From Bacteroides uniformis (GTDB lineage Bacteria > Bacteroidota > Bacteroidia > Bacteroidales > Bacteroidaceae), in contig NZ_CP102263.1 of assembly GCF_025147485.1 (NCBI RefSeq), forward strand, positions 3,175,501 through 3,239,500: 64,000 bases of DNA. Reading direction: 5' to 3'. The position numbers and the translations under genes were made by a program. Below the pieces are notes generated by a model. It was not told the origin of the DNA, did no database searches, and was given only the letters and a program-made list of their open reading frames with translations. Shown here piece by piece: positions 1-64,000 of this stretch (its first letter is position 1; each line of letters opens with the position of its first letter).

Positions 1-1232
1 TTCACCGCGTTCAGTTCCTCCGATTCAGGCACAAACACCCCCTTCATACCTTTTGTATCATATACATCCAGATTGATGGGCGTCACACTCTCCCCGTAAC
101 TGACCGAACTCACCTTTATCTCCATCCGTTCACCGTTGACTTTTGCTGTACCGGTAACCATTGTTCCCGATGGCACATACTGTTCTCCCGCCATCATCGG
201 CTCCAACAACCGGAGTTGCACTTCCTTCCCGTCCGTCAGCGTGACGGTCTGGTACACACAGGCACGGATAGTATTCTTCGCAAGACCCTCCACCTCCGTT
301 TGTACCGTATTGAATCCCAGATTACGAGGCTTACTGTACACCCTCACAAAATCCGCATCACTCATCGGCGGAGCCAGTAGCGACACCACTCTCTCCTTTA
401 CCTGTCCCACCGGCACAGTGACAGTTCGGGCATTTCCCGTGCCCTTGTTCCCGGCGGTGGCAACCTCTGCCTTTTCCGGTTGCCCGTTACCGTTCTGTCC
501 CGGCATATACTTTGCCGCCAGTTGGTACGACTTCTCCATCAGTTCCAGTTGTTCATCCGCAGCCGTTTTTCTCTGCTGTTCTTCCTCCTTCATCCGTTCC
601 AGTTCCTGAATCCGCCATTCCAGTTCCAACTGCTTCTGGTCATCTTCCGGCTCCTTCTGTTCCTGGTAGAAAGTACCCAACTGCTTGTTTATATCCTTAT
701 AAGCAACCGCCGAAGAACGGATCGGCGAATTACCCGTGCGTAGTGCAGGTTCCGGCGGCAGTTCTTCCATTGAATCCCCGATAGGGGCTTCCTCCGTCTG
801 CCCGATGGCAATCTCAAAGTCCTGCAAAGTCCCCATTTTCGACTTCTGCTGTTTCTCGAAGGCATCCCGCTCGTATGCTTCCTTCTTGTCATCCAGCAAT
901 CCCTTTTCTTTGGGGAGCGGCACGTCGATATTGAATCCCTGCTGCTCTTCCTTTTCCTCTCCACCCGAAGAAGGAGCGAAAATCAGCCACATGGCACCCG
1001 CGAACACGAGAAACATCAGCGGATACACCAGCATCTTCTTTCTCCGTTGGGCTTCCGCCGGTGTCAACTCCTTGCGTTCCTTCTCTTTCGGCTTCTCCTT
1101 TTTCTCTGCCGGTTGTCGGGCTGCATCCTCTCCGGCAGTTTCCCGGACTTCCTCCGTCACCGTTTCCTCTTCTATCTGTACGATACCTTCCTCCAGTACC
1201 GTACCTTCCTCATTGATATGATTATCTTCCAT
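1..1232 (-). CDS. traM: Conjugative transposon protein TraM (3' end beyond window)
   Basis: An open minus-strand frame runs from an ATG at 1232 to the window edge, so about 410 residues are visible and the C-terminus is missing. The N-terminus is very acidic, followed by a Lys/Glu-rich linker and one membrane segment at about residues 67-86. A Glu/Gln-rich stretch likely to form a coiled coil follows, then a beta-rich region that would lie in the periplasm. This layout is that of Bacteroides TraM, an inner-membrane mating-pore component with a VirB10-like topology (the analogy is inference). It lies just downstream of traL. The start follows traL by 5 bases. Family assignment is firm; its place in the pore is inferred. 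Confidence 0.88.
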   Translation of the reverse strand, partial: MEDNHINEEGTVLEEGIVQIEEETVTEEVRETAGEDAARQPAEKKEKPKEKERKELTPAEAQRRKKMLVYPLMFLVFAGAMWLIFAPSSGGEEKEEQQGFNIDVPLPKEKGLLDDKKEAYERDAFEKQQKSKMGTLQDFEIAIGQTEEAPIGDSMEELPPEPALRTGNSPIRSSAVAYKDINKQLGTFYQEQKEPEDDQKQLELEWRIQELERMKEEEQQRKTAADEQLELMEKSYQLAAKYMPGQNGNGQPEKAEVATAGNKGTGNARTVTVPVGQVKERVVSLLAPPMSDADFVRVYSKPRNLGFNTVQTEVEGLAKNTIRACVYQTVTLTDGKEVQLRLLEPMMAGEQYVPSGTMVTGTAKVNGERMEIKVSSVSYGESVTPINLDVYDTKGMKGVFVPESEELNAV

Positions 1233-1237
1233 TTTTT

Positions 1238-1528
1238 TTACTTTATCATATTATTACTCCCTGAACTCTCCCGAACGGGATAAGGGACACTATCCGCCTG
1301 CTGATGCAGTTTCATTTGTTCGATATGCTCGATCTGCAACCGTTCGCCTTCCTCTTTTCCCATCCGGTAAATACCCGAAACCGTGAAATAGATAGACAAC
1401 GCACTGAATCCTAACAACATCGTGAGCGTGACTGCCAACTGCTTTCCCGGCGTCAGCCTTCCGCACATACGGCGCAGACCATCATCCATCCGGTCTTGCC
1501 ATTCATTGATTTTCTTCCGTATCATCAT
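1238..1528 (-). CDS. traL: Conjugative transposon protein TraL (DUF3989)
   Basis: A 96-residue protein with a short basic cytoplasmic N-terminus, one hydrophobic segment at about residues 31-54 and a charged C-terminal tail rich in Glu and Gln. Size, position between traK and traM, and the INEWQDRMDDGLRRMCGRL N-terminal pattern fit the DUF3989/TraL family of Bacteroides conjugative transposons. The start could be the first or second Met (1528 or 1525). It follows traK by two bases, so the two are surely co-transcribed. Its exact role in the mating pore is not known; it is a bitopic inner-membrane protein. Confidence 0.85.
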   Translation of the reverse strand: MMIRKKINEWQDRMDDGLRRMCGRLTPGKQLAVTLTMLLGFSALSIYFTVSGIYRMGKEEGERLQIEHIEQMKLHQQADSVPYPVRESSGSNNMIK

Positions 1529-1530
1529 GC

Positions 1531-2154
1531 CTATCTTTCCAGTACCCGTACATCCTTGTTTTCCAGAATCTCGAACCGCTCCATCGTGAACCCGTGCGGG
1601 TTATTGTCCGACCGTACCGAATTGATTAATCCGCACCGGGTAACAAGGCTTCGTTCCGTCACATTACTTGCACGGATAATCATCTGCCGCGCGTACATCG
1701 TCACCTGATAAGGATAGCGGTCAAAGTCGCACGCCATGCTGTCCACCTGCAAAGTCTGGTTGATATTCGCCGAGATAATCCGGTTATAATATCCCTTCTC
1801 GCTCCAATCCTTGTAGTACCTGAAAGCACTCTCATCGCAGAGGAACAGCGCCCTTCTGATATTTCCCTCTATCGCATCCTTGTCCGGCGAAAGCGTGAAG
1901 AACAACTCATGAAACCGCTTCACGTGCTCTTTCGCCTCCACCGGTCTGTTTTGCGAAAGGTCTTGTGACAGAGCCAGCATCAGCGACTTACCGTTATCCA
2001 ATACATAAATCTTCTCCCTCTGCTTTTGCGCAAAGCTGTACGAACTCCAGATGCTGTACCCCGCCACCAGCGTACACAGCACGAGGAATACCAAAGCAAT
2101 CATCCGGATTTGCCGGAAACTGCTCTCTATATTCTTTAAACTCTTAAATTCCAT
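1531..2154 (-). CDS. traK: Conjugative transposon protein TraK
   Basis: The protein has 207 residues: a short cytoplasmic N-terminus beginning MEFKSLKNIESSF, a membrane helix at about residues 17-37, and a periplasmic domain of about 165 residues. This topology (short tail, one helix, periplasmic domain) resembles VirB8 proteins of type IV secretion, but that link is inference. Length and place between traJ and traL match Bacteroides TraK, which is usually 200-210 residues. It is part of the same minus-strand operon, with a 29-base gap after traJ. Confidence 0.9.
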   Translation of the reverse strand: MEFKSLKNIESSFRQIRMIALVFLVLCTLVAGYSIWSSYSFAQKQREKIYVLDNGKSLMLALSQDLSQNRPVEAKEHVKRFHELFFTLSPDKDAIEGNIRRALFLCDESAFRYYKDWSEKGYYNRIISANINQTLQVDSMACDFDRYPYQVTMYARQMIIRASNVTERSLVTRCGLINSVRSDNNPHGFTMERFEILENKDVRVLER

Positions 2155-2183
2155 CTTAATAAGATTATTTGATTTTCAACTGA

Positions 2184-3185
2184 TTATTTACCTCTTAACT
2201 TTCCCGAAACATGACCGACGGCAGCTCCCGTCACTGCCGCAGCCCCTTTGCCGCCTTTCAGTCCCCACGAATTGACCTGCTTCCCGTAACTTCCCGCACC
2301 ACCGTTCTGAATGATCCATCCCGATACGGTCGGAATCGTGAAATACCCGATAATCCCTATCAACATGAATATTATGTAAGCCGCATTCGAAGCATCCGGT
2401 ATAAAATTCGGGTCTTCCAGTGCCACAATATCCTTTTCCAGCATCAATACCTGAATACGGGCAAGCACCGCACTGAACAAGTCCGAAACCGGCAGCCACA
2501 AATAAATCCCGATATACCGGGTGAGCCATTGCGTCAGCGTCGCCTGAAATCCGTCATAGACGGAAAGAGCGAAGGCGAGCGGCCCCAAAATGCTCAACAC
2601 GATTAAGAAAAATGTCCGTATCGTGTCCAGTATCAGCGAAGCAGCCTGAAAGAGCAGCTCCATCACCCAGCGGAAAGCATCCCGGATATTCTTCTTCAGT
2701 TCATACCCCGTTCTTTTCATTTGCATCCCCATCATGATACCCAGCGATTCCGGCGACCATCCCAGCTCGTCGATCTTCTTGTCAAATTCAGCGTCCGAAA
2801 CGAGATACGCCGTTTCCGGATTCCTCACCATCGCCTCATATTCCAGTTTCTCCCGTTGCTGGCTGTACTTCTCTATATTGAGCGTCTGCCCTTGCAGGAT
2901 ATTGTTGCAGCCCTTGACCACCGGACTCAGCACCGTATTGATAGTCCCCAATACAAAAGTGGGAAAGAACATGATGCACAGCCCCACCGCAAACGGACGC
3001 AACAGTGGATATACATCCACCGGTTCCGCCCTCGCCAGAGCCTGCCATACTTTGGCAGCGATAAAGAACAAGGCACCCAGCCCGGCAACGCCCTTTGCCA
3101 CCCCAATCATATCACCGCAGAGCGGCAACATCTCCGCGTACAGATTCCGCAGAATCTGGTGCAAGTTTTCAAATTCAGCATCCAT
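2184..3185 (-). CDS. traJ: Conjugative transposon protein TraJ (polytopic membrane protein)
   Basis: The product is 333 residues with several hydrophobic segments (near residues 22-45, 65-85, 175-215 and 265-290) and a Gly-rich C-terminal tail ending in VSGKLRGK. This is the layout of Bacteroides TraJ, the multi-pass inner-membrane channel protein comparable in role to VirB6 (role by analogy). The N-terminus MDAEFENLHQILRNLYAEM is typical of the family. It starts 6 bases after traI stops. Confidence 0.9.
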   Translation of the reverse strand: MDAEFENLHQILRNLYAEMLPLCGDMIGVAKGVAGLGALFFIAAKVWQALARAEPVDVYPLLRPFAVGLCIMFFPTFVLGTINTVLSPVVKGCNNILQGQTLNIEKYSQQREKLEYEAMVRNPETAYLVSDAEFDKKIDELGWSPESLGIMMGMQMKRTGYELKKNIRDAFRWVMELLFQAASLILDTIRTFFLIVLSILGPLAFALSVYDGFQATLTQWLTRYIGIYLWLPVSDLFSAVLARIQVLMLEKDIVALEDPNFIPDASNAAYIIFMLIGIIGYFTIPTVSGWIIQNGGAGSYGKQVNSWGLKGGKGAAAVTGAAVGHVSGKLRGK

Positions 3186-3191
3186 GACCGT

Positions 3192-3821
3192 TTACCAATA
3201 TCTTTCGTTAGCACTTCCATACAAGGACAAAATCCTTTTGGTATCATTTTTCTCTTTCGCACGCAGGTAAGAAACCGAGATGTTCCGGTTCGTGTAGTAC
3301 GCCACCAGATTGCGGTAATCCTTCACATCCCTGTACACCCGGTCTATCACGTCCATGCGTTCCTTGTCGCTCATCGACAGCCCGTTTGCGTTGACTACCG
3401 TTTTCAGTTCCTCCAACAGTCCGCTGCTTTCTTCCAGCAACTTCGTATATCCGAAAGCGATGGCGTTCAGTTCCCCCGGTGTAAAATTCGGGTCGGATAG
3501 CATCTTCTGATAGTTCGTCACATACATTTCCGAAATATCCCCGACGAGCAATACCGTCTGTTGCACCTTCCGGGCATCCTTCACTAAATTGTGTACAGAT
3601 TTCAGTGCGTCGTAATATTTTTTTCCCTGTTCAAACACCTTTGCCGTTTCCTTGAAACCGTTCAGCGTATTGTTGGCAGTCGTCGAAGTCTGTATAATCT
3701 GCTTGGCAGAATTGATGATACCTTGCGCCAGATTTCCGGGATCGGTAACCACCCATTGCGCTTTCGCCTCATGGCAGAAGCACGCTGCACTGATGCAGAG
3801 CACAAATAAGATTCTTCTCAT
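3192..3821 (-). CDS. traI: Conjugative transposon protein TraI (DUF4141)
   Basis: A 209-residue secreted protein. It opens with a clear signal peptide (MRRILFVLCISAACFC, ending near AKAQ) and continues as a mostly helical chain with the QWVVTDPGNLAQGIINSAKQI motif family seen in DUF4141/TraI. These proteins hold the position of VirB5-like periplasmic pilus components in the operon, which is an analogy rather than a demonstrated role. It sits between the DUF3876 genes and traJ. Confidence 0.88.
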   Translation of the reverse strand: MRRILFVLCISAACFCHEAKAQWVVTDPGNLAQGIINSAKQIIQTSTTANNTLNGFKETAKVFEQGKKYYDALKSVHNLVKDARKVQQTVLLVGDISEMYVTNYQKMLSDPNFTPGELNAIAFGYTKLLEESSGLLEELKTVVNANGLSMSDKERMDVIDRVYRDVKDYRNLVAYYTNRNISVSYLRAKEKNDTKRILSLYGSANERYW

Positions 3822-3879
3822 AAATACATCTTTTTAATTGTTCGTAATTGGATTTTTTAGTGGTAACGGCAGAAGAGCA

Positions 3880-4152
3880 TCACAGCTCGTCCGCCCGGAC
3901 ATATTCCCCTTCCGTAGAGAGGTATAACAGATCCTTTTCCTCGTCATAGCCTAACAGTATTTCCCCAAACAGATCAACGGATAGTCCCCGCCCGGTTTGT
4001 TCTATTTTGTTTACTATCACCGTATCGGGATTATAGACTATGGCAAGGCAGAAATTCCTGCCGTCGTGGAACACCTGCACCGGTGGGGAGTGCAGGTTAC
4101 TTTTCCATGCGCCACAGATATTTCTGACCGGAAACCTACGGTTAGCTTTCAT
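3880..4152 (-). CDS. Small DUF3876 protein without signal peptide
   Basis: A 90-residue protein sharing CGAWKSN and STEGEYVR blocks with its neighbour just upstream (4159-4518), so the two are tandem paralogues. Unlike the neighbour it has no hydrophobic leader and is probably cytoplasmic, unless the true start is missed. DUF3876 proteins commonly sit between traG and traI in Bacteroides conjugative elements; function is unknown. The gap to the neighbour is six bases, within the tra operon. Confidence 0.7.
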   Translation of the reverse strand: MKANRRFPVRNICGAWKSNLHSPPVQVFHDGRNFCLAIVYNPDTVIVNKIEQTGRGLSVDLFGEILLGYDEEKDLLYLSTEGEYVRADEL

Positions 4153-4158
4153 GGCTTC

Positions 4159-4518
4159 CTACTGTTTCCGGACATACTCCCCATTGGTTGAAAAGGTCAA
4201 TATATCCCTTTCCTGATGGTAAGTCATATCAATATGAAACCCCGTGTCGATAAACATAGCCCCACCTTTCTGTTGGATCACATACGTTTCCGGCACCGTT
4301 CTTCCCGTCATTCCCCTTTTGGCAAAAAGGGTCAGCTTGTAGCACTTCCCGTCTTTGGCAATCCGTATATCCGGTTTCCCGATGGCACTTTTCCATTCCC
4401 CGCACAACCGGTTCATATCCGTTTGCGGTTCGGTGCAGGCTTCCGTCAGCAGGCACATGACCCCGGCGAGCAGCACCGACAATGTTCTCATCTGTTTCTC
4501 ATTAAATAGATACTTCAT
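4159..4518 (-). CDS. DUF3876 lipoprotein in tra operon
   Basis: A 119-residue protein. From the second Met (4491) it opens with a lipoprotein signal MRTLSVLLAGVMCLL ending in a T-E-A-C lipobox, so it should be exported and lipid-anchored. The mature part has LCGEWKS near its start and STNGEYVR at its end, the two hallmarks shared with the paralogue downstream. It starts one base after traG ends, so it is expressed with the conjugation genes. It may be a pore-associated lipoprotein, but no function is established. The first-Met start at 4518 would add nine residues. Confidence 0.75.
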   Translation of the reverse strand: MKYLFNEKQMRTLSVLLAGVMCLLTEACTEPQTDMNRLCGEWKSAIGKPDIRIAKDGKCYKLTLFAKRGMTGRTVPETYVIQQKGGAMFIDTGFHIDMTYHQERDILTFSTNGEYVRKQ

Positions 4519-4519
4519 T

Positions 4520-7024
4520 TCAATCCTGTTTTTTTTGTTTTTTACTTTCCGCCAGTTGCTTGATAGCCAGTTCGATATTCCCCCCTAATTTCTCCGCCAA
4601 CTGCATCACTTCCAGTTTCTCCGTTTCCTCCGTCGTATAAGTCAAATACTCCTGCATCGACACCTCCGTGGCATAGACCGCCGACTGCACGCCGCCCAGC
4701 CCGAACCACACCTCCTTATACTTCCTCGATGCCGCATTTGCCATATTGATAGAGAGGATTTGCGCCTTCTCCTTGTCCGTCAGCCCCAGCAACTCCTGAA
4801 TTTTCGAGAACTTGTTCATGTACTTGCGTTGGTCGAGCAGAATCTTGCAATCCGAGTTATTGATAATACTCTCCTTGACAATAGGCGAAGAAATAATATC
4901 GTCCACCTCTTGCGTTACCGTCACCGCCTCCCCGAAAAACTTTCGGACAGTCTTGTACAGATAGCGCATATATTCCGCCATCCCTTCCCGTGTCAGTGCC
5001 TTCCATGCCTCCTCGATGATTATCATCTTTCTTACCCCTTTCAACCGGCGTAACTTATTGATAAACATCTCCATAATAATGATAGTAGTCACCGGAAAAA
5101 GGATGGGATGATCCTTGATAGAATCGATTTCGAATACCACGAACCGCTTGTCCAGCAAGTCCAGCTGCTTGTCCGAGTTCAGCAGAAAATCATACTCGCC
5201 GCCCTTGTGGTAAGGTTCCAGTACATTCAGGAAATTGGTGATGTCGAACTCCTTGTCGCGTACCCCCTTCGCATCCAGTATCGCCCGGTAGTCCGTGTCC
5301 ACAAACTCGTAGAAAGTGTCGAAAGACGGCACAAGGCTGTCATCATACTTGATCCGGTCAATGAACAAGGCAACCGCATTGGACAGCGCTACCTCTTCCG
5401 AGCGCGACGCCGGTTCATTGTCCTTCTTCCAGAGCGTCAGGAGCAATGTCTTGATAGATTCCTTTTTCTCCACGTCAAACACCTTGTCCTGCGTAAAGAA
5501 GGGGTTGAAACTGATCGGGCTTTCCTCCGTATAGGTGAAATACACCCCGTCGTCCCCGTGCGTCTTTCTCCGTATCATCTCGCACAGCCCCGAATACGAA
5601 TTACCCGTATCCACCAGCACGATGTGCGCCCCCTGTTCCCAATACTGCCTCACTAAATGATTCATAAAGAATGACTTCCCACTACCCGAACCGCCCAGCA
5701 CGAATTTATTGCGGTTCGTAATGATCCCCGTCTTCATCGGCAAGTCCGAAATATCCACATGAATCGGCTTCCCGCTAATCCGGTCAGCCATCTTTATCCC
5801 GAACGCACTCGGCGAACTCTTGTAATTTGTTTCCTCGATAAAGAAACAGAGAGCCGGTTCGATGAATGTATAGAAACTTTCCTCCTCCGGAAAGTCCCCC
5901 GCATTTCCCGGCATCGCCGCCCAATACAGCGTAGCCGCGTCCACCGTGTTATGCCTTGGCTTACATTCCATCAGCGCCAACTGGCTGCCCACATCGTTGC
6001 GAATATTCTTCAGTTCCTCCGCATCATCCGACCACGCCATCACATTGCAGTGGCAGCGTACCGACGTCAGCGAATAACTGTGCGCCTCGTTCAGATAGAG
6101 GTCTATCCATTCCTTGTTAATCTGGTTCGACCGGCTGTAGCGGGAGAGCGACTGCATGTTTCGTGCCGTCTTCTCGAACTTCTTCAGGTTCTCGTTGCTG
6201 TCATCAATGAAAATATATTGGTTCACAATATGGTTGCACGACAACAGCAGCCCGATGGGAGCCGCAAAGCACAACCGGCAGTCCGAGCGGTCAGTCGATA
6301 ACTTCTCGTACCGCATATCCGTGCCCACCTTTCCCGGCACATCGTCCACGTCCGAGAGCGTATGCACGCACAGCTTCTTGTCGCCGATGCGCAGCCCGTC
6401 CGTTCCTAACTCCATATCTTCCAGTGTCGTCGTATCTTCCAGCGAGAGCGAGAAATATTTCTCGATCAGTCCCGCACCCTTGTCCGTACCTACGATTTCA
6501 TCCGTGCCCAACCGTACCAGCCGGACAAGTCCCGAATCGTTCACGATCTGTTCGAACTGTCCCACCGCTTCCAGAAAGCGCGTAGTCATCTCCTTGTTCA
6601 CCTCTTTCGGCACGATAAACCCGCGGCACAGCGATGAAAAATTACTTTGCATCCTTGCCCGTTCCTTCGTCGTTTTCGTCAGGAACAGATAACACCCGTG
6701 ATTGAGGAACGGACGTTCATTGAAGTGCATCTCGTAACAACGGGAGAGGAAACTAAGGCTATCCTTATCCGTTTTCGGCTGGTAATTCTCCTTGATAAAC
6801 CAGTCCTGCTTGTGTACCACCGAATAGTTCGGCAATACCTTGATTGCTTTCGCCCATGTGGAATGTATCGTTTCATATTCCGGTGTGGTGACCGTGAACA
6901 ACTCCGGCAGTTCCACCCGGAAGGCGACGGTAATATCCGCATCCTTGCTGATGATGCAGTCCCGTTCCACCGCAAGCAACGGGAATTTGCTTTCTATCGT
7001 GGCAGCTTTTAGTACATTTCTCAT
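4520..7024 (-). CDS. traG: Conjugation ATPase TraG (VirB4-like)
   Basis: This 834-residue protein is the hexameric motor ATPase of the mating apparatus. The N-terminal 350 residues are the DUF3875-type domain of Bacteroides TraG. The P-loop GGSGSGKS lies at about residues 444-451 and the Walker B segment MIIIEEAW at about 667-674, followed by a TQEVDD sensor-like block. Length is normal for the family. Its start overlaps the end of traF by four bases, so translation is probably coupled. As a VirB4 homologue it would act at the cytoplasmic face of the inner membrane to power pilus assembly and DNA export. Confidence 0.96.
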   Translation of the reverse strand: MRNVLKAATIESKFPLLAVERDCIISKDADITVAFRVELPELFTVTTPEYETIHSTWAKAIKVLPNYSVVHKQDWFIKENYQPKTDKDSLSFLSRCYEMHFNERPFLNHGCYLFLTKTTKERARMQSNFSSLCRGFIVPKEVNKEMTTRFLEAVGQFEQIVNDSGLVRLVRLGTDEIVGTDKGAGLIEKYFSLSLEDTTTLEDMELGTDGLRIGDKKLCVHTLSDVDDVPGKVGTDMRYEKLSTDRSDCRLCFAAPIGLLLSCNHIVNQYIFIDDSNENLKKFEKTARNMQSLSRYSRSNQINKEWIDLYLNEAHSYSLTSVRCHCNVMAWSDDAEELKNIRNDVGSQLALMECKPRHNTVDAATLYWAAMPGNAGDFPEEESFYTFIEPALCFFIEETNYKSSPSAFGIKMADRISGKPIHVDISDLPMKTGIITNRNKFVLGGSGSGKSFFMNHLVRQYWEQGAHIVLVDTGNSYSGLCEMIRRKTHGDDGVYFTYTEESPISFNPFFTQDKVFDVEKKESIKTLLLTLWKKDNEPASRSEEVALSNAVALFIDRIKYDDSLVPSFDTFYEFVDTDYRAILDAKGVRDKEFDITNFLNVLEPYHKGGEYDFLLNSDKQLDLLDKRFVVFEIDSIKDHPILFPVTTIIIMEMFINKLRRLKGVRKMIIIEEAWKALTREGMAEYMRYLYKTVRKFFGEAVTVTQEVDDIISSPIVKESIINNSDCKILLDQRKYMNKFSKIQELLGLTDKEKAQILSINMANAASRKYKEVWFGLGGVQSAVYATEVSMQEYLTYTTEETEKLEVMQLAEKLGGNIELAIKQLAESKKQKKQD

Positions 7025-7338
7025 TTTCTTCTCTTTTTGAATAATTTTCGGGGAGTGATCCTGTTAATCAGGAAGCGGGGATGCTGCCGGGACGAGAGCA
7101 GTTTCATCAGTCCGTGTTCGCCGTATTTCTCATTCAGCGCAAATGTAGCCCATACCAGTACCGAAGCCGTGACAACACCGAACCCGATGCAAATCCACTG
7201 GTTGATACCCACCATATACAGGATGATGAACACTACAAATACCGCGAGCAATCCGGCAGCGAACAGGAACAGATATTGCGCTTTCAGTCCTTTAAATTCA
7301 GCACTTTTCCCAATCCCCTTGTTTAGTTCAAATTCCAT
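7021..7338 (-). CDS. traF: Conjugative transposon protein TraF (DUF4133)
   Basis: A 105-residue inner-membrane protein with two adjacent hydrophobic helices (about residues 25-45 and 48-70) and a basic C-terminal tail ending KLFKKRRK. It matches the DUF4133/TraF family and has a VirB3-like topology (analogy). The stop overlaps the traG start by four bases. Confidence 0.9.
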   Translation of the reverse strand: MEFELNKGIGKSAEFKGLKAQYLFLFAAGLLAVFVVFIILYMVGINQWICIGFGVVTASVLVWATFALNEKYGEHGLMKLLSSRQHPRFLINRITPRKLFKKRRK

Positions 7339-7376
7339 TCTCTATTTTCATATATTGTACGCGTACATTATATAAA

Positions 7377-7679
7377 TTACAAGAAGAACGACCTCAAAAT
7401 AGTAGCCGCCACAATCAGGAAAATACAAGCTCCAAACCAACTTGCGGCAACTTTACTCGTGTCGGGATCGCCCGATGAAAATTTGTTATAGACTTTTACC
7501 CCGCCAATCAATCCGCAGACCGCTCCGATAGCGTACACTAACTTCGTCCCCGGGTCAAAATATCCCGTTATCAGGTTCGTTGCCTCCGTTATCCCTGCTT
7601 GTCCGTTACCCTGTGCATAAGTAGCGCCCACAGCCACAAACAGAGCGGCGGCAGCTAAAAGAAATTTCTTTGTATTCAT
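7377..7679 (-). CDS. traE: Conjugative transposon protein TraE (DUF4134)
   Basis: The protein has 100 residues from the ATG at 7679, chosen because it gives a clean signal peptide MNTKKFLLAAAALFVAVGA ending near YAQG; the frame is open further upstream but codes no membrane signal there. Two hydrophobic helices follow. This is the DUF4134/TraE family, which resembles VirB2-type pilin subunits in size and topology (inference). It sits upstream of traF, and its start is 61 bases downstream of the traD stop. Confidence 0.88.
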   Translation of the reverse strand: MNTKKFLLAAAALFVAVGATYAQGNGQAGITEATNLITGYFDPGTKLVYAIGAVCGLIGGVKVYNKFSSGDPDTSKVAASWFGACIFLIVAATILRSFFL

Positions 7680-7740
7680 AAACACTTGTTTTTTATGGAT
7701 GCAGGGCTGGATAACCCCGCATCCGGTTATTAATAATTGG

Positions 7741-8481
7741 TTACACAATGTCATATATATTGAAGTCTTCCGGAACCTCCCCGTCAGCCTCATTGCCGTT
7801 ATCATCCGTTCCGTCGGACTGTTCCTGCCGGTAGTTCTCCATGTGCAGGTTTATCAGTTCCGTCACCCTTTCCGCCCGTTGCGGGTGGCTGGCAACCAAC
7901 TGCTCGAACATGTCCGTATGTTGCAGTTCCGTCAGTGTCCTTCCGGCTTCCTGTTCCTCCTGTTCGCTCACCGTTTCCTTTGCCTTTCCCAGCACTTTCA
8001 CGGCGGCGCACATATCCTCAAAACTCACCCCCGAAGCCATTGCCCCCGGCTCGCTGCATCCTTGCAGTTCCTCGTCTTCCTCCTCATAATCCAGCGACAC
8101 ATCAATGTCCATCGGTTCATTGTCTGCCCCCTCCGGTAGTGCATCGTTGAATATCCCATCCAGTTCTTCGTCAGGCACTTGCAACGGGTGTTTTTCCGGT
8201 TCGGCGACAAAAGTATCATCTTTTTCAACTCCTTTTTCGCTTTCATTTTCCGTGGCTTTGAGTGGCTTCAAAGTGGCATCGAGTGGCACCGTTACCGGAA
8301 GTACAAAATGGCTTTTCCCCAGAATCCCGGCTACCGGCGCATCCTTTCGGGGCAATATCGCCGCAGCGTTTCGCGCCGCCTTCCGTCGCTTCCATTTCTC
8401 ATAGTGCAGATAGACCGCAGCCCATAGCACATACAGGATGGCAAGCCCGAACAGCAGTATAAGTTCCACATCCTTGCTCAT
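7741..8481 (-). CDS. traD: Conjugal transfer protein TraD-like
   Basis: A 246-residue protein with one N-terminal membrane helix (about residues 6-24) followed by a long acidic cytoplasmic region rich in Glu and Asp. The position between the DUF3408 gene and traE is that of traD in CTnDOT-type operons. I think it belongs to DUF4122 but am not certain of the number. The coding sequence includes a 39-bp iteron-like array (8252-8290) that produces a locally repetitive peptide around VPLDATLKPLKAT; this stretch may be an insertion of a regulatory site into the gene. The start overlaps the previous gene by four bases. Confidence 0.7.
   Translation of the reverse strand: MSKDVELILLFGLAILYVLWAAVYLHYEKWKRRKAARNAAAILPRKDAPVAGILGKSHFVLPVTVPLDATLKPLKATENESEKGVEKDDTFVAEPEKHPLQVPDEELDGIFNDALPEGADNEPMDIDVSLDYEEEDEELQGCSEPGAMASGVSFEDMCAAVKVLGKAKETVSEQEEQEAGRTLTELQHTDMFEQLVASHPQRAERVTELINLHMENYRQEQSDGTDDNGNEADGEVPEDFNIYDIV
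8252..8290 (+). repeat. 39-bp GTGGC iteron array, copy A
   Basis: Four GTGGC units with TGGC cores starting at 8253, 8263, 8274 and 8284, so the spacing is 10, 11 and 10 bp. The array lies inside traD, read on the opposite strand. The same spacing and near-identical units recur at 9936 and 29133. Periodicity close to one helical turn suggests a protein-binding array. Confidence 0.7.
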
Positions 8482-8873
8482 ATCAGATCCTCCCTCTTTT
8501 GCCGGTACAGTTCGTTAATCTCTTCCTTGTGCCTTTCCAGATGTTCCGCCAGTACCGTATCTATATAGCCGCCCACCGTTATATCCTTGTCCGCTATCAC
8601 ATGCACCAGTCGGGAGATGACCGCATGAATCTGCCCGCTGATATACACGCACTGCCGTGTTTTCAGCTCGTTCCGTTTCAGGAACTTTTCGCCGTACTCC
8701 GACAGTCCCCGTTTCTTTCCCTTTCCCGCTTCCCGGTTCTCCTTCGCCCGTTCCACCGCTTGCAGTGTTCCGCCCGTTTGTTGCGGTTCCGTCGTCTTGA
8801 ACGACGAGATGATGAAGTTCTCGTCAATCTCATCCAGATTGACGTCCTCTTTCAGTTTCTTCGCCATACGCAT
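8478..8873 (-). CDS. DUF3408 protein (TraB/TraC-like)
   Basis: A 131-residue soluble protein with a charged, disordered N-terminal half and a helical C-terminal domain containing YISGQIHAVISRLVHVI and VGGYIDTVLAEHLERH. That C-terminal pattern is DUF3408, which looks like a ribbon-helix-helix DNA-binding fold. It follows a ParA-type gene by two bases, the usual layout of ParA plus a small centromere-binding partner. It is therefore a candidate for the protein that binds the GTGGC arrays (inference). A second start at Met3 (8867) is possible. Confidence 0.78.
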   Translation of the reverse strand: MRMAKKLKEDVNLDEIDENFIISSFKTTEPQQTGGTLQAVERAKENREAGKGKKRGLSEYGEKFLKRNELKTRQCVYISGQIHAVISRLVHVIADKDITVGGYIDTVLAEHLERHKEEINELYRQKREDLI

Positions 8874-8875
8874 CC

Positions 8876-9649
8876 CTATTGAATCAGTTCCAGTATCTCA
8901 TCAATAATCTCGTTCAGGTTGCTGCCCCTCACCAGTGCCTTGTCCGCCGGAAAGATAGTCGAGCGGAACAGCGCCTTGTGCCCGGCGGACAACTCCCGCC
9001 GGAACCGCTTGCTGTCCGGCAGGAAAGTCTTCAGTACCGACAACCCCAAGTCACGGATCACCTCCTCATACACATCGTACAGTTCCGACTTCTCCCGTCC
9101 GTCCACCATGTTCCAGAGCAGGTGCATCCCTTGGATTTTCGACTTCCCCGTAGTAATCAGCGTATCGTTCAGCACCACCACGAAGCGGAGCGTGCTCTCC
9201 ATCACCACCCGGTCAGCCGATATAGGGGAGAAGATATAGTCCATCCGTGCCAGTGTGCGCACCACGCCGCCGTTGTTGATAGTTCCCGGCAGGTCAAAGA
9301 AGATAAAGTCAAAGTCCGTGTCCGCCAGTTCTGCAGCTCTCGTCACCGCATCCTCCGGTGTGCTCTCGATCACCGGATACGCCTTCTTTTTCAGTCGTTG
9401 CACCTGCTCGTATGCCATCCGCTTGTAGTACGGATCGTCCATTGCCATTTTCAGGTCACGTTCCCGCATCTCCACGATGCTGTGTTGCGGATAGTCACAG
9501 TCCACCACGGCAACATTATAATCCATTACATAGTGCAGGTAACTTGCCACCAATACGGTCAGCGTTGTTTTACCGGCTCCTCCCTTTTGGGTGGAGAAAG
9601 CGATGTACTTCGGTTCCTTTTTCATACGTTCAATTTTTAAATCGTTCAT
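8876..9649 (-). CDS. traA: ParA-family ATPase TraA
   Basis: A 257-residue (or 249 from the second Met at 9625) MinD/ParA ATPase. The deviant Walker A QKGGAGKTT lies at about residues 21-29, Walker A' VVDCDYPQ near 48-55 and the FIFFDLPG switch near 113-120. It is the first gene of the tra operon, as in other Bacteroides conjugative elements. ParA proteins position DNA or protein cargo on the nucleoid; here it may help segregate or localise the excised ICE together with the DUF3408 partner downstream. The upstream 600 bases hold the oriT region. Confidence 0.92.
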   Translation of the reverse strand: MNDLKIERMKKEPKYIAFSTQKGGAGKTTLTVLVASYLHYVMDYNVAVVDCDYPQHSIVEMRERDLKMAMDDPYYKRMAYEQVQRLKKKAYPVIESTPEDAVTRAAELADTDFDFIFFDLPGTINNGGVVRTLARMDYIFSPISADRVVMESTLRFVVVLNDTLITTGKSKIQGMHLLWNMVDGREKSELYDVYEEVIRDLGLSVLKTFLPDSKRFRRELSAGHKALFRSTIFPADKALVRGSNLNEIIDEILELIQ

Positions 9650-9935
9650 TATTCAATTCATTATCTCAATATTTCCTTATCTCTTTACGTCATCCTTTCC
9701 CTGTTTCCGTGTAGCATTGCATCACCACTGTACCGTTTCATCATGGAAGAACTTCTCCGTTTCACCACTGACGAACTTCATCATTTCCATACGTCAGTAC
9801 GACAATGCTTCACTACAACAGCACGTCAGTACATCACCATTGGAGAACATCACCGCCTCACTGTTTCCGTGCCTCAAAAGAATGGCAGCGCAAATAAACG
9901 ACTAATTGAACTCCCCTGTATCACTTTGAAAATCA

Positions 9936-9974
9936 GTGGCATCAACTGGCACCAAAGTGGCACCGAGTGGCACC
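9936..9974 (+). repeat. 39-bp GTGGC iteron array, copy B
   Basis: Four units with TGGC cores starting at 9937, 9947, 9958 and 9968 (spacing 10, 11, 10 bp). It lies in the non-coding gap between traA and mobA, about 95 bases before the first oriT-like hairpin. The last unit is followed by GTTACGGG, close to GTTACCGG after copy A. The position suggests a partition or relaxosome accessory site. Confidence 0.75.
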
Positions 9975-10069
9975 GTTACGGGTTCTTCCGCCCGTTTCCG
10001 TCCCCCTAACTTTGCATCGTTAAGCAGTCCGGGTTGCAACCGCCGCCCTTGCCGTCTGTCGCTAACCCT

Positions 10070-10166
10070 AATCTGACCGGGTACGGTCAGATTTTTATGT
10101 TCACCCGAACATAGCAAGCTGTGTTTTTTGCTGCACGAAACAAGTTCTGCCGCAAAAAACGCTTGC
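10070..10166. other. Candidate oriT: three consecutive inverted repeats
   Basis: Three hairpins lie directly upstream of the mob genes. The first is a perfect 9-bp inverted repeat (AATCTGACC / GGTCAGATT, 10070-10093) followed by Ts. The second is ATGTTC-accc-GAACAT (10097-10112). The third is a 15-bp pair, GCAAGC plus GTTTTTTGC at 10114-10131 with a 3-base bulge, against 10152-10166. Clustered inverted repeats beside relaxase genes are typical of origins of transfer. The nick site is not identifiable by eye. The first hairpin could also end leftward or rightward transcripts. The rest of the 9650-10284 gap shows no gene apart from the iteron array. Confidence 0.5.
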
Positions 10167-10284
10167 CCCTTTTCCGATGGAGAAAGGGGAACAATTACCT
10201 CCGAAGTCGGTAATTGTGGGGAGAGAGTGGCAGGGCGTAGCTACTCCGCCGGGCTGTCATTGTACCACTAAAAAAATCGTATGT

Positions 10285-10716
10285 ATGAATGATGAAAAAG
10301 AAAAAAGCCGCCGCAAGGGTGGCAGAAATCACAAGACCAACCCCGCCGTTTACCGCTACACGGTCAACTTCGATGCCGTCGAACACGCCCGTTTCCTTAC
10401 ACTTTTCGAGCAGTCCGGCTTGCGCTCTATGGCACAGTTCATTGCCGCCCGTGTCTTCTCCGAAGAATTTCGGGTAGTCCGTACCGACCGTGCCGCGCTC
10501 GAATACGTCGCCAAGCTCACCGCATTGTACCAGCAGTTCCGTGCCGTGGGCGTCAATTACAATCAGGCGGTGAAGGAACTCCACGTCCATTTCTCCGAGA
10601 AAAAAGCCCTCGCCATGCTTTACCGATTGGAGAAATCCACACTGGAACTGATAGAGTTGAGCCGTAAGATTGTCGAACTGTCCAATACCTTTGAGAGCCG
10701 ATGGTTGCGAAAATAA
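10285..10716 (+). CDS. mobA: Mobilization protein MobA (relaxosome accessory)
   Basis: A 143-residue basic protein from the ATG at 10285 (MNDEKEKSRRKGGRNHK), chosen over the upstream ATG at 10177 because the intervening codons look non-coding. The centre resembles a ribbon-helix-helix/MobC-type accessory protein: FDAVEHARFLTLFEQSGLRSM, then a helical region with GVNYNQAVKEL, a motif common in relaxosome proteins. It overlaps mobB by 16 bases. Its likely task is to bind oriT and help the relaxase nick. Confidence 0.85.
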   Translation: MNDEKEKSRRKGGRNHKTNPAVYRYTVNFDAVEHARFLTLFEQSGLRSMAQFIAARVFSEEFRVVRTDRAALEYVAKLTALYQQFRAVGVNYNQAVKELHVHFSEKKALAMLYRLEKSTLELIELSRKIVELSNTFESRWLRK

Positions 10717-11957
10717 GTACCGGACAATCCCTTTACGGTGCCCTTGCCTACAACCAGGACAAGGTGGACGAAGGTCATGCCCGTGTGCTTGCCGCCAATC
10801 TCGTCCTGCAACCCGAAGACGGGCAGTTCCGCATCGGCGACTGCATGGACGACTTCCGGCGGTGGATGCCGTCCCACTACCGGACGGAGAAGCCCGTTAT
10901 CCACATCTCCCTCAATCCGCACCCCGACGACGTGCTCACCGACGAACAGCTCACGGCCATCGGCGAAGAATACATGCGTAAATTGGGATATGGCGACCAG
11001 CCCTATCTGATTTTCAAGCACGAGGACATCGAGCGCAGGCACATCCATATCGTCAGCCTCCGGGTGGACAGCACCGGCAGGAAGATCAACGACAGCAACG
11101 AGTACCGCCGCAGCAAGGCAATCACCGAAGAACTGGAACAGAAGTACAACCTCCATCCGGCGGAAGGACAGAAACAGGGCGACGACTGGCAGCTCACCGC
11201 CGTGGACAGCAGCAAAGGCAACCTGAAAAAACAGATCGCCAATGTAGTGAAACCCCTCTTGAAGATGTACCGCTTCCAGTCCGTGGGCGAGTTCCGAGCC
11301 TTGCTTTCCCTGTACAACATAAGTATGGACGAAGTCAAAGGCGAAGTCGACGGCCGCCCTTACCACGGCATCGTGTACTCCGCATTGGACAAGGACGGCG
11401 AAAAGACCGGCACACCGATCAAGTCCTCCGTCCTCGGCAAGACCACCGGCATTGCCGCCATCGAAAAACAGATGCAGCAGTCCGCCACGGCAATCCGGGA
11501 CAAGCAGCTCAAAGAGCGTACCCGCCGCATCGTTTCCGCCGCCATGCAGCGCACCCGGACAGAGTCCGCTTTCCGCAGGGAACTCTCCGCACAGGGCATC
11601 GACCTCGTATTGCGTCGCAACGAAGACCACCGTATCTATGGCGTTACCTTCATCGACCACCATAGCCGGGTAGTCCTGAACGGCTCCCGTCTGGGCAAAG
11701 ACTTCTCCGCGAATGTCTTCAACGAATATTTCAGCAGCGGAGAGGAACCGCAACCGCAGCAGGAACAGCCAACCGTCACCGGCAACCATACCGGACAGCG
11801 ACCATCAGCAGATACTCGCACCGGTACGACTGCCGCAACATCCGCCGACGGCGGTCTGCTTTCCCTTTTCTCTCCCGACCCCGTACTGCCCGACCGCGAG
11901 CCTCCGCTTCCCCGGAAGCGCAGGAAGAAGCGTCGCCGTTACGGACGTCAGGACTAA
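10701..11957 (+). CDS. mobB: Relaxase MobB (MobP-type, HUH)
   Basis: A 418-residue relaxase. The N-terminal 150 residues show the relaxase fold: an early KISTGQSLYGALAYNQDKV segment, HISLNPHPDD near residue 71-80, and the metal-binding HIHIVSLRVD block near 112-121 (HUH-like HxH). The C-terminal part is helical and basic and ends in a run of Arg/Lys. It should nick one strand at oriT and stay covalently attached through a Tyr. It is coupled to mobA by overlap and followed by mobC after 42 bases. Confidence 0.93.
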   Translation: MVAKISTGQSLYGALAYNQDKVDEGHARVLAANLVLQPEDGQFRIGDCMDDFRRWMPSHYRTEKPVIHISLNPHPDDVLTDEQLTAIGEEYMRKLGYGDQPYLIFKHEDIERRHIHIVSLRVDSTGRKINDSNEYRRSKAITEELEQKYNLHPAEGQKQGDDWQLTAVDSSKGNLKKQIANVVKPLLKMYRFQSVGEFRALLSLYNISMDEVKGEVDGRPYHGIVYSALDKDGEKTGTPIKSSVLGKTTGIAAIEKQMQQSATAIRDKQLKERTRRIVSAAMQRTRTESAFRRELSAQGIDLVLRRNEDHRIYGVTFIDHHSRVVLNGSRLGKDFSANVFNEYFSSGEEPQPQQEQPTVTGNHTGQRPSADTRTGTTAATSADGGLLSLFSPDPVLPDREPPLPRKRRKKRRRYGRQD

Positions 11958-11999
11958 CCCCATAACATATTGTATCACACTATTAAAATTCAAAATATT

Positions 12000-14015
12000 A
12001 TGTCACAAGAAGATGATTTAAGAGGATTGGCACGGGTGATGGATTTCATGCGTGCGTTGAGTATTCTGTTTGTAATAATCAATATCTATTGGTACTGTTA
12101 CCCCGCCATCAAGGAATGGGGGATAAACATCGGAGTGGTGGACAAGATACTGCTCAACTTCCACCGCACCGCCGGGCTGTTCACCTGGTCGCTCTACACC
12201 AAACTCTTTTGTGTGGTGTTCCTTGCCCTTTCCTGCATCGGCACCAAAGGAGTGAAAGAAGAAAAGATAAAATGGGTACATATAGGAGCAGTCCTTTCCG
12301 TGGGCTTTGTACTGTTCTTTTTCAACTGGTGGTTACTGGACATGCCCGTGTCGTTTGTCGTCCGCACCGCGTTCTATATCCTCACCCTTACCGTCGGCTA
12401 CCTCTGCCTTTTGGCGGCAGGCATCTGGATCAGCCGCTTGCTGAAGAACAACCTGCTCGATGACGTTTTCAATAATGAAAACGAGAGCTTCATGCAGGAA
12501 ACCCGGCTCATGGAAAATGAATATTCCGTCAATCTCCGCACCCGTTTCTTCTACAAGAAGAAATGGAACGACGGATGGATCAATGTTGTCAACGTTTTTC
12601 GTGCGAGCATCGTATTAGGAACACCGGGCAGCGGCAAATCCTTCGCCGTGGTCAATTCCTACATCAAACAGCAGATTGAAAAAGGCTTCGCGATGTTCAT
12701 CTACGACTTCAAGTTTCCCGACCTTACCACCATTGCCTACAACCACCTGCTCACCCATCAGGACGGCTACAAGGTCAAGCCGCAGTTCTACATCATCAAC
12801 TTCGACGACCCCAGCCGCAGCCACCGGTGCAATCCGCTGAACGCCCGGTTCATGACCGACATCTCCGATGCCTACGAAAGTTCGTACAATATCATGTTGA
12901 ACCTCAACCGTTCATGGGCGGCAAAGCAGGGCGACTTCTTCGTCGAATCGCCCACCATCCTGTTTGCCGCCATCATCTGGTTCCTCCGCATCTACAAGGA
13001 CGGACGGTACTGCACTTTCCCCCATGCCGTCGAGTTTCTCAACAAGCCCTACGAGCAGATTTTCCCCATCATGTCCTCTTATCCTGAATTGGAGAACTAC
13101 CTCAGTCCCTTCCTCGACGCATGGCTCGCCGGAGCCGCCGACCAGCTCATGGGGCAGATTGCATCCGCCAAAATTCCCTTGTCCCGTATGATTTCCCCCG
13201 CCTTGTATTGGGTCATGTCCGCCGACGAGTTCACCCTTGACATCAACAACCCCGATGCACCCAAAGTCCTCTGCATCGGCAACAACCCCAACCGGCAGGC
13301 AATTTACGGTGCCGCTTTGGGACTTTACAACAGCCGTATCATTAAGTTGGTCAATAAGAAAGGAATGTTGAAGAGTTCCATCATCATCGACGAGCTTCCC
13401 ACCATTTTCATCAAAGGGTTGGACAATCTGATAGCCACCGCCCGAAGCAACAAAGTCGCCGTACTTTTGGGCTTTCAGGACTTCTCCCAGCTCATCCGCG
13501 ACTATACCGACAAGGAGGCGAAAGTAATCATCAATACCGTCGGCAATCTCTTTTCCGGGCAGGTTGTCGGTGAAACCGCCAAGACGTTAAGTGAGCGTTT
13601 CGGCAAGATATTACAGAAACGGCAGAGCATGACCATCAACCGCAATGACAAGTCCACCTCCATCTCCACCCAGATGGACAGCATGATACCGCCCAGCAAG
13701 ATTTCCGGGCTGACGCAGGGCATGTTTGTCGGTTCCGTCGCCGACAACTTCTCCGAGCGCATCGAGCAGAAGATTTTCCATTGCGAGATAGTGGTGGATG
13801 CCGCTAAGATAGCCGAGGAAGAGAAGAGTTATCAGAAAATCCCCGTTATCACCAACTTCGTGGATGACAACGGAGTCGATCACATGCAGGAGATGGTACA
13901 GGCTAATTACAACCAAATCAAAGAAGATGTCCGGCAGATTGTCGCCGATGAATTGGAGCGTATCAAGAACGATCCCGCCCTCTGCCATCTGTTGGAATTG
14001 GGTAAGAAGGACTAA
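12000..14015 (+). CDS. mobC: Type IV coupling ATPase MobC (VirD4/TraG family)
   Basis: The start at 12000 (MSQEDDLRGLARVMDF) gives 671 residues. Several hydrophobic helices fill the first 150 residues, then the cytoplasmic motor domain follows with P-loop GTPGSGKSFAV near residue 212, a Walker B-like SSIIIDELPT near 463 and the QDFSQL motif near 496. This is the VirD4-like coupling protein that brings the relaxase-DNA complex to the mating pore. The mobABC order is usual for these ICEs. Confidence 0.94.
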   Translation: MSQEDDLRGLARVMDFMRALSILFVIINIYWYCYPAIKEWGINIGVVDKILLNFHRTAGLFTWSLYTKLFCVVFLALSCIGTKGVKEEKIKWVHIGAVLSVGFVLFFFNWWLLDMPVSFVVRTAFYILTLTVGYLCLLAAGIWISRLLKNNLLDDVFNNENESFMQETRLMENEYSVNLRTRFFYKKKWNDGWINVVNVFRASIVLGTPGSGKSFAVVNSYIKQQIEKGFAMFIYDFKFPDLTTIAYNHLLTHQDGYKVKPQFYIINFDDPSRSHRCNPLNARFMTDISDAYESSYNIMLNLNRSWAAKQGDFFVESPTILFAAIIWFLRIYKDGRYCTFPHAVEFLNKPYEQIFPIMSSYPELENYLSPFLDAWLAGAADQLMGQIASAKIPLSRMISPALYWVMSADEFTLDINNPDAPKVLCIGNNPNRQAIYGAALGLYNSRIIKLVNKKGMLKSSIIIDELPTIFIKGLDNLIATARSNKVAVLLGFQDFSQLIRDYTDKEAKVIINTVGNLFSGQVVGETAKTLSERFGKILQKRQSMTINRNDKSTSISTQMDSMIPPSKISGLTQGMFVGSVADNFSERIEQKIFHCEIVVDAAKIAEEEKSYQKIPVITNFVDDNGVDHMQEMVQANYNQIKEDVRQIVADELERIKNDPALCHLLELGKKD

Positions 14016-14030
14016 ACCCCTCAAAACAGG

Positions 14031-14063
14031 CAGGAGGAAAAAGCAAGTTACTTTTTCCTCCTG
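14031..14063. terminator. Hairpin between convergent mobC and rteC-like genes
   Basis: A perfect 13-bp inverted repeat CAGGAGGAAAAAG / CTTTTTCCTCCTG with a 7-base loop lies at the meeting point of the two convergent genes and overlaps the 3' end of the minus-strand gene. It probably stops transcription from both sides, though the T-tract is short. Confidence 0.6.
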
Positions 14064-14650
14064 TACAGTTTCTCGTCGTCCTTGTCCATCCTTTCCAGCA
14101 GGGCGTCCCTCATGCTGTCTATATAGGTGGTTCGGCTCTCCTGCACCCGTTCCCGCATGTTCACATAACAGCCCGACGGGTCTTTGATTTCTATCCCTAA
14201 CATCTTGCCGAAGTGCGCCGCCACCTCCTTGATGGTCACCTTGCCGTCATTGAAATTCTTCAGTGTGTCCGAGCCGTAGATAAACTCCATCAGATGGATG
14301 ACCTTTCCCGTCCATACAATCGGCGGCAGTGTTTCTTCTCCTTCTTCTTCCTCCGTTCCTTCCGCGTTCCCTTGCGTGCCGCCCTTTGCCCATTCGATGG
14401 CGGCGTCCACAAATGCGATGCCCCCGTTGGCGGACAGCTTGCCGCCCGTTTCCGTCCTCCTGTCCTCGATATGGATCAGCAGTGTCCGCAAATGATGCAG
14501 GGAAAAGTAGATGAATGTCACATTCTTTTCCTTCATGCAGAACTCATAAATCCGGTGGGTAAAATCACCTAACGCTTCTTCTAATTCCTCGCTTGTGGCA
14601 TCCCCTTGGGAGAGTAGCCGTATATAGGGTGTTGTCTTAAATTCCTCCAT
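14048..14650 (-). CDS. RteC-domain regulator
   Basis: A 200-residue protein whose C-terminal half (PPIVWTGKVIHLMEFIYGS onward, through VTIKEVAAHFGKMLGIEI and DSMRDALLERMDKDDE) matches the RteC domain of Bacteroides conjugative transposons. In CTnDOT, RteC activates excision; this protein probably plays a related regulatory part, though RteC-like proteins are diverse. The N-terminal half is helical with an acidic Glu/Gly linker at about residues 95-108. It faces mobC. Confidence 0.78.
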   Translation of the reverse strand: MEEFKTTPYIRLLSQGDATSEELEEALGDFTHRIYEFCMKEKNVTFIYFSLHHLRTLLIHIEDRRTETGGKLSANGGIAFVDAAIEWAKGGTQGNAEGTEEEEGEETLPPIVWTGKVIHLMEFIYGSDTLKNFNDGKVTIKEVAAHFGKMLGIEIKDPSGCYVNMRERVQESRTTYIDSMRDALLERMDKDDEKLYRRKK

Positions 14651-14751
14651 GTATGAAAATATCCGTAAATACCTATTTTGCTTTAAATTGGCTGCAAAGG
14701 TACGGATATTCCCGTTTCGGCATGTTACCGAAAATAATCATAAATTCATCA

Positions 14752-15609
14752 TTATTGCCCATGTTTTTTCCGCAGGTTCGTTGGGCTGTCGCCGAGGTTC
14801 GCCTTGCAGAAACGGTAGAATTGCTGGGGCGAGGCGAAGTTGAACTCCTCTATGATGTCATGGAAGGGGATATAGGGGAAAGAGAGCCGGTACAGGATAT
14901 GTTCCGAGCGTTTCTTCAGCAGCCATTGATAGACCGCCGTTCCGAACTCCTCCTTGAAGATACGCCGGAAGGTCGTTATTCCGTAGCCGCATAGGTCGGC
15001 AAGTTCCTGCGTGTCGTTGGCTTTCATGTAGTGCGCCAGTACGAGGCTCTTGAACGGCACCTCTTCCCCCGTCATCGGGTGGAAGAAGGCTTGCAGCTCT
15101 TCCGGTGTATAGTAGCGGCTGAACAGCCGGATCAGTTCCTTATGTTTCAGGTGCCATAGCTGTATATCCTCCGTGCCGTCCGTCAGATAATGGCGGATGC
15201 TTTCCATGAACAGCACGATAGCCTCGTGTGCCGGTAGCTTGCAGCAATAGGTGGTGGGGTTGCCGCCCTCTTCCTTCTTTTTGTGCGTGTACAGGTAGTT
15301 CAGTATGCAGTTTTCCGGACGGCAGACCGTGTTGTTGAAGGTATGGATCACCGCATGGGTATCTTCCAGTATCTCTCCCTGGCAGTCAGCCATGCGGGGT
15401 AGGAACAGGATGTCGCCCCCGTGCAGCATTTCTTTGCGGAACAGGCTGCTTGTCAGCCGTACTTCACCTTTCTGGCAGAATACGATGTAATTCATACCCT
15501 TGTCCGTATTGCTGAATGTTTCCCCTTTCCGGAAACTTCTCAATAGGAAATTACAGTTGTCCGGCGTTTCGTTGCAGGGCAGGTGATGATAGGTTTTCGT
15601 TTCATTCAT
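14752..15609 (-). CDS. AraC-family regulator at the end of the DGR operon
   Basis: 285 residues from the ATG at 15609 (MNETKTYHHLP). The frame is open further upstream but would overlap the previous gene. The N-terminal part looks like a cupin sensing domain (FCQKGEVRLTSSLFRKEMLHGGDILFLPR). The C-terminal 100 residues form the two-HTH AraC domain, ending with SPQQFYRFCKANLGDSPTNLRK. It is only 23 bases after the MutS-like gene, so it may be co-transcribed with the DGR. It may control the fimbrial-DGR operon or the ICE; ligand unknown. Confidence 0.82.
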   Translation of the reverse strand: MNETKTYHHLPCNETPDNCNFLLRSFRKGETFSNTDKGMNYIVFCQKGEVRLTSSLFRKEMLHGGDILFLPRMADCQGEILEDTHAVIHTFNNTVCRPENCILNYLYTHKKKEEGGNPTTYCCKLPAHEAIVLFMESIRHYLTDGTEDIQLWHLKHKELIRLFSRYYTPEELQAFFHPMTGEEVPFKSLVLAHYMKANDTQELADLCGYGITTFRRIFKEEFGTAVYQWLLKKRSEHILYRLSFPYIPFHDIIEEFNFASPQQFYRFCKANLGDSPTNLRKKHGQ

Positions 15610-15632
15610 AAATTGGATAGATGGATAAGGTA

Positions 15633-16091
15633 TTATTTGTTTTTCAGTTCTTTCTGGATGCCTGCCAGAAAGTTCAGTGCATCCAGTGGAGTGGTACACG
15701 ACAAGTCGTAGTCCATTATTTTCCGTTCCCATTCACGGGTGGGATTCTCCGGGACGGTTTTCTTCGTGTCTGCCGGTATGTCGTCTATCAGCGTGGCGTC
15801 TTCCGTGGCGTCCAGCCCCGCAAACTCCACCCATGTGTCCGTTTTCGCCAGTACCTTGCCGCCAGCCGCCGCAATGCGTTCCGCCACCGTCGGCAGGCTG
15901 TCCGCCGGGAATCCGGCGACCAGCACCTCCCGTCCGCCTTTCCTTGCCTTGCGCTTCACCCGGTAGTGCATCAGCCGTGCCAGTGCAAATGCGCCCGCAT
16001 CGTAGGCATGGAAGAACATGCCCACTTTCATCAGATAGAGGGTTTCGTTGCCGCCCTCTTCCTGCTTCCTTATCAGTTCTTGTTCCGTCAT
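15633..16091 (-). CDS. MutS-like accessory protein of the DGR
   Basis: A 152-residue protein from the ATG at 16091 (MTEQELIRKQEEGGN). The stretch LYLMKVGMFFHAYDAGAFALARLMHYRV is like the mismatch-recognition N-terminal domain of MutS (KxGxFFExYdxDA) but lacks the rest of MutS. Stand-alone MutS-like proteins are a known accessory class of diversity-generating retroelements. The start overlaps the reverse transcriptase stop by ATGA, so the two are translationally coupled. It may act in template recognition or in handling mismatches during cDNA integration; this is inference. Confidence 0.78.
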   Translation of the reverse strand: MTEQELIRKQEEGGNETLYLMKVGMFFHAYDAGAFALARLMHYRVKRKARKGGREVLVAGFPADSLPTVAERIAAAGGKVLAKTDTWVEFAGLDATEDATLIDDIPADTKKTVPENPTREWERKIMDYDLSCTTPLDALNFLAGIQKELKNK

Positions 16092-17377
16092 ACGGCTTCT
16101 TTCCTTATCAATTGATAACTTACGATTTCCCGCCGCATCTCCCGGCGCAGGCGGGCACGTGCGGTATATCGCTTTTTCAGCACCGTCTTTTCCAGATGTC
16201 CAGACACATACATCACCTTCCACCATTGCGGGGCGATGCCGCCTTCCAATAACAGCTTTTTCCGGATGTTATAGGTGGCGAAGTGCTTCATCTGTCCTAA
16301 GTACGAATTTACCGACGCCACGAACTGCTCGCCGTGCGTTTCCACATATCCCGGTTCTTGTGCCAGATGGTTGTAGTGCGCCAGCGTGTCACGGAAATAC
16401 CCCACCGTGCGGTTGCTGATGTACGTCCGTCCCGGTTTCACCACGCCGCCGATATATGGGATGCCCTTACTGTAATGTTGCAGGTACATCTTCCGGGGAT
16501 GCAGGGTCAGCCCGTTTGCCGCCAGCCATTCGCGGATGCGCTTACGCCTCTCCAGCAGGTATTCCTTGCTGGTATGCACCAGTGCCATGTCGTCCACATA
16601 CCGCCCGTAGAACGGTATGCCCCACAGCTCCGTAATCAGGTGGTCGAGCGGGCTCAGGAAGAAATTCCCCGACATCTGGCTCGTCAGGTTGCCGATGGGC
16701 AGCCCGTGCATCCCGTCCGAATGGAACAGGCTCTTGTCCCGTGGCAACCCTTTCCAGTGGCTCGCGGGACAGCGGCGGATGCAGTTCTTCTCCGGCCGGT
16801 TGAAGATCGTTTCGCGCAGCAGGTAGAGTAGCATCTCCAGGTCGTTCGCCCGGTAGGTTTCCCGCAGAAACTTCTCCATCCGCTCGTAAAGTAGCTTCTT
16901 GTGTATATCCATGAAGAACGAGCGGACGTCGAGCTTCATCACGTAGCAGTCCTTGGTGTAGTTCTCCGAACATTCCCGGACAAATTCCTCTACCCGGCGG
17001 ATGCCGTACAGTGTCCCTTTTTCTTTGCGGGTGCTGTAGCTGTCGTCTATAAATTCCGCTTCCAGCAGCGGCTCTATCTTGCGGGCGATCAGGTGGTGTA
17101 CCACCCGGTCGCGGAAGTCGGCGGCGAATACTTCCCGCTGCACCGGCTTGAATACAATGAAGGCGACAGAGCGGGAAGGCTTGTAGGTTCCGGCGTTGAT
17201 TTCACGCCACAACCGGATGCACTTCCGCTCATAGTCCGCCTCGAAGGCAAGGGCGTTATGCGTCCCCCGTTTCTTGCGACGGCAGGCGAAGTAAGCCTCA
17301 AAGACTTCCTCCAACGAGATGCCGCCCGTTTCTTCGGGAGCGAATAAGCTGTTTGTTTCCATTTTTTTTTGTTTCAT
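16088..17377 (-). CDS. DGR reverse transcriptase
   Basis: From the ATG at 17377 (or 17362) the protein has 429 (424) residues. The RT palm is complete: a SYSTRKEKGTLYGIRRVEEF block, KLDVRSFFMDI (first catalytic Asp), GLPIGNLTSQ, and the catalytic YVDD in FYGRYVDDMALVH. The LPIGNLTSQ motif, in place of the QGxxxSP motif of other RTs, is the signature of DGR reverse transcriptases. The frame is open upstream through the template repeat without a stop. The gene lies just downstream of the template repeat on the same strand, the standard DGR order. It copies TR RNA with adenine-specific errors, and the cDNA replaces the variable repeat of the lipoprotein gene at 18091-19644. Confidence 0.96.
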   Translation of the reverse strand: MKQKKMETNSLFAPEETGGISLEEVFEAYFACRRKKRGTHNALAFEADYERKCIRLWREINAGTYKPSRSVAFIVFKPVQREVFAADFRDRVVHHLIARKIEPLLEAEFIDDSYSTRKEKGTLYGIRRVEEFVRECSENYTKDCYVMKLDVRSFFMDIHKKLLYERMEKFLRETYRANDLEMLLYLLRETIFNRPEKNCIRRCPASHWKGLPRDKSLFHSDGMHGLPIGNLTSQMSGNFFLSPLDHLITELWGIPFYGRYVDDMALVHTSKEYLLERRKRIREWLAANGLTLHPRKMYLQHYSKGIPYIGGVVKPGRTYISNRTVGYFRDTLAHYNHLAQEPGYVETHGEQFVASVNSYLGQMKHFATYNIRKKLLLEGGIAPQWWKVMYVSGHLEKTVLKKRYTARARLRREMRREIVSYQLIRKEAV

Positions 17378-17389
17378 AGGTTTTAATGT

Positions 17390-17520
17390 AAAAGCCAAAG
17401 AAGAACGAACCCTATTGTTGTTGTCGTTGTTCTTATTGTCGTTGTTCACGTTGCCGTTGTTGAAATTCACGTACCACGCGTTGTTCGCCGGATTGTTGTT
17501 GTTCTCCGAACTCGACCAAT
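17390..17520 (-). repeat. DGR template repeat (TR)
   Basis: 131 bp aligned without gaps to the variable repeat at 18094-18224 (constant offset of 704). In the sense direction it is a string of AAC/AAT codons inside conserved flanks, so it would code an Asn-rich version of the target's C-terminus. There are 24 differences from the VR: 23 are at TR adenines and one at a TR guanine (17425). The 3' 25 bases in sense, up to the last codons coding RSSLAF, are identical to the VR and match the role of an initiation-of-homing segment. Confidence 0.95.
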
Positions 17521-17646
17521 TATTGTTATCAGTTTTGTCTTTACAAGAAGTCCACTTCCTGTCGATAACCCTTTTTCATTTTAAAACCGGCTCTCTCCGG
17601 TAAGCCTTGACCGACCGGACTCACGCCACAAAAAATATGCTTGCCT

Positions 17647-18021
17647 TTATCTTCTGTTCTGTTCATTGTTTTGTTTTCCTTTCTCATTATATTGTTTCCA
17701 TCCCGTGGCTTGTTTCCCTATCTTTTCCATTTCAAGGGCAAACACTGCCACCTTTTTGGTATCTATCACCTTTTGTTCGGCACACACCCGGAGCAGCATC
17801 TGCAACATACCGAATTTTCCGAGAAATTCCCGAAGCGGTTCCGTTTTCTCGTAGCTGCTGTTCGCTTTATAGAGCAACATCGACATATCCAGACACACAT
17901 CTACCATCCTTGTCCCCAAACTATATTTATAGAATCGGGGAAAGTCCTGCGTGGCACGGATCAGCATGTTCAATAACCGGTACGTGGCGCGGTAAATAGG
18001 TAATTCTTCGGTCAGAGCCAT
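17647..18021 (-). CDS. avd: DGR accessory variability determinant (Avd-like)
   Basis: A 124-residue all-helical protein with a basic C-terminus. The opening ELPIYRATYRLLNMLIRATQDFPRFYKYSLG is characteristic of Avd/S23-like four-helix bundles, which form a pentameric barrel that binds the DGR reverse transcriptase and RNA. It lies between the target gene and the template repeat, the usual place. It probably recruits TR RNA to the RT. Confidence 0.92.
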   Translation of the reverse strand: MALTEELPIYRATYRLLNMLIRATQDFPRFYKYSLGTRMVDVCLDMSMLLYKANSSYEKTEPLREFLGKFGMLQMLLRVCAEQKVIDTKKVAVFALEMEKIGKQATGWKQYNEKGKQNNEQNRR

Positions 18022-18036
18022 AAAAAAATAGTGCGA

Positions 18037-18049
18037 CCCGCTTCGCGGG
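18037..18049. other. GC-rich hairpin downstream of the variable repeat
   Basis: CCCGC-TTC-GCGGG, a 5-bp stem with a 3-base loop, lies 44 bp beyond the 3' end of the VR (sense direction) and just before avd. Well-studied DGRs have a hairpin or cruciform at this position that raises the efficiency of homing. No copy is found after the TR. It may also act as a weak terminator between target and avd. Confidence 0.55.
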
Positions 18050-18090
18050 ATTGATTTTAATAGATAAATAGTCTAAATTGATAAATAAGA

Positions 18091-19644
18091 TCAAAAAGCC
18101 AAAGAAGAACGAACCCTACGGTTGTTGCGGTCGCGCTTACGGTCGTCGTACACGTAGCCGCCGTCGAAACCCACGTACCACGCGTAGCCCGCCGGATAGT
18201 AGTCGCTCTCCGAACTCGACCAATAGTAGCTCTGCCATCCATTTCCTCCGACTTTCTGCATACTTGTCAATAATAGGTCTCTATTTTTATACCAATACCA
18301 GCACTGACCGGCAGAAGGCAAAAACCAACCACTACTATTGCTGGGAGAAGGATAACTCTGTTCGTAACCTTCCGAGGCATAATAAGCGGCAGGGAAATCT
18401 TTCTGTAGAGTTTTACCGGCATTTGCAGCGACATACTCTTTTATCTTCTGCGTATTGCTGTAACCACAAAAAAGGGTGTACTGCGCTTGGTCAGTATGTA
18501 TTTCTTCACCGTAAGAACCCCACGCACAAGTATTTCCACTATTACCATCTTTTAAGGCAAGAACATAACCATGAATGATACCCATCTCTGTTGTTCCGTC
18601 TTTTAGCTTGTAGATGTCTTCATCTTTCCAATCACCGCTATCATCTTTACCGACTTTCAGCACGATACCAAGGCAAGCTGCCTGCTGGTCTGCGGTAAGG
18701 GAAGCGATCTCACCGGGAATCAGATAACCTTCGTTACTATTGTTCTTGCAATAAAAATCGCCCACTTGAGCATTGGCAAGGCTATACGATCCGGCATTTA
18801 CCCTCTGCGTGGAGCTGTATCGGGTATTTGCACCTGCCAATGATACCGTCAAATCCTTACTGTATGTCTTATTATCACAGGTATAGAAACAACGTACGCT
18901 ACTATTCGTTAAGCCGGAACGAAGAATACACCGGTAACTACCGTCGGCCGCCTTATATGGATAGACAATTTCATCATCCATTAAGAAGTTCACATCAGAG
19001 ATGGCTGGAGACGGATGAACAAAATCATCACCGTTATCCAATGTATAATGCACTTCCGGCAAAAGGGAAACAGAATTATAGGCATGGGTCAGGGTGGCGG
19101 CAAGTGTCTTTTGCGGAGCAATACCGGCTGTAGATTGCCATATCATCAGGTCGGAAGCACGGTAGTCGGCTTCTGACTGCTGGTCTGCTTTGGGAATGAA
19201 TTTACTCTTCAAACCGCCATCGCCTTCAATAGAGGTAACATCGTTGGCATCGGTGCTATACGGGAAATAAACGATATAGGTGACATTCGTTGCCTTGTTG
19301 TCGTAATAATATACGCTCTTGCCGGTGCCTTCGCTGTTTACCGTAGCTGCATCGAAAGACCAACTGCCGCCATTGTATTTATAGGGAAGGTTGTTGCCTT
19401 TCAACGTACCGTCCTCCAATACGATGACGCCTACACGGTCACCGTTCTCGAAAGTGGTGGCTGCGCCATTATCGGTGGCACGGGTGCCGGAAGCGCTACT
19501 ATCGGTTATAAAGCCTCCTGCGCTCACTGTCAGTTCCAAAGCAGGGCAGGGCTGCTGCGCTACGGCAGGCAACTCTTCGTCACTGCTGCAAGCGCAAAGC
19601 AGGGCGAGGGAAAGAAAGAGATATATTTGTTTCATCTTCATCAT
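18091..19644 (-). CDS. DGR-diversified surface lipoprotein (pilus tip/adhesin candidate)
   Basis: A 517-residue lipoprotein: signal MMKMKQIYLFLSLALL with L-C-A-C lipobox, a fimbrillin-like N-terminal region (TVSAGGFITDSSASGTRATD, the FimA/Mfa1-type start), and a C-terminal domain with GWFLPSAGQCWYWY and YYWSSSES that is FISUMP/C-type-lectin-like. The last 43 codons are the variable repeat, whose Asn-derived sites now code S, D, Y, G and R. The fixed end RVRSSLAF is shared with the TR. In DGR targets of this fold the variable residues form a ligand-binding face. As the distal gene of a fimbrial operon it is likely a tip adhesin. It is 11 bases downstream of another FISUMP lipoprotein. Confidence 0.93.
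   Translation of the reverse strand: MMKMKQIYLFLSLALLCACSSDEELPAVAQQPCPALELTVSAGGFITDSSASGTRATDNGAATTFENGDRVGVIVLEDGTLKGNNLPYKYNGGSWSFDAATVNSEGTGKSVYYYDNKATNVTYIVYFPYSTDANDVTSIEGDGGLKSKFIPKADQQSEADYRASDLMIWQSTAGIAPQKTLAATLTHAYNSVSLLPEVHYTLDNGDDFVHPSPAISDVNFLMDDEIVYPYKAADGSYRCILRSGLTNSSVRCFYTCDNKTYSKDLTVSLAGANTRYSSTQRVNAGSYSLANAQVGDFYCKNNSNEGYLIPGEIASLTADQQAACLGIVLKVGKDDSGDWKDEDIYKLKDGTTEMGIIHGYVLALKDGNSGNTCAWGSYGEEIHTDQAQYTLFCGYSNTQKIKEYVAANAGKTLQKDFPAAYYASEGYEQSYPSPSNSSGWFLPSAGQCWYWYKNRDLLLTSMQKVGGNGWQSYYWSSSESDYYPAGYAWYVGFDGGYVYDDRKRDRNNRRVRSSLAF
18094..18224 (-). repeat. DGR variable repeat (VR)
   Basis: Occupies the last 131 bp of the lipoprotein gene up to its stop codon (18091-18093). 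Compared with the TR, 17 residues differ and 16 of these derive from Asn codons; the remaining one is GAC to CGC, which includes the only non-adenine change. The shared flanks code WSSSE at one end and RVRSSLAF at the other. Confidence 0.95.
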
Positions 19645-19655
19645 GGATGCGGAGT

Positions 19656-21572
19656 TTAAAAGGTTAATATGGCACGGACATAAGATACTCGCAGATAGCC
19701 ATTATCACTTTTTGCATAACTGCCGGAACCGCTGCCGTTAAATTGATAATACCATGCGTCATATTCGTTCTTTTCCGTCGAAGACCAATAACGGCCGTTG
19801 TTATCCGTGGTCTTGAAATCAGTACCTCCGGCTCCTTGAAACAAACCGGTACGGTTATTCATGCTATAAATGTCATTGAGCTGACCGATGGAAGGCAGGT
19901 ACCAGCCACTGGTATTGGCAGGAGAAATCGCGCTGTACCCGGATGCAACCTTAAATGCCCAATACTGACCATCGGCTGTAGGGCTGTTTACATCGGTACT
20001 CTTATATGCTTTCAGCAAACGGACAATGGCGGTATTGCTGTAACCGTCATACTTATTGACATAAGACCCCTCATCAGTCAATCCGTCCACATTGGTCAAT
20101 CGTATTCCCCAGGCACCTGCATTGTCATTCGCATCGTTCAATGCAACCACATAGCCGTGAATGGTATTATCCATAAAGAAGAAATTATAGTTGCCTACAT
20201 TATCTCCTGCTCCGGCACCCACCTTGAAGACAATGCCGATGCAGGGATTGGAGGTATTTGAGGAATATGTACTTGACCATGTACCGTTCGCATAAAAATA
20301 ATCACCTACATTCGGAGAGGCAGGGCTCGTGCCGGCTGCTCCGGCTTCCGCCTGTATGTTGTCCAGCCACAAATCTGAATGGATGTCATAGAATGTATAG
20401 GTATAAGTGCGTGTATCGGCTGTGTATGCTACTTTCTGTTTGCAGATACCGGCAGTTACCTTAGTCAGAAACTTCCTTAGGGTATAACCGTCGTCAGCCG
20501 ACAAGGAAATGTTTATTGCACTGGAAGAAGTTGTATATATGTTATCGTTGGCTGTCAAGGTGGTGCCGTTAGCATCCGTCACTTTATAATCCGATGTATT
20601 TGTCGGTGCAGAGAAATCTGCCAGATGTATTCTGAAAGTGGCTTTCTCCGCATCACCGTCTTTTGCGCTATCATCCTTCCACGAAGCGGTAACCGACTCT
20701 ACTTGCAGTCCCGTTTTCTTCACGGTGATGGTATAGGTATATTGCTTCCCGGCTTCGAGGTTGGCATCGGTGCTGCCTGCGGGGGTATAGAAGTAATTAC
20801 GGGCAGCACCATCTGCGCCGATAGTTACTTTGATAAACTTCTTGCTCTGCATCTGCTGCGGGATAACGAGGGCGGTGTAGGTGGGGGCGCCTCCGCTGGC
20901 TGTTTCCGTTTTCGGGGTGATGTCGCCGTTGCTGCCGCTGCCCGTCATGCCGTTGTAGCCCAAAGAGCCGGCGGTATAGCCCGTAAAGGTGACGGTGGCG
21001 GCGGACAAGTCGTCGTCTGTAATGCCGTCGCCTTTCTTTAGCGTGACCTTCACCTTTGCCAGCGCGTGGCGGAAAGTGAAGGCGACGGGATTGCTGCTAC
21101 TGTATGTATAATCCTGTGCCGGGGCATGAAGGATATTCTCCAAAGCCCCGAAACCGGTATTCTGGTCGGTGATGTCCACTTCACCGCTACCGGTGTTACT
21201 GCCGACGGTGTAACTCACCGGATACCATGCCGCAAGGGTTTCCTGCCGCTTGCTCCAATAGAGGATGTTTCCATCGCCATCGGGAATCATCGCACCGGTG
21301 TTGGCATCGCTTATCTTATACTGTTTATGGTTCGCTCCGCCGTCCATGCTGATGGCTACGGGGTCTTCCGCTTGCCACGTGGTTTTGCCGTTGTTATCCG
21401 TCGTGGCACGCGTAGCGGTCAGCCCGTCCACGCTGGCGGTGAAGGTCATGGGGCATGCGCCGTCGGGCAAGCGGCTGCCGTCGTCAGTATCGTCCGTACA
21501 GCTTGCCGCCGTCAGTGCTGCCATGCAGGCAAAGCACAGGCCGATACCCAAATTCATCATTTTTCTGTTCAT
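19656..21572 (-). CDS. Fimbrillin-like lipoprotein with FISUMP C-terminal domain (not diversified)
   Basis: The start at 21572 (MNRKMMNLGIGLCFACMAAL) gives a lipoprotein signal ending in A-A-S-C and a protein of 638 residues; an upstream Met would add a non-signal-like basic tail. The N-terminal half is fimbrillin-like (ACPMTFTASVDGLTATRATTD, then HALAKVKVTLKKGDG and NYFYTPAGSTDANLEAGKQY). The C-terminal 200 residues carry GWYLPSIGQLNDIYS and YWSSTEKNEYDAWYYQF, a FISUMP/lectin-like domain related to that of the diversified neighbour. Its end does not match the TR at the nucleotide level, so it is not a second DGR target. It is probably a fimbrial adhesin or stalk component. Confidence 0.82.
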   Translation of the reverse strand: MNRKMMNLGIGLCFACMAALTAASCTDDTDDGSRLPDGACPMTFTASVDGLTATRATTDNNGKTTWQAEDPVAISMDGGANHKQYKISDANTGAMIPDGDGNILYWSKRQETLAAWYPVSYTVGSNTGSGEVDITDQNTGFGALENILHAPAQDYTYSSSNPVAFTFRHALAKVKVTLKKGDGITDDDLSAATVTFTGYTAGSLGYNGMTGSGSNGDITPKTETASGGAPTYTALVIPQQMQSKKFIKVTIGADGAARNYFYTPAGSTDANLEAGKQYTYTITVKKTGLQVESVTASWKDDSAKDGDAEKATFRIHLADFSAPTNTSDYKVTDANGTTLTANDNIYTTSSSAINISLSADDGYTLRKFLTKVTAGICKQKVAYTADTRTYTYTFYDIHSDLWLDNIQAEAGAAGTSPASPNVGDYFYANGTWSSTYSSNTSNPCIGIVFKVGAGAGDNVGNYNFFFMDNTIHGYVVALNDANDNAGAWGIRLTNVDGLTDEGSYVNKYDGYSNTAIVRLLKAYKSTDVNSPTADGQYWAFKVASGYSAISPANTSGWYLPSIGQLNDIYSMNNRTGLFQGAGGTDFKTTDNNGRYWSSTEKNEYDAWYYQFNGSGSGSYAKSDNGYLRVSYVRAILTF

Positions 21573-21728
21573 ATTCTTATCATTTTTATTTCTTGTCTTT
21601 CGTCTTTTTCTGTCTCTGTTTATTCTTATCTGCGCCACCGGCAGCGGCGAGGCTGCCAGCGTGCTACCTTATAGGCGGCTCGTTCCGGACGTTAACGCTT
21701 GCGGTGTCCGGCAGTGGCTGTGCGGCGG

Positions 21729-22184
21729 TTATGCCGTCGGGTCTATGACATCTCCTCCGTCACCGGCGGGGTCCTGGTCCTCGGTTTCGGGCGAAAGCTC
21801 TATCCATTCCAGCTCGTCGCTATCCACGAGGGCGCGGGTGTAGGCACCGCTGCTCAGCCGGGTGCGTTCGGGCACGAACTCCACACGCACGGCCTGCACC
21901 TGCTTGTCGAAGTTGAAATCATCAAGGTTTTTCACTCCACGGGTGTCCAGCACGTAGCGGAAGTAGCCCAGCCCCTTGATGTGGACGCTCTTGCCCTGGG
22001 ACATGCGGGTGTGCATCACGCCTGCTATGTCGCCCAGTACGGCCTGGACGTCGGAGTTACTGACGGTGGAAATCTTCGCCAAATCCTTGGCGATGGTTTC
22101 CGTTTCCACGGGTTTGCCCTGCACGATGGCGCGGGGGTAGTAAACCGCTTGTTGTTTGTTAAACATCTTTTTCCAGAATGGCAT
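21729..22184 (-). CDS. HU-family DNA-binding protein
   Basis: 151 residues. The first 115 resemble the HU/IHF (DNABII) fold as modified in Bacteroidales: AKDLAKISTVSNSDVQAVLGDIAG, then KSVHIKGLGYFRYVLDTRGV. The C-terminal tail is acidic and disordered. It sits between the second fimbrillin gene and the FISUMP lipoproteins in the same orientation. Such proteins bend DNA; a role in the DGR region or the ICE is possible but unproven. Confidence 0.8.
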   Translation of the reverse strand: MPFWKKMFNKQQAVYYPRAIVQGKPVETETIAKDLAKISTVSNSDVQAVLGDIAGVMHTRMSQGKSVHIKGLGYFRYVLDTRGVKNLDDFNFDKQVQAVRVEFVPERTRLSSGAYTRALVDSDELEWIELSPETEDQDPAGDGGDVIDPTA

Positions 22185-22235
22185 AATTCTTTTGTTTTTA
22201 ATTGTTATTATGGAATGCCGCCGGGGGCTGTTTCT

Positions 22236-22291
22236 CTTGTCGCCGACTCGGGGCGGTCGAGTCGCTGACTCGACGTCGTCTTGTCGCCGAC
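22236..22291. repeat. Intercistronic hairpins with a 12-bp direct repeat
   Basis: CTTGTCGCCGAC occurs at 22236-22247 and again at 22280-22291. Between them lies a perfect inverted repeat, GTCGAGTC-gct-GACTCGAC (22256-22274). The second direct repeat is itself part of a short hairpin with the following AAG. The cluster separates the fimbrillin gene from the HU gene and may tune transcription or mRNA stability of the distal genes. Confidence 0.5.
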
Positions 22292-22351
22292 AAGTGAAAA
22301 GGACTTCGGAACGGCTGTTTTCACTCTGTCGGGATGGCTGCCGCCAAAGGG

Positions 22352-23356
22352 TTAATCCATTACGGCATCGCCGGTCTTTGCACTGACCGGTGTCCAGTCG
22401 CTGATCTCGGAGGTTACCGTCAAGCCACTCTGGTTGACGGTGATTTTGTATTGGTACTTTTTGCCGCTTTCAAACGTAATACCCTCCGCATCGGGGATGC
22501 TGTAGTAGAATTCGCCGCCGGTCGTGAGTGCTACTTTGATGAATTTGGTATTCTGCGTTACTTTTTGCGGCACGATGATGGCGGCGGCATAGGTGGTTCC
22601 GGTGGAGAAATTGTCCGTAGTTATGCTCGTGGCGATGGTAATCGGAGCCGGGTCGTTACTGGACGTTGAGCAAGTGACCAACCCGGCACGGGCAGTTTGT
22701 GCGGTTCCCAGGGTTGAGCTGTTGATTTCAGCAGTCTTGCTGGGGGTAAACTCGGCTTTCAGCTTGGTGTTTTCGATGGTAACGGTCGCATCGGTCAGGT
22801 CGGGATTTCCTGCACCCGACTTCAGAGCCACTTCCACCTTCGACAGCAGATGGTAGAAAGTCAGGTTCACCGCACTTGCGCTGCGGGTCACATCTTTCTT
22901 TAATCCATACAGCAGGTCGGATTTCAGGTAATTGTCGCCAAGGTTTTCGCTTTGGTCAGCGTTCACGGCATGGGTAATTGCTGATGCGGGGAAGGTGCTG
23001 GTATTCTCGGTGAAGGCAGCGAAGTTGCCGTGCATCGCGTAGAAGTTGAGGTTTGCGTTGTCGGTAGGATAATACTGGGAACTGCCGGTAAAAGTGCCGT
23101 CGCCCTGGGCGGTGAGTGTCCATGCCTGGATGTATCCCTCGGAGCCGCCGACTTTGTCCGCCCAGGCGTAAACCGTCTGGCTGTTGGCTATCTGCTTGTC
23201 GGGCACGTCGCTGCTGTTGGCGCGTGTCTGCACGGTTACTCCGCTCGTGAGGCGTATCTCGCCGTTCCAGTTGTCTGTTACCTCGTTCTCGTCGTTGCTG
23301 CAACCTGCCAGTATCATCGTGGCGGCTGCCATTGTCATAAATAACTTTGCTTTCAT
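22352..23356 (-). CDS. Fimbrillin-family lipoprotein (major subunit candidate)
   Basis: 334 residues from the ATG at 23356. The lipoprotein signal MKAKLFMTMAAATMILAGC is clear. The mature protein starts with SNDENEVTDNWNGEIRLTSGV and TVQTRAN, the usual FimA/Mfa1 head, followed by FYHLLSKVEVALKSGAGN and FYYSIPDAEGITFESGKKYQY, blocks common to fimbrillins. It ends in a GLTVTSEISDWTPVSA segment of the kind used as the donor strand. Processed at an Arg by gingipain-like proteases in related species, such proteins polymerise into type V pili. Two fimbrillin genes are in tandem here. Confidence 0.88.
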   Translation of the reverse strand: MKAKLFMTMAAATMILAGCSNDENEVTDNWNGEIRLTSGVTVQTRANSSDVPDKQIANSQTVYAWADKVGGSEGYIQAWTLTAQGDGTFTGSSQYYPTDNANLNFYAMHGNFAAFTENTSTFPASAITHAVNADQSENLGDNYLKSDLLYGLKKDVTRSASAVNLTFYHLLSKVEVALKSGAGNPDLTDATVTIENTKLKAEFTPSKTAEINSSTLGTAQTARAGLVTCSTSSNDPAPITIATSITTDNFSTGTTYAAAIIVPQKVTQNTKFIKVALTTGGEFYYSIPDAEGITFESGKKYQYKITVNQSGLTVTSEISDWTPVSAKTGDAVMD

Positions 23357-23426
23357 TTTTAATTTCTTGTTTATAATACAATACATACGTTTTGGTTATT
23401 TCTTATTGAGTCTGCTTCGCATCCTC

Positions 23427-23561
23427 CATAATCCTCATGTTCGGCATATCCGAAGCAAGCTTCGTCTCTGCCTCGCTTAATCGGATATTCCCTTCGGGCA
23501 TAATCCTCACGCTCGGCATAATTCAAGCAAGCTTGATTCTGCCTCGCTTAATCGGATTATT
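23427..23561. repeat. Pair of 63-bp intercistronic repeats with hairpins
   Basis: Two copies (23427-23489 and 23499-23561, 72 bp apart) of a unit that begins CATAATCCTC and contains CTCGCTTAATCGGAT. Each has a small hairpin: CGAAGC-AA-GCTTCG in one and TCAAGC-AA-GCTTGA in the other, so two base pairs differ but pairing is kept. They fill the gap between the two fimbrillin genes and may stabilise mRNA or set the stoichiometry. Confidence 0.6.
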
Positions 23562-24468
23562 CAGCGTTACCCGTTTCGCCGCCGCCGTTGCCCGGTGTCC
23601 AGTCCTCCACTTTGGAACTGACTTCCACACCGGCTTTACTGATGGTGATGGTGTACAGGTATTTGCTTCCGGCTACAAACGCCTTTGACTGCGCGGCGCT
23701 GTTCACGTCCCAGTGGAACGCTTGACCTTCCAGCCCGGGCACGGTAAACGTCAACGCCATGCCTGCCGTACTCGCCGCGGGCAGCACGATGCCTTCGGCT
23801 TTCAGTCCGTCGGTATGCAGGACGATCTCCTTTGTGGTGCCAGTGGTTACGGTCGCGTCTCCGCCCGTCACCACGTTGTAGGTGGCAGCCGTCTGCTGGT
23901 TGCTGATGCTGACAGTGGTGCCTGCCAAGTCAGCATCCGTCAATGATGTCCCGTCCGCCTTGATGGTGATGTCTAACTTCACTAACTTATGGGTAAAGAC
24001 GAACGCTACTTTCGGGTCAGTCTTGTCCTTGCCCTCCACTTTGGCGGCGCCCATCAGGTCGATGTCCTTCTGCGGGGTCTGAACACTCACATCGACGGTG
24101 TACACGTTGCCGTCCGCCAATGTTTCCCGGTAGGGGTAATAGGCGACAAAGTCGCGCTGTGAGGCATCCACCGGGAAGTAAATGGTTTGTCCTTCGGCAG
24201 CGGTGAAACTTCCGTTTTCCGCCGTCTGGGCGGTGGTGTACTTGCGGTTGCCGTTTCCGTCCGTCGCATCGCCGTTCAGCATATAGATGCCGATGGCGTC
24301 GCCCGCTTCCCAAGTTTTGTCGTAGGCGCGGGTGTTCATCCGGATGCCGCTGGTGGCTTCGAGGGCAACCCGTCCGTCGGTGGGTTGCGGTGTGTTTTCT
24401 CCGTCTTCGCTGCATCCCGGCAACAGGACGGTTGCCAGCAGTGCGCAGATTAATGCTTGCTTTTTCAT
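23557..24468 (-). CDS. Fimbrillin-family lipoprotein (first of the pair)
   Basis: 303 residues with a lipoprotein signal MKKQALICALLATVLLPGC. The mature protein continues SEDGENTPQPTDGRVALEATS and IRMNTRAYDKTWEAGDAIGIYM, a standard fimbrillin start. It has VAFVFTHKLVKLDITIKADG in the middle, and ends with GVEVSSKVEDWTPGNGGGE, comparable to the donor-strand end of the second fimbrillin. It lies 57 bases downstream of the FimB-like gene. It is likely the pilus shaft or an accessory subunit. Confidence 0.88.
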   Translation of the reverse strand: MKKQALICALLATVLLPGCSEDGENTPQPTDGRVALEATSGIRMNTRAYDKTWEAGDAIGIYMLNGDATDGNGNRKYTTAQTAENGSFTAAEGQTIYFPVDASQRDFVAYYPYRETLADGNVYTVDVSVQTPQKDIDLMGAAKVEGKDKTDPKVAFVFTHKLVKLDITIKADGTSLTDADLAGTTVSISNQQTAATYNVVTGGDATVTTGTTKEIVLHTDGLKAEGIVLPAASTAGMALTFTVPGLEGQAFHWDVNSAAQSKAFVAGSKYLYTITISKAGVEVSSKVEDWTPGNGGGETGNAE

Positions 24469-24525
24469 ACTCTTATCTTGTTTTTAAATTCAATTATTCG
24501 CTTTTTCTAATTGTTGTCACCCGCT

Positions 24526-25452
24526 TTAATGGATAGTGATATCGCCGTTGTCCACTTCCGTCCAGCCGGTGATGGTGCCGCCCATGCTGCTTGCCGTGGG
24601 CAGGTTGAGCAGGGCATCCAGCGTCAGGGGTTTCCTGTCCGTTCCGCCGAAATCCTTCAGCATTTCAGTCAGGTCTGTACGGATGGTCTGCACGCTGCCG
24701 TCCGTCAGGGTGACGGCGAGGGTGAGCGTCTGCCGTTCGCTGGTTATCACGCCCATCAGCCGGAGCATGGCGGCAAGCGCCGGTTTGCCCTCCGCACGGG
24801 TGGGCGTCACGGTGCCGAACCTGAACTCCGGCGCAACCGTCCGTCCCGTCTGTCCGGCGGTCTGTTCGCCCGTTGTCAGGTCAAGGCTGTGCGCGATGCC
24901 TGTCAACGTGGCGGCGGTTCCGGCGATGCGTTCCTTGTCGCCCTCCGCCAGTTGCAGTGTCAGTGTCAGGCAGCGGATATACTGTTGCATCGGCAGGGTT
25001 ATTTTCAATGTATCGTCAGCCGCCACGTCCAGTTCCTTTCCGGCGGAAAACAGATACCCCGGTTGCGGAGTGAGTGTGCCGTCGTCTTTCGTGTCCACCG
25101 TGGCGGTATTCCCTGTCACGGAAACACCTTCGGGGGTATTGTACGCTAACAACCGGTACGTGCCCGGCGCCAGCAGGCTTTTGAAGGTGTTGGTTTCCGC
25201 CGTCACCTCCTGGCTCTCTTCTCCGATGCGCAGCAGGTAGTTTTCGGGCTGCACGGCTTCTTCCGAGCGTCCCGTCCAGTCGGTGGTTACCCGCACCGCG
25301 CCCTTGTCCGGATGCGGGGTGTTGTGCAGGTCATCTTTCACGCAACTGCCGAATGACTGGCATACGGCTGCAAATATCAGCAGCTTGCAGATGCCGGACA
25401 AATTTATTTTTCGGTTGCCCCTTATCATTTTATGAATGGCTGTTTTCTTCAT
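24526..25452 (-). CDS. FimB/Mfa2-like fimbrial lipoprotein (anchor candidate)
   Basis: 308 residues with a long basic N-terminus followed by a hydrophobic stretch and an F-G-S-C lipobox near residue 36. The mature part (VKDDLHNTPHPDKGAVRVTTDW, then YNTPEGV and LPMQQYIRCLTLTLQLAEG) matches FimB/Mfa2-type proteins, which anchor pili to the outer membrane and limit their length. It precedes the fimbrillin genes, the opposite order from P. gingivalis but common in Bacteroides. DUF5119 may be the right family name; I am not certain. Confidence 0.8.
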   Translation of the reverse strand: MKKTAIHKMIRGNRKINLSGICKLLIFAAVCQSFGSCVKDDLHNTPHPDKGAVRVTTDWTGRSEEAVQPENYLLRIGEESQEVTAETNTFKSLLAPGTYRLLAYNTPEGVSVTGNTATVDTKDDGTLTPQPGYLFSAGKELDVAADDTLKITLPMQQYIRCLTLTLQLAEGDKERIAGTAATLTGIAHSLDLTTGEQTAGQTGRTVAPEFRFGTVTPTRAEGKPALAAMLRLMGVITSERQTLTLAVTLTDGSVQTIRTDLTEMLKDFGGTDRKPLTLDALLNLPTASSMGGTITGWTEVDNGDITIH

Positions 25453-25525
25453 CTGTCTCTCAATTTTTAATTAACTTCGTTCAAAACCTTATTTGATTTT
25501 CAACATTAAAGTATAGTCTCAACTC

Positions 25526-26716
25526 TCAATTTACCGACCATACCAGCGTGACGCCAAGTTGGTTGATGCCCCAATGGTTTTTCGTTTGGTTCTCTCCGCG
25601 TACACGCACCCCGTCCGTCACCCGGTATTTGTCATACTCCGCATGGGTATAGCCGATGCCTGCATGGAAATCCAGCGACAGCCGGCTGTTCAGTGGCAGC
25701 GTATAGCCGCCCGTGATGCCACCGCCCTGATAGTCGCCCTGCTTGCCCGTTTCGCCGAGCTTGTAGTTGAACTCGCCGATGTGGTACATCACGCCGAGAT
25801 AGCCCCGTTTCTCCTTATCTATATAATAGCGCACTTCGGGCGATACTTTCCAGAGGGCATATCTTCTGTCTTTGTCGCTCCACGACCACGAAGTCCACGA
25901 GCCGTTTACGAGGATGCCCACGTGACGGTTGACGCGCCATTCGATGCCGAGGTCGGGAGTGAGCGTAGCCCAGCGCAGCAGGTTGGCACGCAGGGCAAAG
26001 GTGTAGGGCTTGGCTTCGGCTGACAGACGTGCCTGCTCTTCGGCTTCAAGGCGTCGGCGTTCGTCCTCTGTCCGGCGTTGTTCCTCCGCTTCGGCAGCCT
26101 TCCGGAGTGCAGCTTCCGCTTCACGGCTCGCGGCGGCTTCGCGGGCGGCAAGTTCCTGTTGTTTCTGTTGTTCGGCGGCAAGCCGGGCATGGGCTTCGGT
26201 TTGTTGCTGTTCCTCAATCTCGCGGTAATAGCTCCGCACCGTCTCGGCGGCTTTCGTTCCGGCAATCCGTTCTATCTTTTCCACACCGGCGGGGAAGGCA
26301 ACCACCACCACTTCCCGCAGGCTGTCGGCGTAGGGAGTGGCAATGCGGCGGTCGGTGACGAACATCTGCTCGGTGATGCCCATGCGCTGTATCAGTTCCG
26401 ATTTCACCCGGCTGCTACGCAGGTAAGCCATCCGTTGTGCCGTTGTCTCATCGTTGCCCGTGGCGGCATAACTGCTCACCGAGATGTACATCCGCCCTGC
26501 ACGCAGGTGGTCGATGTGGGCTTGCAGCACGGCGCAAAGGCGGTTCAACTCCGTCTGGTTGCCGGCGTAGGGCACATAGAACACGTCTTTCCGCGGCACA
26601 AAGCGGAACACAAAGGCGGTATCCGCTGTTGCTGCCGCTTTGTCCTGTGCCTTGCCTGCCAACGCAAGCAATGCGAGCAAGAGGGTAAATCCTGTTCGTT
26701 TCATTCTTCTTATCAT
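25526..26716 (-). CDS. DUF3575 outer-membrane protein, first gene of the fimbrial operon
   Basis: 396 residues from the ATG at 26716 (MIRRMKRTGF; Met6 at 26704 also possible). It has a signal peptide ending near AGKAQ, then a domain of about 110 residues that resembles OmpA-like or Mfa-type N-terminal domains (SSYAATGNDETTAQRMAYLRSSRV). A long Ala/Glu/Arg coiled coil (about residues 180-260) follows, then a C-terminal DUF3575 beta-barrel domain (YTFALRANLLRWATLTPDLGI to GVTLVWSVN). Genes of this type often head Bacteroidales fimbrial operons. The frame remains open upstream through a CA repeat, but that part shows no coding character. Confidence 0.82.
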   Translation of the reverse strand: MIRRMKRTGFTLLLALLALAGKAQDKAAATADTAFVFRFVPRKDVFYVPYAGNQTELNRLCAVLQAHIDHLRAGRMYISVSSYAATGNDETTAQRMAYLRSSRVKSELIQRMGITEQMFVTDRRIATPYADSLREVVVVAFPAGVEKIERIAGTKAAETVRSYYREIEEQQQTEAHARLAAEQQKQQELAAREAAASREAEAALRKAAEAEEQRRTEDERRRLEAEEQARLSAEAKPYTFALRANLLRWATLTPDLGIEWRVNRHVGILVNGSWTSWSWSDKDRRYALWKVSPEVRYYIDKEKRGYLGVMYHIGEFNYKLGETGKQGDYQGGGITGGYTLPLNSRLSLDFHAGIGYTHAEYDKYRVTDGVRVRGENQTKNHWGINQLGVTLVWSVN

Positions 26717-26766
26717 AGTCTCTTTATGGATTGATTTCACATACTCCGGAAGGAGGGATAGGAACA

Positions 26767-26804
26767 TAAAAAAGCCACAAAAAGAAAAGATATTCTCTTT
26801 GTGG
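26767..26804 (-). terminator. Terminator-like hairpin in the fimbrial leader
   Basis: In the minus-strand sense, CCACAAAGAGAA and TTCTTTTTGTGG pair (one mismatch) with a short loop, followed by CTTTTTT. This has the form of an intrinsic terminator about 50 bases before the DUF3575 start codon. It may end transcription from the upstream regulator gene or act as an attenuator for the fimbrial operon. Confidence 0.5.
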
Positions 26805-26873
26805 ATATATATTGTATTTTGTTGATTTTTAGATATACTACGCGCGCACGAACTTTGTTTATATGCGTCTGCT

Positions 26874-26922
<49 letters not shown>

Positions 26923-27030
26923 GAAAATTATTTCTAACAGCCAAATAAAAAGAGTTAAATATATCCGCACACCTTTGTTTCATTACCTTTGCTTCGTTTG
27001 AACAATACCGGCTAAAATTAATAGTCAGTT

Positions 27031-27062
27031 CAAAGGTAGCCCTTATGGAAATATCATCCAAG
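27031..27062 (-). promoter_or_regulatory. Candidate Bacteroides promoter of the fimbrial-DGR operon
   Basis: On the minus strand, CTTG (27059-27062) and TACCTTTG (27031-27038) are separated by 20 bases, matching the Bacteroides consensus TTTG...N19-21...TAnnTTTG with one mismatch. Transcription would begin near 27024, giving a leader of about 308 nt that contains the CA repeat and the hairpin. Confidence 0.55.
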
Positions 27063-27084
27063 AAAAAAAGGATTCGGCATGTAT

Positions 27085-27118
27085 CACTTTGGCACAAATA
27101 TATACCACTTTGGCACAA
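27085..27118 (-). promoter_or_regulatory. Two 13-bp direct repeats, 21 bp apart: candidate AraC-type operator
   Basis: CACTTTGGCACAA occurs at 27085-27097 and 27106-27118, exactly 21 bp apart (two helical turns). Direct repeats at this spacing are the usual target of AraC-type proteins. They lie about 60-95 bp upstream of the predicted start of transcription, directly between the AraC-type regulator gene and the fimbrial operon. A second TAnnTTTG (TATATTTG, 27095-27102) overlaps the site. Confidence 0.6.
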
Positions 27119-27169
27119 GCCATTTTCGTTTTGTCCGGTTTTCTTTTTATCTTCCTTATTTCCAGTTAT

Positions 27170-29026
27170 TTACATTATTTTTCGATATTCACTGGGTGTC
27201 ATGCCGAATTTGCTCCGGAACAGCCGGTTGAAGGTAGGGACATTGGGCAATCCACATTTTTCGGCGATAGTCGGTATGGTGTAATCAGGATTGTTTTTTA
27301 ATAACTTTGCCGCAAATTCCAGCCGTTTTTTATTGATATATCCCGTTGTGTTCAGCCCCGTATTCTGTTGTACCATCTTTCCCACTCTGGTTTTGTTCAC
27401 CCCCGTGAGCTTTACAAAATCCTCCCGTGACAAGTCCGGGTTCAGATATAGTTTGCCACGTGTGACCGTATCGTCCAGCTTTTCAAACAGCATCCGGTTT
27501 TTCTCTTCCTCTTCCGTGTCGGTTACCGTTTCTTCACATGCCTCCGGGCACGGTTCATCTGTCCGTCCGTCCGCTTCTTCTGCATCGTCCGCACCCGTTA
27601 TTTTCTCCTTATCCGCTATCGCATCGTTATCCGGTACGATGCGAGTATCCGGCAAGTCGGCAGTACCGTTATTTTCTGTCACTTTGCGCAGTTTCTCCTT
27701 GGTTTCTTCCAACTCATCCTTATAACTTAGCAGGTCATCAATCGTTTTCACCATGGCCGTATTCTTCCGGTGGATGGTACGGGTATGCCGCACATAGAAT
27801 ACGAACAGCATCACTAAGATAACAAGAACCACCCCGGAAGAGAGCAGCAGCGTGGTGCGCCTTTTCACCCGTTCCGTCTGTTCCTGTAGTGCCGCTTCCT
27901 TTTCGTGCGTTTCATAGATGGTCGCCAGTTCGATGGCGGAGCTTTGCTGTTCCCGTGCCTTCAGGCTGTCCGTCAGGATGGCGAGGGCTTCATAGTAGCG
28001 CGATGCTAACTTATGGTTCCCTTTGCCCTCGTAGGCTTTCGCCAGCGAGCGTTTCGCCGTCATCATGTGGTAGTTGATGGTATCTTTGTTGGCATAGAGG
28101 AAGGCTTCGCGCGGTGTGTACATCTCTATCACCTTGTCATAGCGTTTCCTGTCCATCAGATAAGGGATAATCAGGTAATCGTCTTTGGTATATGCCTCAC
28201 CGATGGCTTCCCATTTCCGGTAGGCTTCGTCCGCTTCGCTGATCCGTCCCATCCGGGAGAACACCACCGCACGGTGCGCATACAGCGTTTTCTTCTCCTT
28301 CTCCGCCAGATTGCCGATGCCCGGTTCCCCGTCGGTTGCCTCCGTCACCACCTTTTCCAGCTCTTCCAGTGTTTGCAGCGCATCCTTGTAGTGCTTGTCC
28401 CGTTGCTGCATGATGAACAGCGAATTGTAATCGTACCGCAAGTTGTCATATTTATAGGTATAGTCCGTCTGCTTCATCAGGGCGATGGCTTCCTTTATCA
28501 TTTCGTAGCCCCGTAGCTTGTCCTCCTGGTAATAGATCATCTTTCCCATATTGAACAGGGCGATGGACTTCATTTCCATATTGCCGCACTGCTCCGCCTT
28601 CTGCAACAGCAGCCGTACATAGCCCGCTTTCTTTGCCTCGTCGTGCAGGCAGTCGTAGCAGGAAATCATGCGGTGTACCTGCTCCATATATTCCTTGTCG
28701 CTGTTTCGCACCGTGTCGCTTTCCAGTACCCGTTTGTAGTATTTCAGTGCTTGCAGGTAGCGTCCCGTATTGAAATACAGGTCGCCTTCGGTCACGTCCA
28801 GCCGGTAGGATGAATAGCTGTTCCGCTTGCGCAGTTCCTTGATGATCCGCACCGCCTTGTCGAAGTCCGAGAAGGTATATTCATAAACGTAGTCGTCGGT
28901 CAGCAGGCTGTCCGGCAACACTTCCGTTTTTTCGGTTCCTCTTTCCGCTGCCATCGTGCCGGTGGGCAGGTTGCCCGCTAATACGAAGCAGGCAAAACAG
29001 AGGATATAGTAATAAATTTTATTCAT
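27170..29026 (-). CDS. TPR sensor with membrane helix and AraC DNA-binding domain
   Basis: 618 residues: signal peptide, a periplasmic region of TPR-like helices (about residues 50-370), a membrane helix at about 390-412, a coiled coil plus acidic linker (about 425-505), and a C-terminal AraC HTH pair (LSREDFVKLTGVNKTRVGK to FNRLFRSKFGMTPSEYRKIM). It therefore spans the inner membrane and could bind DNA from there. This architecture is common beside Bacteroides fimbrial genes. It is directly upstream of the operon and of a 21-bp-spaced repeat pair that is its probable target. A -7 box (TAATTTTG, 29068-29075) lies 42 bases before its start. Confidence 0.88.
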   Translation of the reverse strand: MNKIYYYILCFACFVLAGNLPTGTMAAERGTEKTEVLPDSLLTDDYVYEYTFSDFDKAVRIIKELRKRNSYSSYRLDVTEGDLYFNTGRYLQALKYYKRVLESDTVRNSDKEYMEQVHRMISCYDCLHDEAKKAGYVRLLLQKAEQCGNMEMKSIALFNMGKMIYYQEDKLRGYEMIKEAIALMKQTDYTYKYDNLRYDYNSLFIMQQRDKHYKDALQTLEELEKVVTEATDGEPGIGNLAEKEKKTLYAHRAVVFSRMGRISEADEAYRKWEAIGEAYTKDDYLIIPYLMDRKRYDKVIEMYTPREAFLYANKDTINYHMMTAKRSLAKAYEGKGNHKLASRYYEALAILTDSLKAREQQSSAIELATIYETHEKEAALQEQTERVKRRTTLLLSSGVVLVILVMLFVFYVRHTRTIHRKNTAMVKTIDDLLSYKDELEETKEKLRKVTENNGTADLPDTRIVPDNDAIADKEKITGADDAEEADGRTDEPCPEACEETVTDTEEEEKNRMLFEKLDDTVTRGKLYLNPDLSREDFVKLTGVNKTRVGKMVQQNTGLNTTGYINKKRLEFAAKLLKNNPDYTIPTIAEKCGLPNVPTFNRLFRSKFGMTPSEYRKIM

Positions 29027-29132
29027 AATTCGTGTTTTAGTATCATGCCACGCGACACAACCTTTGGCAAAATTAAGATAAAATTAATCACGGGAGAAAT
29101 AAATGCCCGGTGAAAATCAATTTTATTCCGCC

Positions 29133-29171
29133 GGTGCCACTTGCTTCCACTTGGGTGCCACTCAATGCCAC
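29133..29171 (-). repeat. 39-bp GTGGC iteron array, copy C
   Basis: Read on the minus strand it has four units with cores at 29067+100, i.e. 29167-29170, 29157-29160, 29146-29149 (GGA variant) and 29136-29139, giving the same 10, 11 and 10 bp spacing as copies A and B. It lies in the divergent gap between the TPR-AraC gene and the DUF3945 gene, so it could affect either. Confidence 0.7.
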
Positions 29172-29258
29172 CCCTGCAAGAATCCATTGTATTACAACTG
29201 CTTGCATCTACTTTCGCCCCGCATTGCAATTGATGCAAGTTACATAAAACAAAAGACA

Positions 29259-30740
29259 ATGGAAGAAAACCAGAATGAAGAAGAAGTATTGCTCGTGGCC
29301 GACAAGAACGACGATGGCAAACTCAAGGCAGTGGACAAGTCCGCTGCAAAGGAAGGGATATGGCGTTTATTGCTGCCCTCGATGGAAAATCTCGATGACT
29401 TTCTGAAAGTGAACAAGCAGTCCTCCATCTTAGAGGACTTTTTTCTCAATTTCAGGCATCAGTACCAACAACCCACCGACTTTCCTTTCTACCGTATTCC
29501 CGCCTCCCTGCTGGATACGCTGGACGTGTTTACCGACATGCTCCGACATCCCGAAGACAACAAGGCTTTCATCGACCTGTACAAGATCAATCCGAATGAT
29601 TATCCGATACTGGCACAGGAGCAGGAATCTCCCTCCGAAACGGAACAGCAGGCGCAGCCGTTGGCTTTTGAGAGCCGCGTGGATTGGGAACAGCTCGCCC
29701 GTCTGGGCATCACGCGCCAGTCGTTGGAACAGGGCGGCGACTTGTCAGCCGTCCTCTCCGGCGGCAAGTCCGGTCTGGTCACCATCTCCACCGAGATAGA
29801 GGGCATCCCCATCACCACGCAGGGACGCATCCATTTTCAGGAAGGCGCGGACGGCAAACTGGACTTGAAGATCGACTGCTACCGTCGCGAAGCCGCCCTC
29901 GACCTGCCGTTCCACGGCGTACTGTTGGACAAGGAAACAAGGGACAATATCCTCGCCACCGGCAACGCCGGTCATCCCGTCCTTCTCCCGTTGGACGGCG
30001 GCGACCCCAAGCCCTGCCTCGTTTCACTGGACAAGTTGACCAACAACCTCGTCGCCGTTCCGGTGGACGACATCCTTATCCCGATGGAGATCAAGGGCGT
30101 CACCCTCACCCCGGAGCAACACCGCCAGCTCTCCGAAGGCGGCAAAGTACTGATAGAGGGCATGGACTCGCAGTGGAAAAGCAAGTTCGACGCCTACATG
30201 CAGTACAACGTAGCCAAAGAAAAGTTCGACTACAACTTCGACGGGCTGGACAGGAACCGCTACAAGAAAATGGAACAGCAGCAAAAGGCATCCGACGCAC
30301 AGTCGCAGGGCAACGTACCGTCCCAGGACAATGCACAGACCGCCGCCGCCAAATTCTTTGTCCCCAAAAGGCTGCTCGGCAAGGAACTCACCCCCGAACA
30401 GCAGGAGAAATTCGGCAAGATGGAGACTATCTACGTCACCGGCATGAAAGACCGCGACGGGCAACCGTTCAATGCCTATGTCCGCATGAACCTCGACCGG
30501 GGCAAGCCCGACTTCTTCCGCTACAATCCCGACAAAGCCAAAAGTCAGGCAAGGGAAATCACCCCCACAGCCGACCACAAGACACAGGTAGCGGTGAACA
30601 ACGGTGCAACCGACGAAGCCACCAGGCATGTGCAACGACCGCTGAAACCGGCGGCGGCACAACCGGCGCAAGTCGAAGCCGCCAAGCAGGAGGAAAAGAA
30701 AGAAGTGAAGAAAAAGAGCGGCAAAGGAAGAAAATTATAA
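29259..30740 (+). CDS. DUF4099/DUF3945 protein
   Basis: 493 residues from ATG 29259 (MEENQNEEEVLLVADKN); codons upstream cover a repeat array and are not coding-like. The N-terminal half has the DUF4099-like LGITRQSLEQGGDLSAVLSG; the DUF3945-like segments (GVTLTPEQHRQLSEGGKVL and LGKELTPEQQEKFGKMETI) follow, and the C-terminus is Lys-rich. These proteins occur beside topB in Bacteroides conjugative elements; function unknown. The gene is 27 bases upstream of topB and probably co-transcribed. Confidence 0.82.
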   Translation: MEENQNEEEVLLVADKNDDGKLKAVDKSAAKEGIWRLLLPSMENLDDFLKVNKQSSILEDFFLNFRHQYQQPTDFPFYRIPASLLDTLDVFTDMLRHPEDNKAFIDLYKINPNDYPILAQEQESPSETEQQAQPLAFESRVDWEQLARLGITRQSLEQGGDLSAVLSGGKSGLVTISTEIEGIPITTQGRIHFQEGADGKLDLKIDCYRREAALDLPFHGVLLDKETRDNILATGNAGHPVLLPLDGGDPKPCLVSLDKLTNNLVAVPVDDILIPMEIKGVTLTPEQHRQLSEGGKVLIEGMDSQWKSKFDAYMQYNVAKEKFDYNFDGLDRNRYKKMEQQQKASDAQSQGNVPSQDNAQTAAAKFFVPKRLLGKELTPEQQEKFGKMETIYVTGMKDRDGQPFNAYVRMNLDRGKPDFFRYNPDKAKSQAREITPTADHKTQVAVNNGATDEATRHVQRPLKPAAAQPAQVEAAKQEEKKEVKKKSGKGRKL

Positions 30741-30767
30741 AAACGTAAAACCTAAAAAAGTAAAGTT

Positions 30768-32849
30768 ATGAAAGTCATTATTGCAGAGAAACCGAGTGTG
30801 GCACGGGATATTGCCCTCATTGTGGGCGCTAAAGAGCGCAAGGACGGATACATGGAAGGTAACGGCTACACCGTTACATGGGGATTCGGTCATCTGGTGG
30901 GATTGGCAATGCCCGAAGCCTACGGCTTCGAAGGCTTCCGCCGGGAGAATCTCCCCATCTTTCCGGAGCGTTTCCAGCTTGTCCCCCGTCAGGTGAAGGA
31001 CGGCAAGCAGTACAAGGACGACCCCGGAGCAGTCAAACAACTGGCCGTTATCCGGTCACTGTTTGACAAGTCCGAGAGCATCATCGTAGCCACCGATGCC
31101 GGGCGCGAAGGCGAGTTGATCTTCCGCTACATCTACCATTACCTCGGTTGTACCAAGCCCTTCTCCCGTCTTTGGATCAGCAGCCTTACCGACAAGGCGA
31201 TCCGTCAGGGCATGGACAACCTGAAAGACGGCAGAGAATATGACAACCTCTACCGCAGTGCCAAGGCACGCAGCGAAGCCGACTGGCTCGTCGGCATCAA
31301 TGCTTCCCAAGCCCTTTGCCTCTCCGCCGGGCGTGGTGTCTTCTCCCTCGGCAGGGTGCAGACACCCACCCTGATGATGATATGCAACCGCTACATGGAG
31401 AACAAGAATTTCACCCCGCAGAAATACTGGCAGCTACGGGTGCAGTCCGGCACCGGCAGCATCACCTTTTCCGCCCTCTCCGCCGCTAAGTATGACCGTC
31501 AGGACGAAGCCGCCGCACACTTGCAGCAAATCCAGTCCTCCGGCACCCTGCAAGTGACCGCCGCCGAGAAAAAGGAAGCGTCGCAGGAGCCTCCATTACT
31601 CTACGACTTGACTGCCCTCCAGAAAGAAGCCAACGTCCGGCACGGCTTTTCCGCCGACAAGACCCTCTCCATAGCACAGAGCCTATACGAGAAGAAAGTC
31701 ACCTCGTACCCCCGTACCGGCAGCCGCTATATCTCCGACGATGTATTTGAGATTATCCCGGATCGCATCCGCCTCTTGACCTCATACCCCCGTTTTGCAG
31801 CCTATGCCGCTACATTGGACGGTCAGCCGCTCAACTCCCGCAGCGTCAATGCCGCCAAGGTCACCGACCACCATGCGTTGCTCGTCACCGAGAATCTCCC
31901 CGGCGACCTCTCACCGGACGAGCGCACCATCTACGAGATGATAGCCGCCCGCGTGCTCGAATCCTTCTCCGCCAAATGCCTGATGGAGCGGACAGCCGTC
32001 ACCTTGCAGTCTGCCGGTGTCACCTTCTCCGTGCGTGGCAGCATCATCCGGGTTCCCGGCTGGCGTTCCGTGCTCAACCTTCCCGATGAAGACGAAGAGG
32101 ACAATGCCACTCTGCCCGAACTTCACCAGGGCGACTCCCTACCTATATATAATAGCGAAGCATTGGAGAAACAGACCAAGCCCCGCCCGCTGCATACCGA
32201 AAGCACCCTGCTTGCCGCAATGGAAAGCGCAGGCAGGGAGTTGGAGAACGAAGAAGAACGTCAGGCAATGAAAGAGGCGGGCATCGGCACGCCTGCAACC
32301 CGTGCCGCCATTATCGAGACATTGTTTAGCCGTGACTACATCCGCCGTGAGAAAAAATCCCTCGTCCCGACTGAAAAAGGGCTGGCCGTCCATTCCATTG
32401 TCCGGGACAAGAAGATAGCCGACATCTCCATGACCGGCAGTTGGGAGAGTGCCCTTGCCAAGATCGAAACCGGCGGGATGGATTCCGACACCTTCCACCG
32501 CGGGATAGAAGTCTATACCGCACAGATAACCACCGAATTGCTCAATGCCACTATCTCCATAGCGTCCGCAACGGACAGTCCCGTTTGCCCCAAATGCAAG
32601 CAGGGGCATGTGCTGTTCTTCAACAAGATAGCCAAATGCAGCAATGTGGACTGCACCCTGAAAGTGTTCCGCGGCATCTGTAACAAGCAACTGACCGACA
32701 AACAGATCACCGAACTCGTAACCAAAGGCAAAACCGGTGTTATCAAAGGCTTGCAGGGTAAGAGCGGCAAATCATTCGATGCCGCCCTTGCCTTCGATGC
32801 ACAGTTCAATGTTACCTTTTCCTTTCCAACCTCTAAAAAATCCAAGTAA
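30768..32849 (+). CDS. topB: DNA topoisomerase III
   Basis: 693 residues. The TOPRIM domain starts MKVIIAEKPSVARDIALIVG and holds the DxD-type ATDAGREGE block near residue 107. The catalytic Tyr lies in TSYPRTGSRYISDD near residue 313. The C-terminus carries a four-Cys zinc-ribbon-like segment (CPKCKQGHVLFF, then KCSNVDC). This type IA enzyme decatenates and relaxes single-stranded regions and is standard cargo of Bacteroides ICEs, probably helping replication after transfer. Its stop overlaps the next start (ATGA-like overlap at 32849). Confidence 0.96.
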   Translation: MKVIIAEKPSVARDIALIVGAKERKDGYMEGNGYTVTWGFGHLVGLAMPEAYGFEGFRRENLPIFPERFQLVPRQVKDGKQYKDDPGAVKQLAVIRSLFDKSESIIVATDAGREGELIFRYIYHYLGCTKPFSRLWISSLTDKAIRQGMDNLKDGREYDNLYRSAKARSEADWLVGINASQALCLSAGRGVFSLGRVQTPTLMMICNRYMENKNFTPQKYWQLRVQSGTGSITFSALSAAKYDRQDEAAAHLQQIQSSGTLQVTAAEKKEASQEPPLLYDLTALQKEANVRHGFSADKTLSIAQSLYEKKVTSYPRTGSRYISDDVFEIIPDRIRLLTSYPRFAAYAATLDGQPLNSRSVNAAKVTDHHALLVTENLPGDLSPDERTIYEMIAARVLESFSAKCLMERTAVTLQSAGVTFSVRGSIIRVPGWRSVLNLPDEDEEDNATLPELHQGDSLPIYNSEALEKQTKPRPLHTESTLLAAMESAGRELENEEERQAMKEAGIGTPATRAAIIETLFSRDYIRREKKSLVPTEKGLAVHSIVRDKKIADISMTGSWESALAKIETGGMDSDTFHRGIEVYTAQITTELLNATISIASATDSPVCPKCKQGHVLFFNKIAKCSNVDCTLKVFRGICNKQLTDKQITELVTKGKTGVIKGLQGKSGKSFDAALAFDAQFNVTFSFPTSKKSK

Positions 32850-33370
32850 TGAATAAGAATAAGAATAAGAAAAATAAGAACAGACAACAGTTCCAGCAAC
32901 AAGGAAAGCAGCAGCAACAGCAGCAGAAACACCCCGGACAACAACCGCAGGAATTGTCCTATTACCGTTTATTATTGCTTTCTTTCCTCAAAGAATCCCA
33001 TCCCGAATTAGCCGGTGACAGCGACTTTATCGCCGCCCGTGCCGACAGTGCCGCCGAAGAGTATAGCGAATCTGTCCGTTCCGGCTCTACCCACGATGCC
33101 GCCGCCGAAGCCGCCAATCAGGTTTTGTTTGCCGGTCTTCACTTTTCAAAGTACGATGTGATCGTCACCGTCCTTTGGAACGAGTTCAGCGATGAAGTGC
33201 CGCAGGGCAGTGCCAAGACCCTTGCCGTGCAGCTCCTTCCGGTTTGTGAAGAAGTGTTTGCCAAATACCCCCTTTCCGATGATTTTCAGTTCGAGCCTGC
33301 TTTCGACAACCTCTATACGGAAATCACAGGTACCATCTTAATCTGGTTGGACGAGAATGGCATACAATAA
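32849..33370 (+). CDS. DUF1896 family protein
   Basis: 173 residues with a Lys/Asn/Gln-rich start and a helical body: [20 protein letters not shown], then [21 protein letters not shown]. This is DUF1896, regularly found between topB and the large methylase-helicase in Bacteroides ICEs. Function is unknown. It overlaps both neighbours (one base with topB, 14 bases with the next gene), so the set is one translationally linked unit. Confidence 0.85.
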
Positions 33371-36300
33371 GAAAGCGCACCTGAAAGACAATATCGAAGC
33401 AATCAAACTGGCATTTGCGTTGGAGCGTGAAGGGCGCACCGCCACCCCCGAAGAACAGGCAGTCTTGCGTGCCTATTCCGGTTTCGGTGGGATCAAGGCA
33501 GTGCTCAATCCCGCTTCCAGCCTTGCCGACGTTGCCCGTTGGACAAAGAGCGACCGCGAGTTGTTCCCACTTGTTTCCCAGCTCCACAGCGTCATCCGCA
33601 GCCATTCAAAAGACGAAGCGGAATACAAGCGTTACTTTTCCAGTTTGAAAAACTCTGTCCTGACGGCGTTCTACACGCCGCAGGACATTGTATCAGTTCT
33701 TGCTTCCGAATTGGGCAACTACGGAATTGCCCCGTCCCGTTTCCTCGACCCGTCGAGCGGAACCGGAGTATTTGTCGATGCTTTCCAACAACATTCCGCA
33801 CAACAACAGCTATCTGAACAGCAGTCCGCCAAACAGCAGTCATCTGAACAGCAGTCATCTGAACAACACTCATCCGAACAGCAGCCCTCTCGCACCGGAT
33901 TATCCCCAGCCGGATTATCCCGTCCCGAAATAGTCTGCTTTGAAAAAGACCTCCTGACCGGCAAAATTCTCTCTCACCTTCACCCCGAAGCCAAAGTAGA
34001 AATTACCGGTTTCGAGGATAGCGGGCTTCGTTACCTGAACCGTTTCGACATCACCGCTTCCAACATTCCCTTTGGCGATGTGGCGGTTTTCGACCCCTCA
34101 TTCACCAAGAGCAAGAGCCTTGTCCGTCAGCACGCCGCCAAGAGCCTGCACAACTATTTCTTCCTGAAGGGACTGGACAACATTCGCGAAGGGGGCATAT
34201 TAGCTTTTATCACCTCGCAGGGCGTACTGGACTCCCCGGCGAATGAAAACATCCGCTACCAGCTCATGCAACATTCCCATTTGGTGTCCGCCATCCGTCT
34301 GCCCAACAACCTCTTTACAGACGGTGCAGGCACCGAAGTAGGCAGTGACCTGATTATCCTTCAAAAGAAATCCGATAAGACAGAGCCGCTTACCGATGAC
34401 GAACATGCGTTCATCGCTTCCAGCCCGCGACCGGAGGGGTTCAGTACGAATGACTACATCTTCCGGAATATCCCCATCATCCATACCAAAGCCTGTGTAG
34501 ATACCGACCCCTACGGGCATCCCGCAATGGTTTACATCCACGAAGGAGGTTTGCCCGGTATCACTTCCCAGCTCCGGAGCTTGCTTCGCAATGACTTCTA
34601 CCGCCGGTTGAACGTCCCCCTCTATCAACAATTCCTCCCGTTGGAAGAACAGCAGAGCAGGGTACAGATGCAACATACCCAACCCACACGGTTGAATGAA
34701 GCACCGGAACAGAGCAAAGAAGCGGAACAAGTACCGGCACCGAAACCAGTACCAGAGCAAACTAAAGCTCCCGAACCGGAAAATAGATCCGAACCGACAA
34801 CCGCTACCGTGGAAAAACCGTTGCCCGAACCGAAAGAAGAAATCGAACTTTCCCTTTTCTCTCCACCGGTATTGAGCCTGTACGACCTCTTTGAGTTCAC
34901 AGCAGAAGAGCGTACCCAGATAACCCCGAAACGCGGCAAACGCCGTTCCGCATCCTCCTCCCGAAAACAGCCCGTACAAGGCAACCTTTTCGGCGAACCG
35001 GCTACCGGTACAGCCCAACCCACCGGCAAGAAGCCCAAAGGAAAGTCCGTAGTGAAACCCACCGTTACCCCGGCAGCCTCCGGTGTCCCCAGCGATGATA
35101 ACAAAATCCTGCTTCGGACAGAAACCAAAATCGAAGACCAGGCAGCAACAGAAGCAGCAAGAATCGCCGCCGAAGAGGAACGCAAACAGCGGATGCAGCC
35201 CCGTCCATACCCCAACGAAATCCCGTCCCATTACAAAGACGGCTCATTGGTAGTTCTGGGCAACGGCATCGGCTATATCCGCGACACCCAAATTGCCCCG
35301 ATGTTCCACCCCCTCGAACTGCCCGACCGACAGCTCCGCAAACTCTCGCTCTATGTCGAAATCCGTGATACCTATCACGACCTCTACAACAGCGAAGCCA
35401 CCGAACGCAAAGAAAACACCGTCCGGCGCGACCAGCTCAACGCCCTGTACGATGATTTTGTCCGTCAGTTCGGCAACCTTAACAGCCCGAAGAACATAGA
35501 CCTGATCCGTATGGACAACGACAACCGGACAATCCTCTCACTGGAACGCTACAAAGACGGTCAGGCACTCAAAGCCGACATCTTCGACCATCCCGTAGCC
35601 TTCAACAAGAACGAACTGACCCACGTCGATACCTCGGACGAAGCCCTTTCCGCCTCACTCAACAAATACGGCGAAGTCAACCTCGAATACATGGCAAGGC
35701 TCACCGACAAGACCGAAGACGCCCTGCTCGATGACCTCAAAGGGCGTGTATTCTTCAATCCTCTCATCAAAGGTTACGAGATAGCCGACAAATTCATTGC
35801 CGGTAACGTCATTTCCAAAGCCGAAATGATAGAGGACTACATCGCGAACCACCCCGGCAACGACCGTGCCTCACAGTCGCTCGATGCCCTGCGTGCCGCC
35901 TTTCCCGTACCCATCCCGTTTGAAGAACTCGACTTCAATTTCGGCGAACGCTGGATACCAATGGGCATCTACGAGAAATACGCCTCCCGTCTTTTCGATA
36001 CCGACGTCAAGATTACCTACGCCGCCAGCCGCGACGAGTTCAGCGTCAGCGCATCCGCCCGTGGCAACGTCCGCATCCGCGAACAATATTGCGTCAAGGC
36101 CGAGAGCCGCCGTTACGACGGACTCAACCTGATGAAACACGCCATTCAGAACACCTCGCCCGACATCACCAAAAAAGTATTGGTAGGCGACGATGTAGTC
36201 AAAGTCCGCGACACCGAAGCCATCCAGCTTGCCAATAGCAAGATAGACGAAATCCGCAACGGCTTCAGCGATTGGTTGAAAGAACAGTCCCCGGAGTTCA

Positions 36301-39299
36301 AACAGCGGCTCACCGACATGTACAACCGCAAGTTCAACAACTCCGTCAAACCCAAGTACGACGGCTCCATGCAGTCCTTTCCCGACCTTGACCTCAAAGC
36401 ATTGGGCATCCCTGACCTCTACGGCAGTCAGAAAGATGCCATCTGGATGACCAAAATCAACGGCGGTGGCATCATTGACCACGAAGTAGGCGGCGGCAAA
36501 ACCCTGATTATGTGTGCCGCCGCCTACGAAATGAAGCGTTTGGGATTGGCAAACAAACCGATGATTATCGGTCTGAAAGCCAATATCCACGAGATAGCCC
36601 AGACCTTCAAGACCGCCTATCCCAATGCCCGTGTCCTCTATCCCGGCAAAGAAGATTTCACCCCCGAAAACCGTGTCCGCATCATGCGTGAGATGCAGAA
36701 CAACGATTGGGACGCCATCATCCTGTCTCACGAACAGTTCGGCATGATCCCCCAATCCCCGGAGATACAGAAACAAATCTTGCAGCAGGAACTGGACAGC
36801 GTAGAAGAGAACCTCGAAGTCCTCACCCAGCAAGGCGAAGACGTTTCCAACGGTATGCTCAAAGGCGTAGAGAAACGCAAGGCGAACCTCGAAGCCAAAA
36901 TCAAGGCACTCACTTTCGACATCGAGAACCGCAAAGACGACGTCGTGGACTTCAAGCTCATGGGCATCGACCACCTGCTCGTGGACGAGAGCCACAAATT
37001 CAAGAACTTGATGTTCACCACCCGCCACGACCGTGTAGCCGGTCTGGGCAACAGCGAAGGCAGCCAGCGTGCCCTGAACATGCTTTTCGCCCTCCGCACC
37101 ATTCAGGAGCGTACCGGCAAGGATTTGGGAGCCACTTTCCTGTCCGGCACCACCATCTCCAACAGCCTGACCGAGTTATATCTGCTTTTTAAATACCTCC
37201 GTCCCAAGGAACTGGAACGTCAGGGCATCAACACCTTCGACGCATGGGCGGCGGTCTTTGCCAAAAAGTCCATCGACTACGAGTTCTCCGTCACCAACGA
37301 AATCATCCAGAAAGAGCGGTTCCGTTACTTCATCAAAGTCCCGGAGCTTGCCGCCATGTACAACGAAATCACCGATTTCCGTACCGCCGAAGACATCGGC
37401 ATCGACCGCCCCAAGAAGAACGAGATATTGCACAATATCCCGCCTACGCCCGACCAGCAGGACTTCATCCAGCGATTGGTTGCATTTGCCAAGTCCGGCA
37501 ACGCCACCGTCCTCGGACGTCCCCCGTTAAGCCGCCGGGAAGAAAAAGCCAAGATGCTCATTGCCACCAACTATGCCCGCAAGATGTCCCTCGACATGCG
37601 CCTTATCGACGAGGACAAATACGACGACCACATAGATAACAAAGCCACCCATTGCGCCGCCCTGATAAACCAATACTACCAGAAGTACGACGAGCACAAA
37701 GGCACCCAGTTCGTCTTTTCGGACTTGGGCACCTACAAGCCCGGTCAGTGGAACACATATAGCGAAATCAAGCGCAAATTGGTGGACGACTACGGCATCC
37801 CGGCAGACCAGGTACGCTTCATTCAGGAAGCCAAGACCGAAAAGTCGCGCATGGCAATGATTAATGCCATGAAAGAAGGCAAAATCCGTGTCCTCTTCGG
37901 TTCCACCGACATGCTCGGCACCGGCGTAAATGCCCAGCACAAGTGTGTCGCCATCCATCAGCTCGACATTCCCTGGACGCCCAAAGATTTGGAGCAACGC
38001 AACGGCCGTGGCGTAAGAAAAGGCAACGAGATAGCCAAACTCTTTGCCGACAACAAAGTCGATATTATCAACTACGCCGTCGAGAAATCCCTCGACAGCT
38101 ACAAATTCAACCTGCTTCACAACAAGCAGTTGTTCATCACCCAGCTCAAAAAAGGCACGATGGGTGCCCGTACCATCGACGAGGGCAGCATGGACGAGCA
38201 GGGCGGCATGAACTTCTCCGAGTACGTTGCCATCCTCTCCGGCAACACCGACCTGTTGGACAAAGCCAAGTTGGAGAAACAGATTGCCTCCCTCGAAAGC
38301 GAGCGCAAATCCTTCCACCGTGGCAAATCCTCCGCCGAAGCCAAACTGGAAAACATAATGCAAACCGTCACCAAAAACGGCGACCTGATCACCCGTATCA
38401 GCACGGACATACAGCACTTCCAGCAGCGCGTCCAGCGCGACGGCCAGGGCAACCCTCTCAATCTCATCGAACTGGACGGTGTCAAAGGCAACGACCCCAA
38501 ACTCATCGCCAAAAAGCTCGCCGAGATAGAGGACAAATCCCGTACCCACGGCACATCCCAGCCCATCGGCAAGCTCTACGGCTTCGACCTTTTAGTAAAG
38601 ACCGAAGCCAGCATGAAAGACGGCTTCGACTTCATCGAAAACCGCTTCTTCGTCCGTGGCGAAGGCAACATCCTGTACAACTTCAACGGCGGCAGACTGG
38701 CAAAAGACCCCAACATTGCCGCCCAGATGTTCCTCCGCACCTTCGAAACCGTTCCCCCTCTTCTGGAGAAATACCAAAAAGAAGTGGAACAGATTTCCAA
38801 GGACATCCCCATCCTTCAGGAAGTCGTCAAAGAAACATGGAAAAAGGAAGACCAGCTCAAACAGCTCAAATCCGACCTTGCCGCCCTTGACCGCAAAATC
38901 CAGCTCTCCCTCAAACCCGTCAAACAGAATGAAGACAGCAACAGCAAGGACGAGAGCCAAACCGAGAACCAAGGTCACGGCACAAATGAAACCGCAGGCA
39001 CCATCCAGCCGCTATCGGCAACCATCCAGCCCCCGGCATCGGGAACATCTCCGGCATCACCGATAACGTCCCCCGCATCCGACGGCAAGCCCTACGTCCA
39101 TCAGCCGCCCGACTTCCTTTCCGCCCCTCCGGAAAAGAAGCCCCCGCACCTGAACCAGCCCCCTGTCAGTTTCAGCATCAAAGATGCCATGAACTCGTTA
39201 GGCAGCAAACTCGTCATCGGCGGCATCCCCAAGCCCGGCAACAAGGACGACCCGAACACCGCCCATATCCCCAAGTCCCCAAAAGGTTTCAAAATCTAA
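33357..39299 (+). CDS. Giant N6-methylase/SNF2-type helicase protein
   Basis: 1980 residues in two parts. The N-terminal third has an adenine methylase-like SAM motif ([15 protein letters not shown] near residue 129) and a motif IV-like NIPF near residue 233, with Pro replaced by Ile compared with NPPY/F. After a Pro/Glu-rich linker the C-terminal half is a superfamily 2 helicase: Walker [11 protein letters not shown] near 1044, DESHKFKN near 1209, [15 protein letters not shown] near 1520 and the [11 protein letters not shown] arginine-finger block near 1547. Such proteins are constant in Bacteroides ICEs and may protect or process incoming DNA. The Ser/Glu/Gln repeat at about residues 148-178 is slippage-prone. 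The gene tail was copied twice downstream. Confidence 0.9.
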
Positions 39300-39302
39300 C
39301 TA

Positions 39303-39348
39303 ACAAGTCACTACTGCTGTAATAATGCAGTGTAGTGACTTGTTTTTT
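39303..39348 (+). terminator. Intrinsic terminator after the methylase-helicase gene
   Basis: ACAAGTCACTAC (39303-39314) pairs with GTAGTGACTTGT (39332-39343), a perfect 12-bp stem, followed by six Ts. It closes the topB-DUF1896-methylase operon. Confidence 0.85.
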
Positions 39349-39431
39349 AACAATAACTATCCTACAAAAATATAAAAGTTACTCCCCTGATTATTTCTTA
39401 AAAATTCAATGGTAAAAAATTATATAATTGC

Positions 39432-39439
39432 TATATTTG
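39432..39439 (+). promoter_or_regulatory. -7 box upstream of gajA
   Basis: TATATTTG matches the Bacteroides TAnnTTTG -7 element 33 bases before the gajA start. No clear -33 TTTG is seen at the usual distance. Local DNA is sharply more AT-rich than the ICE core. Confidence 0.4.
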
Positions 39440-39472
39440 TAAGCAGTAGTAATAAAAAGGAGGACACCAATA

Positions 39473-41547
39473 ATGTATATATCAAAAGTTTCACTAGTCA
39501 ATTATCGCAATTTTGAAAATGCTTTTTTCCTTTTCAATAAAGGGATAAATACTATAATAGGAGAAAACGCATCTGGTAAAACTAATTTATTTCGAGCTAT
39601 TCGTCTAATTTTAGATGACAGCTTGTTATCTTCAGCATATAAACTAAATGAAAACGATTTTAATCGCAATTTGAAAAGTTGGAAAGGAAAATGGATTATT
39701 ATTAGTTTAGAGTTTAATGAAATATCTAATGATGAAGCAATCCAATCTTTATTTATTTACGGAAGTGGAGTTGTAGAAGGAGACATTACAAAGAAAGCAA
39801 CATATAATTTGTTTTTTAGGCCCAAACCTGAAATAAGGAAACAGCTTGCAGAATTGGAGACTGGCGATAAAGATGGTTTGAATGGCATATTAGATAAAAT
39901 AACGATTGAGGATTATGAAACATTTTTCACAGGGAAAAGTACTGCTGACTTCAATGATAAAAATGTTCAGCGTGAATTAATGGGGGATTTTGATAATGTT
40001 ATTTTTAATTTTGATATGGATGAATCAAAATATGGAGGTCGTATTCCACATCAATTATCTATAAGTCGAGAAGTTTCATTTACTTTTATTAAAGCATTAA
40101 GAGATGTCGTGTCAGACTTCCAAGACAATAGAAAAAATCCATTATTAACATTGCTTAAAAATAAAAGTGAAGATATAAAGGAGGAAGATTTTAAACCTAT
40201 ATCAATAAAAGTTGATGATTTAAATAAATCCATAGAGGAATTGGATGATATACAGATGATTACAAATAATATATCTGAAACTATAAAGGAGGCTGTAGGT
40301 ACTACATATTCTCCATCTTCACTATCTATTAAATCCAACTTACCTAGTGAAGCTGAAAAATTACTTCAGTCATTAAAATTATTTATAGGAGAACCAGAAG
40401 AAGACTATGAAGGTGGTATTCATGAATTGAGTTTAGGGGGAGCAAATCTTATATTTCTAACTTTAAAACTACTTGAATATAAGTATAGAAAAAAAAAGAT
40501 AAAATTGCAAATTTTCTTTTAATAGAAGAACCAGAAGCTCATATTCATACACATATACAGAAAGCATTATTTGATAAGCTAAATTATACTGATACACAAA
40601 TTATTTATTCGACACATTCTACCCATATTTCTGAAGTATCAAATATTTCCAGCATGAATATATTAGGAAAATATCGTAATTATTCAGAAGTATATCAGCC
40701 ATTTATAGGACTAGGCGAAGAAGAAATAATGAAAGTGCAAAGGTTCCTAGATGCTATAAGAAGTAATTTATTATTTGCAAAAAGCGTTATATTAGTGGAA
40801 GGAGATGCTGAAGAAATACTCATACCTATTATGGTGAAGCAAACCTTAGGCGTTAGCTTAGATGAATTGGGAATAAGTCTGATAAATGTACGAAGTACTG
40901 GATTTGAAAATTTAGCACAGCTCTTTCATAATCATAGAATAAAGAAAAGATGCGCAATTATTACAGATTTAGATGTCTCGATTACAGGAGAAAAGACGGA
41001 AGCTTCGAAAAGAGGAAAGACTCGAAAAGAAAACTTGGATGCTTTAAAAAAGAAAAATAAGTGGATAGGAGCATTTTATGCACCTCATACATTTGAAATA
41101 GATTTTTTGGAAGCTGGTAATAAAAAAGCTGTTTTGTCAACAATAAAAAAGGTGTATATTGATGAACAAGCTATTCAAAAATCTAAAGAAGAGATAGAAT
41201 CAGAAGACATAAAAAAATACGGAAAAAGAATTTTAACAATGGCTAATAAAATGGGAAAAGGATGGTATGCTATACTTTTGGGTAAGTATATAACATCATC
41301 CACTCATATTCCTAATTATATATTGGATGCCATTATCTTTGCTAAACCTGAATTTTCCAAGGAGCTATTATTACAGATTTTCACATATGTATTAAGCACA
41401 TACAAACAAAGTGAAGAAATTGACAAACTGAAAAACGATCTGCTTACATATAAAAAAGATGAAATTACCTTAGGTGAATTAAAAGAGTGTTTAGGAAAAG
41501 GGATACAAAAGACAGAACCTATTTTATATATATTAAATCGACTTTAA
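39473..41547 (+). pseudogene. gajA: Gabija GajA (OLD-family ATPase/TOPRIM nuclease), split by a -1 frameshift
   Basis: The first frame (39473-40522) codes the ATPase half, with Walker A IIGENASGKTNLFRA and a signature-like HELSLGGANLIF. The second frame resumes without a gap as LLIEEPEAHIHTH (Walker B) and STHSTHIS, then the TOPRIM nuclease: ILVEGDAEEILIPIM and TDLDVS. This is the GajA layout, and a UvrD-like gene follows directly. The join lies in A9 at 40489-40497, where the zero-frame codons AAA AAA AAG contain A_AAA_AAG, an established -1 slippery heptamer. The gene may therefore be decayed, a sequencing error, or read by programmed frameshifting. Base composition is AT-rich, so it was acquired separately from the ICE core. 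Confidence 0.85.
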
Positions 41548-41549
41548 AT

Positions 41550-43319
41550 ATGTTTGTGTGGAAAAATGGAGATCTGAATCCAGAGCAAGAGAATGCTATA
41601 TTTTATGAAGATAGTGTTTTATTAGTAGCATGTCCAGGTAGTGGTAAAACAAGAACTCTAACCTATAAAATTGCTTATGAATTATCTAAATTGAATTCAA
41701 ATAAACAATATATAATAGCCATTACATATACAAATCGTGCAGCAGATGAGATAAAAGAACGAATCGAATTGTTAGGAATAGATACTAAACAATTATGGAT
41801 TGGTACTATTCATTCATTTTGTGTTGAATGGATACTCAAACCTTATCATATGTATATTGAAGAACTTAAATATGGATATACTATTATTAACGCACACGAT
41901 ACGGAATCCTATTTAACTTCTTTATGTGTTCCATATGCATCTACAAAGCCTAAAATTACATATTGGGATTGCCAGTGTTTTTATTTTACATCACGTGGAT
42001 TGGTTGTAAAATGTACAAATTCTCAGAAAAAAGAATCAGTAGTGTCTATAATTAAAAGCTATTTTCAAAATCTAAAAGAAAATAAAGAAATTGATTTTGA
42101 ACTGATCCTATATTATTCATATCTCCTTTTAAGAGATAATAAAGGCATTTGTAAAACATTGTCACATATTTTCCCTTTTGTATTAGTTGATGAATATCAG
42201 GATACAAAAGAATTACAATATATGATTCTAGGTGCCATTTTAAAGATTGGAAAGAATAATAAGGCTTTCATTGTAGGAGATCCCAATCAATCTATATTTA
42301 GTAATTTAGGTGGATTTCCTATGACTAAAGTTGATTTAGAGAAAACAACTGGATTACATTTTAATGAATTATCACTAACTAAGAATTATAGGTCATCATC
42401 TCTTCTTGTATCGTACTTTGATTATTTCAAGACCTATGATAACACGATAGAAGCGGTTGGAAAATATAAAGATTATCAAAGCATTATTCGTTATAACAAA
42501 ATAGTTTCAATTAATGATTTAGAGGATGAAATAATTCGCATAATTCAATTCAATATTGATGAATGTGGTATTTCTCCAAATGAAATATGCGTTCTTGCAC
42601 CATGGTGGATTCACTTATCTGGGTTGACAAGAAATCTAATGGCTCGTTTACCTCAATACAGTTTTGATGGTCCTGGTATGGCGCCTTTTGCACGAGATAT
42701 AGATAACTTTTGGTATAAATTATCACGTATTATATTAACAGATGCAACACCATCTTTATATATAAGAAGGCTTCGTTGGGCTAATGAAATAAAAACAGAT
42801 CTAATATCAATAGGAATTGATAGAAATCTATCTGCTAAAAAGATATTATATATTTGCAACAGTATATCTGTAAATGAACAAGAAGGCTTAGAGTATTTAA
42901 GAAAGTTTTTCTTTCAGTTTCTCCGTGAATTAGATGTCGATTTACATCAATATAACTATTTAGAATTGCATTATAATGCTTTTTTTGATAGCTCTGCTAA
43001 AAAAGAATAGAAAAGTTAAGAAAAGATGGTTCAGAATTTATTTCGCATGTTGATACTTTTAGAAAGGTATTTCGTCAAAAGAAGGAATTACTATTTCAAC
43101 TAATCATGGAGTAAAAGGAGCTGAGTTTGATACAGTAATAGCATTTGGACTTTTAGAAGATTATGTTCCCCATTTTAGTGATGTTAATAAAATAGAGAAT
43201 GCAAAACGTATTTTATATGTTATAGCTTCGAGGGCTAGAAAAATTTATATTTAATATCTGAACAAGATAGAGGAAAAATTCCTACGATCATACTAAATGA
43301 ATACAAATACAAATATTAG
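41550..43319 (+). pseudogene. gajB: Gabija GajB (UvrD-like helicase), frameshifted near the 3' end
   Basis: The intact part (41550-43010, 486 codons) has UvrD motifs: ACPGSGKTRTLTYKIA (I), ITYTNRAADEIKERI (Ia), VLVDEYQDTKELQY (II) and TKNYRSS (IV). The remaining conserved motifs continue in other frames: TNHGVKGAEFDTVIAF (V) and AKRILYVIASRARK (VI) up to the stop at 43319. Three shifts are needed (near 43000, 43080 and 43240), each by one missing base in or near an A-run. The gene starts two bases after gajA ends. GajB is the helicase partner of GajA in Gabija anti-phage defence. As written it would lack its last helicase motifs. Confidence 0.85.
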
Positions 43320-43325
43320 TAATAT

Positions 43326-43362
43326 ATGCGAATCAGAGGGGGAGGTAGACACTGATTCGCAT
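43326..43362 (+). terminator. Hairpin after the Gabija genes
   Basis: ATGCGAATCAG (43326-43336) pairs with CTGATTCGCAT (43352-43362), an 11-bp perfect stem with a 15-base loop. Only a short T-rich stretch follows, so this is a possible terminator. Confidence 0.5.
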
Positions 43363-43433
43363 TATTACAGTCTCTAGAAATTATAAAAAAGTTAGGCTGA
43401 ATGGCTTCAAGTCTAATCTTTTTTATTTGTTCA

Positions 43434-43712
43434 TTATCCCACTGCCTTTTGAATGATACGTTGAGTTTCCTTTTTATAACTCAGCCGATTGTAACGTTCA
43501 CCCTGACAAATCATACAACTACAAGGAGTACCAGTAGTTTTATAGACTTTCCAACATCTCAATTTTGCCAATTCAAACCAGTGAGGTGAATGAATCAAAT
43601 TACCTTCATCATCAATAACATCATGTTCAAAAGATGCATAATAAATCATTCTCGCCTTAAAGACACGCTTGCATTGTTGTTCTCTCCAAAGTTTGTTTCT
43701 TTTTTGTTCCAT
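43434..43712 (-). CDS. Small Cys-containing conserved protein
   Basis: A 92-residue basic protein: KLWREQQCKRVFKARMIYY, then HSPHWFELAKLRCW and a C-S-C-x2-C motif (GTPCSCMICQGERY). The cysteines could bind a metal. I recognise the layout as a small family common in Bacteroidales with unknown function. It lies between the Gabija genes and a methylase-gene remnant, on the opposite strand, and may be independent of both. Confidence 0.6.
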   Translation of the reverse strand: MEQKRNKLWREQQCKRVFKARMIYYASFEHDVIDDEGNLIHSPHWFELAKLRCWKVYKTTGTPCSCMICQGERYNRLSYKKETQRIIQKAVG

Positions 43713-43883
43713 CGTCTCTTTCTATTAAAATTAAGATGGATGATGATTTTACTTTTTTGAAACAATATGTATCCATAACGATATTTTTTATGATTATGGT
43801 AATGCTACTACAAATAACACTCCAATAATAGACTTTATTTTACGAAATGATAGAAAGGCATACAAACAGACATTTTAGACTAT

Positions 43884-44172
43884 CGCCCGACATTACTAAA
43901 AAATAATGGTAGGTGAAGACGTCATGTACAACCGCAAGTTCAACAACTCTGTCAAGCCCAAGTACGACGGCTCCATGCACCCCTTACGTCCACCAGATGC
44001 CCAACTTCATGAAGAATGCGTAGCACCCAAACGTGCTGTCCTACCACCCTCCATCAGCATCAAAGCTGTCCTAAATCGCATCCCCATTGCCGACATAGGA
44101 GCCATCCCCCACAAGGACGCCCCCAATGCCCTCAATCAGGTCAACAAACTCTCCAAAGGCTTTAAACTCTAA
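43884..44172 (+). pseudogene. Remnant of the methylase-helicase gene 3' part (copy 2)
   Basis: Three blocks match the 1980-residue gene upstream in order: about 43884-43920 like 36151-36190, 43923-43978 like 36313-36371 (coding [18 protein letters not shown]), and 43981-44172 like 39091-39299, including the stop codon. Two large internal deletions separate them. The block ends with the equivalent of SPKGFKI-stop (here LSKGFKL). It is a decayed second copy, not a working gene. Confidence 0.75.
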
Positions 44173-44178
44173 ATGAAC

Positions 44179-44212
44179 AGCCGCTACACTGTGATTGGCA
44201 GTTGTAGCGGCT
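44179..44212 (+). terminator. Terminator-like hairpin after methylase remnant 2
   Basis: AGCCGCTACA (44179-44188) pairs with TGTAGCGGCT (44203-44212), a 10-bp perfect stem with a 14-base loop. It follows the remnant's stop codon by seven bases, as the intact gene is followed by its terminator. The T-run is weak. Confidence 0.55.
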
Positions 44213-44347
44213 ATTATATTTAGAAGTGGGGACATCATTTAAAATCTTTAAATGATTATCAACTTAGCTTCTTGAGAGAAAAATCCCTAAATCTTCTTTC
44301 CTTTATTTTATTTCTATTCTGTTCATATAGGAATCCAATACTTTTGC

Positions 44348-44355
44348 TAATTTTG
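44348..44355 (+). promoter_or_regulatory. -7 box upstream of the GHKL gene
   Basis: TAATTTTG matches TAnnTTTG and lies 30 bases before the ATG at 44386. No -33 element is evident. Confidence 0.4.
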
Positions 44356-44385
44356 CATATCCTTCAATCCTTAAACATTTTGAAT

Positions 44386-46504
44386 ATGTATGAGATTTTA
44401 AAAAACGGACATTTTGTAAAACAAGATATTGCATACAAATCTTTAATGAAGCGGCATATTAAAAAACATACTTCATATCTTCAACCTATATTTGAGGCAA
44501 TAAGTAATGCTCTTGAGGCAACTTCTGGCTCTAAAGACACCATTACCATTCGATTGAAGTTCTCTAAAATGCTTATGAAAGATATTTTAGAGTTTAACTC
44601 CATTGAAATTTCTGATACAGGGATAGGGTTCAATGAGGAAAATTTAAAGAGACTAAGAAGTATTTATGATGAATCTAAGAGTTTCAATAATTTAGGTACA
44701 GGAAGGATACAATATTTGCATTTTTTTGATAAGACAGATATATATAGTACGTATCAGGAAAATGGAGTCTTAAAAAAGAGAAGGATTGTTTTATCTGCTA
44801 ATTTCTGGGATAAGGAAAACGCTGTTATTTGGGAAGGCGATCCTATTGTTACCTCAGATGAACAAACTGGTACTAATATATCTTTTTACTTTCCTTTATA
44901 TGAAGAAGATAAGATTAGATATACAGAATTGTCAACATCTGAATTATATGACAAAATATTTCTTCGCTATCTTAGCCGTTTTTGTTTAAACAAGAAAAAT
45001 CTTCAAAAAATAAAAATTCAAAGATATATTAATGACATACATGATGAAGTTAATGATAAAGAAATTACTGGGGATAAAATTCCCTCTTCGGATTATGAGG
45101 ACTCATTTACATTAAAATATCAGTCATACGATAAAGATAAAAAAACATTTGTAGACCATAAAAGGACAGAAACTTTTAATATAAGATCATATTTACTTGA
45201 TCCCAAAATACAAAAGAAAAATGATGTAAAATTGACTAGTAAGAATGAAACTGTAGATATATGTGGTATGGATTTTTCATTCATGGATAACTCTTCGAAG
45301 ATAGATAAGCGTTATATGCTTTGTTTAATATCCAGTGATTTCATTACAAATCAGGATAGTGATCTTCGAGGTAAATTAAGAATTTTATCCAAAAAATGAA
45401 TTCTTAAAAAAGAATGATATTTTGAAATGGAAAAGGAACACATATTCATAGATAATATACAGAATGAGGTTGTTAATAAAATTGTTTGCTAAATACCCTC
45501 AAATAAAGAAGGTAAAAGAAGATTTGGATAAAAATATAAACGAATTAATTGAATTATTTGCTTTAGATCGAAGTATAGTTGAAAAAATAGGTTATACATT
45601 AGGAGAAGATACAGCCACTTTTTTGAGAAGATATAAAGACTATAATGCGGAATTATCTTCTAAAAAGGAAGCGAAAATAAAATCCGTAATAGACTCGTTG
45701 AAGCATCTTAATCCAAGTGATGGAAATTTTAGAGAACATTTTAAAACAAAAGTCAACGAAGTAAGCAAGTTAATTCCTCAAAAGAATCGGGCAGATATTG
45801 TAAATTATATATCTGCTCGGAAATCTGCTATTTCTATTCTAAATTTTATATTAAAAAAACAAATGGAAATACAGAATTTGCAGGTCGTTGGGAAGAGGAA
45901 GAATAATGAGCGTTTAATTCATGATTTACTTTTTAAACAACATACTGACAACACTCTTGATAGTAACTTGTGGATACTAAATGAAGATTTTATTCATTAT
46001 AAGGGTATTTCTGAATGCGAATTACGAAACGCAAAGATTAATGGAGAACTATTTTTGAGAGAAGATTTGACAGAAGAAGAAGTTAATAAATTGAAAGCAT
46101 ACAATCGGGATCAGTTAGGTAAACGTACAGATGTTTTGTTATTTCCCGAAGAACATAAATGTATTATAGTTGAATTGAAAAGCACAGATGCAGATGTTGG
46201 AAAATACTTAAATCAAGTGATAGACTATGCAGGCTTGATTAGGCAATATGCAAAAGATAAATTTGAGATAACAAACTTCTATGCTTACCTAATTGGTGAG
46301 AGTTTCGATTTTGATGCTATTATTAACGCAAATCCTAATTTTATAGAACCTCCATATTCTGACTATGTTTATATTCCAGACCAGAAAATTAATGGTGGTA
46401 AGAAACGTGAGAAAGGAACTATGTATTTTGAAGTGCTAAAGTACTCAACTCTATTGCAAAAGGCCGCACTTCGTAATAGTGTCTTTTTCAATAAGCTGTT
46501 TTGA
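44386..46504 (+). pseudogene. GHKL ATPase fused to a nuclease-like domain; frameshifted
   Basis: The first frame from ATG 44386 to 45399 codes an HSP90/MutL-like GHKL ATPase: IFEAISNALEAT (N box), IEISDTGIGFNEENL (DxGxG) and NNLGTGRIQYLHFF (GxxG). The second frame, 45464-46504, continues it as a helical region and ends in KRTDVLLFPEEHKCIIVELKS, which looks like the D...ExK core of a PD-(D/E)xK nuclease. About three indels at short homopolymers lie between 45391 and 45490. The gene lies in a defence island beside Gabija and RloA/RloB, so it is probably a defence effector. I do not recognise a named system. The lesion could be real decay or a sequence error. Confidence 0.65.
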
Positions 46505-46589
46505 CAGAATGCTGTCTTTTATTTCAATGGTAAGTAACTTAAGACCTCTCATTAAGAAGACAGACTTCCTAAATTGTGTAAACAAGCCC

Positions 46590-46652
46590 TCTTAAGAAAT
46601 AACCGCTACATTCCAAGGCATAAGAAAACTTTCAAAAGCCCTTAAATTCTAA
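46590..46652 (+). pseudogene. Short remnant of a methylase gene tail (copy 3)
   Basis: The last 25 bases (TTCAAAAGCCCTTAAATTCT then a stop) resemble the end of the intact methylase gene and, more closely, remnant 2 (44150-44172). Both remnants run into TAAATGAA and then a hairpin beginning AGCCGC. Upstream bases are too diverged to align by eye. Confidence 0.5.
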
Positions 46653-46657
46653 ATGAA

Positions 46658-46699
46658 AATAGCCGCCATACTTCAATAAATGAAGTTAGGGTGGCTATT
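46658..46699. terminator. Hairpin between the GHKL gene and rloB
   Basis: AATAGCC (46658-46664) pairs with GGCTATT (46693-46699), extended inward by several further pairs including CTTC/GAAG. It lies between converging genes and could work in both directions. The stop of rloB is 10 bases away. Confidence 0.5.
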
Positions 46700-46708
46700 A
46701 GATATATG

Positions 46709-47794
46709 TCAATAAGGGAAAAAGATATATTCGGGATGTGTCTTCTTTTTCTCAATCAATATGACTTCTGGTTCCTTAAGAGTGAATATCCAAAACGTAT
46801 ATTCATTTGCTGGTAAAATACATCGGTCATTTAAGCTTTCATATTTATCTATTTCCCAGTTATATTTTTTTAGCAATCCTTCAGGAATGACGACCGTGTG
46901 TGACGACTTGTTACAAACGATAATAACGTTTTTGTGCACTCTGATAAACAACTCATCTCCGGAATCCTTGAATAGACATTCCTCATGGTAGGGTATAATT
47001 TCTGTATGAATTAGCCTGCATACTAATTTATCCACATTTGTATAAGGGTTTCTATCATAAATAGGACAGTTCTCTTTACTATTGCTCTCTATTCTTAGCC
47101 TCTTGGCATTGATGATACCTGCCTTTAAACGTTTTTCAATTAATGGAAATGTTGATTGGGAGGTTTTGGTCTCATTCCAGTATTTTTTCAATCTTGCATA
47201 ACCATTAATGCACTTTTCTCCATGACAGGCATTTTCTTTGGATTTTTCCGTCATGCAGTTATAATTGACCTTTTTACCATCTATCCGTTCACCACATTCG
47301 GTAGCGTGGAACGGGTGATATAAGTACTCAAAATGCAGAAGCAGATAATATTCAAAACTACGGCTGGAAAATGCAATATTCACTTTCTTGTCGTCAATAA
47401 GTTTTTCTGCTTCTTCAAAAGCGTCCTTTCTTGCCGGATGTTCATCTTTATCAAAGACAGCCCATGCCTCATCAACGCCTTCATTGAGCTTCTTACGTGA
47501 AAGACGAATCCAGCTGAGAGGAGGTTGTCCCTGTACTTCTGGTTGCAGTTTGTCTTTTTTCCCCTTAACTCTTTTCTTTTTGTTCTTGTATAAACCTCGG
47601 TCTGCCATTGACGGCTTTTCCTCTGGTATGTCAGGTTGAGGGATAGTCTTGACATCCCATTCTTCCTCACCACCATTTTCATCAAGTAGTTTGTCGCATA
47701 GGGATGTAAAAAAAAGGGGTTCGGTCTTTTCTCCCTCACAGATAATACGAATTACGTATTTGCTATGTCTGCTGTCTTCACTTTGACGTGCCAT
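46709..47794 (-). CDS. rloB: RloB-family TOPRIM-like protein (AbiL-like component)
   Basis: 361 residues. The N-terminus (SKYVIRIICEGEKTEPLFFTSL) and the AWAVFDKDEHPARKDAFEEA and INIAFSSRSFEYYLLLHF-type blocks (here VNIAFSSRSFEYYL) are those of RloB proteins, which share a TOPRIM-like core (Glu in CEGEKTE, DKDEH). The first 17 bases overlap the end of the AAA gene, so they are co-translated. AAA plus RloB pairs include lactococcal AbiL and genes linked to restriction loci. The predicted role is abortive-infection type anti-phage defence. Basic insert at about residues 65-85. Confidence 0.82.
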   Translation of the reverse strand: MARQSEDSRHSKYVIRIICEGEKTEPLFFTSLCDKLLDENGGEEEWDVKTIPQPDIPEEKPSMADRGLYKNKKKRVKGKKDKLQPEVQGQPPLSWIRLSRKKLNEGVDEAWAVFDKDEHPARKDAFEEAEKLIDDKKVNIAFSSRSFEYYLLLHFEYLYHPFHATECGERIDGKKVNYNCMTEKSKENACHGEKCINGYARLKKYWNETKTSQSTFPLIEKRLKAGIINAKRLRIESNSKENCPIYDRNPYTNVDKLVCRLIHTEIIPYHEECLFKDSGDELFIRVHKNVIIVCNKSSHTVVIPEGLLKKYNWEIDKYESLNDRCILPANEYTFWIFTLKEPEVILIEKKKTHPEYIFFPY

Positions 47795-49028
47795 CTGTCA
47801 TAAATAATTTTTCTAACGATCTTAATGTCGGAACAGCTCCGAACTTGTTGTTCATATACCATTTTGCGAAAGGAGTGTCTTCTCTTACATCTCCAAAGTC
47901 CGATAGGGAGAATAATTCAGAGGAACCGAACTCGTTTTTTTCTACGAACCATATTTGGTCCCGGCGAATATTCTCTTGATCCAGCAGGTTCACGTCATGT
48001 GTAGTGAATATCAATTGGGCATTCTTTTTGTTTATGCGTGTGTTCTTGAATATATCTACAATCAACCGGGTAATATATGTATGAAGCCCAGAGTCTATTT
48101 CATCCACCAGTAAAGGGCTTCCGCTTTTAAGCGATTGCAGGATATAGCAGCCAAGCAGAAAAAGTGCCCGGGTACCAAAGGATTCTTCCGTGAACGGCAA
48201 ATCTGTTTTTCCAACGAACTGTCCATTATTATACCGACGATGTAGACTTTTAACTTCATAAGACTTGTCAGAGTGCCGTTTTTCCAGTTCGAAATCTTTC
48301 ACTCCAGTATCAGCGAAGGCCAGCAACTCACCTAATTTCTTTTTATCTTCAGGATGTTGAGCAATCCATTCCATCATATCATTATAAAGACCTAATTTAA
48401 TATCTTCATGGTATCCATTGGAAACGACTAAATCCGCCAGATATTTGGCAGCTTCAGTGATATTTTCTCCTGGAGTGTCTATAATGAACTTGGACAATAT
48501 TAACTGGTTTGGGAAGACAGTGAAAGGTTTGATACCAGTCACTTTGGAACCGAATCTGACAGTATGTGTCAATGCTTTAGAACCGGATCGTACTCTTTCA
48601 AACAAAGAAGCAGTTTTTCCGTTTGGAAAATAACTGAGGCTTTCAGACAACACCTCCCTGCGGCCGAATTTTAATTGATAATTATAACGCAAATTATTCG
48701 TTATAAACTCAATGAAGAATTCAATGGGAGCATTCGTTGTTTCATCGTCAAACTTGAAAGGATCATATAGAGGGATATTTTCTCCCATACGGTTATCCAA
48801 ATTCTGCACCCAACGTTTTAGCCCGTATAAGAATCTCATGACATTCGTTTTTCCAGATGCATTAGCACCGAATACTATCGAAACTTTAAGTGCCTGCTTG
48901 ATTCCTTCACCTTGTGTCCTACTGTCACATAAGTTCGCCGTTTTTGCTTTGGACTTTCCTGGCTCAGTAGTAAATATACAATCATTCTTGAATGAACGAT
49001 AATTGCTGAATTTTAAATTTAAAATCAT
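47778..49028 (-). CDS. rloA: AAA_15-family ATPase RloA-like
   Basis: 416 residues from ATG 49028 (MILNLKFSNYRSFKND). Walker A is VFGANASGKTNVMRFL near residue 50, and the C-terminal ABC-type core has LLVDEIDSGLHTYITR (Walker B) and LIFTTHDVNLLDQ (H-loop). It is the ATPase partner of rloB and probably senses infection and controls the toxic partner. Full length and intact, unlike the neighbouring defence genes. Confidence 0.86.
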   Translation of the reverse strand: MILNLKFSNYRSFKNDCIFTTEPGKSKAKTANLCDSRTQGEGIKQALKVSIVFGANASGKTNVMRFLYGLKRWVQNLDNRMGENIPLYDPFKFDDETTNAPIEFFIEFITNNLRYNYQLKFGRREVLSESLSYFPNGKTASLFERVRSGSKALTHTVRFGSKVTGIKPFTVFPNQLILSKFIIDTPGENITEAAKYLADLVVSNGYHEDIKLGLYNDMMEWIAQHPEDKKKLGELLAFADTGVKDFELEKRHSDKSYEVKSLHRRYNNGQFVGKTDLPFTEESFGTRALFLLGCYILQSLKSGSPLLVDEIDSGLHTYITRLIVDIFKNTRINKKNAQLIFTTHDVNLLDQENIRRDQIWFVEKNEFGSSELFSLSDFGDVREDTPFAKWYMNNKFGAVPTLRSLEKLFMTDGTSK

Positions 49029-49272
49029 TTTCTTGAGTGTTTTATGCAAAAAAACGCATTTAAATCGAAAAAAGCAAATTAAATAATCGCTATTTTCATA
49101 TTTCACGTAAATCGTGATATATTTTTGCAGGCTTTTCATTGTCTTTAGTGGATATTTAGTAATAATTGATAAAAAATGATTTAATGTTTATTTTCTGCAT
49201 GTTTTTTGCAAGAAAATAGATTTGAGTGAAAAAACACTGCTTTTAAATTCTACATGGGATATTTTAACAACG

Positions 49273-49653
49273 TCAGGTTATCGCAGGCTCGCTCTCGTCA
49301 TCAGATAGTATACCTCCCTCTGCCTGTCCATCTTCTTCGCATTCTTCCGTCTTATCTTTCCCTACATTCTCCCCGTCGAAATATCTCCGTATAAACTCAT
49401 GCAAGTCTTTCTCCCTATAATACGTCTTATGCAAGATCGTGTAATACTTCAGCCCGTTGTCTCTGTACCGTTGTAGTGTTCGTTTGCTGATGTTCAGCAG
49501 CAGGCAAACGTCCTGGTTATCGTACAGCCGTTCCCCGTTCAGGTAATTTTGCGGCTTCTTGTTCTTCTTGTCCAGTGCGCCTACAACCCTTTCCACTTGT
49601 TCGAGCAACCGTTCCATATACGCCTCGAATGTTTCTTTATCCAATGGTATCAT
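49273..49653 (-). CDS. Helix-turn-helix protein (excisionase/MerR-like)
   Basis: 126 residues: an N-terminal helix region (KETFEAYMERLLEQVERVVGAL), then LYDNQDVCLLLNISKRTLQRYRDNGL, a helix-turn-helix of the Xis/HTH_17 type, and an acidic C-terminus. It overlaps the start region of nothing but follows the primase gene by a four-base overlap (stop/start). Genes like this next to RepA-type primases in Bacteroides elements may be excision or transcription factors. The 244 bases beyond it, up to the RloA gene, show only a 5-bp inverted repeat. Confidence 0.75.
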   Translation of the reverse strand: MIPLDKETFEAYMERLLEQVERVVGALDKKNKKPQNYLNGERLYDNQDVCLLLNISKRTLQRYRDNGLKYYTILHKTYYREKDLHEFIRRYFDGENVGKDKTEECEEDGQAEGGILSDDESEPAIT

Positions 49654-51734
49654 AAGCCCGCCTGTTTTAAGTTCCCGATGATATAATAACTCTGGTTCGA
49701 CGGGTCTTTCCGTATGATTTCCTTCTCCCGCATGAACTTGATATAACTTTTCGCCGTGCGTTCCTTCACGTCCAGTATCGCTTGAATCTGCTCTGCCAAA
49801 TCCACATAAGTGATAAAGTCCTGCCGTCCGAAAATATCCCGTGCCACTGCCACGAGTTCATCCTCTTTCCGCTTCTCCTTTTCCTCTTTCGGCTTTTCTC
49901 CCAGATACACGTGCATCCCGGCATCCTTATCCCATGCAAACTGCATGATAGGCACATCCAGCGGACTGCCGTCGCGTACCTTCAGCGCTTTCACCACCGA
50001 CACCGACGGATCAGTATCTTTCTCGATAGAAAGAATTGCTGCCGCCTTTCGTTGCAACTCACTGCCCAGATGCCCGCGCAACTTCAACCCCGAAGGAATA
50101 AAATGTAGGATAGTAACGATACAAGTATTGTAAATCCCCGCCAGCCGGTACAATTCCTCCACCACGGCAATACTTTCCGTTTCATCATTCGCACCCTTTA
50201 TCAAGTCCGCAATCCCGTCAATCACCACCATGTGAATCCCCCGGAACTGATAATGAAACTTATCCATGCTTTGGATAATCGCCTGCAAACGCTCTTTCCG
50301 GCTCATTCCCGTCAGGCAATACGCTTTCAGGTATTCCGGCATCGTTTCCCGTCCGCAACGTCTTAAAAGGTTTGTAATGTTCTTGTACGTCTGCACCTCC
50401 GACTGTTCTGTATCATAAAACAGAATCGCCTTTCGCTTGCTGTTTTCACAGACCGACACCCCCAACGTATCCATCACCTTATTCTTATCGGATTGTCCGA
50501 TGGCACCGGCTATCAACGCCGTCACATAATTACTTTTTCCGGTTCCCTCGCCACCGGTAATACAGAGGATATTCCCTTGCGTGCCTAACGGCACATCATT
50601 CACCGACACAACCATTTGTGCCACGGGCGGCGGATTATTAAAATCCACCTCACAAGATTTCAGAGCAGACATAGTTTCGCTGTATATTGTATCCAGATAA
50701 TCCAGAAATAGTTTAATCAAATCCTCCCGGCTATTTCCCAAACGGAAAAAGTCCGAAATATCCTTTTCCACCTTCGTTCCCGCCAGTGGCAGCAACAATC
50801 GTTTCACCCCGTAGTTCTTCAACGCCAGTTCTTGTTTTGCCGAACTGTCCAGCCCCGCTTTATCGACATCATAGAGCAGGACTATATGCTTGAACCGGAA
50901 AGAGAGCCTATGAATAATCCCCACGGGAATAGTCACCGTTTCCGAATTGAAGCAGATAGCATGGAACCCGTGAGCCGTCAGGCTCATCACATCCTTCTCA
51001 CCACCCGTAATAAAGAGCAAATCCCCCTTAGCAGGCAACTGTTCCAACCCGAAGCAATAATTCTCCCCAAAATCCCCGGCATATAAAAAGCGCATCTCCG
51101 AGTGCGGGCGGTACACCTTCACATATTGCTTTGCCGTATATCCGAACACCGGTTCTTTATCCGTCGCTGCGATACTGAACGGTTTCCCTTCGTTATTCTC
51201 GCTGCTGAACTTCATCAGCGAAACCACCCGGAACAATTTCAGCACCTCTTGCGTGATACCGCTTTCTCCCCAAAAGGCAAGTTCCGCAGCCGTAAAGCTC
51301 TTTTGCGCTAACGTATAAGGTCTTGCTTTCTTTACCTTTTGTGCAAGTATCGTTTCTGAAACTACCGGAATAGGAGCAGGAGGTAAATTCACCTCATAGC
51401 TATCCATCAGCCCCAGATGCAAATCCCGGTCAATGACAGCCATAATCTCCACAAACTCCTTTGCCCTCTTGCAATCCAGTCCGTGTAGCTTCCCGACCAG
51501 TGCAAAGCAGTCTCCCGAATAATCATCATTCCCGAAATCCTTCAACTTGTACACACTACTTTTCCGCTCATAATACACGTTGCACGAAGCCCGTTTATCC
51601 TGATAGAACGGATTAAGGAAATTCTTTCCCAACCGGAAAGCCACCGGTATATAATGCTTGAATACGGACAGACCTCTATCCGTCAAGCGGAGAATATCCT
51701 CCTTATCAATTTTATTCTCCACGTAGCAATACAT
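49650..51734 (-). CDS. TOPRIM primase-like/RecA-fold helicase (RepA-like)
   Basis: From Met at 51734 (MYCYVENKIDKEDILRL; 51752 also possible) about 694 residues. The order is a CHC2-like N-terminal region, a TOPRIM domain (GDLLFITGGEKDVMSLTAHG and HIVLLYDVDKAGLDSS), then a RecA-like ATPase (CITGGEGTGKSNYVTALIAG, ILFYDTEQSEVQTY, MVVIDGIADLI) and a small winged-helix-like C-terminus. This AAA_25-type primase-helicase is usual in Bacteroides ICEs and may let the excised circle replicate. It overlaps the HTH gene upstream, so both are co-transcribed. Confidence 0.85.
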   Translation of the reverse strand: MYCYVENKIDKEDILRLTDRGLSVFKHYIPVAFRLGKNFLNPFYQDKRASCNVYYERKSSVYKLKDFGNDDYSGDCFALVGKLHGLDCKRAKEFVEIMAVIDRDLHLGLMDSYEVNLPPAPIPVVSETILAQKVKKARPYTLAQKSFTAAELAFWGESGITQEVLKLFRVVSLMKFSSENNEGKPFSIAATDKEPVFGYTAKQYVKVYRPHSEMRFLYAGDFGENYCFGLEQLPAKGDLLFITGGEKDVMSLTAHGFHAICFNSETVTIPVGIIHRLSFRFKHIVLLYDVDKAGLDSSAKQELALKNYGVKRLLLPLAGTKVEKDISDFFRLGNSREDLIKLFLDYLDTIYSETMSALKSCEVDFNNPPPVAQMVVSVNDVPLGTQGNILCITGGEGTGKSNYVTALIAGAIGQSDKNKVMDTLGVSVCENSKRKAILFYDTEQSEVQTYKNITNLLRRCGRETMPEYLKAYCLTGMSRKERLQAIIQSMDKFHYQFRGIHMVVIDGIADLIKGANDETESIAVVEELYRLAGIYNTCIVTILHFIPSGLKLRGHLGSELQRKAAAILSIEKDTDPSVSVVKALKVRDGSPLDVPIMQFAWDKDAGMHVYLGEKPKEEKEKRKEDELVAVARDIFGRQDFITYVDLAEQIQAILDVKERTAKSYIKFMREKEIIRKDPSNQSYYIIGNLKQAGL

Positions 51735-52041
51735 TTTTGCGGAACTCGTCAATCAGATGCGGTTCACAATTAATAATTTTCTCGTTCACCTTCCGTTCAA
51801 TTTCCGAGAATCGGTATTTGCATTTCCCTCGTTCAAACGTATAATCAATCAGATTATCTGTTCTCAGCCGTTGTAAGGTTCGTGTGCTGATATGCAGCAT
51901 ATCCGCCACTTCTTGGCTATCCAGCCAAATATCTTCCTCCACATCAGGAGCATTTCCTTTTCGGAAAACATATTCCGCAATCTTCTCAATTTTGGTCACC
52001 AGACCTTGATAAGCGGCGGATTCCATTGTAATAACTTCCAT
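51712..52041 (-). CDS. Helix-turn-helix protein upstream of the primase-helicase
   Basis: 109 residues. A coiled N-terminus is followed by IWLDSQEVADMLHISTRTLQRLRTDNLIDY, the same HTH type as the protein at 49273-49653; the two are distant paralogues. The C-terminal end is Glu/Lys-rich. It overlaps the next gene by 23 bases or more. It may bind the palindromic sites between 52095 and 52231. Confidence 0.78.
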   Translation of the reverse strand: MEVITMESAAYQGLVTKIEKIAEYVFRKGNAPDVEEDIWLDSQEVADMLHISTRTLQRLRTDNLIDYTFERGKCKYRFSEIERKVNEKIINCEPHLIDEFRKNVLLRGE

Positions 52042-52094
52042 AACTTATTATTTTTGAATATGCCGCAAAGTTCATCTAATCGCACCGGAGCATT

Positions 52095-52118
52095 TGCCAA
52101 CTTGTTACCAACTTGGCA
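52095..52118. promoter_or_regulatory. Small inverted repeat upstream of the HTH gene
   Basis: TGCCAA at 52095-52100 and TTGGCA at 52113-52118 form a 6-bp dyad around a CCAACTTG repeat (two copies). It is a plausible operator for the HTH protein at 51712-52041, which starts 54 bases away. Confidence 0.4.
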
Positions 52119-52185
52119 TAACTTTTTTTATAGGTAGGTTGATTGTCAACGCAATAGGGCAGTGAGGTAGGGCAGCCAGAGGTCG

Positions 52186-52231
52186 GTGCAAGGTGCAAGC
52201 CTATCTCTATATATAGGCTCGCACCTTGCAC
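52186..52231. repeat. 19-bp inverted repeat (large hairpin)
   Basis: GTGCAAGGTGCAAGCCTAT (52186-52204) pairs with ATAGGCTCGCACCTTGCAC (52213-52231) with one mismatch and an 8-base loop. It lies about 145 bases upstream of the HTH-primase genes and 200 bases from the presumed ICE end. It may be a replication origin or an accessory site for recombination. It has no T-run, so it is not a normal terminator. Confidence 0.7.
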
Positions 52232-52443
52232 TGAAGAAAAAAATATATCAAATTAATAATCAAATATTTGGTAGTCTCGGAAAAAGTGTATAATTTTGAA
52301 CCCGAAATCAAAGAGAGACACAACGGTGTCACGAAAGACAAAATTGAAATTTTGAAAATCGTTTCTAAATCGTTACTTTTAGAAATTTTTACAGTGTTTT
52401 TGCTGTATGTAAGTAACTGATTTAGAGCTGATATAAAGAAATA

Positions 52444-52467
52444 GCGGTGTAGTCCCGTACGCACCGC
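52444..52467 (+). other. Candidate attachment site / ICE right end
   Basis: GCGGTG (52444-52449) and CACCGC (52462-52467) form a dyad around AGTCCCGTACG. The stretch AGTCCCGTACGCACC resembles the T-stem and acceptor 3' strand of a tRNA gene, a common ICE target, but no complete tRNA precedes it. A strong terminator follows after 23 bases, and chromosomal genes start at 52750. The gap 52232-52443 shows no gene. Confidence 0.35.
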
Positions 52468-52490
52468 GAAAGCAAATAGCAAATTAAAGC

Positions 52491-52527
52491 AAAGCTCTGA
52501 AATTCAAGGATTTCAGAGCTTTTTTTG
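52491..52527 (+). terminator. Strong intrinsic terminator
   Basis: AAAGCTCTGAAAT (52491-52503) pairs perfectly with ATTTCAGAGCTTT (52510-52522), followed by a T-run to 52527. It may be the original terminator of a tRNA gene at the ICE junction. The 52528-52690 stretch shows no supportable gene. Confidence 0.85.
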
Positions 52528-52701
52528 TTTTCTGTATCGGCAAGAATAACGATTAAAAACAAATCATGCGTGGGATTATTCGTGGGATTTCTGCCAGTCT
52601 TACTATACTCATCTGATGAACTTGAACTTTCTTGCGGTATAATCGGGAATTCGGGTACAAATATCCGTAAATCATATACACCTTCGCTTGTGCTATCGCG
52701 G

Positions 52702-52709
52702 TACCTTTG
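52702..52709 (+). promoter_or_regulatory. -7 box upstream of the flavin-reductase-like gene
   Basis: TACCTTTG, a TAnnTTTG match, lies 40 bases before the start at 52750. No good -33 element is seen. Confidence 0.4.
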
Positions 52710-52749
52710 TCATCAGAAGTTTAGCAAGAAAAATAGAGTAATATAACGT

Positions 52750-53745
52750 ATGACAAAAACAATTTTAGGAGTTCTGTCACTGCTTGTCATAATGTCGTGC
52801 AGTATTCCCGTAAAGGAGAACACCGTTCAACCCAATATAATGGAAACGAACAAGAAAAATCTCGGAAATCTGTTGGCGCTCTATCCCAAGCCGATGACGG
52901 TTGTCGGGGCAGAGGTTGAAGGGAAAGTAAACTGGCTAGTGGTAGGGCATACGGGTGTTATTGGACATGACCGGATACTCATCAGCATGAGTAAAAGCCA
53001 TTACACTAATCAAGGGATAAAGGACTCAAAACGACTTTCCGTCAATCTAGTGAGTCGTGAAATATTGCCGAAAGCTGACTATGTGGGAAGTGTAAGCGGT
53101 GCGACGGTCGATAAGTCGGAGGTGTTTGCCTACCATATTGGCGAAAACGGTACCCCCGTTATAGACGCATCACCCCTCACCATGGAGTGTGAGGTGGTAG
53201 ACATCTATGAAACTGAAGGTTTCGACAATTTCATTTGTGCGATAGTCAATACATACGCTGCTCCTGAAGTGCTTGATAATAACGGGAAACTTGACTATAC
53301 GAAGCTGAAACCCGTATTGTTTGAATTTCCGACCTATTCCTACCTTGCCACGGGAGAGATTATCGGCAAATGCCTGAATCTGGATAAGCGGCCGGGTATG
53401 TGCGCCAAAGAGCCGATGAGTGCTGACGGTATCGTGCGGTTGTCGAAAATCGAGGTTTATCCGCAGTATCTCGACGAGTATATGAAATACGCAACCGAAG
53501 TAGGCGAAATCTCTCTGCGTACCGAATCGGGCGTGCTGACTATGTATGCGGTCGGCGAGAAGGAGAATCCCTGCAAGGTGACTATTCTCGAAACCTATGC
53601 GAGCCATGCGGCTTATGTAAAACATATTGCATCAGAACACTTTCAGAAATACAAGCAAGGAACGTTGCGCATGGTCAAATCATTGGTCTTGTCTGACCAG
53701 ACGCCACTAAATCCGGCTAACAAGCTCAATAACTTCATGCAATAA
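52750..53745 (+). CDS. Lipoprotein with flavin-reductase-like and monooxygenase-like domains
   Basis: 331 residues. The lipoprotein signal MTKTILGVLSLLVIMSC is followed by a flavin-reductase-like split barrel (about residues 40-225: YPKPMTVVGAEVEGKVNWLVV, then VNLVSREILPKADYVGSVSG). A C-terminal antibiotic-biosynthesis-monooxygenase-like domain follows (about 230-325, VRLSKIEVYPQYLDEYMKYA and ILETYASHAAYVKHIASEH). An exported flavin-reductase fold is unusual. Probably in an operon with the next gene, 11 bases away. Confidence 0.78.
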   Translation: MTKTILGVLSLLVIMSCSIPVKENTVQPNIMETNKKNLGNLLALYPKPMTVVGAEVEGKVNWLVVGHTGVIGHDRILISMSKSHYTNQGIKDSKRLSVNLVSREILPKADYVGSVSGATVDKSEVFAYHIGENGTPVIDASPLTMECEVVDIYETEGFDNFICAIVNTYAAPEVLDNNGKLDYTKLKPVLFEFPTYSYLATGEIIGKCLNLDKRPGMCAKEPMSADGIVRLSKIEVYPQYLDEYMKYATEVGEISLRTESGVLTMYAVGEKENPCKVTILETYASHAAYVKHIASEHFQKYKQGTLRMVKSLVLSDQTPLNPANKLNNFMQ

Positions 53746-53756
53746 ATAGAACGACT

Positions 53757-54572
53757 ATGAACAAGATTTTTTTAATTTCAGTATTCAGCATTTTAACACT
53801 CAATGTTATGGCACAAGAAAAGATAGTACAGACAGCAGGACGCACCCAGTTGGGTGAGTTTGCTCCTAAATTTGCGGAACTAAACGACGATGTCCTCTTT
53901 GGCGAGGTCTGGAGCCGCACCGACAAACTCGGTCTGCGTGACCGTAGTTTAGTAACCATTACCTCTCTTATCAGTCAGGGTATCACGGATAATTCGCTCG
54001 TGTTCCACCTTCAGTCGGCAAAGAAGAACGGTATTACCCGTACGGAGATTGCCGAAATCATCACCCATATCGGTTTTTATGCCGGTTGGCCCAAAGCGTG
54101 GGCAGCGTTTAATCTGGCCAAAGGTGTATGGGCAGAGGACACTGCCGGTGAAGATGCCAAAGCCGCATTCCAGCGTGAAATGATTTTCCCCATTGGGGAA
54201 CCGAACGCTGCATATGCACAGTACTTCATAGGCAACAGTTATCTTGTTCCCGTTTCACGCGAGCAGGTTTCCATCTCTAACGTCACTTTCGAGCCTCGTT
54301 GTCGCAATAACTGGCACATACACCGCGCTACTAAAGGCGGTGGGCAGATGCTTATCGGTGTTGCCGGTCGTGGATGGTATCAAGAAGAAGGCAAGCAGGC
54401 AGTAGAGATTCTACCCGGTACGGTTATCCATATCCCTGCAAATGTGAAGCATTGGCACGGTGCCGCTTCTGATGGTTGGTTTGCCCATCTTGCTTTCGAA
54501 GTTCCCGGTGAGGATACTTCTAATGAGTGGCTGGAACCGGTGACGGATGAAGAATACGATAAACTTAAGTAA
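53757..54572 (+). CDS. Exported carboxymuconolactone decarboxylase-like/cupin protein
   Basis: 271 residues: signal peptide (MNKIFLISVFSILTLNVMAQ), a CMD/AhpD-like helical domain (LRDRSLVTITSLISQGITDN to IGFYAGWPKAWAAFNLA), and a C-terminal cupin (RCRNNWHIHRATKGGGQMLI and GTVIHIPANVKHWHGAAS with the metal-binding His and Glu positions). The AhpD CxxC is absent, so it is not a peroxidase reductase. Such fusions occur in Bacteroides; substrate unknown. Confidence 0.82.
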   Translation: MNKIFLISVFSILTLNVMAQEKIVQTAGRTQLGEFAPKFAELNDDVLFGEVWSRTDKLGLRDRSLVTITSLISQGITDNSLVFHLQSAKKNGITRTEIAEIITHIGFYAGWPKAWAAFNLAKGVWAEDTAGEDAKAAFQREMIFPIGEPNAAYAQYFIGNSYLVPVSREQVSISNVTFEPRCRNNWHIHRATKGGGQMLIGVAGRGWYQEEGKQAVEILPGTVIHIPANVKHWHGAASDGWFAHLAFEVPGEDTSNEWLEPVTDEEYDKLK

Positions 54573-54580
54573 TACCATCC

Positions 54581-54615
54581 AAACTCCTGTAATTTAAACG
54601 ATTGCGGGAGTTTTT
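54581..54615 (+). terminator. Terminator after the CMD-cupin gene
   Basis: AAACTCCTG (54581-54589) pairs with CGGGAGTTT (54605-54613) with one G-T wobble, followed by TTTTTGC. Closes the two-gene unit. Confidence 0.7.
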
Positions 54616-54770
54616 GCTTTATAGGACCATGATTTAGTAGCCGGAGGAAAAGCATAATCCGTAATTTGGGTATAGATACCGGGGATTTGTCTACACGGCA
54701 TATGACGGATACTGCCTATTTTTGCATCATCATTAATAATCCTAAAGATAATTATAAAATCAACAGAAAG

Positions 54771-55292
54771 ATGAATATGAAAAAATTACTATTAATTTCT
54801 ATGATGCTGATGACCGTTCTGGCAATGGCAGCCTGCGAAGATTCAGGTGATGAACCGTTTACACCCGAACATCCTGAACTTTCCGGACCATCGGGTGGGG
54901 AAGATGAGAATGAATCCGAAGTTCCGGATGTATCTTCATTGCAGGTAAATATCATGGTTAGCAATCGTACCATTACTGCCACTATGGAGGACAATGCCGC
55001 CACACAGGATTTTCTTGCTCGTCTGCCATTGGAGGTTACGTTGAATGATTACAATAATACTACAGAAAAAATCTTCTATCCCTCTCCGGCTCTGGCAATT
55101 GAAGGTGTTACGCGTGGCTGTGCTCCTATTGCCGGTGATATAACCATCTATGCCCCATGGGGAAATGTGGCAATTTTTTGTAAGAATGGGTCTTATAGTG
55201 ATACTTTGATTAAAATCGGTCGTGTTGATGGCAATGGCATTGAAATGTTGAGTGTGCCCAGAGATATACTTGTGAGATTTGAAAGAAGATAA
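54771..55292 (+). CDS. Cyclophilin-like lipoprotein
   Basis: 173 residues from ATG 54771 (MNMKKLLLISMMLMTVLAMA), with a lipobox A-A-C and an acidic linker (EDSGDEPFTPEHPELSGPSG). The body (TATMEDNAATQDFLARLPLEV to YAPWGNVAIFCKNGSYSD) has the cyclophilin-like fold of a small Bacteroides family. Not a true prolyl isomerase by motif; function unknown. It is 21 bases upstream of the acetyltransferase and may be co-transcribed. A -7-like TATTTTTG lies at 54717-54724. Confidence 0.75.
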   Translation: MNMKKLLLISMMLMTVLAMAACEDSGDEPFTPEHPELSGPSGGEDENESEVPDVSSLQVNIMVSNRTITATMEDNAATQDFLARLPLEVTLNDYNNTTEKIFYPSPALAIEGVTRGCAPIAGDITIYAPWGNVAIFCKNGSYSDTLIKIGRVDGNGIEMLSVPRDILVRFERR

Positions 55293-55313
55293 GAATGGAT
55301 TAATAAGGGCACT

Positions 55314-55877
55314 ATGACTACGAACGAATTCAAGGAATATGTAAAGACGCGTCAAGCGCTTGATACGGAGGAGATACATCGCTTTATGGACAAAATGAGC
55401 AATGAAGCCAGACGCATCACTTTCCGGCTGAACACGGCATATCATACACCGGACGAGGTACGTGGGTTACTCTCCGAATTGTTCGGTTATCAAGTCCCGT
55501 CATCGTTCCGGGTATTCCCACCGTTCTATACCGATTTCGGGAAGAATATTACAGTGGGCGAAGGCGTATTTATTAATGCCTGCTGTCATTTTCAGGACCA
55601 TGGTGGTGTGATAATCGGTGACGGATGCCAAATCGGGCATAATGTAGTCTTTGCAACGCTCAATCATGGTTTGCCTCCGGAAGAACGCCAAACTACCTAT
55701 CCGGCACCGATTGTATTGGGTAGGAATGTCTGGGTAGGTTCTAATGCGACGATTCTTCCAGGAATGACAATCGGTGACAATGCTGTGGTGGGAGCTGGAG
55801 CGGTTGTGACGAAAGATGTGGAAGCGAATACAATAGTAGGCGGTGTCCCCGCGAAATTGATAAAGAGAATAGAGTAA
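55314..55877 (+). CDS. Sugar O-acetyltransferase (left-handed beta-helix)
   Basis: 187 residues of the maltose/galactoside acetyltransferase type. The hexapeptide repeats (ITVGEGVFINACCHFQDHGG, VIIGDGCQIGHNVVFAT, MTIGDNAVVGAGAVVTKDVE) and the catalytic His in LNHG are present. The N-terminal helical part (MTTNEFKEYVKTRQALDTEE) is short. It uses acetyl-CoA to modify sugars; the specific substrate is unclear. Confidence 0.9.
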   Translation: MTTNEFKEYVKTRQALDTEEIHRFMDKMSNEARRITFRLNTAYHTPDEVRGLLSELFGYQVPSSFRVFPPFYTDFGKNITVGEGVFINACCHFQDHGGVIIGDGCQIGHNVVFATLNHGLPPEERQTTYPAPIVLGRNVWVGSNATILPGMTIGDNAVVGAGAVVTKDVEANTIVGGVPAKLIKRIE

Positions 55878-55899
55878 TAATTATAACATTGAAAACAAG

Positions 55900-56766
55900 A
55901 TGAGAATAATATCAAATACAGCATTCGGTGGAGAAAGACCTTTGTTTGAATCACATGACTTACGTTTGGAGAATGTAATTATCCATGCCGGAGAATCAGC
56001 CATCAAGGAATGCAGCAACATCGAAGCTGTCAATTGTCGATTCGAAGGGAATTACCCCTTCTGGCATGTTCACGGGTTTGTAATCGACCGTTGTTTTTTC
56101 GATGTCGGCGGGCGTTCGGCACTGTGGTATTCCGACCATCTGAAAATGACCGATACGCGTATCGACGCACCCAAAATGTTCCGCGAGATGCACGACATCG
56201 AAATTGAGAATGTAGAGATGAACGATGCCGATGAAGTATTCTGGCGTTGCCAGAATCTGAACATCAGAAATCTGAAGTTGCATGGAGGAACTTATCCGTT
56301 CATGTTCAGTAGCGACATCCGCATAGACGGATTGGAGAGCGACAGCAAATACGTTTTCCAGTATGTGAAGAATGTAGAGTTGCGCAATGCCAAAGTCACT
56401 ACAAAGGATGCTTTCTGGGAGGTGGAGAATGTGACAATCTACGATTCCGAACTCAATGGCGAATATCTCGGCTGGCATTCGCACAATCTCCGGTTGGTGA
56501 ACTGCCATATAACCGGTGAGCAACCGCTCTGCTATGCCCACGACCTCGTATTGGAGAATTGTACCTTTGGTCCCGACTGCGACCGGGCTTTCGAATACAG
56601 TTCGGTGCAGGCAACCATCAAGGGGGCGATAGGTGGGGTGAAGAATCCACGGACAGGCAGTATCACTGCCGAAAGCTATGGGGAAATCATTCTCGATGAA
56701 AATATAAAGGCACCTGCCGACTGTGAGTTGAAGCTTGGGGACGAGAAAACTTGTTTCACCGACTGA
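55900..56766 (+). CDS. DUF3737 family protein
   Basis: 288 residues made of repeated short beta-strand units typical of a right-handed beta-helix (ENVIIHAGESAIKECSNIEA, then VEMNDADEVFWRCQNLNIRN). This is DUF3737, with no known reaction. It follows the acetyltransferase by 22 bases in the same direction, and the MATE gene starts 19 bases after it, so these genes may form one transcription unit. Confidence 0.8.
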   Translation: MRIISNTAFGGERPLFESHDLRLENVIIHAGESAIKECSNIEAVNCRFEGNYPFWHVHGFVIDRCFFDVGGRSALWYSDHLKMTDTRIDAPKMFREMHDIEIENVEMNDADEVFWRCQNLNIRNLKLHGGTYPFMFSSDIRIDGLESDSKYVFQYVKNVELRNAKVTTKDAFWEVENVTIYDSELNGEYLGWHSHNLRLVNCHITGEQPLCYAHDLVLENCTFGPDCDRAFEYSSVQATIKGAIGGVKNPRTGSITAESYGEIILDENIKAPADCELKLGDEKTCFTD

Positions 56767-56785
56767 TGCCTTTGCAAATAGCCTG

Positions 56786-58219
56786 ATGGGAATAAAAAAG
56801 GGAAAGACCGATTACTTGTTGTCGCTTATCCGCGAAGGGAAGAGTATGACGCTGGGGCAGCAGTTACGCCTGACTGCATACCTCAGTGTCCCTGCTATTA
56901 TGGCGCAGGTGTCCTCCATCGCCATGCAGTATATCGATGCTTCGATGGTTGGTAGCCTGGGTGCGAATGCAGCGGCTTCCATCGGATTGGTTTCAACCAC
57001 GACATGGCTGTTCTGGGGATTGTGTGCCGCCGCTGCAACGGGATTTTCTGTCCAAGTGGCACACCGGATTGGGGCCGGAGATTTTGCAGGAGCGAAAAAA
57101 ATACTCCGCCAATCGGTTACGGCTACACTTGTTTTCAGTTCTTTGTTGGCGGTTGTCGGCATTTCTATCAGTGGTGTGCTTCCCGGCTGGCTGGGTGGTG
57201 ATGAAATGATACGGAGCGATTCATCCTTCTATTTCCGGATATTTTCACTTTTCTTACCCGCCTTGCAGTTGAATTTCCTTGCGGGCGGCATGTTGCGGTG
57301 TAGTGGGAATATGCGTGTACCCAGTATGCTAAATGTACTGATGTGTTTTTGGGATGTCGTGTTCAACTTCTTCCTTATTTTCCCGACACGGCAGGTAGAC
57401 TGGTGGGGATGGGAGTTCATCGTTCCCGGCGTAGGTTTAGGTGTGGAAGGTGCGGTATTGGGAACCGTGTTGGCCGAACTTATCACTGCCGGTGGGATGA
57501 TGTGGTATCTTTGCCGTCGCTCGTCCATGTTGAGACTATCCGGGGGGCAGGGCAGTTTTCTTCCCCGGAAAGAGACGCTGCGCCAGGCTGTCCGCATCTC
57601 CCTGCCAATGGGATTCGAGCATATTGCCATTTGCGGAGCGCAGATTATGACGACGGTTATCGTCGCACCGCTCGGCATCGTCGCCATTGCCGCCAACTCA
57701 TTTGCCATCATCGCTGAAAGCCTTTGTTATATGCCCGGCTACGGTATATCGGAGGCTGCCACGACGTTGGTAGGCCAGAGTCTTGGAGCAAACCGTATCC
57801 GGTTACTCAAGCGTTTTGCCAACATTACCGTTTGGTCAGGGATGCTGATTATGGGAGTCATGGGAGTGCTGATGTATGTGGCGGCCCCTCAGATCATCGG
57901 AGTGATGACGCCTGTGGAGGAAATCCGCATGTTGGGAATCGGGATTCTGCGGATAGAAGCTTTTGCGGAGCCGATGTTTGCGGCATCTATCGTCGCCTAC
58001 GGTGTATTTGTGGGTGCGGGCAATACATTTGTTCCCAGTCTGATGAATTTTGGCAGTATCTGGGGTGTCCGGCTGACACTGGCAGCATGGCTTGCCCCTA
58101 CGATGGGGCTACGGGGCGTATGGCTTGCCATGTGTATTGAGCTTTGTTTCCGGGGAGCGATTTTTCTTGTCAGGCTTTGGAGTGGTAACTGGATTTATAA
58201 GTTGCGAATAAAAAGATAA
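56786..58219 (+). CDS. MATE-family efflux transporter
   Basis: 477 residues from ATG 56786 (MGIKKGKTDYLLSLIREG). Twelve hydrophobic segments with the MATE start QLRLTAYLSVPAIMAQVSSIAMQYID and an internal repeat (KETLRQAVRISLPMGFEHIA). It exports drugs or metabolites by Na+ or H+ exchange. It ends three bases before the MalY-like gene. Confidence 0.93.
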   Translation: MGIKKGKTDYLLSLIREGKSMTLGQQLRLTAYLSVPAIMAQVSSIAMQYIDASMVGSLGANAAASIGLVSTTTWLFWGLCAAAATGFSVQVAHRIGAGDFAGAKKILRQSVTATLVFSSLLAVVGISISGVLPGWLGGDEMIRSDSSFYFRIFSLFLPALQLNFLAGGMLRCSGNMRVPSMLNVLMCFWDVVFNFFLIFPTRQVDWWGWEFIVPGVGLGVEGAVLGTVLAELITAGGMMWYLCRRSSMLRLSGGQGSFLPRKETLRQAVRISLPMGFEHIAICGAQIMTTVIVAPLGIVAIAANSFAIIAESLCYMPGYGISEAATTLVGQSLGANRIRLLKRFANITVWSGMLIMGVMGVLMYVAAPQIIGVMTPVEEIRMLGIGILRIEAFAEPMFAASIVAYGVFVGAGNTFVPSLMNFGSIWGVRLTLAAWLAPTMGLRGVWLAMCIELCFRGAIFLVRLWSGNWIYKLRIKR

Positions 58220-58222
58220 ATT

Positions 58223-59392
58223 ATGAAATACGATTTCGATACAATCATCCCGCGTCGCGGGACGAATTCTTATAAATGGGATACTCCCGAAGAGGAGAAT
58301 GTACTGCCCATGTGGGTGGCAGATATGGATTTCCGTACAGCACCCGCTATTATCGATGCCTTACAAAAGCGGGTGGCGCACGGTATTTTCGGTTATACAA
58401 AAGTACCCGAAGCCTATTATGATGCGGTCGTCCGGTGGTTCGATGACCGGCATCGCTGGCAGGTTGATTCCCGGTGGATTATCTATACGAGTGGTGTCGT
58501 GCCGGCTCTGTCAGCCATTATCAAAGCCTTGGCCATGCCGGGTGATAAAGTCATCGTTCAGACTCCTGCCTATAATTGTTTCTACTCATCTATCCGTAAT
58601 GACGGATGCGAGTTGTTTGCCAATAATCTCGTTTATCAGGATGGCCGCTACGTAATCGACTTTGCCGATCTTGAAAGGAAAGCTTCCGATCCGAAAGCAA
58701 AAATCCTGCTGCTGTGCAATCCTCACAATCCGGTCGGACGGGTCTGGACTCCGGAAGAACTGCAGCATATAGGTGATATTTGTTTACGGAATGAGGTGTT
58801 TGTCGTGGCGGATGAGATTCATTGTGAACTGACTTACGAAGGATATGACTACACACCCTTTGCCTCCTTGTCCGAACGCTTTTTGCAAAATTCCGTCACT
58901 TGCGTTTCGCCGAGTAAGGCGTTCAACCTTGCCGGGTTGCAAATCGCCAATATCATCGCAGCCGATGAAGAGGTGCGCCGCCGTATTGACAGAGCCATTA
59001 ACATCAACGAGGTATGCGACGTCAATCCGTTCGGCGTAATCGCCACAATGGCAGCTTACAACGAAGGTGGGGAATGGCTCGATGCCTTGCGGAAATATCT
59101 GCGGGGGAATTACGAATACCTCTGCTGCTTTTTCAAGGAACGGTTACCACAATATCCCGTGCTGCCACTCGAAGGAACTTATTTGGTTTGGATAGACTGC
59201 CGTGCTTCCGGTATCAGCTCAGATGTTGTCGCCTTGCGTTTGCAAGAACAACAGCATCTGATGGTCAATTCCGGTACGATGTACGGTCCCGGTGGAGAGG
59301 GCTTTATCCGGCTGAATATCGCTTGTCCCCGGGCTCTGCTTGCTGATGGACTGGAACGGATGGCCCGTTTATTCTATCGTGAAGTCTTCTGA
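58223..59392 (+). CDS. MalY/PatB-type pyridoxal-phosphate lyase/aminotransferase
   Basis: 389 residues. MalY/PatB features: start FDTIIPRRGTNSYKWD, MWVADMDFRTAPAI, the PLP lysine in VSPSKAFNLAGLQIAN near residue 230, and EGTYLVWIDCRASGIS. Enzymes of this family are cystathionine beta-lyases or related C-S lyases. The 3' end overlaps the convergent PPOX gene by 24 bases. Confidence 0.9.
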   Translation: MKYDFDTIIPRRGTNSYKWDTPEEENVLPMWVADMDFRTAPAIIDALQKRVAHGIFGYTKVPEAYYDAVVRWFDDRHRWQVDSRWIIYTSGVVPALSAIIKALAMPGDKVIVQTPAYNCFYSSIRNDGCELFANNLVYQDGRYVIDFADLERKASDPKAKILLLCNPHNPVGRVWTPEELQHIGDICLRNEVFVVADEIHCELTYEGYDYTPFASLSERFLQNSVTCVSPSKAFNLAGLQIANIIAADEEVRRRIDRAININEVCDVNPFGVIATMAAYNEGGEWLDALRKYLRGNYEYLCCFFKERLPQYPVLPLEGTYLVWIDCRASGISSDVVALRLQEQQHLMVNSGTMYGPGGEGFIRLNIACPRALLADGLERMARLFYREVF

Positions 59393-59788
59393 TTTAAATC
59401 CGCTGTAATACCTACCGGAGAAGGCGGTGAACTTCAGGACACAATAATCGGGATCAGTCACTCCTTCGGGATAGTACATAGTGTCGCCTTCCTGCCATAT
59501 CATTTCCTTACTGGTGCTGTCCGTCAGTATCTCCATCGTGCCGCGCAGCATTACGCCCTTGAAGAAGCGTGTGTTGCAGACGTAAAGGCATGCCCGGTTA
59601 TTTTTGAGAAATTGCGAAACGCGCATCGACGAGGTGTTCGTTGATAGGTAAATGTGTTTGATCCCTTCCCTTTTGCGGGTTTGCAACATGGCCTTGATGT
59701 TGGGAAAGCCTTCGGCATCCACCGAACCGACAAAGATGGTTTTTTCCTTGTCAATCATGTTTCCTACTGTTTTTTCTGCATCTCTCAT
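59369..59788 (-). CDS. Pyridoxamine-5'-phosphate-oxidase-like flavin protein
   Basis: 139 residues of the PPOX split-barrel type: TIFVGSVDAEGFPNIKAMLQTRK, ISTNTSSMRV-like IYLSTNTSSMRVSQFLK, and VMLRGTMEILTD. Small members bind FMN or F420 and reduce unknown substrates. Converges with the MalY-type gene. Confidence 0.85.
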   Translation of the reverse strand: MRDAEKTVGNMIDKEKTIFVGSVDAEGFPNIKAMLQTRKREGIKHIYLSTNTSSMRVSQFLKNNRACLYVCNTRFFKGVMLRGTMEILTDSTSKEMIWQEGDTMYYPEGVTDPDYCVLKFTAFSGRYYSGFKSEDFTIE

Positions 59789-59882
59789 TGTTTGTTTTTT
59801 TTATGGGTTATTGTTTCAAGGGCAAAGATAGCCGGTAAGTGGAACTTTTGTACAATAAAAAAGAAGGAGGATATGTCACTTT

Positions 59883-60767
59883 TCACGGTTTCTCCATTTT
59901 CCGGTAGGCGAGGGGAGTATACCCTATACATTGTCGGAAACTACGTACAAAGTAGGAGACGGTTGAGAAATGGAGTTCGGAGGCTATTTCTGAAATGGGG
60001 AGGTCGGTGTAGGTGAGCAGACGCTGGGCTTCGTCTGTAACCTTGTTGAGTATGTACTGCTTGGCGTTGATGTTTATGGCCGAAGAGAGGATTTCGTTCA
60101 GATAGTTGGGAGTGATGCATAGTTTATCGGCATAGAATTGTACAGAATGCTGCTCCCGGAAGTGCTCCCCAACCAATTCGAAGAATCGGCTGAGGTGGAA
60201 GCTGCTGATATCTTTATGTGGCTCCTTACCCGTCTCCGGAGGGATAGAGGTGCGGTAGGCACGGTTGAGTAGCATGAGGACTTCGTAAAGTAAGGCGCGT
60301 AATATGCCCGTATCGTGTGGGTGGAAAGAGTCGATTTCGATTTTTATGTCGTGCAGAAGTTGGAGTATTCGTGCATAGAGCCCGTTCGGCAGTTGGAGTT
60401 TGTCTACCATTTTTCCCATTCGGAAGAACGGGAGGTGCTGCACGAATAGTGGGTCTTTGAAGAAAGAGGTCAAAAAGGTATCCTCAAAAATTAGAGCATG
60501 ACCGTTGCCGATACGGTCTGTGTCCCAACTGCGCACCTCACCTGGTTTGGAGAAGAATACATCACCGGGAGCTGCCAAGTGTGTCCGGTTACCGATAGTG
60601 AATTCTCCTTCTCCTTCTGTGATGAAGGTGATGTCATAGTAGGTCAGAATATGTACTTTTCCCTGGGTCAAGAATTTCCGGGTATACTGCAAATCAACGA
60701 CATCTATCAGAAGTTCGCTTCCGTACTTAGTTTTGTAGAAATTGTATCGTGGGATGGCATTTTTCAT
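59883..60767 (-). CDS. AraC-family regulator divergent from the sugar transporter
   Basis: 294 residues. A cupin N-terminal domain (EFTIGNRTHLAAPGDVFFSKPG) and a C-terminal AraC HTH pair (LCITPNYLNEILSSAININA and VSYFVRSFRQCIGYTPLAYRK). It is transcribed away from the FucP-type transporter with 153 bases between, so it may regulate that gene, its own gene, or the PPOX gene. Confidence 0.87.
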   Translation of the reverse strand: MKNAIPRYNFYKTKYGSELLIDVVDLQYTRKFLTQGKVHILTYYDITFITEGEGEFTIGNRTHLAAPGDVFFSKPGEVRSWDTDRIGNGHALIFEDTFLTSFFKDPLFVQHLPFFRMGKMVDKLQLPNGLYARILQLLHDIKIEIDSFHPHDTGILRALLYEVLMLLNRAYRTSIPPETGKEPHKDISSFHLSRFFELVGEHFREQHSVQFYADKLCITPNYLNEILSSAININAKQYILNKVTDEAQRLLTYTDLPISEIASELHFSTVSYFVRSFRQCIGYTPLAYRKMEKP

Positions 60768-60920
60768 GGCTTAACATTGTATGATGGCAGTAAAGTTAGA
60801 GAAAAAGCTGCTCCGTACAATAGCGAATAGGAAAATGTTGGGTAAAGACCGGGAGTTTTGTTTATCTTTGCACCCGCAATTATCAATCGCCTTGCAACGA
60901 TTGTCTGGAATTATCATATT

Positions 60921-62138
60921 ATGAAACAGAAACGAATACCATTGGTGGGCAGACAATACCTTGTGCCCTTCATTTTGATTACCTCTCTTTTCTTTTTGTG
61001 GGGATTTGCCCATGCCATTCTGAATGTACTGAACAAGCACTTTCAAGAGATACTGGATATCACGAAGACACATTCGGCCTTTATACAGATGACGATGTAT
61101 ATGGGATACTTCATTATGGCCATTCCTGCAGGATTTTTCATCAGTCGCTTCGGATACCGCCGGGGTGTGGTATTCGGTCTGTTGCTTTACGGCGTCGGTT
61201 CGCTGCTCTTTATCCCCGGGCAGCATTATCTGTCTTTTAATCTTTTCTTGTTTGCATTGTTCGTGATAGGCTGTGGACTGACGTTTCTTGAAACTGCCGC
61301 CAATCCTTATGCCACAGAATTGGGCGCAAAGGAAACTGCTGCCAGCCGGCTGAATTTCGCGCAATCCTTCAACGGTCTGGGATGTATCTGTGCACCGGTA
61401 CTGGCTGGACTGCTGCTCTTCTCGAAGGATGGGCAGACGGGCTCGGGTAATGTCGCATTGCCCTATATCTGCATGGGGGTAATTGTGTTGCTGGTAGCGT
61501 TGGTCTTTTCAAGAATCAAGTTGCCCGAGATTGAACATAGTGTGGAGGTGGACGAAGCTGGTAATAAGGTCGGATTGTGGTCACACCGGCTTTTCATTTT
61601 CGGGCTGATAGCCTTGTTTGCCTATGAGGTCGGCGAGATTTCCATCAACAGCTTCTTCATCAACTACGTGGTGGAGCAGAATTGGATGAATGCCCGCGAA
61701 GCTTCCGTAGTGCTTTCTTTCGGTGGACTGGGATTATTTATGTTAGGACGTTTTGCCGGTAGCTGGATTATGGGACGTGTGCGTGCCGAGAAGATGTTGC
61801 TGGTTTGTGCTACGGGCACTGTGATGACTACCTTGTTGGTGTTGCTGGATGTAGGAATGGTGTCGCTTGCAGCTCTGTTGTGCGGATATGCATTTGAGGC
61901 TATTATGTTTCCCACGATTTTTGCACTTTCCTTGCGCGGGCTGGGCAACCATACCAAGAGGGCTTCCTCTTTCCTGATGATGTCTCCCGTGGGAGGCGTG
62001 GTAGGTCCGCTGTTGATGGGACTGGTGGCAGACCATACGACGATGGTGTGGGCGTTCATCGTACCGCTGGTTGCCTATTGCGTGGTGTGGGCATATGCCC
62101 GCAAGATGGTGTCCGTCTCTACCGCTTCTTCAATATAG
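60921..62138 (+). CDS. Sugar MFS transporter (FucP/GluP type)
   Basis: 405 residues from ATG 60921 (MKQKRIPLVGRQY). Twelve predicted helices. Family markers are the FFLWGFAHAILNVLNKHFQ start and GCGLTFLETAANPYATELG, as in L-fucose and glucose/galactose permeases. Transport is by H+ or Na+ symport; the sugar is not evident. A -7-like TATCTTTG lies at 60863-60870. Confidence 0.9.
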   Translation: MKQKRIPLVGRQYLVPFILITSLFFLWGFAHAILNVLNKHFQEILDITKTHSAFIQMTMYMGYFIMAIPAGFFISRFGYRRGVVFGLLLYGVGSLLFIPGQHYLSFNLFLFALFVIGCGLTFLETAANPYATELGAKETAASRLNFAQSFNGLGCICAPVLAGLLLFSKDGQTGSGNVALPYICMGVIVLLVALVFSRIKLPEIEHSVEVDEAGNKVGLWSHRLFIFGLIALFAYEVGEISINSFFINYVVEQNWMNAREASVVLSFGGLGLFMLGRFAGSWIMGRVRAEKMLLVCATGTVMTTLLVLLDVGMVSLAALLCGYAFEAIMFPTIFALSLRGLGNHTKRASSFLMMSPVGGVVGPLLMGLVADHTTMVWAFIVPLVAYCVVWAYARKMVSVSTASSI

Positions 62139-62654
62139 AAGGAAGCCTGCGACTCCGGCAAGGATTATCAGTAAGATAGGGTGGAGGTTCCACTTCCACG
62201 TCACGCCGAAAGCGGCTGCAAAGATAAGTATGCTTTTGTAATCTATGAAATTTTCCTTGTTCATCAGCAATAGGGCAGCAGCAGCTATCAATGATACGGA
62301 CATGGGCAGCAGTCCCGACATTGCCGCCTTGATGTATTTGTTGTCCTTGCATTTCACGAAGAAGTAAGAGATGAGCAATACCAGGATGAACGAGGGAAGA
62401 CATACTGCAATGGTGGTCACGACAGCTCCCCACACGCTTTGAGTAACTGCATAGCCCACATAGGTGGCACTGTTGATGCCTATCGGACCAGGCGTCATCT
62501 GCGAGATGGCCACTACGTCCGTGAATTGTTGCAGGGTGAGCCAGTGATGGTGGTCCACCACCTCATATTGGATGAGGGACAACATGGCGTAACCGCCTCC
62601 GAAACCGAACATTCCGATTTTTAGATATACCAATATCAGCTGCCAATAAATCAT
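62130..62654 (-). CDS. Chromate transporter half protein (CHR domain), distal
   Basis: 174 residues, one CHR domain: GMFGFGGGYAMLSLIQYEVV, the FTDVVAISQMTPGPIGINSA motif and several hydrophobic helices. Bacteroidales often have two half-size ChrA proteins side by side; they probably pair. The start overlaps the stop of the upstream half by four bases. The true substrate may not be chromate. Confidence 0.9.
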   Translation of the reverse strand: MIYWQLILVYLKIGMFGFGGGYAMLSLIQYEVVDHHHWLTLQQFTDVVAISQMTPGPIGINSATYVGYAVTQSVWGAVVTTIAVCLPSFILVLLISYFFVKCKDNKYIKAAMSGLLPMSVSLIAAAALLLMNKENFIDYKSILIFAAAFGVTWKWNLHPILLIILAGVAGFLLY

Positions 62655-63202
62655 ATCTGTAATTTTCTCAGTTTATCTTTTAACCATAATGTATAGAGCA
62701 TTCCTCCTGCAATTCCTGCAAGGACAATGTATACGGGGGATAGCCCGAATTGCCAGATGAGTATGGTGGCGATGGCTGGAAGCACCAGTTGCCAATACTT
62801 CAGCTTCAGTGCCCGTGCAGCCGAAATGCAGGGTATCACAATCAGTGCGACTACTGCCGGACGGATACCGTTAAAGATGCGTATCATCACCTGGTTGTCC
62901 TGAAAATGAGCGAAGAACATGGCTATCAGCATCATGATGACAAAAGAGGGGAGGATTGTGGCAAGTGCACACACCAGGCTACCTTTTACTTTATGCAGCT
63001 TGTAGCCGACGAATATGGATATATTGACAGCAAAAACACCGGGAAGTGACTGGGTCAACGCAAACATTTCCATGAAATCTTCTTTACTCATCCATCTCTT
63101 TTTTACGATTTCCCGTTCAATGAGAGGTATCATAGCGTATCCGCCACCGATAGTGAACATTCCTATCTTGGCAAAGGTCATAAAAAGCAGTAAATATTTC
63201 AT
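62651..63202 (-). CDS. Chromate transporter half protein (CHR domain), proximal
   Basis: 183 residues from ATG 63202 (MKYLLLFMTFAKIGMFTIG); 63232 would add ten residues. The CHR signature GGGYAMIPLIEREIV and FALTQSLPGVFAVNISIFV are clear. It is coupled to the second half by a four-base overlap. Confidence 0.9.
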   Translation of the reverse strand: MKYLLLFMTFAKIGMFTIGGGYAMIPLIEREIVKKRWMSKEDFMEMFALTQSLPGVFAVNISIFVGYKLHKVKGSLVCALATILPSFVIMMLIAMFFAHFQDNQVMIRIFNGIRPAVVALIVIPCISAARALKLKYWQLVLPAIATILIWQFGLSPVYIVLAGIAGGMLYTLWLKDKLRKLQI

Positions 63203-63394
63203 TATTTCTCTTCGGGTGACTTTCTTTTGCAAAGAAACCCAAATTAATCAACATATACAAATTAGGGGGATAATATTTATTTATTAATATTTTATATTAC
63301 AGGGCTATATTCTTAAATCTATTTAAAAGGAGAATATTCCGTCGTAAATAAGCTTTATCTTTAACACGTAATTACAAATAATATAAATGTAGAT

Positions 63395-63790
63395 ATGATA
63401 CAGATAGTGCAATTACATGGTACGGATAAAAAGCTGTACGAGCTTGTAGCCCCTTTGGTTATGAGCCCGGAAGTGCTGAAACAGAACTACAATTACCCTT
63501 TCCGGACATCGGAAGAGTACGAGTGGTTTGTTGCTCTGGATAATAAACATGTTGTAGGTTTTGTGCCGGTGGAGCACAAGAAGTATGAATGTGTCATCAA
63601 CAACTATTATATTAAGGAAAGGAATGTTGACACGCTAAAATTGCTTCTGGAAAAGGTACTTGAGAAGCAGGGCGAGGAGAGTAGTCTGACGGCTGTTAGC
63701 TTTGTTGAAGATAGGGATGTCTTCAGCGAGCTGGGCTTTTTGGAAGACAAGGTATGGACCCGTTATGTGAAAATGAAGAAAAACAGATAA
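63395..63790 (+). CDS. GNAT-like protein
   Basis: 131 residues with the shape of a small acetyltransferase: YEWFVALDNKHVVGFVPVEHKKYEC, then NNYYIKERNVDTLKLLLEKVL and FVEDRDVFSELGFLED. The acetyl-CoA loop is not obvious, so activity is uncertain. It ends two bases before the PP-loop gene and is probably co-transcribed with it; the pairing suggests a shared role. Confidence 0.7.
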   Translation: MIQIVQLHGTDKKLYELVAPLVMSPEVLKQNYNYPFRTSEEYEWFVALDNKHVVGFVPVEHKKYECVINNYYIKERNVDTLKLLLEKVLEKQGEESSLTAVSFVEDRDVFSELGFLEDKVWTRYVKMKKNR

Positions 63791-63792
63791 TT

Positions 63793-64000
63793 ATGGCTAC
63801 ACCCAAAAATGTGTATGAACTGGCGCAAGAACGTCTTGATGTGATTTTTAGGGAATTTGACACGATATGCGTCTCTTTTTCGGGAGGAAAAGATAGTGGA
63901 GTGTTGCTGAATTTGTGCATAGACTATATCCGCCGGAACCGGCTGAACCGTAAACTGTGTGTATTCCATATGGACTATGAGATACAGTACAGCATGACCA
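63793..64000 (+). CDS. PAPS-reductase-family protein (5' part)
   Basis: The first 69 codons only; the rest is beyond the window. MATPKNVYELAQERLDVIF is followed by the PP-loop TICVSFSGGKDSGVLLNLC near residues 26-44, the adenylating signature of the phosphoadenosine phosphosulfate reductase family. Members with this context (DUF3440/IbrA-like) may act on nucleotides or tRNA rather than sulfate. Confidence 0.82.
   Translation, partial: MATPKNVYELAQERLDVIFREFDTICVSFSGGKDSGVLLNLCIDYIRRNRLNRKLCVFHMDYEIQYSMT

Follow-up and report, generated by a model that had tools for sequence, protein, structure and literature searches.

A pilus-tip diversity-generating retroelement with a MutS-like protein, predicted cargo of a conjugative element in Bacteroides uniformis

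The locus was analyzed in a stretch of 64,000 nucleotides of the Bacteroides uniformis contig NZ_CP102263.1, hereafter called the window. In window coordinates, its genes and other features are distributed as follows:

2184..14015, no strand assigned: conjugation/mobilisation genes, i.e. TraJ, TraG P-loop ATPase, ParA-like, MobB and coupling protein (profile matches)
14752..15609, minus strand: AraC-type regulator (FtrA-like match far under cut-off)
15633..16091, minus strand: MSL, a stand-alone MutS domain I protein of 152 aa (MutS_I 3.6e-5); overlaps the stop of the next gene listed by 4 bases
16088..17362, minus strand: reverse transcriptase (RT) of a diversity-generating retroelement (DGR), 424 aa, alternative ATG at 17377 (RVT_1 2e-16; LPIGNLTSQ and YVDD)
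17390..17527, minus strand: template repeat, TR (alignment and repeat scan)
17647..18021, minus strand: Avd, 124 aa (Pfam bAvd 2.8e-16)
18037..18049, minus strand: GC-rich hairpin CCCGC-GAA-GCGGG, 44 nt past the variable repeat (hairpin search)
18094..18231, minus strand: variable repeat, VR, the final codons of the target (alignment and repeat scan)
18091..19644, minus strand: target of 517 aa, a predicted pilus tip protein that has a lipobox (fold match 4eps, lipobox, pilus neighbours)
19656..21638, minus strand: second fimbrillin, with an Lcl_C-like domain under the Pfam cut-off (profile search)
21729..22184, minus strand: HU-related DNA-binding protein amid the pilus genes (NCBIfam HU_rel 3.4e-24)
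22352..23386, minus strand: fimbrillin, pilus subunit (Mfa_like_1 2.2e-39)
23557..24468, minus strand: fimbrillin, pilus subunit (Mfa_like_1 2e-53)
24526..25452, minus strand: pilus anchor, Mfa2 family (Mfa2 5.6e-23)
25526..26632, minus strand: DUF3575 protein, head of the pilus genes (Pfam)
52451..52467, plus strand: right end of the element (attR), 17 bp repeating the 3' end of tRNA-Asp (sequence repeat)

The DGR hallmarks that were examined are all found here: a DGR-type RT, an adenine-biased TR/VR pair, Avd, a hairpin on the VR side only, and identical 3' ends of TR and VR. The cassette is transcribed in the order target, Avd, TR, RT and MSL, and RT, Avd and MSL are all open frames. The initial annotation had named an RT with LPIGNLTSQ and YVDD, an Avd and a MutS-like protein. 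Both motifs were found in the translation, and the three profile matches are above the Pfam cut-offs; the NCBIfam model DivGenRetAVD also matches Avd (6.9e-18), under its own cut-off. The solved structure closest to the RT in a PDB comparison is 8ub7 (E 5e-21, titled 'Reverse transcriptase'), which we take to be the BPP-1 DGR enzyme. Within the window no RNA family reached its gathering score and no tRNA gene was detected. A complete system had been claimed at 15633-19644: the DGR parts are indeed there, but the system is wider, because the target is the last of a series of pilus genes extending to about 26.6 kb. The earlier reading was thus right about the DGR and missed the pilus genes, the mobile element and the oddity of MSL.

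Re-alignment of the two repeats on the minus strand gave the pairing proposed before: 17390-17520 and 18094-18224 align over 131 bp with 0 gaps, and 23 of the 24 differences fall on sense template adenines, the remaining one being G-to-C. The template adenines are changed in VR to G (15), T (5) or C (3). Changes affect 23 of 45 adenines and 85 of 86 non-adenine positions match (Fisher p = 3e-12), so there has been no general divergence between the two repeats. The 16 Asn codons said to have become S, D, Y, G or R codons were all found again when re-read in frame. The full repeat is 138 bp long (17390-17527 and 18094-18231), with 26 adenine and 2 non-adenine differences. It exceeds the earlier one by 2-3 codons; three more Asn codons upstream of the 131-bp stretch keep the pattern, with one T-to-C, and the changed template Asn codons then number 19 of 21. 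At the 3' end the last 25 bp of TR and VR are identical, the IMH feature of DGRs. A repeat scan of 9001-27000, at the settings used, gave no second adenine-biased pair, and a genome-wide search gave no second VR for this TR (next match 39 bp, E 0.025). The second fimbrillin was considered as a second target and rejected: its best ungapped identity to TR is 54/131, against a mean of 51 and a maximum of 57 for shuffled sequences. In four other loci (L040, L094, L098 and L146) two or more TR-like copies accompany a single VR region.

The hairpin past VR is conserved in a Bacteroides timonensis relative, and unlike the VR side, no hairpin was found after TR within the window. Over 50 DGRs, a hairpin is present past VR in 28 cases (1.4 expected from shuffles) and past TR in 2 cases (0.9 expected). 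This agrees with the description of the DGR of Bordetella phage BPP-1 in PMC3240598, where 8-bp inverted repeats lie within about 35 bp of VR; here a 5-bp stem is 44 nt away. The BPP-1 system, as outlined in PMC6642488, comprises RT, Avd, TR and VR. It shares these with the present cassette, together with the 3'-terminal position of VR within the target and the hairpin after VR, and differs by a phage tail target and by having no MSL.

The target is predicted to be a type V pilus tip protein. Its best fold match is 4eps, and we found a lipobox, a fimbrillin domain, a C-terminal domain and adjoining pilus genes; the lipobox Cys19 is invariant in 46 aligned rows.

The limitation of the TR-VR differences to adenines shows past activity of the DGR in this lineage, as the initial annotation had claimed. 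That annotation had also proposed comparing VRs among isolates or reads; we compared homologous proteins instead, and change is concentrated at template-Asn positions. From the 120 homologues listed, we took 11 targets in which the final 46 residues are still in register with the template; the target of the window is one of them, and two others or more precisely one pair among the 11 are nearly identical. They are changed at 187 of 231 template-Asn positions and at 29 of 275 other positions, the latter share being capped at 25% because targets had to reach 75% identity outside the Asn positions to be chosen. Independently of that choice, 230 of the 231 residues at template-Asn positions can be reached from AAY through adenine changes.

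Among near-identical relatives, one VR is common to nine homologue entries, which correspond to five different proteins (four pairs differ by their start only), and the printed pairs of this group show 2-8 residue differences outside VR. A second group of five entries has another common VR, and four entries of the two groups carry the source name Phocaeicola sartorii. One VR per near-identical group argues against constant activity, and DGR activity may therefore be rare or regulated. The same sharing of VRs would be expected from an old DGR that diversified its VR formerly and is now silent. A relative of the element is found in B. timonensis (L039). Its backbone is 95.8% identical over 8 kb and its RT 91%, the tip gene is different from that of the window and has its own VR, and TR and VR differ at 16 positions of an 80-bp core, all of them A, which speaks for the DGR. 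The 3' ends of this TR and of the VR beside it have ceased to match; homing should be hindered there, and this also fits a silent DGR. We nevertheless consider a silent DGR unlikely for the window, since RT, Avd and MSL are still open, the non-adenine positions of TR and VR still match, and different proteins in the same register vary at template-Asn positions. The arrangement in B. timonensis looks like a swapped target. In L039 (9100-9985) and in L116/L122 of this species the TR-VR match is limited to the core, with an indel of 9-12 bp between them, and at a second site elsewhere both TR ends are present as near-copies, with diverged sequence between the two.

We then considered the surroundings of the cassette. 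Direct repeats of 17 bp at tRNA-Asp delimit an element of about 62.1 kb: the left copy is inside tRNA-Asp, 9.6 kb before the window, next to an integrase (3166274-3167494 in genome coordinates), and the right copy is attR. With an integrase, conjugation genes and direct repeats at a tRNA, the region has the composition of an integrative and conjugative element, and the DGR cassette is predicted to be its cargo. Two PADLOC hits also fall on the element: Gabija-type genes GajA and GajB (window 39473-43010), with GajA in two pieces and GajB shorter than the model, and an AbiL-type pair, AbiLi and AbiLii (46709-49139). DGR or pilus hits were present in 0 of 9 sister loci, within the stretches examined; AraC-type relatives lie near TraG in 3 of these 9. 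Both sides of the cargo slot are visible in two of them only. In L152 (6974-15564) the slot is filled by what looks, by length and first residues, like an RND-type-pump set with regulators, and in L158 it is nearly empty. Such slots, holding other genes or almost nothing, indicate that the pilus is exchangeable cargo.

The cassette adjoins the conjugation genes here as well as in B. timonensis. Pilus and DGR might on this ground serve the element itself, a variable tip choosing the mating partner, a role reported for the PilV shufflon of IncI-type plasmids. The sister loci speak against this: in the stretches examined, all nine are free of DGR and pilus hits, the slot of L152 has other genes and that of L158 almost nothing. 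We find a role in mating-partner choice very unlikely.

Almost certainly, then, the locus holds a complete DGR carried by a conjugative element at tRNA-Asp, in which RT and Avd would copy TR RNA into adenine-mutated cDNA that replaces VR in the pilus-tip gene. The parts, the adenine-limited differences, the hairpin, the pilus genes and the element ends are read from the sequence; the RNA template, reverse transcription and homing are taken over from known DGR mechanism. By analogy, RT with Avd would produce a cDNA mutated at adenines, this cDNA would replace VR, the 3'-terminal part of the tip gene, and template Asn codons (19 of 21 here) would turn into codons for other amino acids of the target's C-terminal domain. 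MSL might be a helper in homing, possibly one that binds the duplex of cDNA and target at its mismatches.

Systems of this kind are known, and DGRs of pilus tips reportedly spread between species. DGRs of Bacteroides whose targets are the tips of type V pili are the subject of a preprint (Macadangdang et al. 2024, bioRxiv 10.1101/2024.11.15.621889, as cited in PMC12632263), which has DGR, pilus tip target and Bacteroides host in common with ours, so that the present system belongs to a known type. That a DGR had been transferred on what may be a conjugative transposon was noted as early as 2012 (PMC3521204). The pilus-tip DGR itself is not new; the unusual part is MSL.

The longest frame of MSL reaches 16226, and the start conserved among relatives is the ATG at 16091. 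The protein consists of domain I only: MutS domains II-V and the ATPase of the repair protein are absent. With MutS domain I of solved structures (PDB 6i5f, 1ewq, 3thz and others) it shares the fold and the wedge Phe, which all 70 aligned rows have. The Glu of Phe-X-Glu is found in none of the 70; its place is taken by H, K or R in 68 of them, and by T and V once each. In the same comparison MutS proper has Phe-X-Glu in 14 of 14 cases, and the motif is intact in the host MutS of this genome. MSL genes sit within DGR cassettes in several gene orders, and RT and MSL are fused into a single protein in one Prevotella MAG, as they are in one protein cluster. In one locus (L101, 6374-6841), an MSL gene has no RT or Avd within 16 kb, and RTs lie on other contigs of that genome. 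MutS-like (MSL) accessory genes within DGR cassettes, as here, were reportedly described by Wu et al. in NAR in 2018. In journal articles available without subscription, a literature search gave no match for a MutS-like accessory gene of DGRs, which does not imply newness of the motif change or of the fusion.

Two readings of MSL are live. Loss of the Glu and of the ATPase points to a protein that would bind mismatched duplex and be unable to call repair. In the other, MSL would have nothing to do with DNA mismatches and would support RT or Avd as a structural partner, or bind the template RNA; the reading of mismatches may have been lost altogether. The RT-MSL fusion fits such a partner. So does the share of changed adenines, for which no increase with MSL was seen (median 0.37 in 17 cassettes with MSL, 0.42 in 31 without, p 0.21). 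It is not obvious why a simple scaffold should retain the wedge Phe, however, and we hold this second role to be quite possible, if somewhat short of probable. The binder reading can be extended, tentatively and with considerable doubt, to a general proposal: many Bacteroidota DGRs would hold a captured MutS domain, a silent mismatch binder that has no ATPase and has, usually, a basic residue in place of the Glu, which covers the mutated cDNA/VR duplex and keeps host MutS off so that diversity survives repair, and which is fused to the RT in some lineages. Two assays in PMC12875486 touch on this. A reporter assay gave the same outcome after loss of mutS, but it was based on an 18-nt insertion, which is no MutS substrate; in another assay mutS was removed to help preserve DGR substitutions.

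The element is thus a well-delimited and readable case of mobile DNA that can carry a hypervariable pilus tip from one bacterium to another. The pattern seen in MSL makes it testable whether, and how, mismatches made by DGRs escape the mismatch repair of the host.
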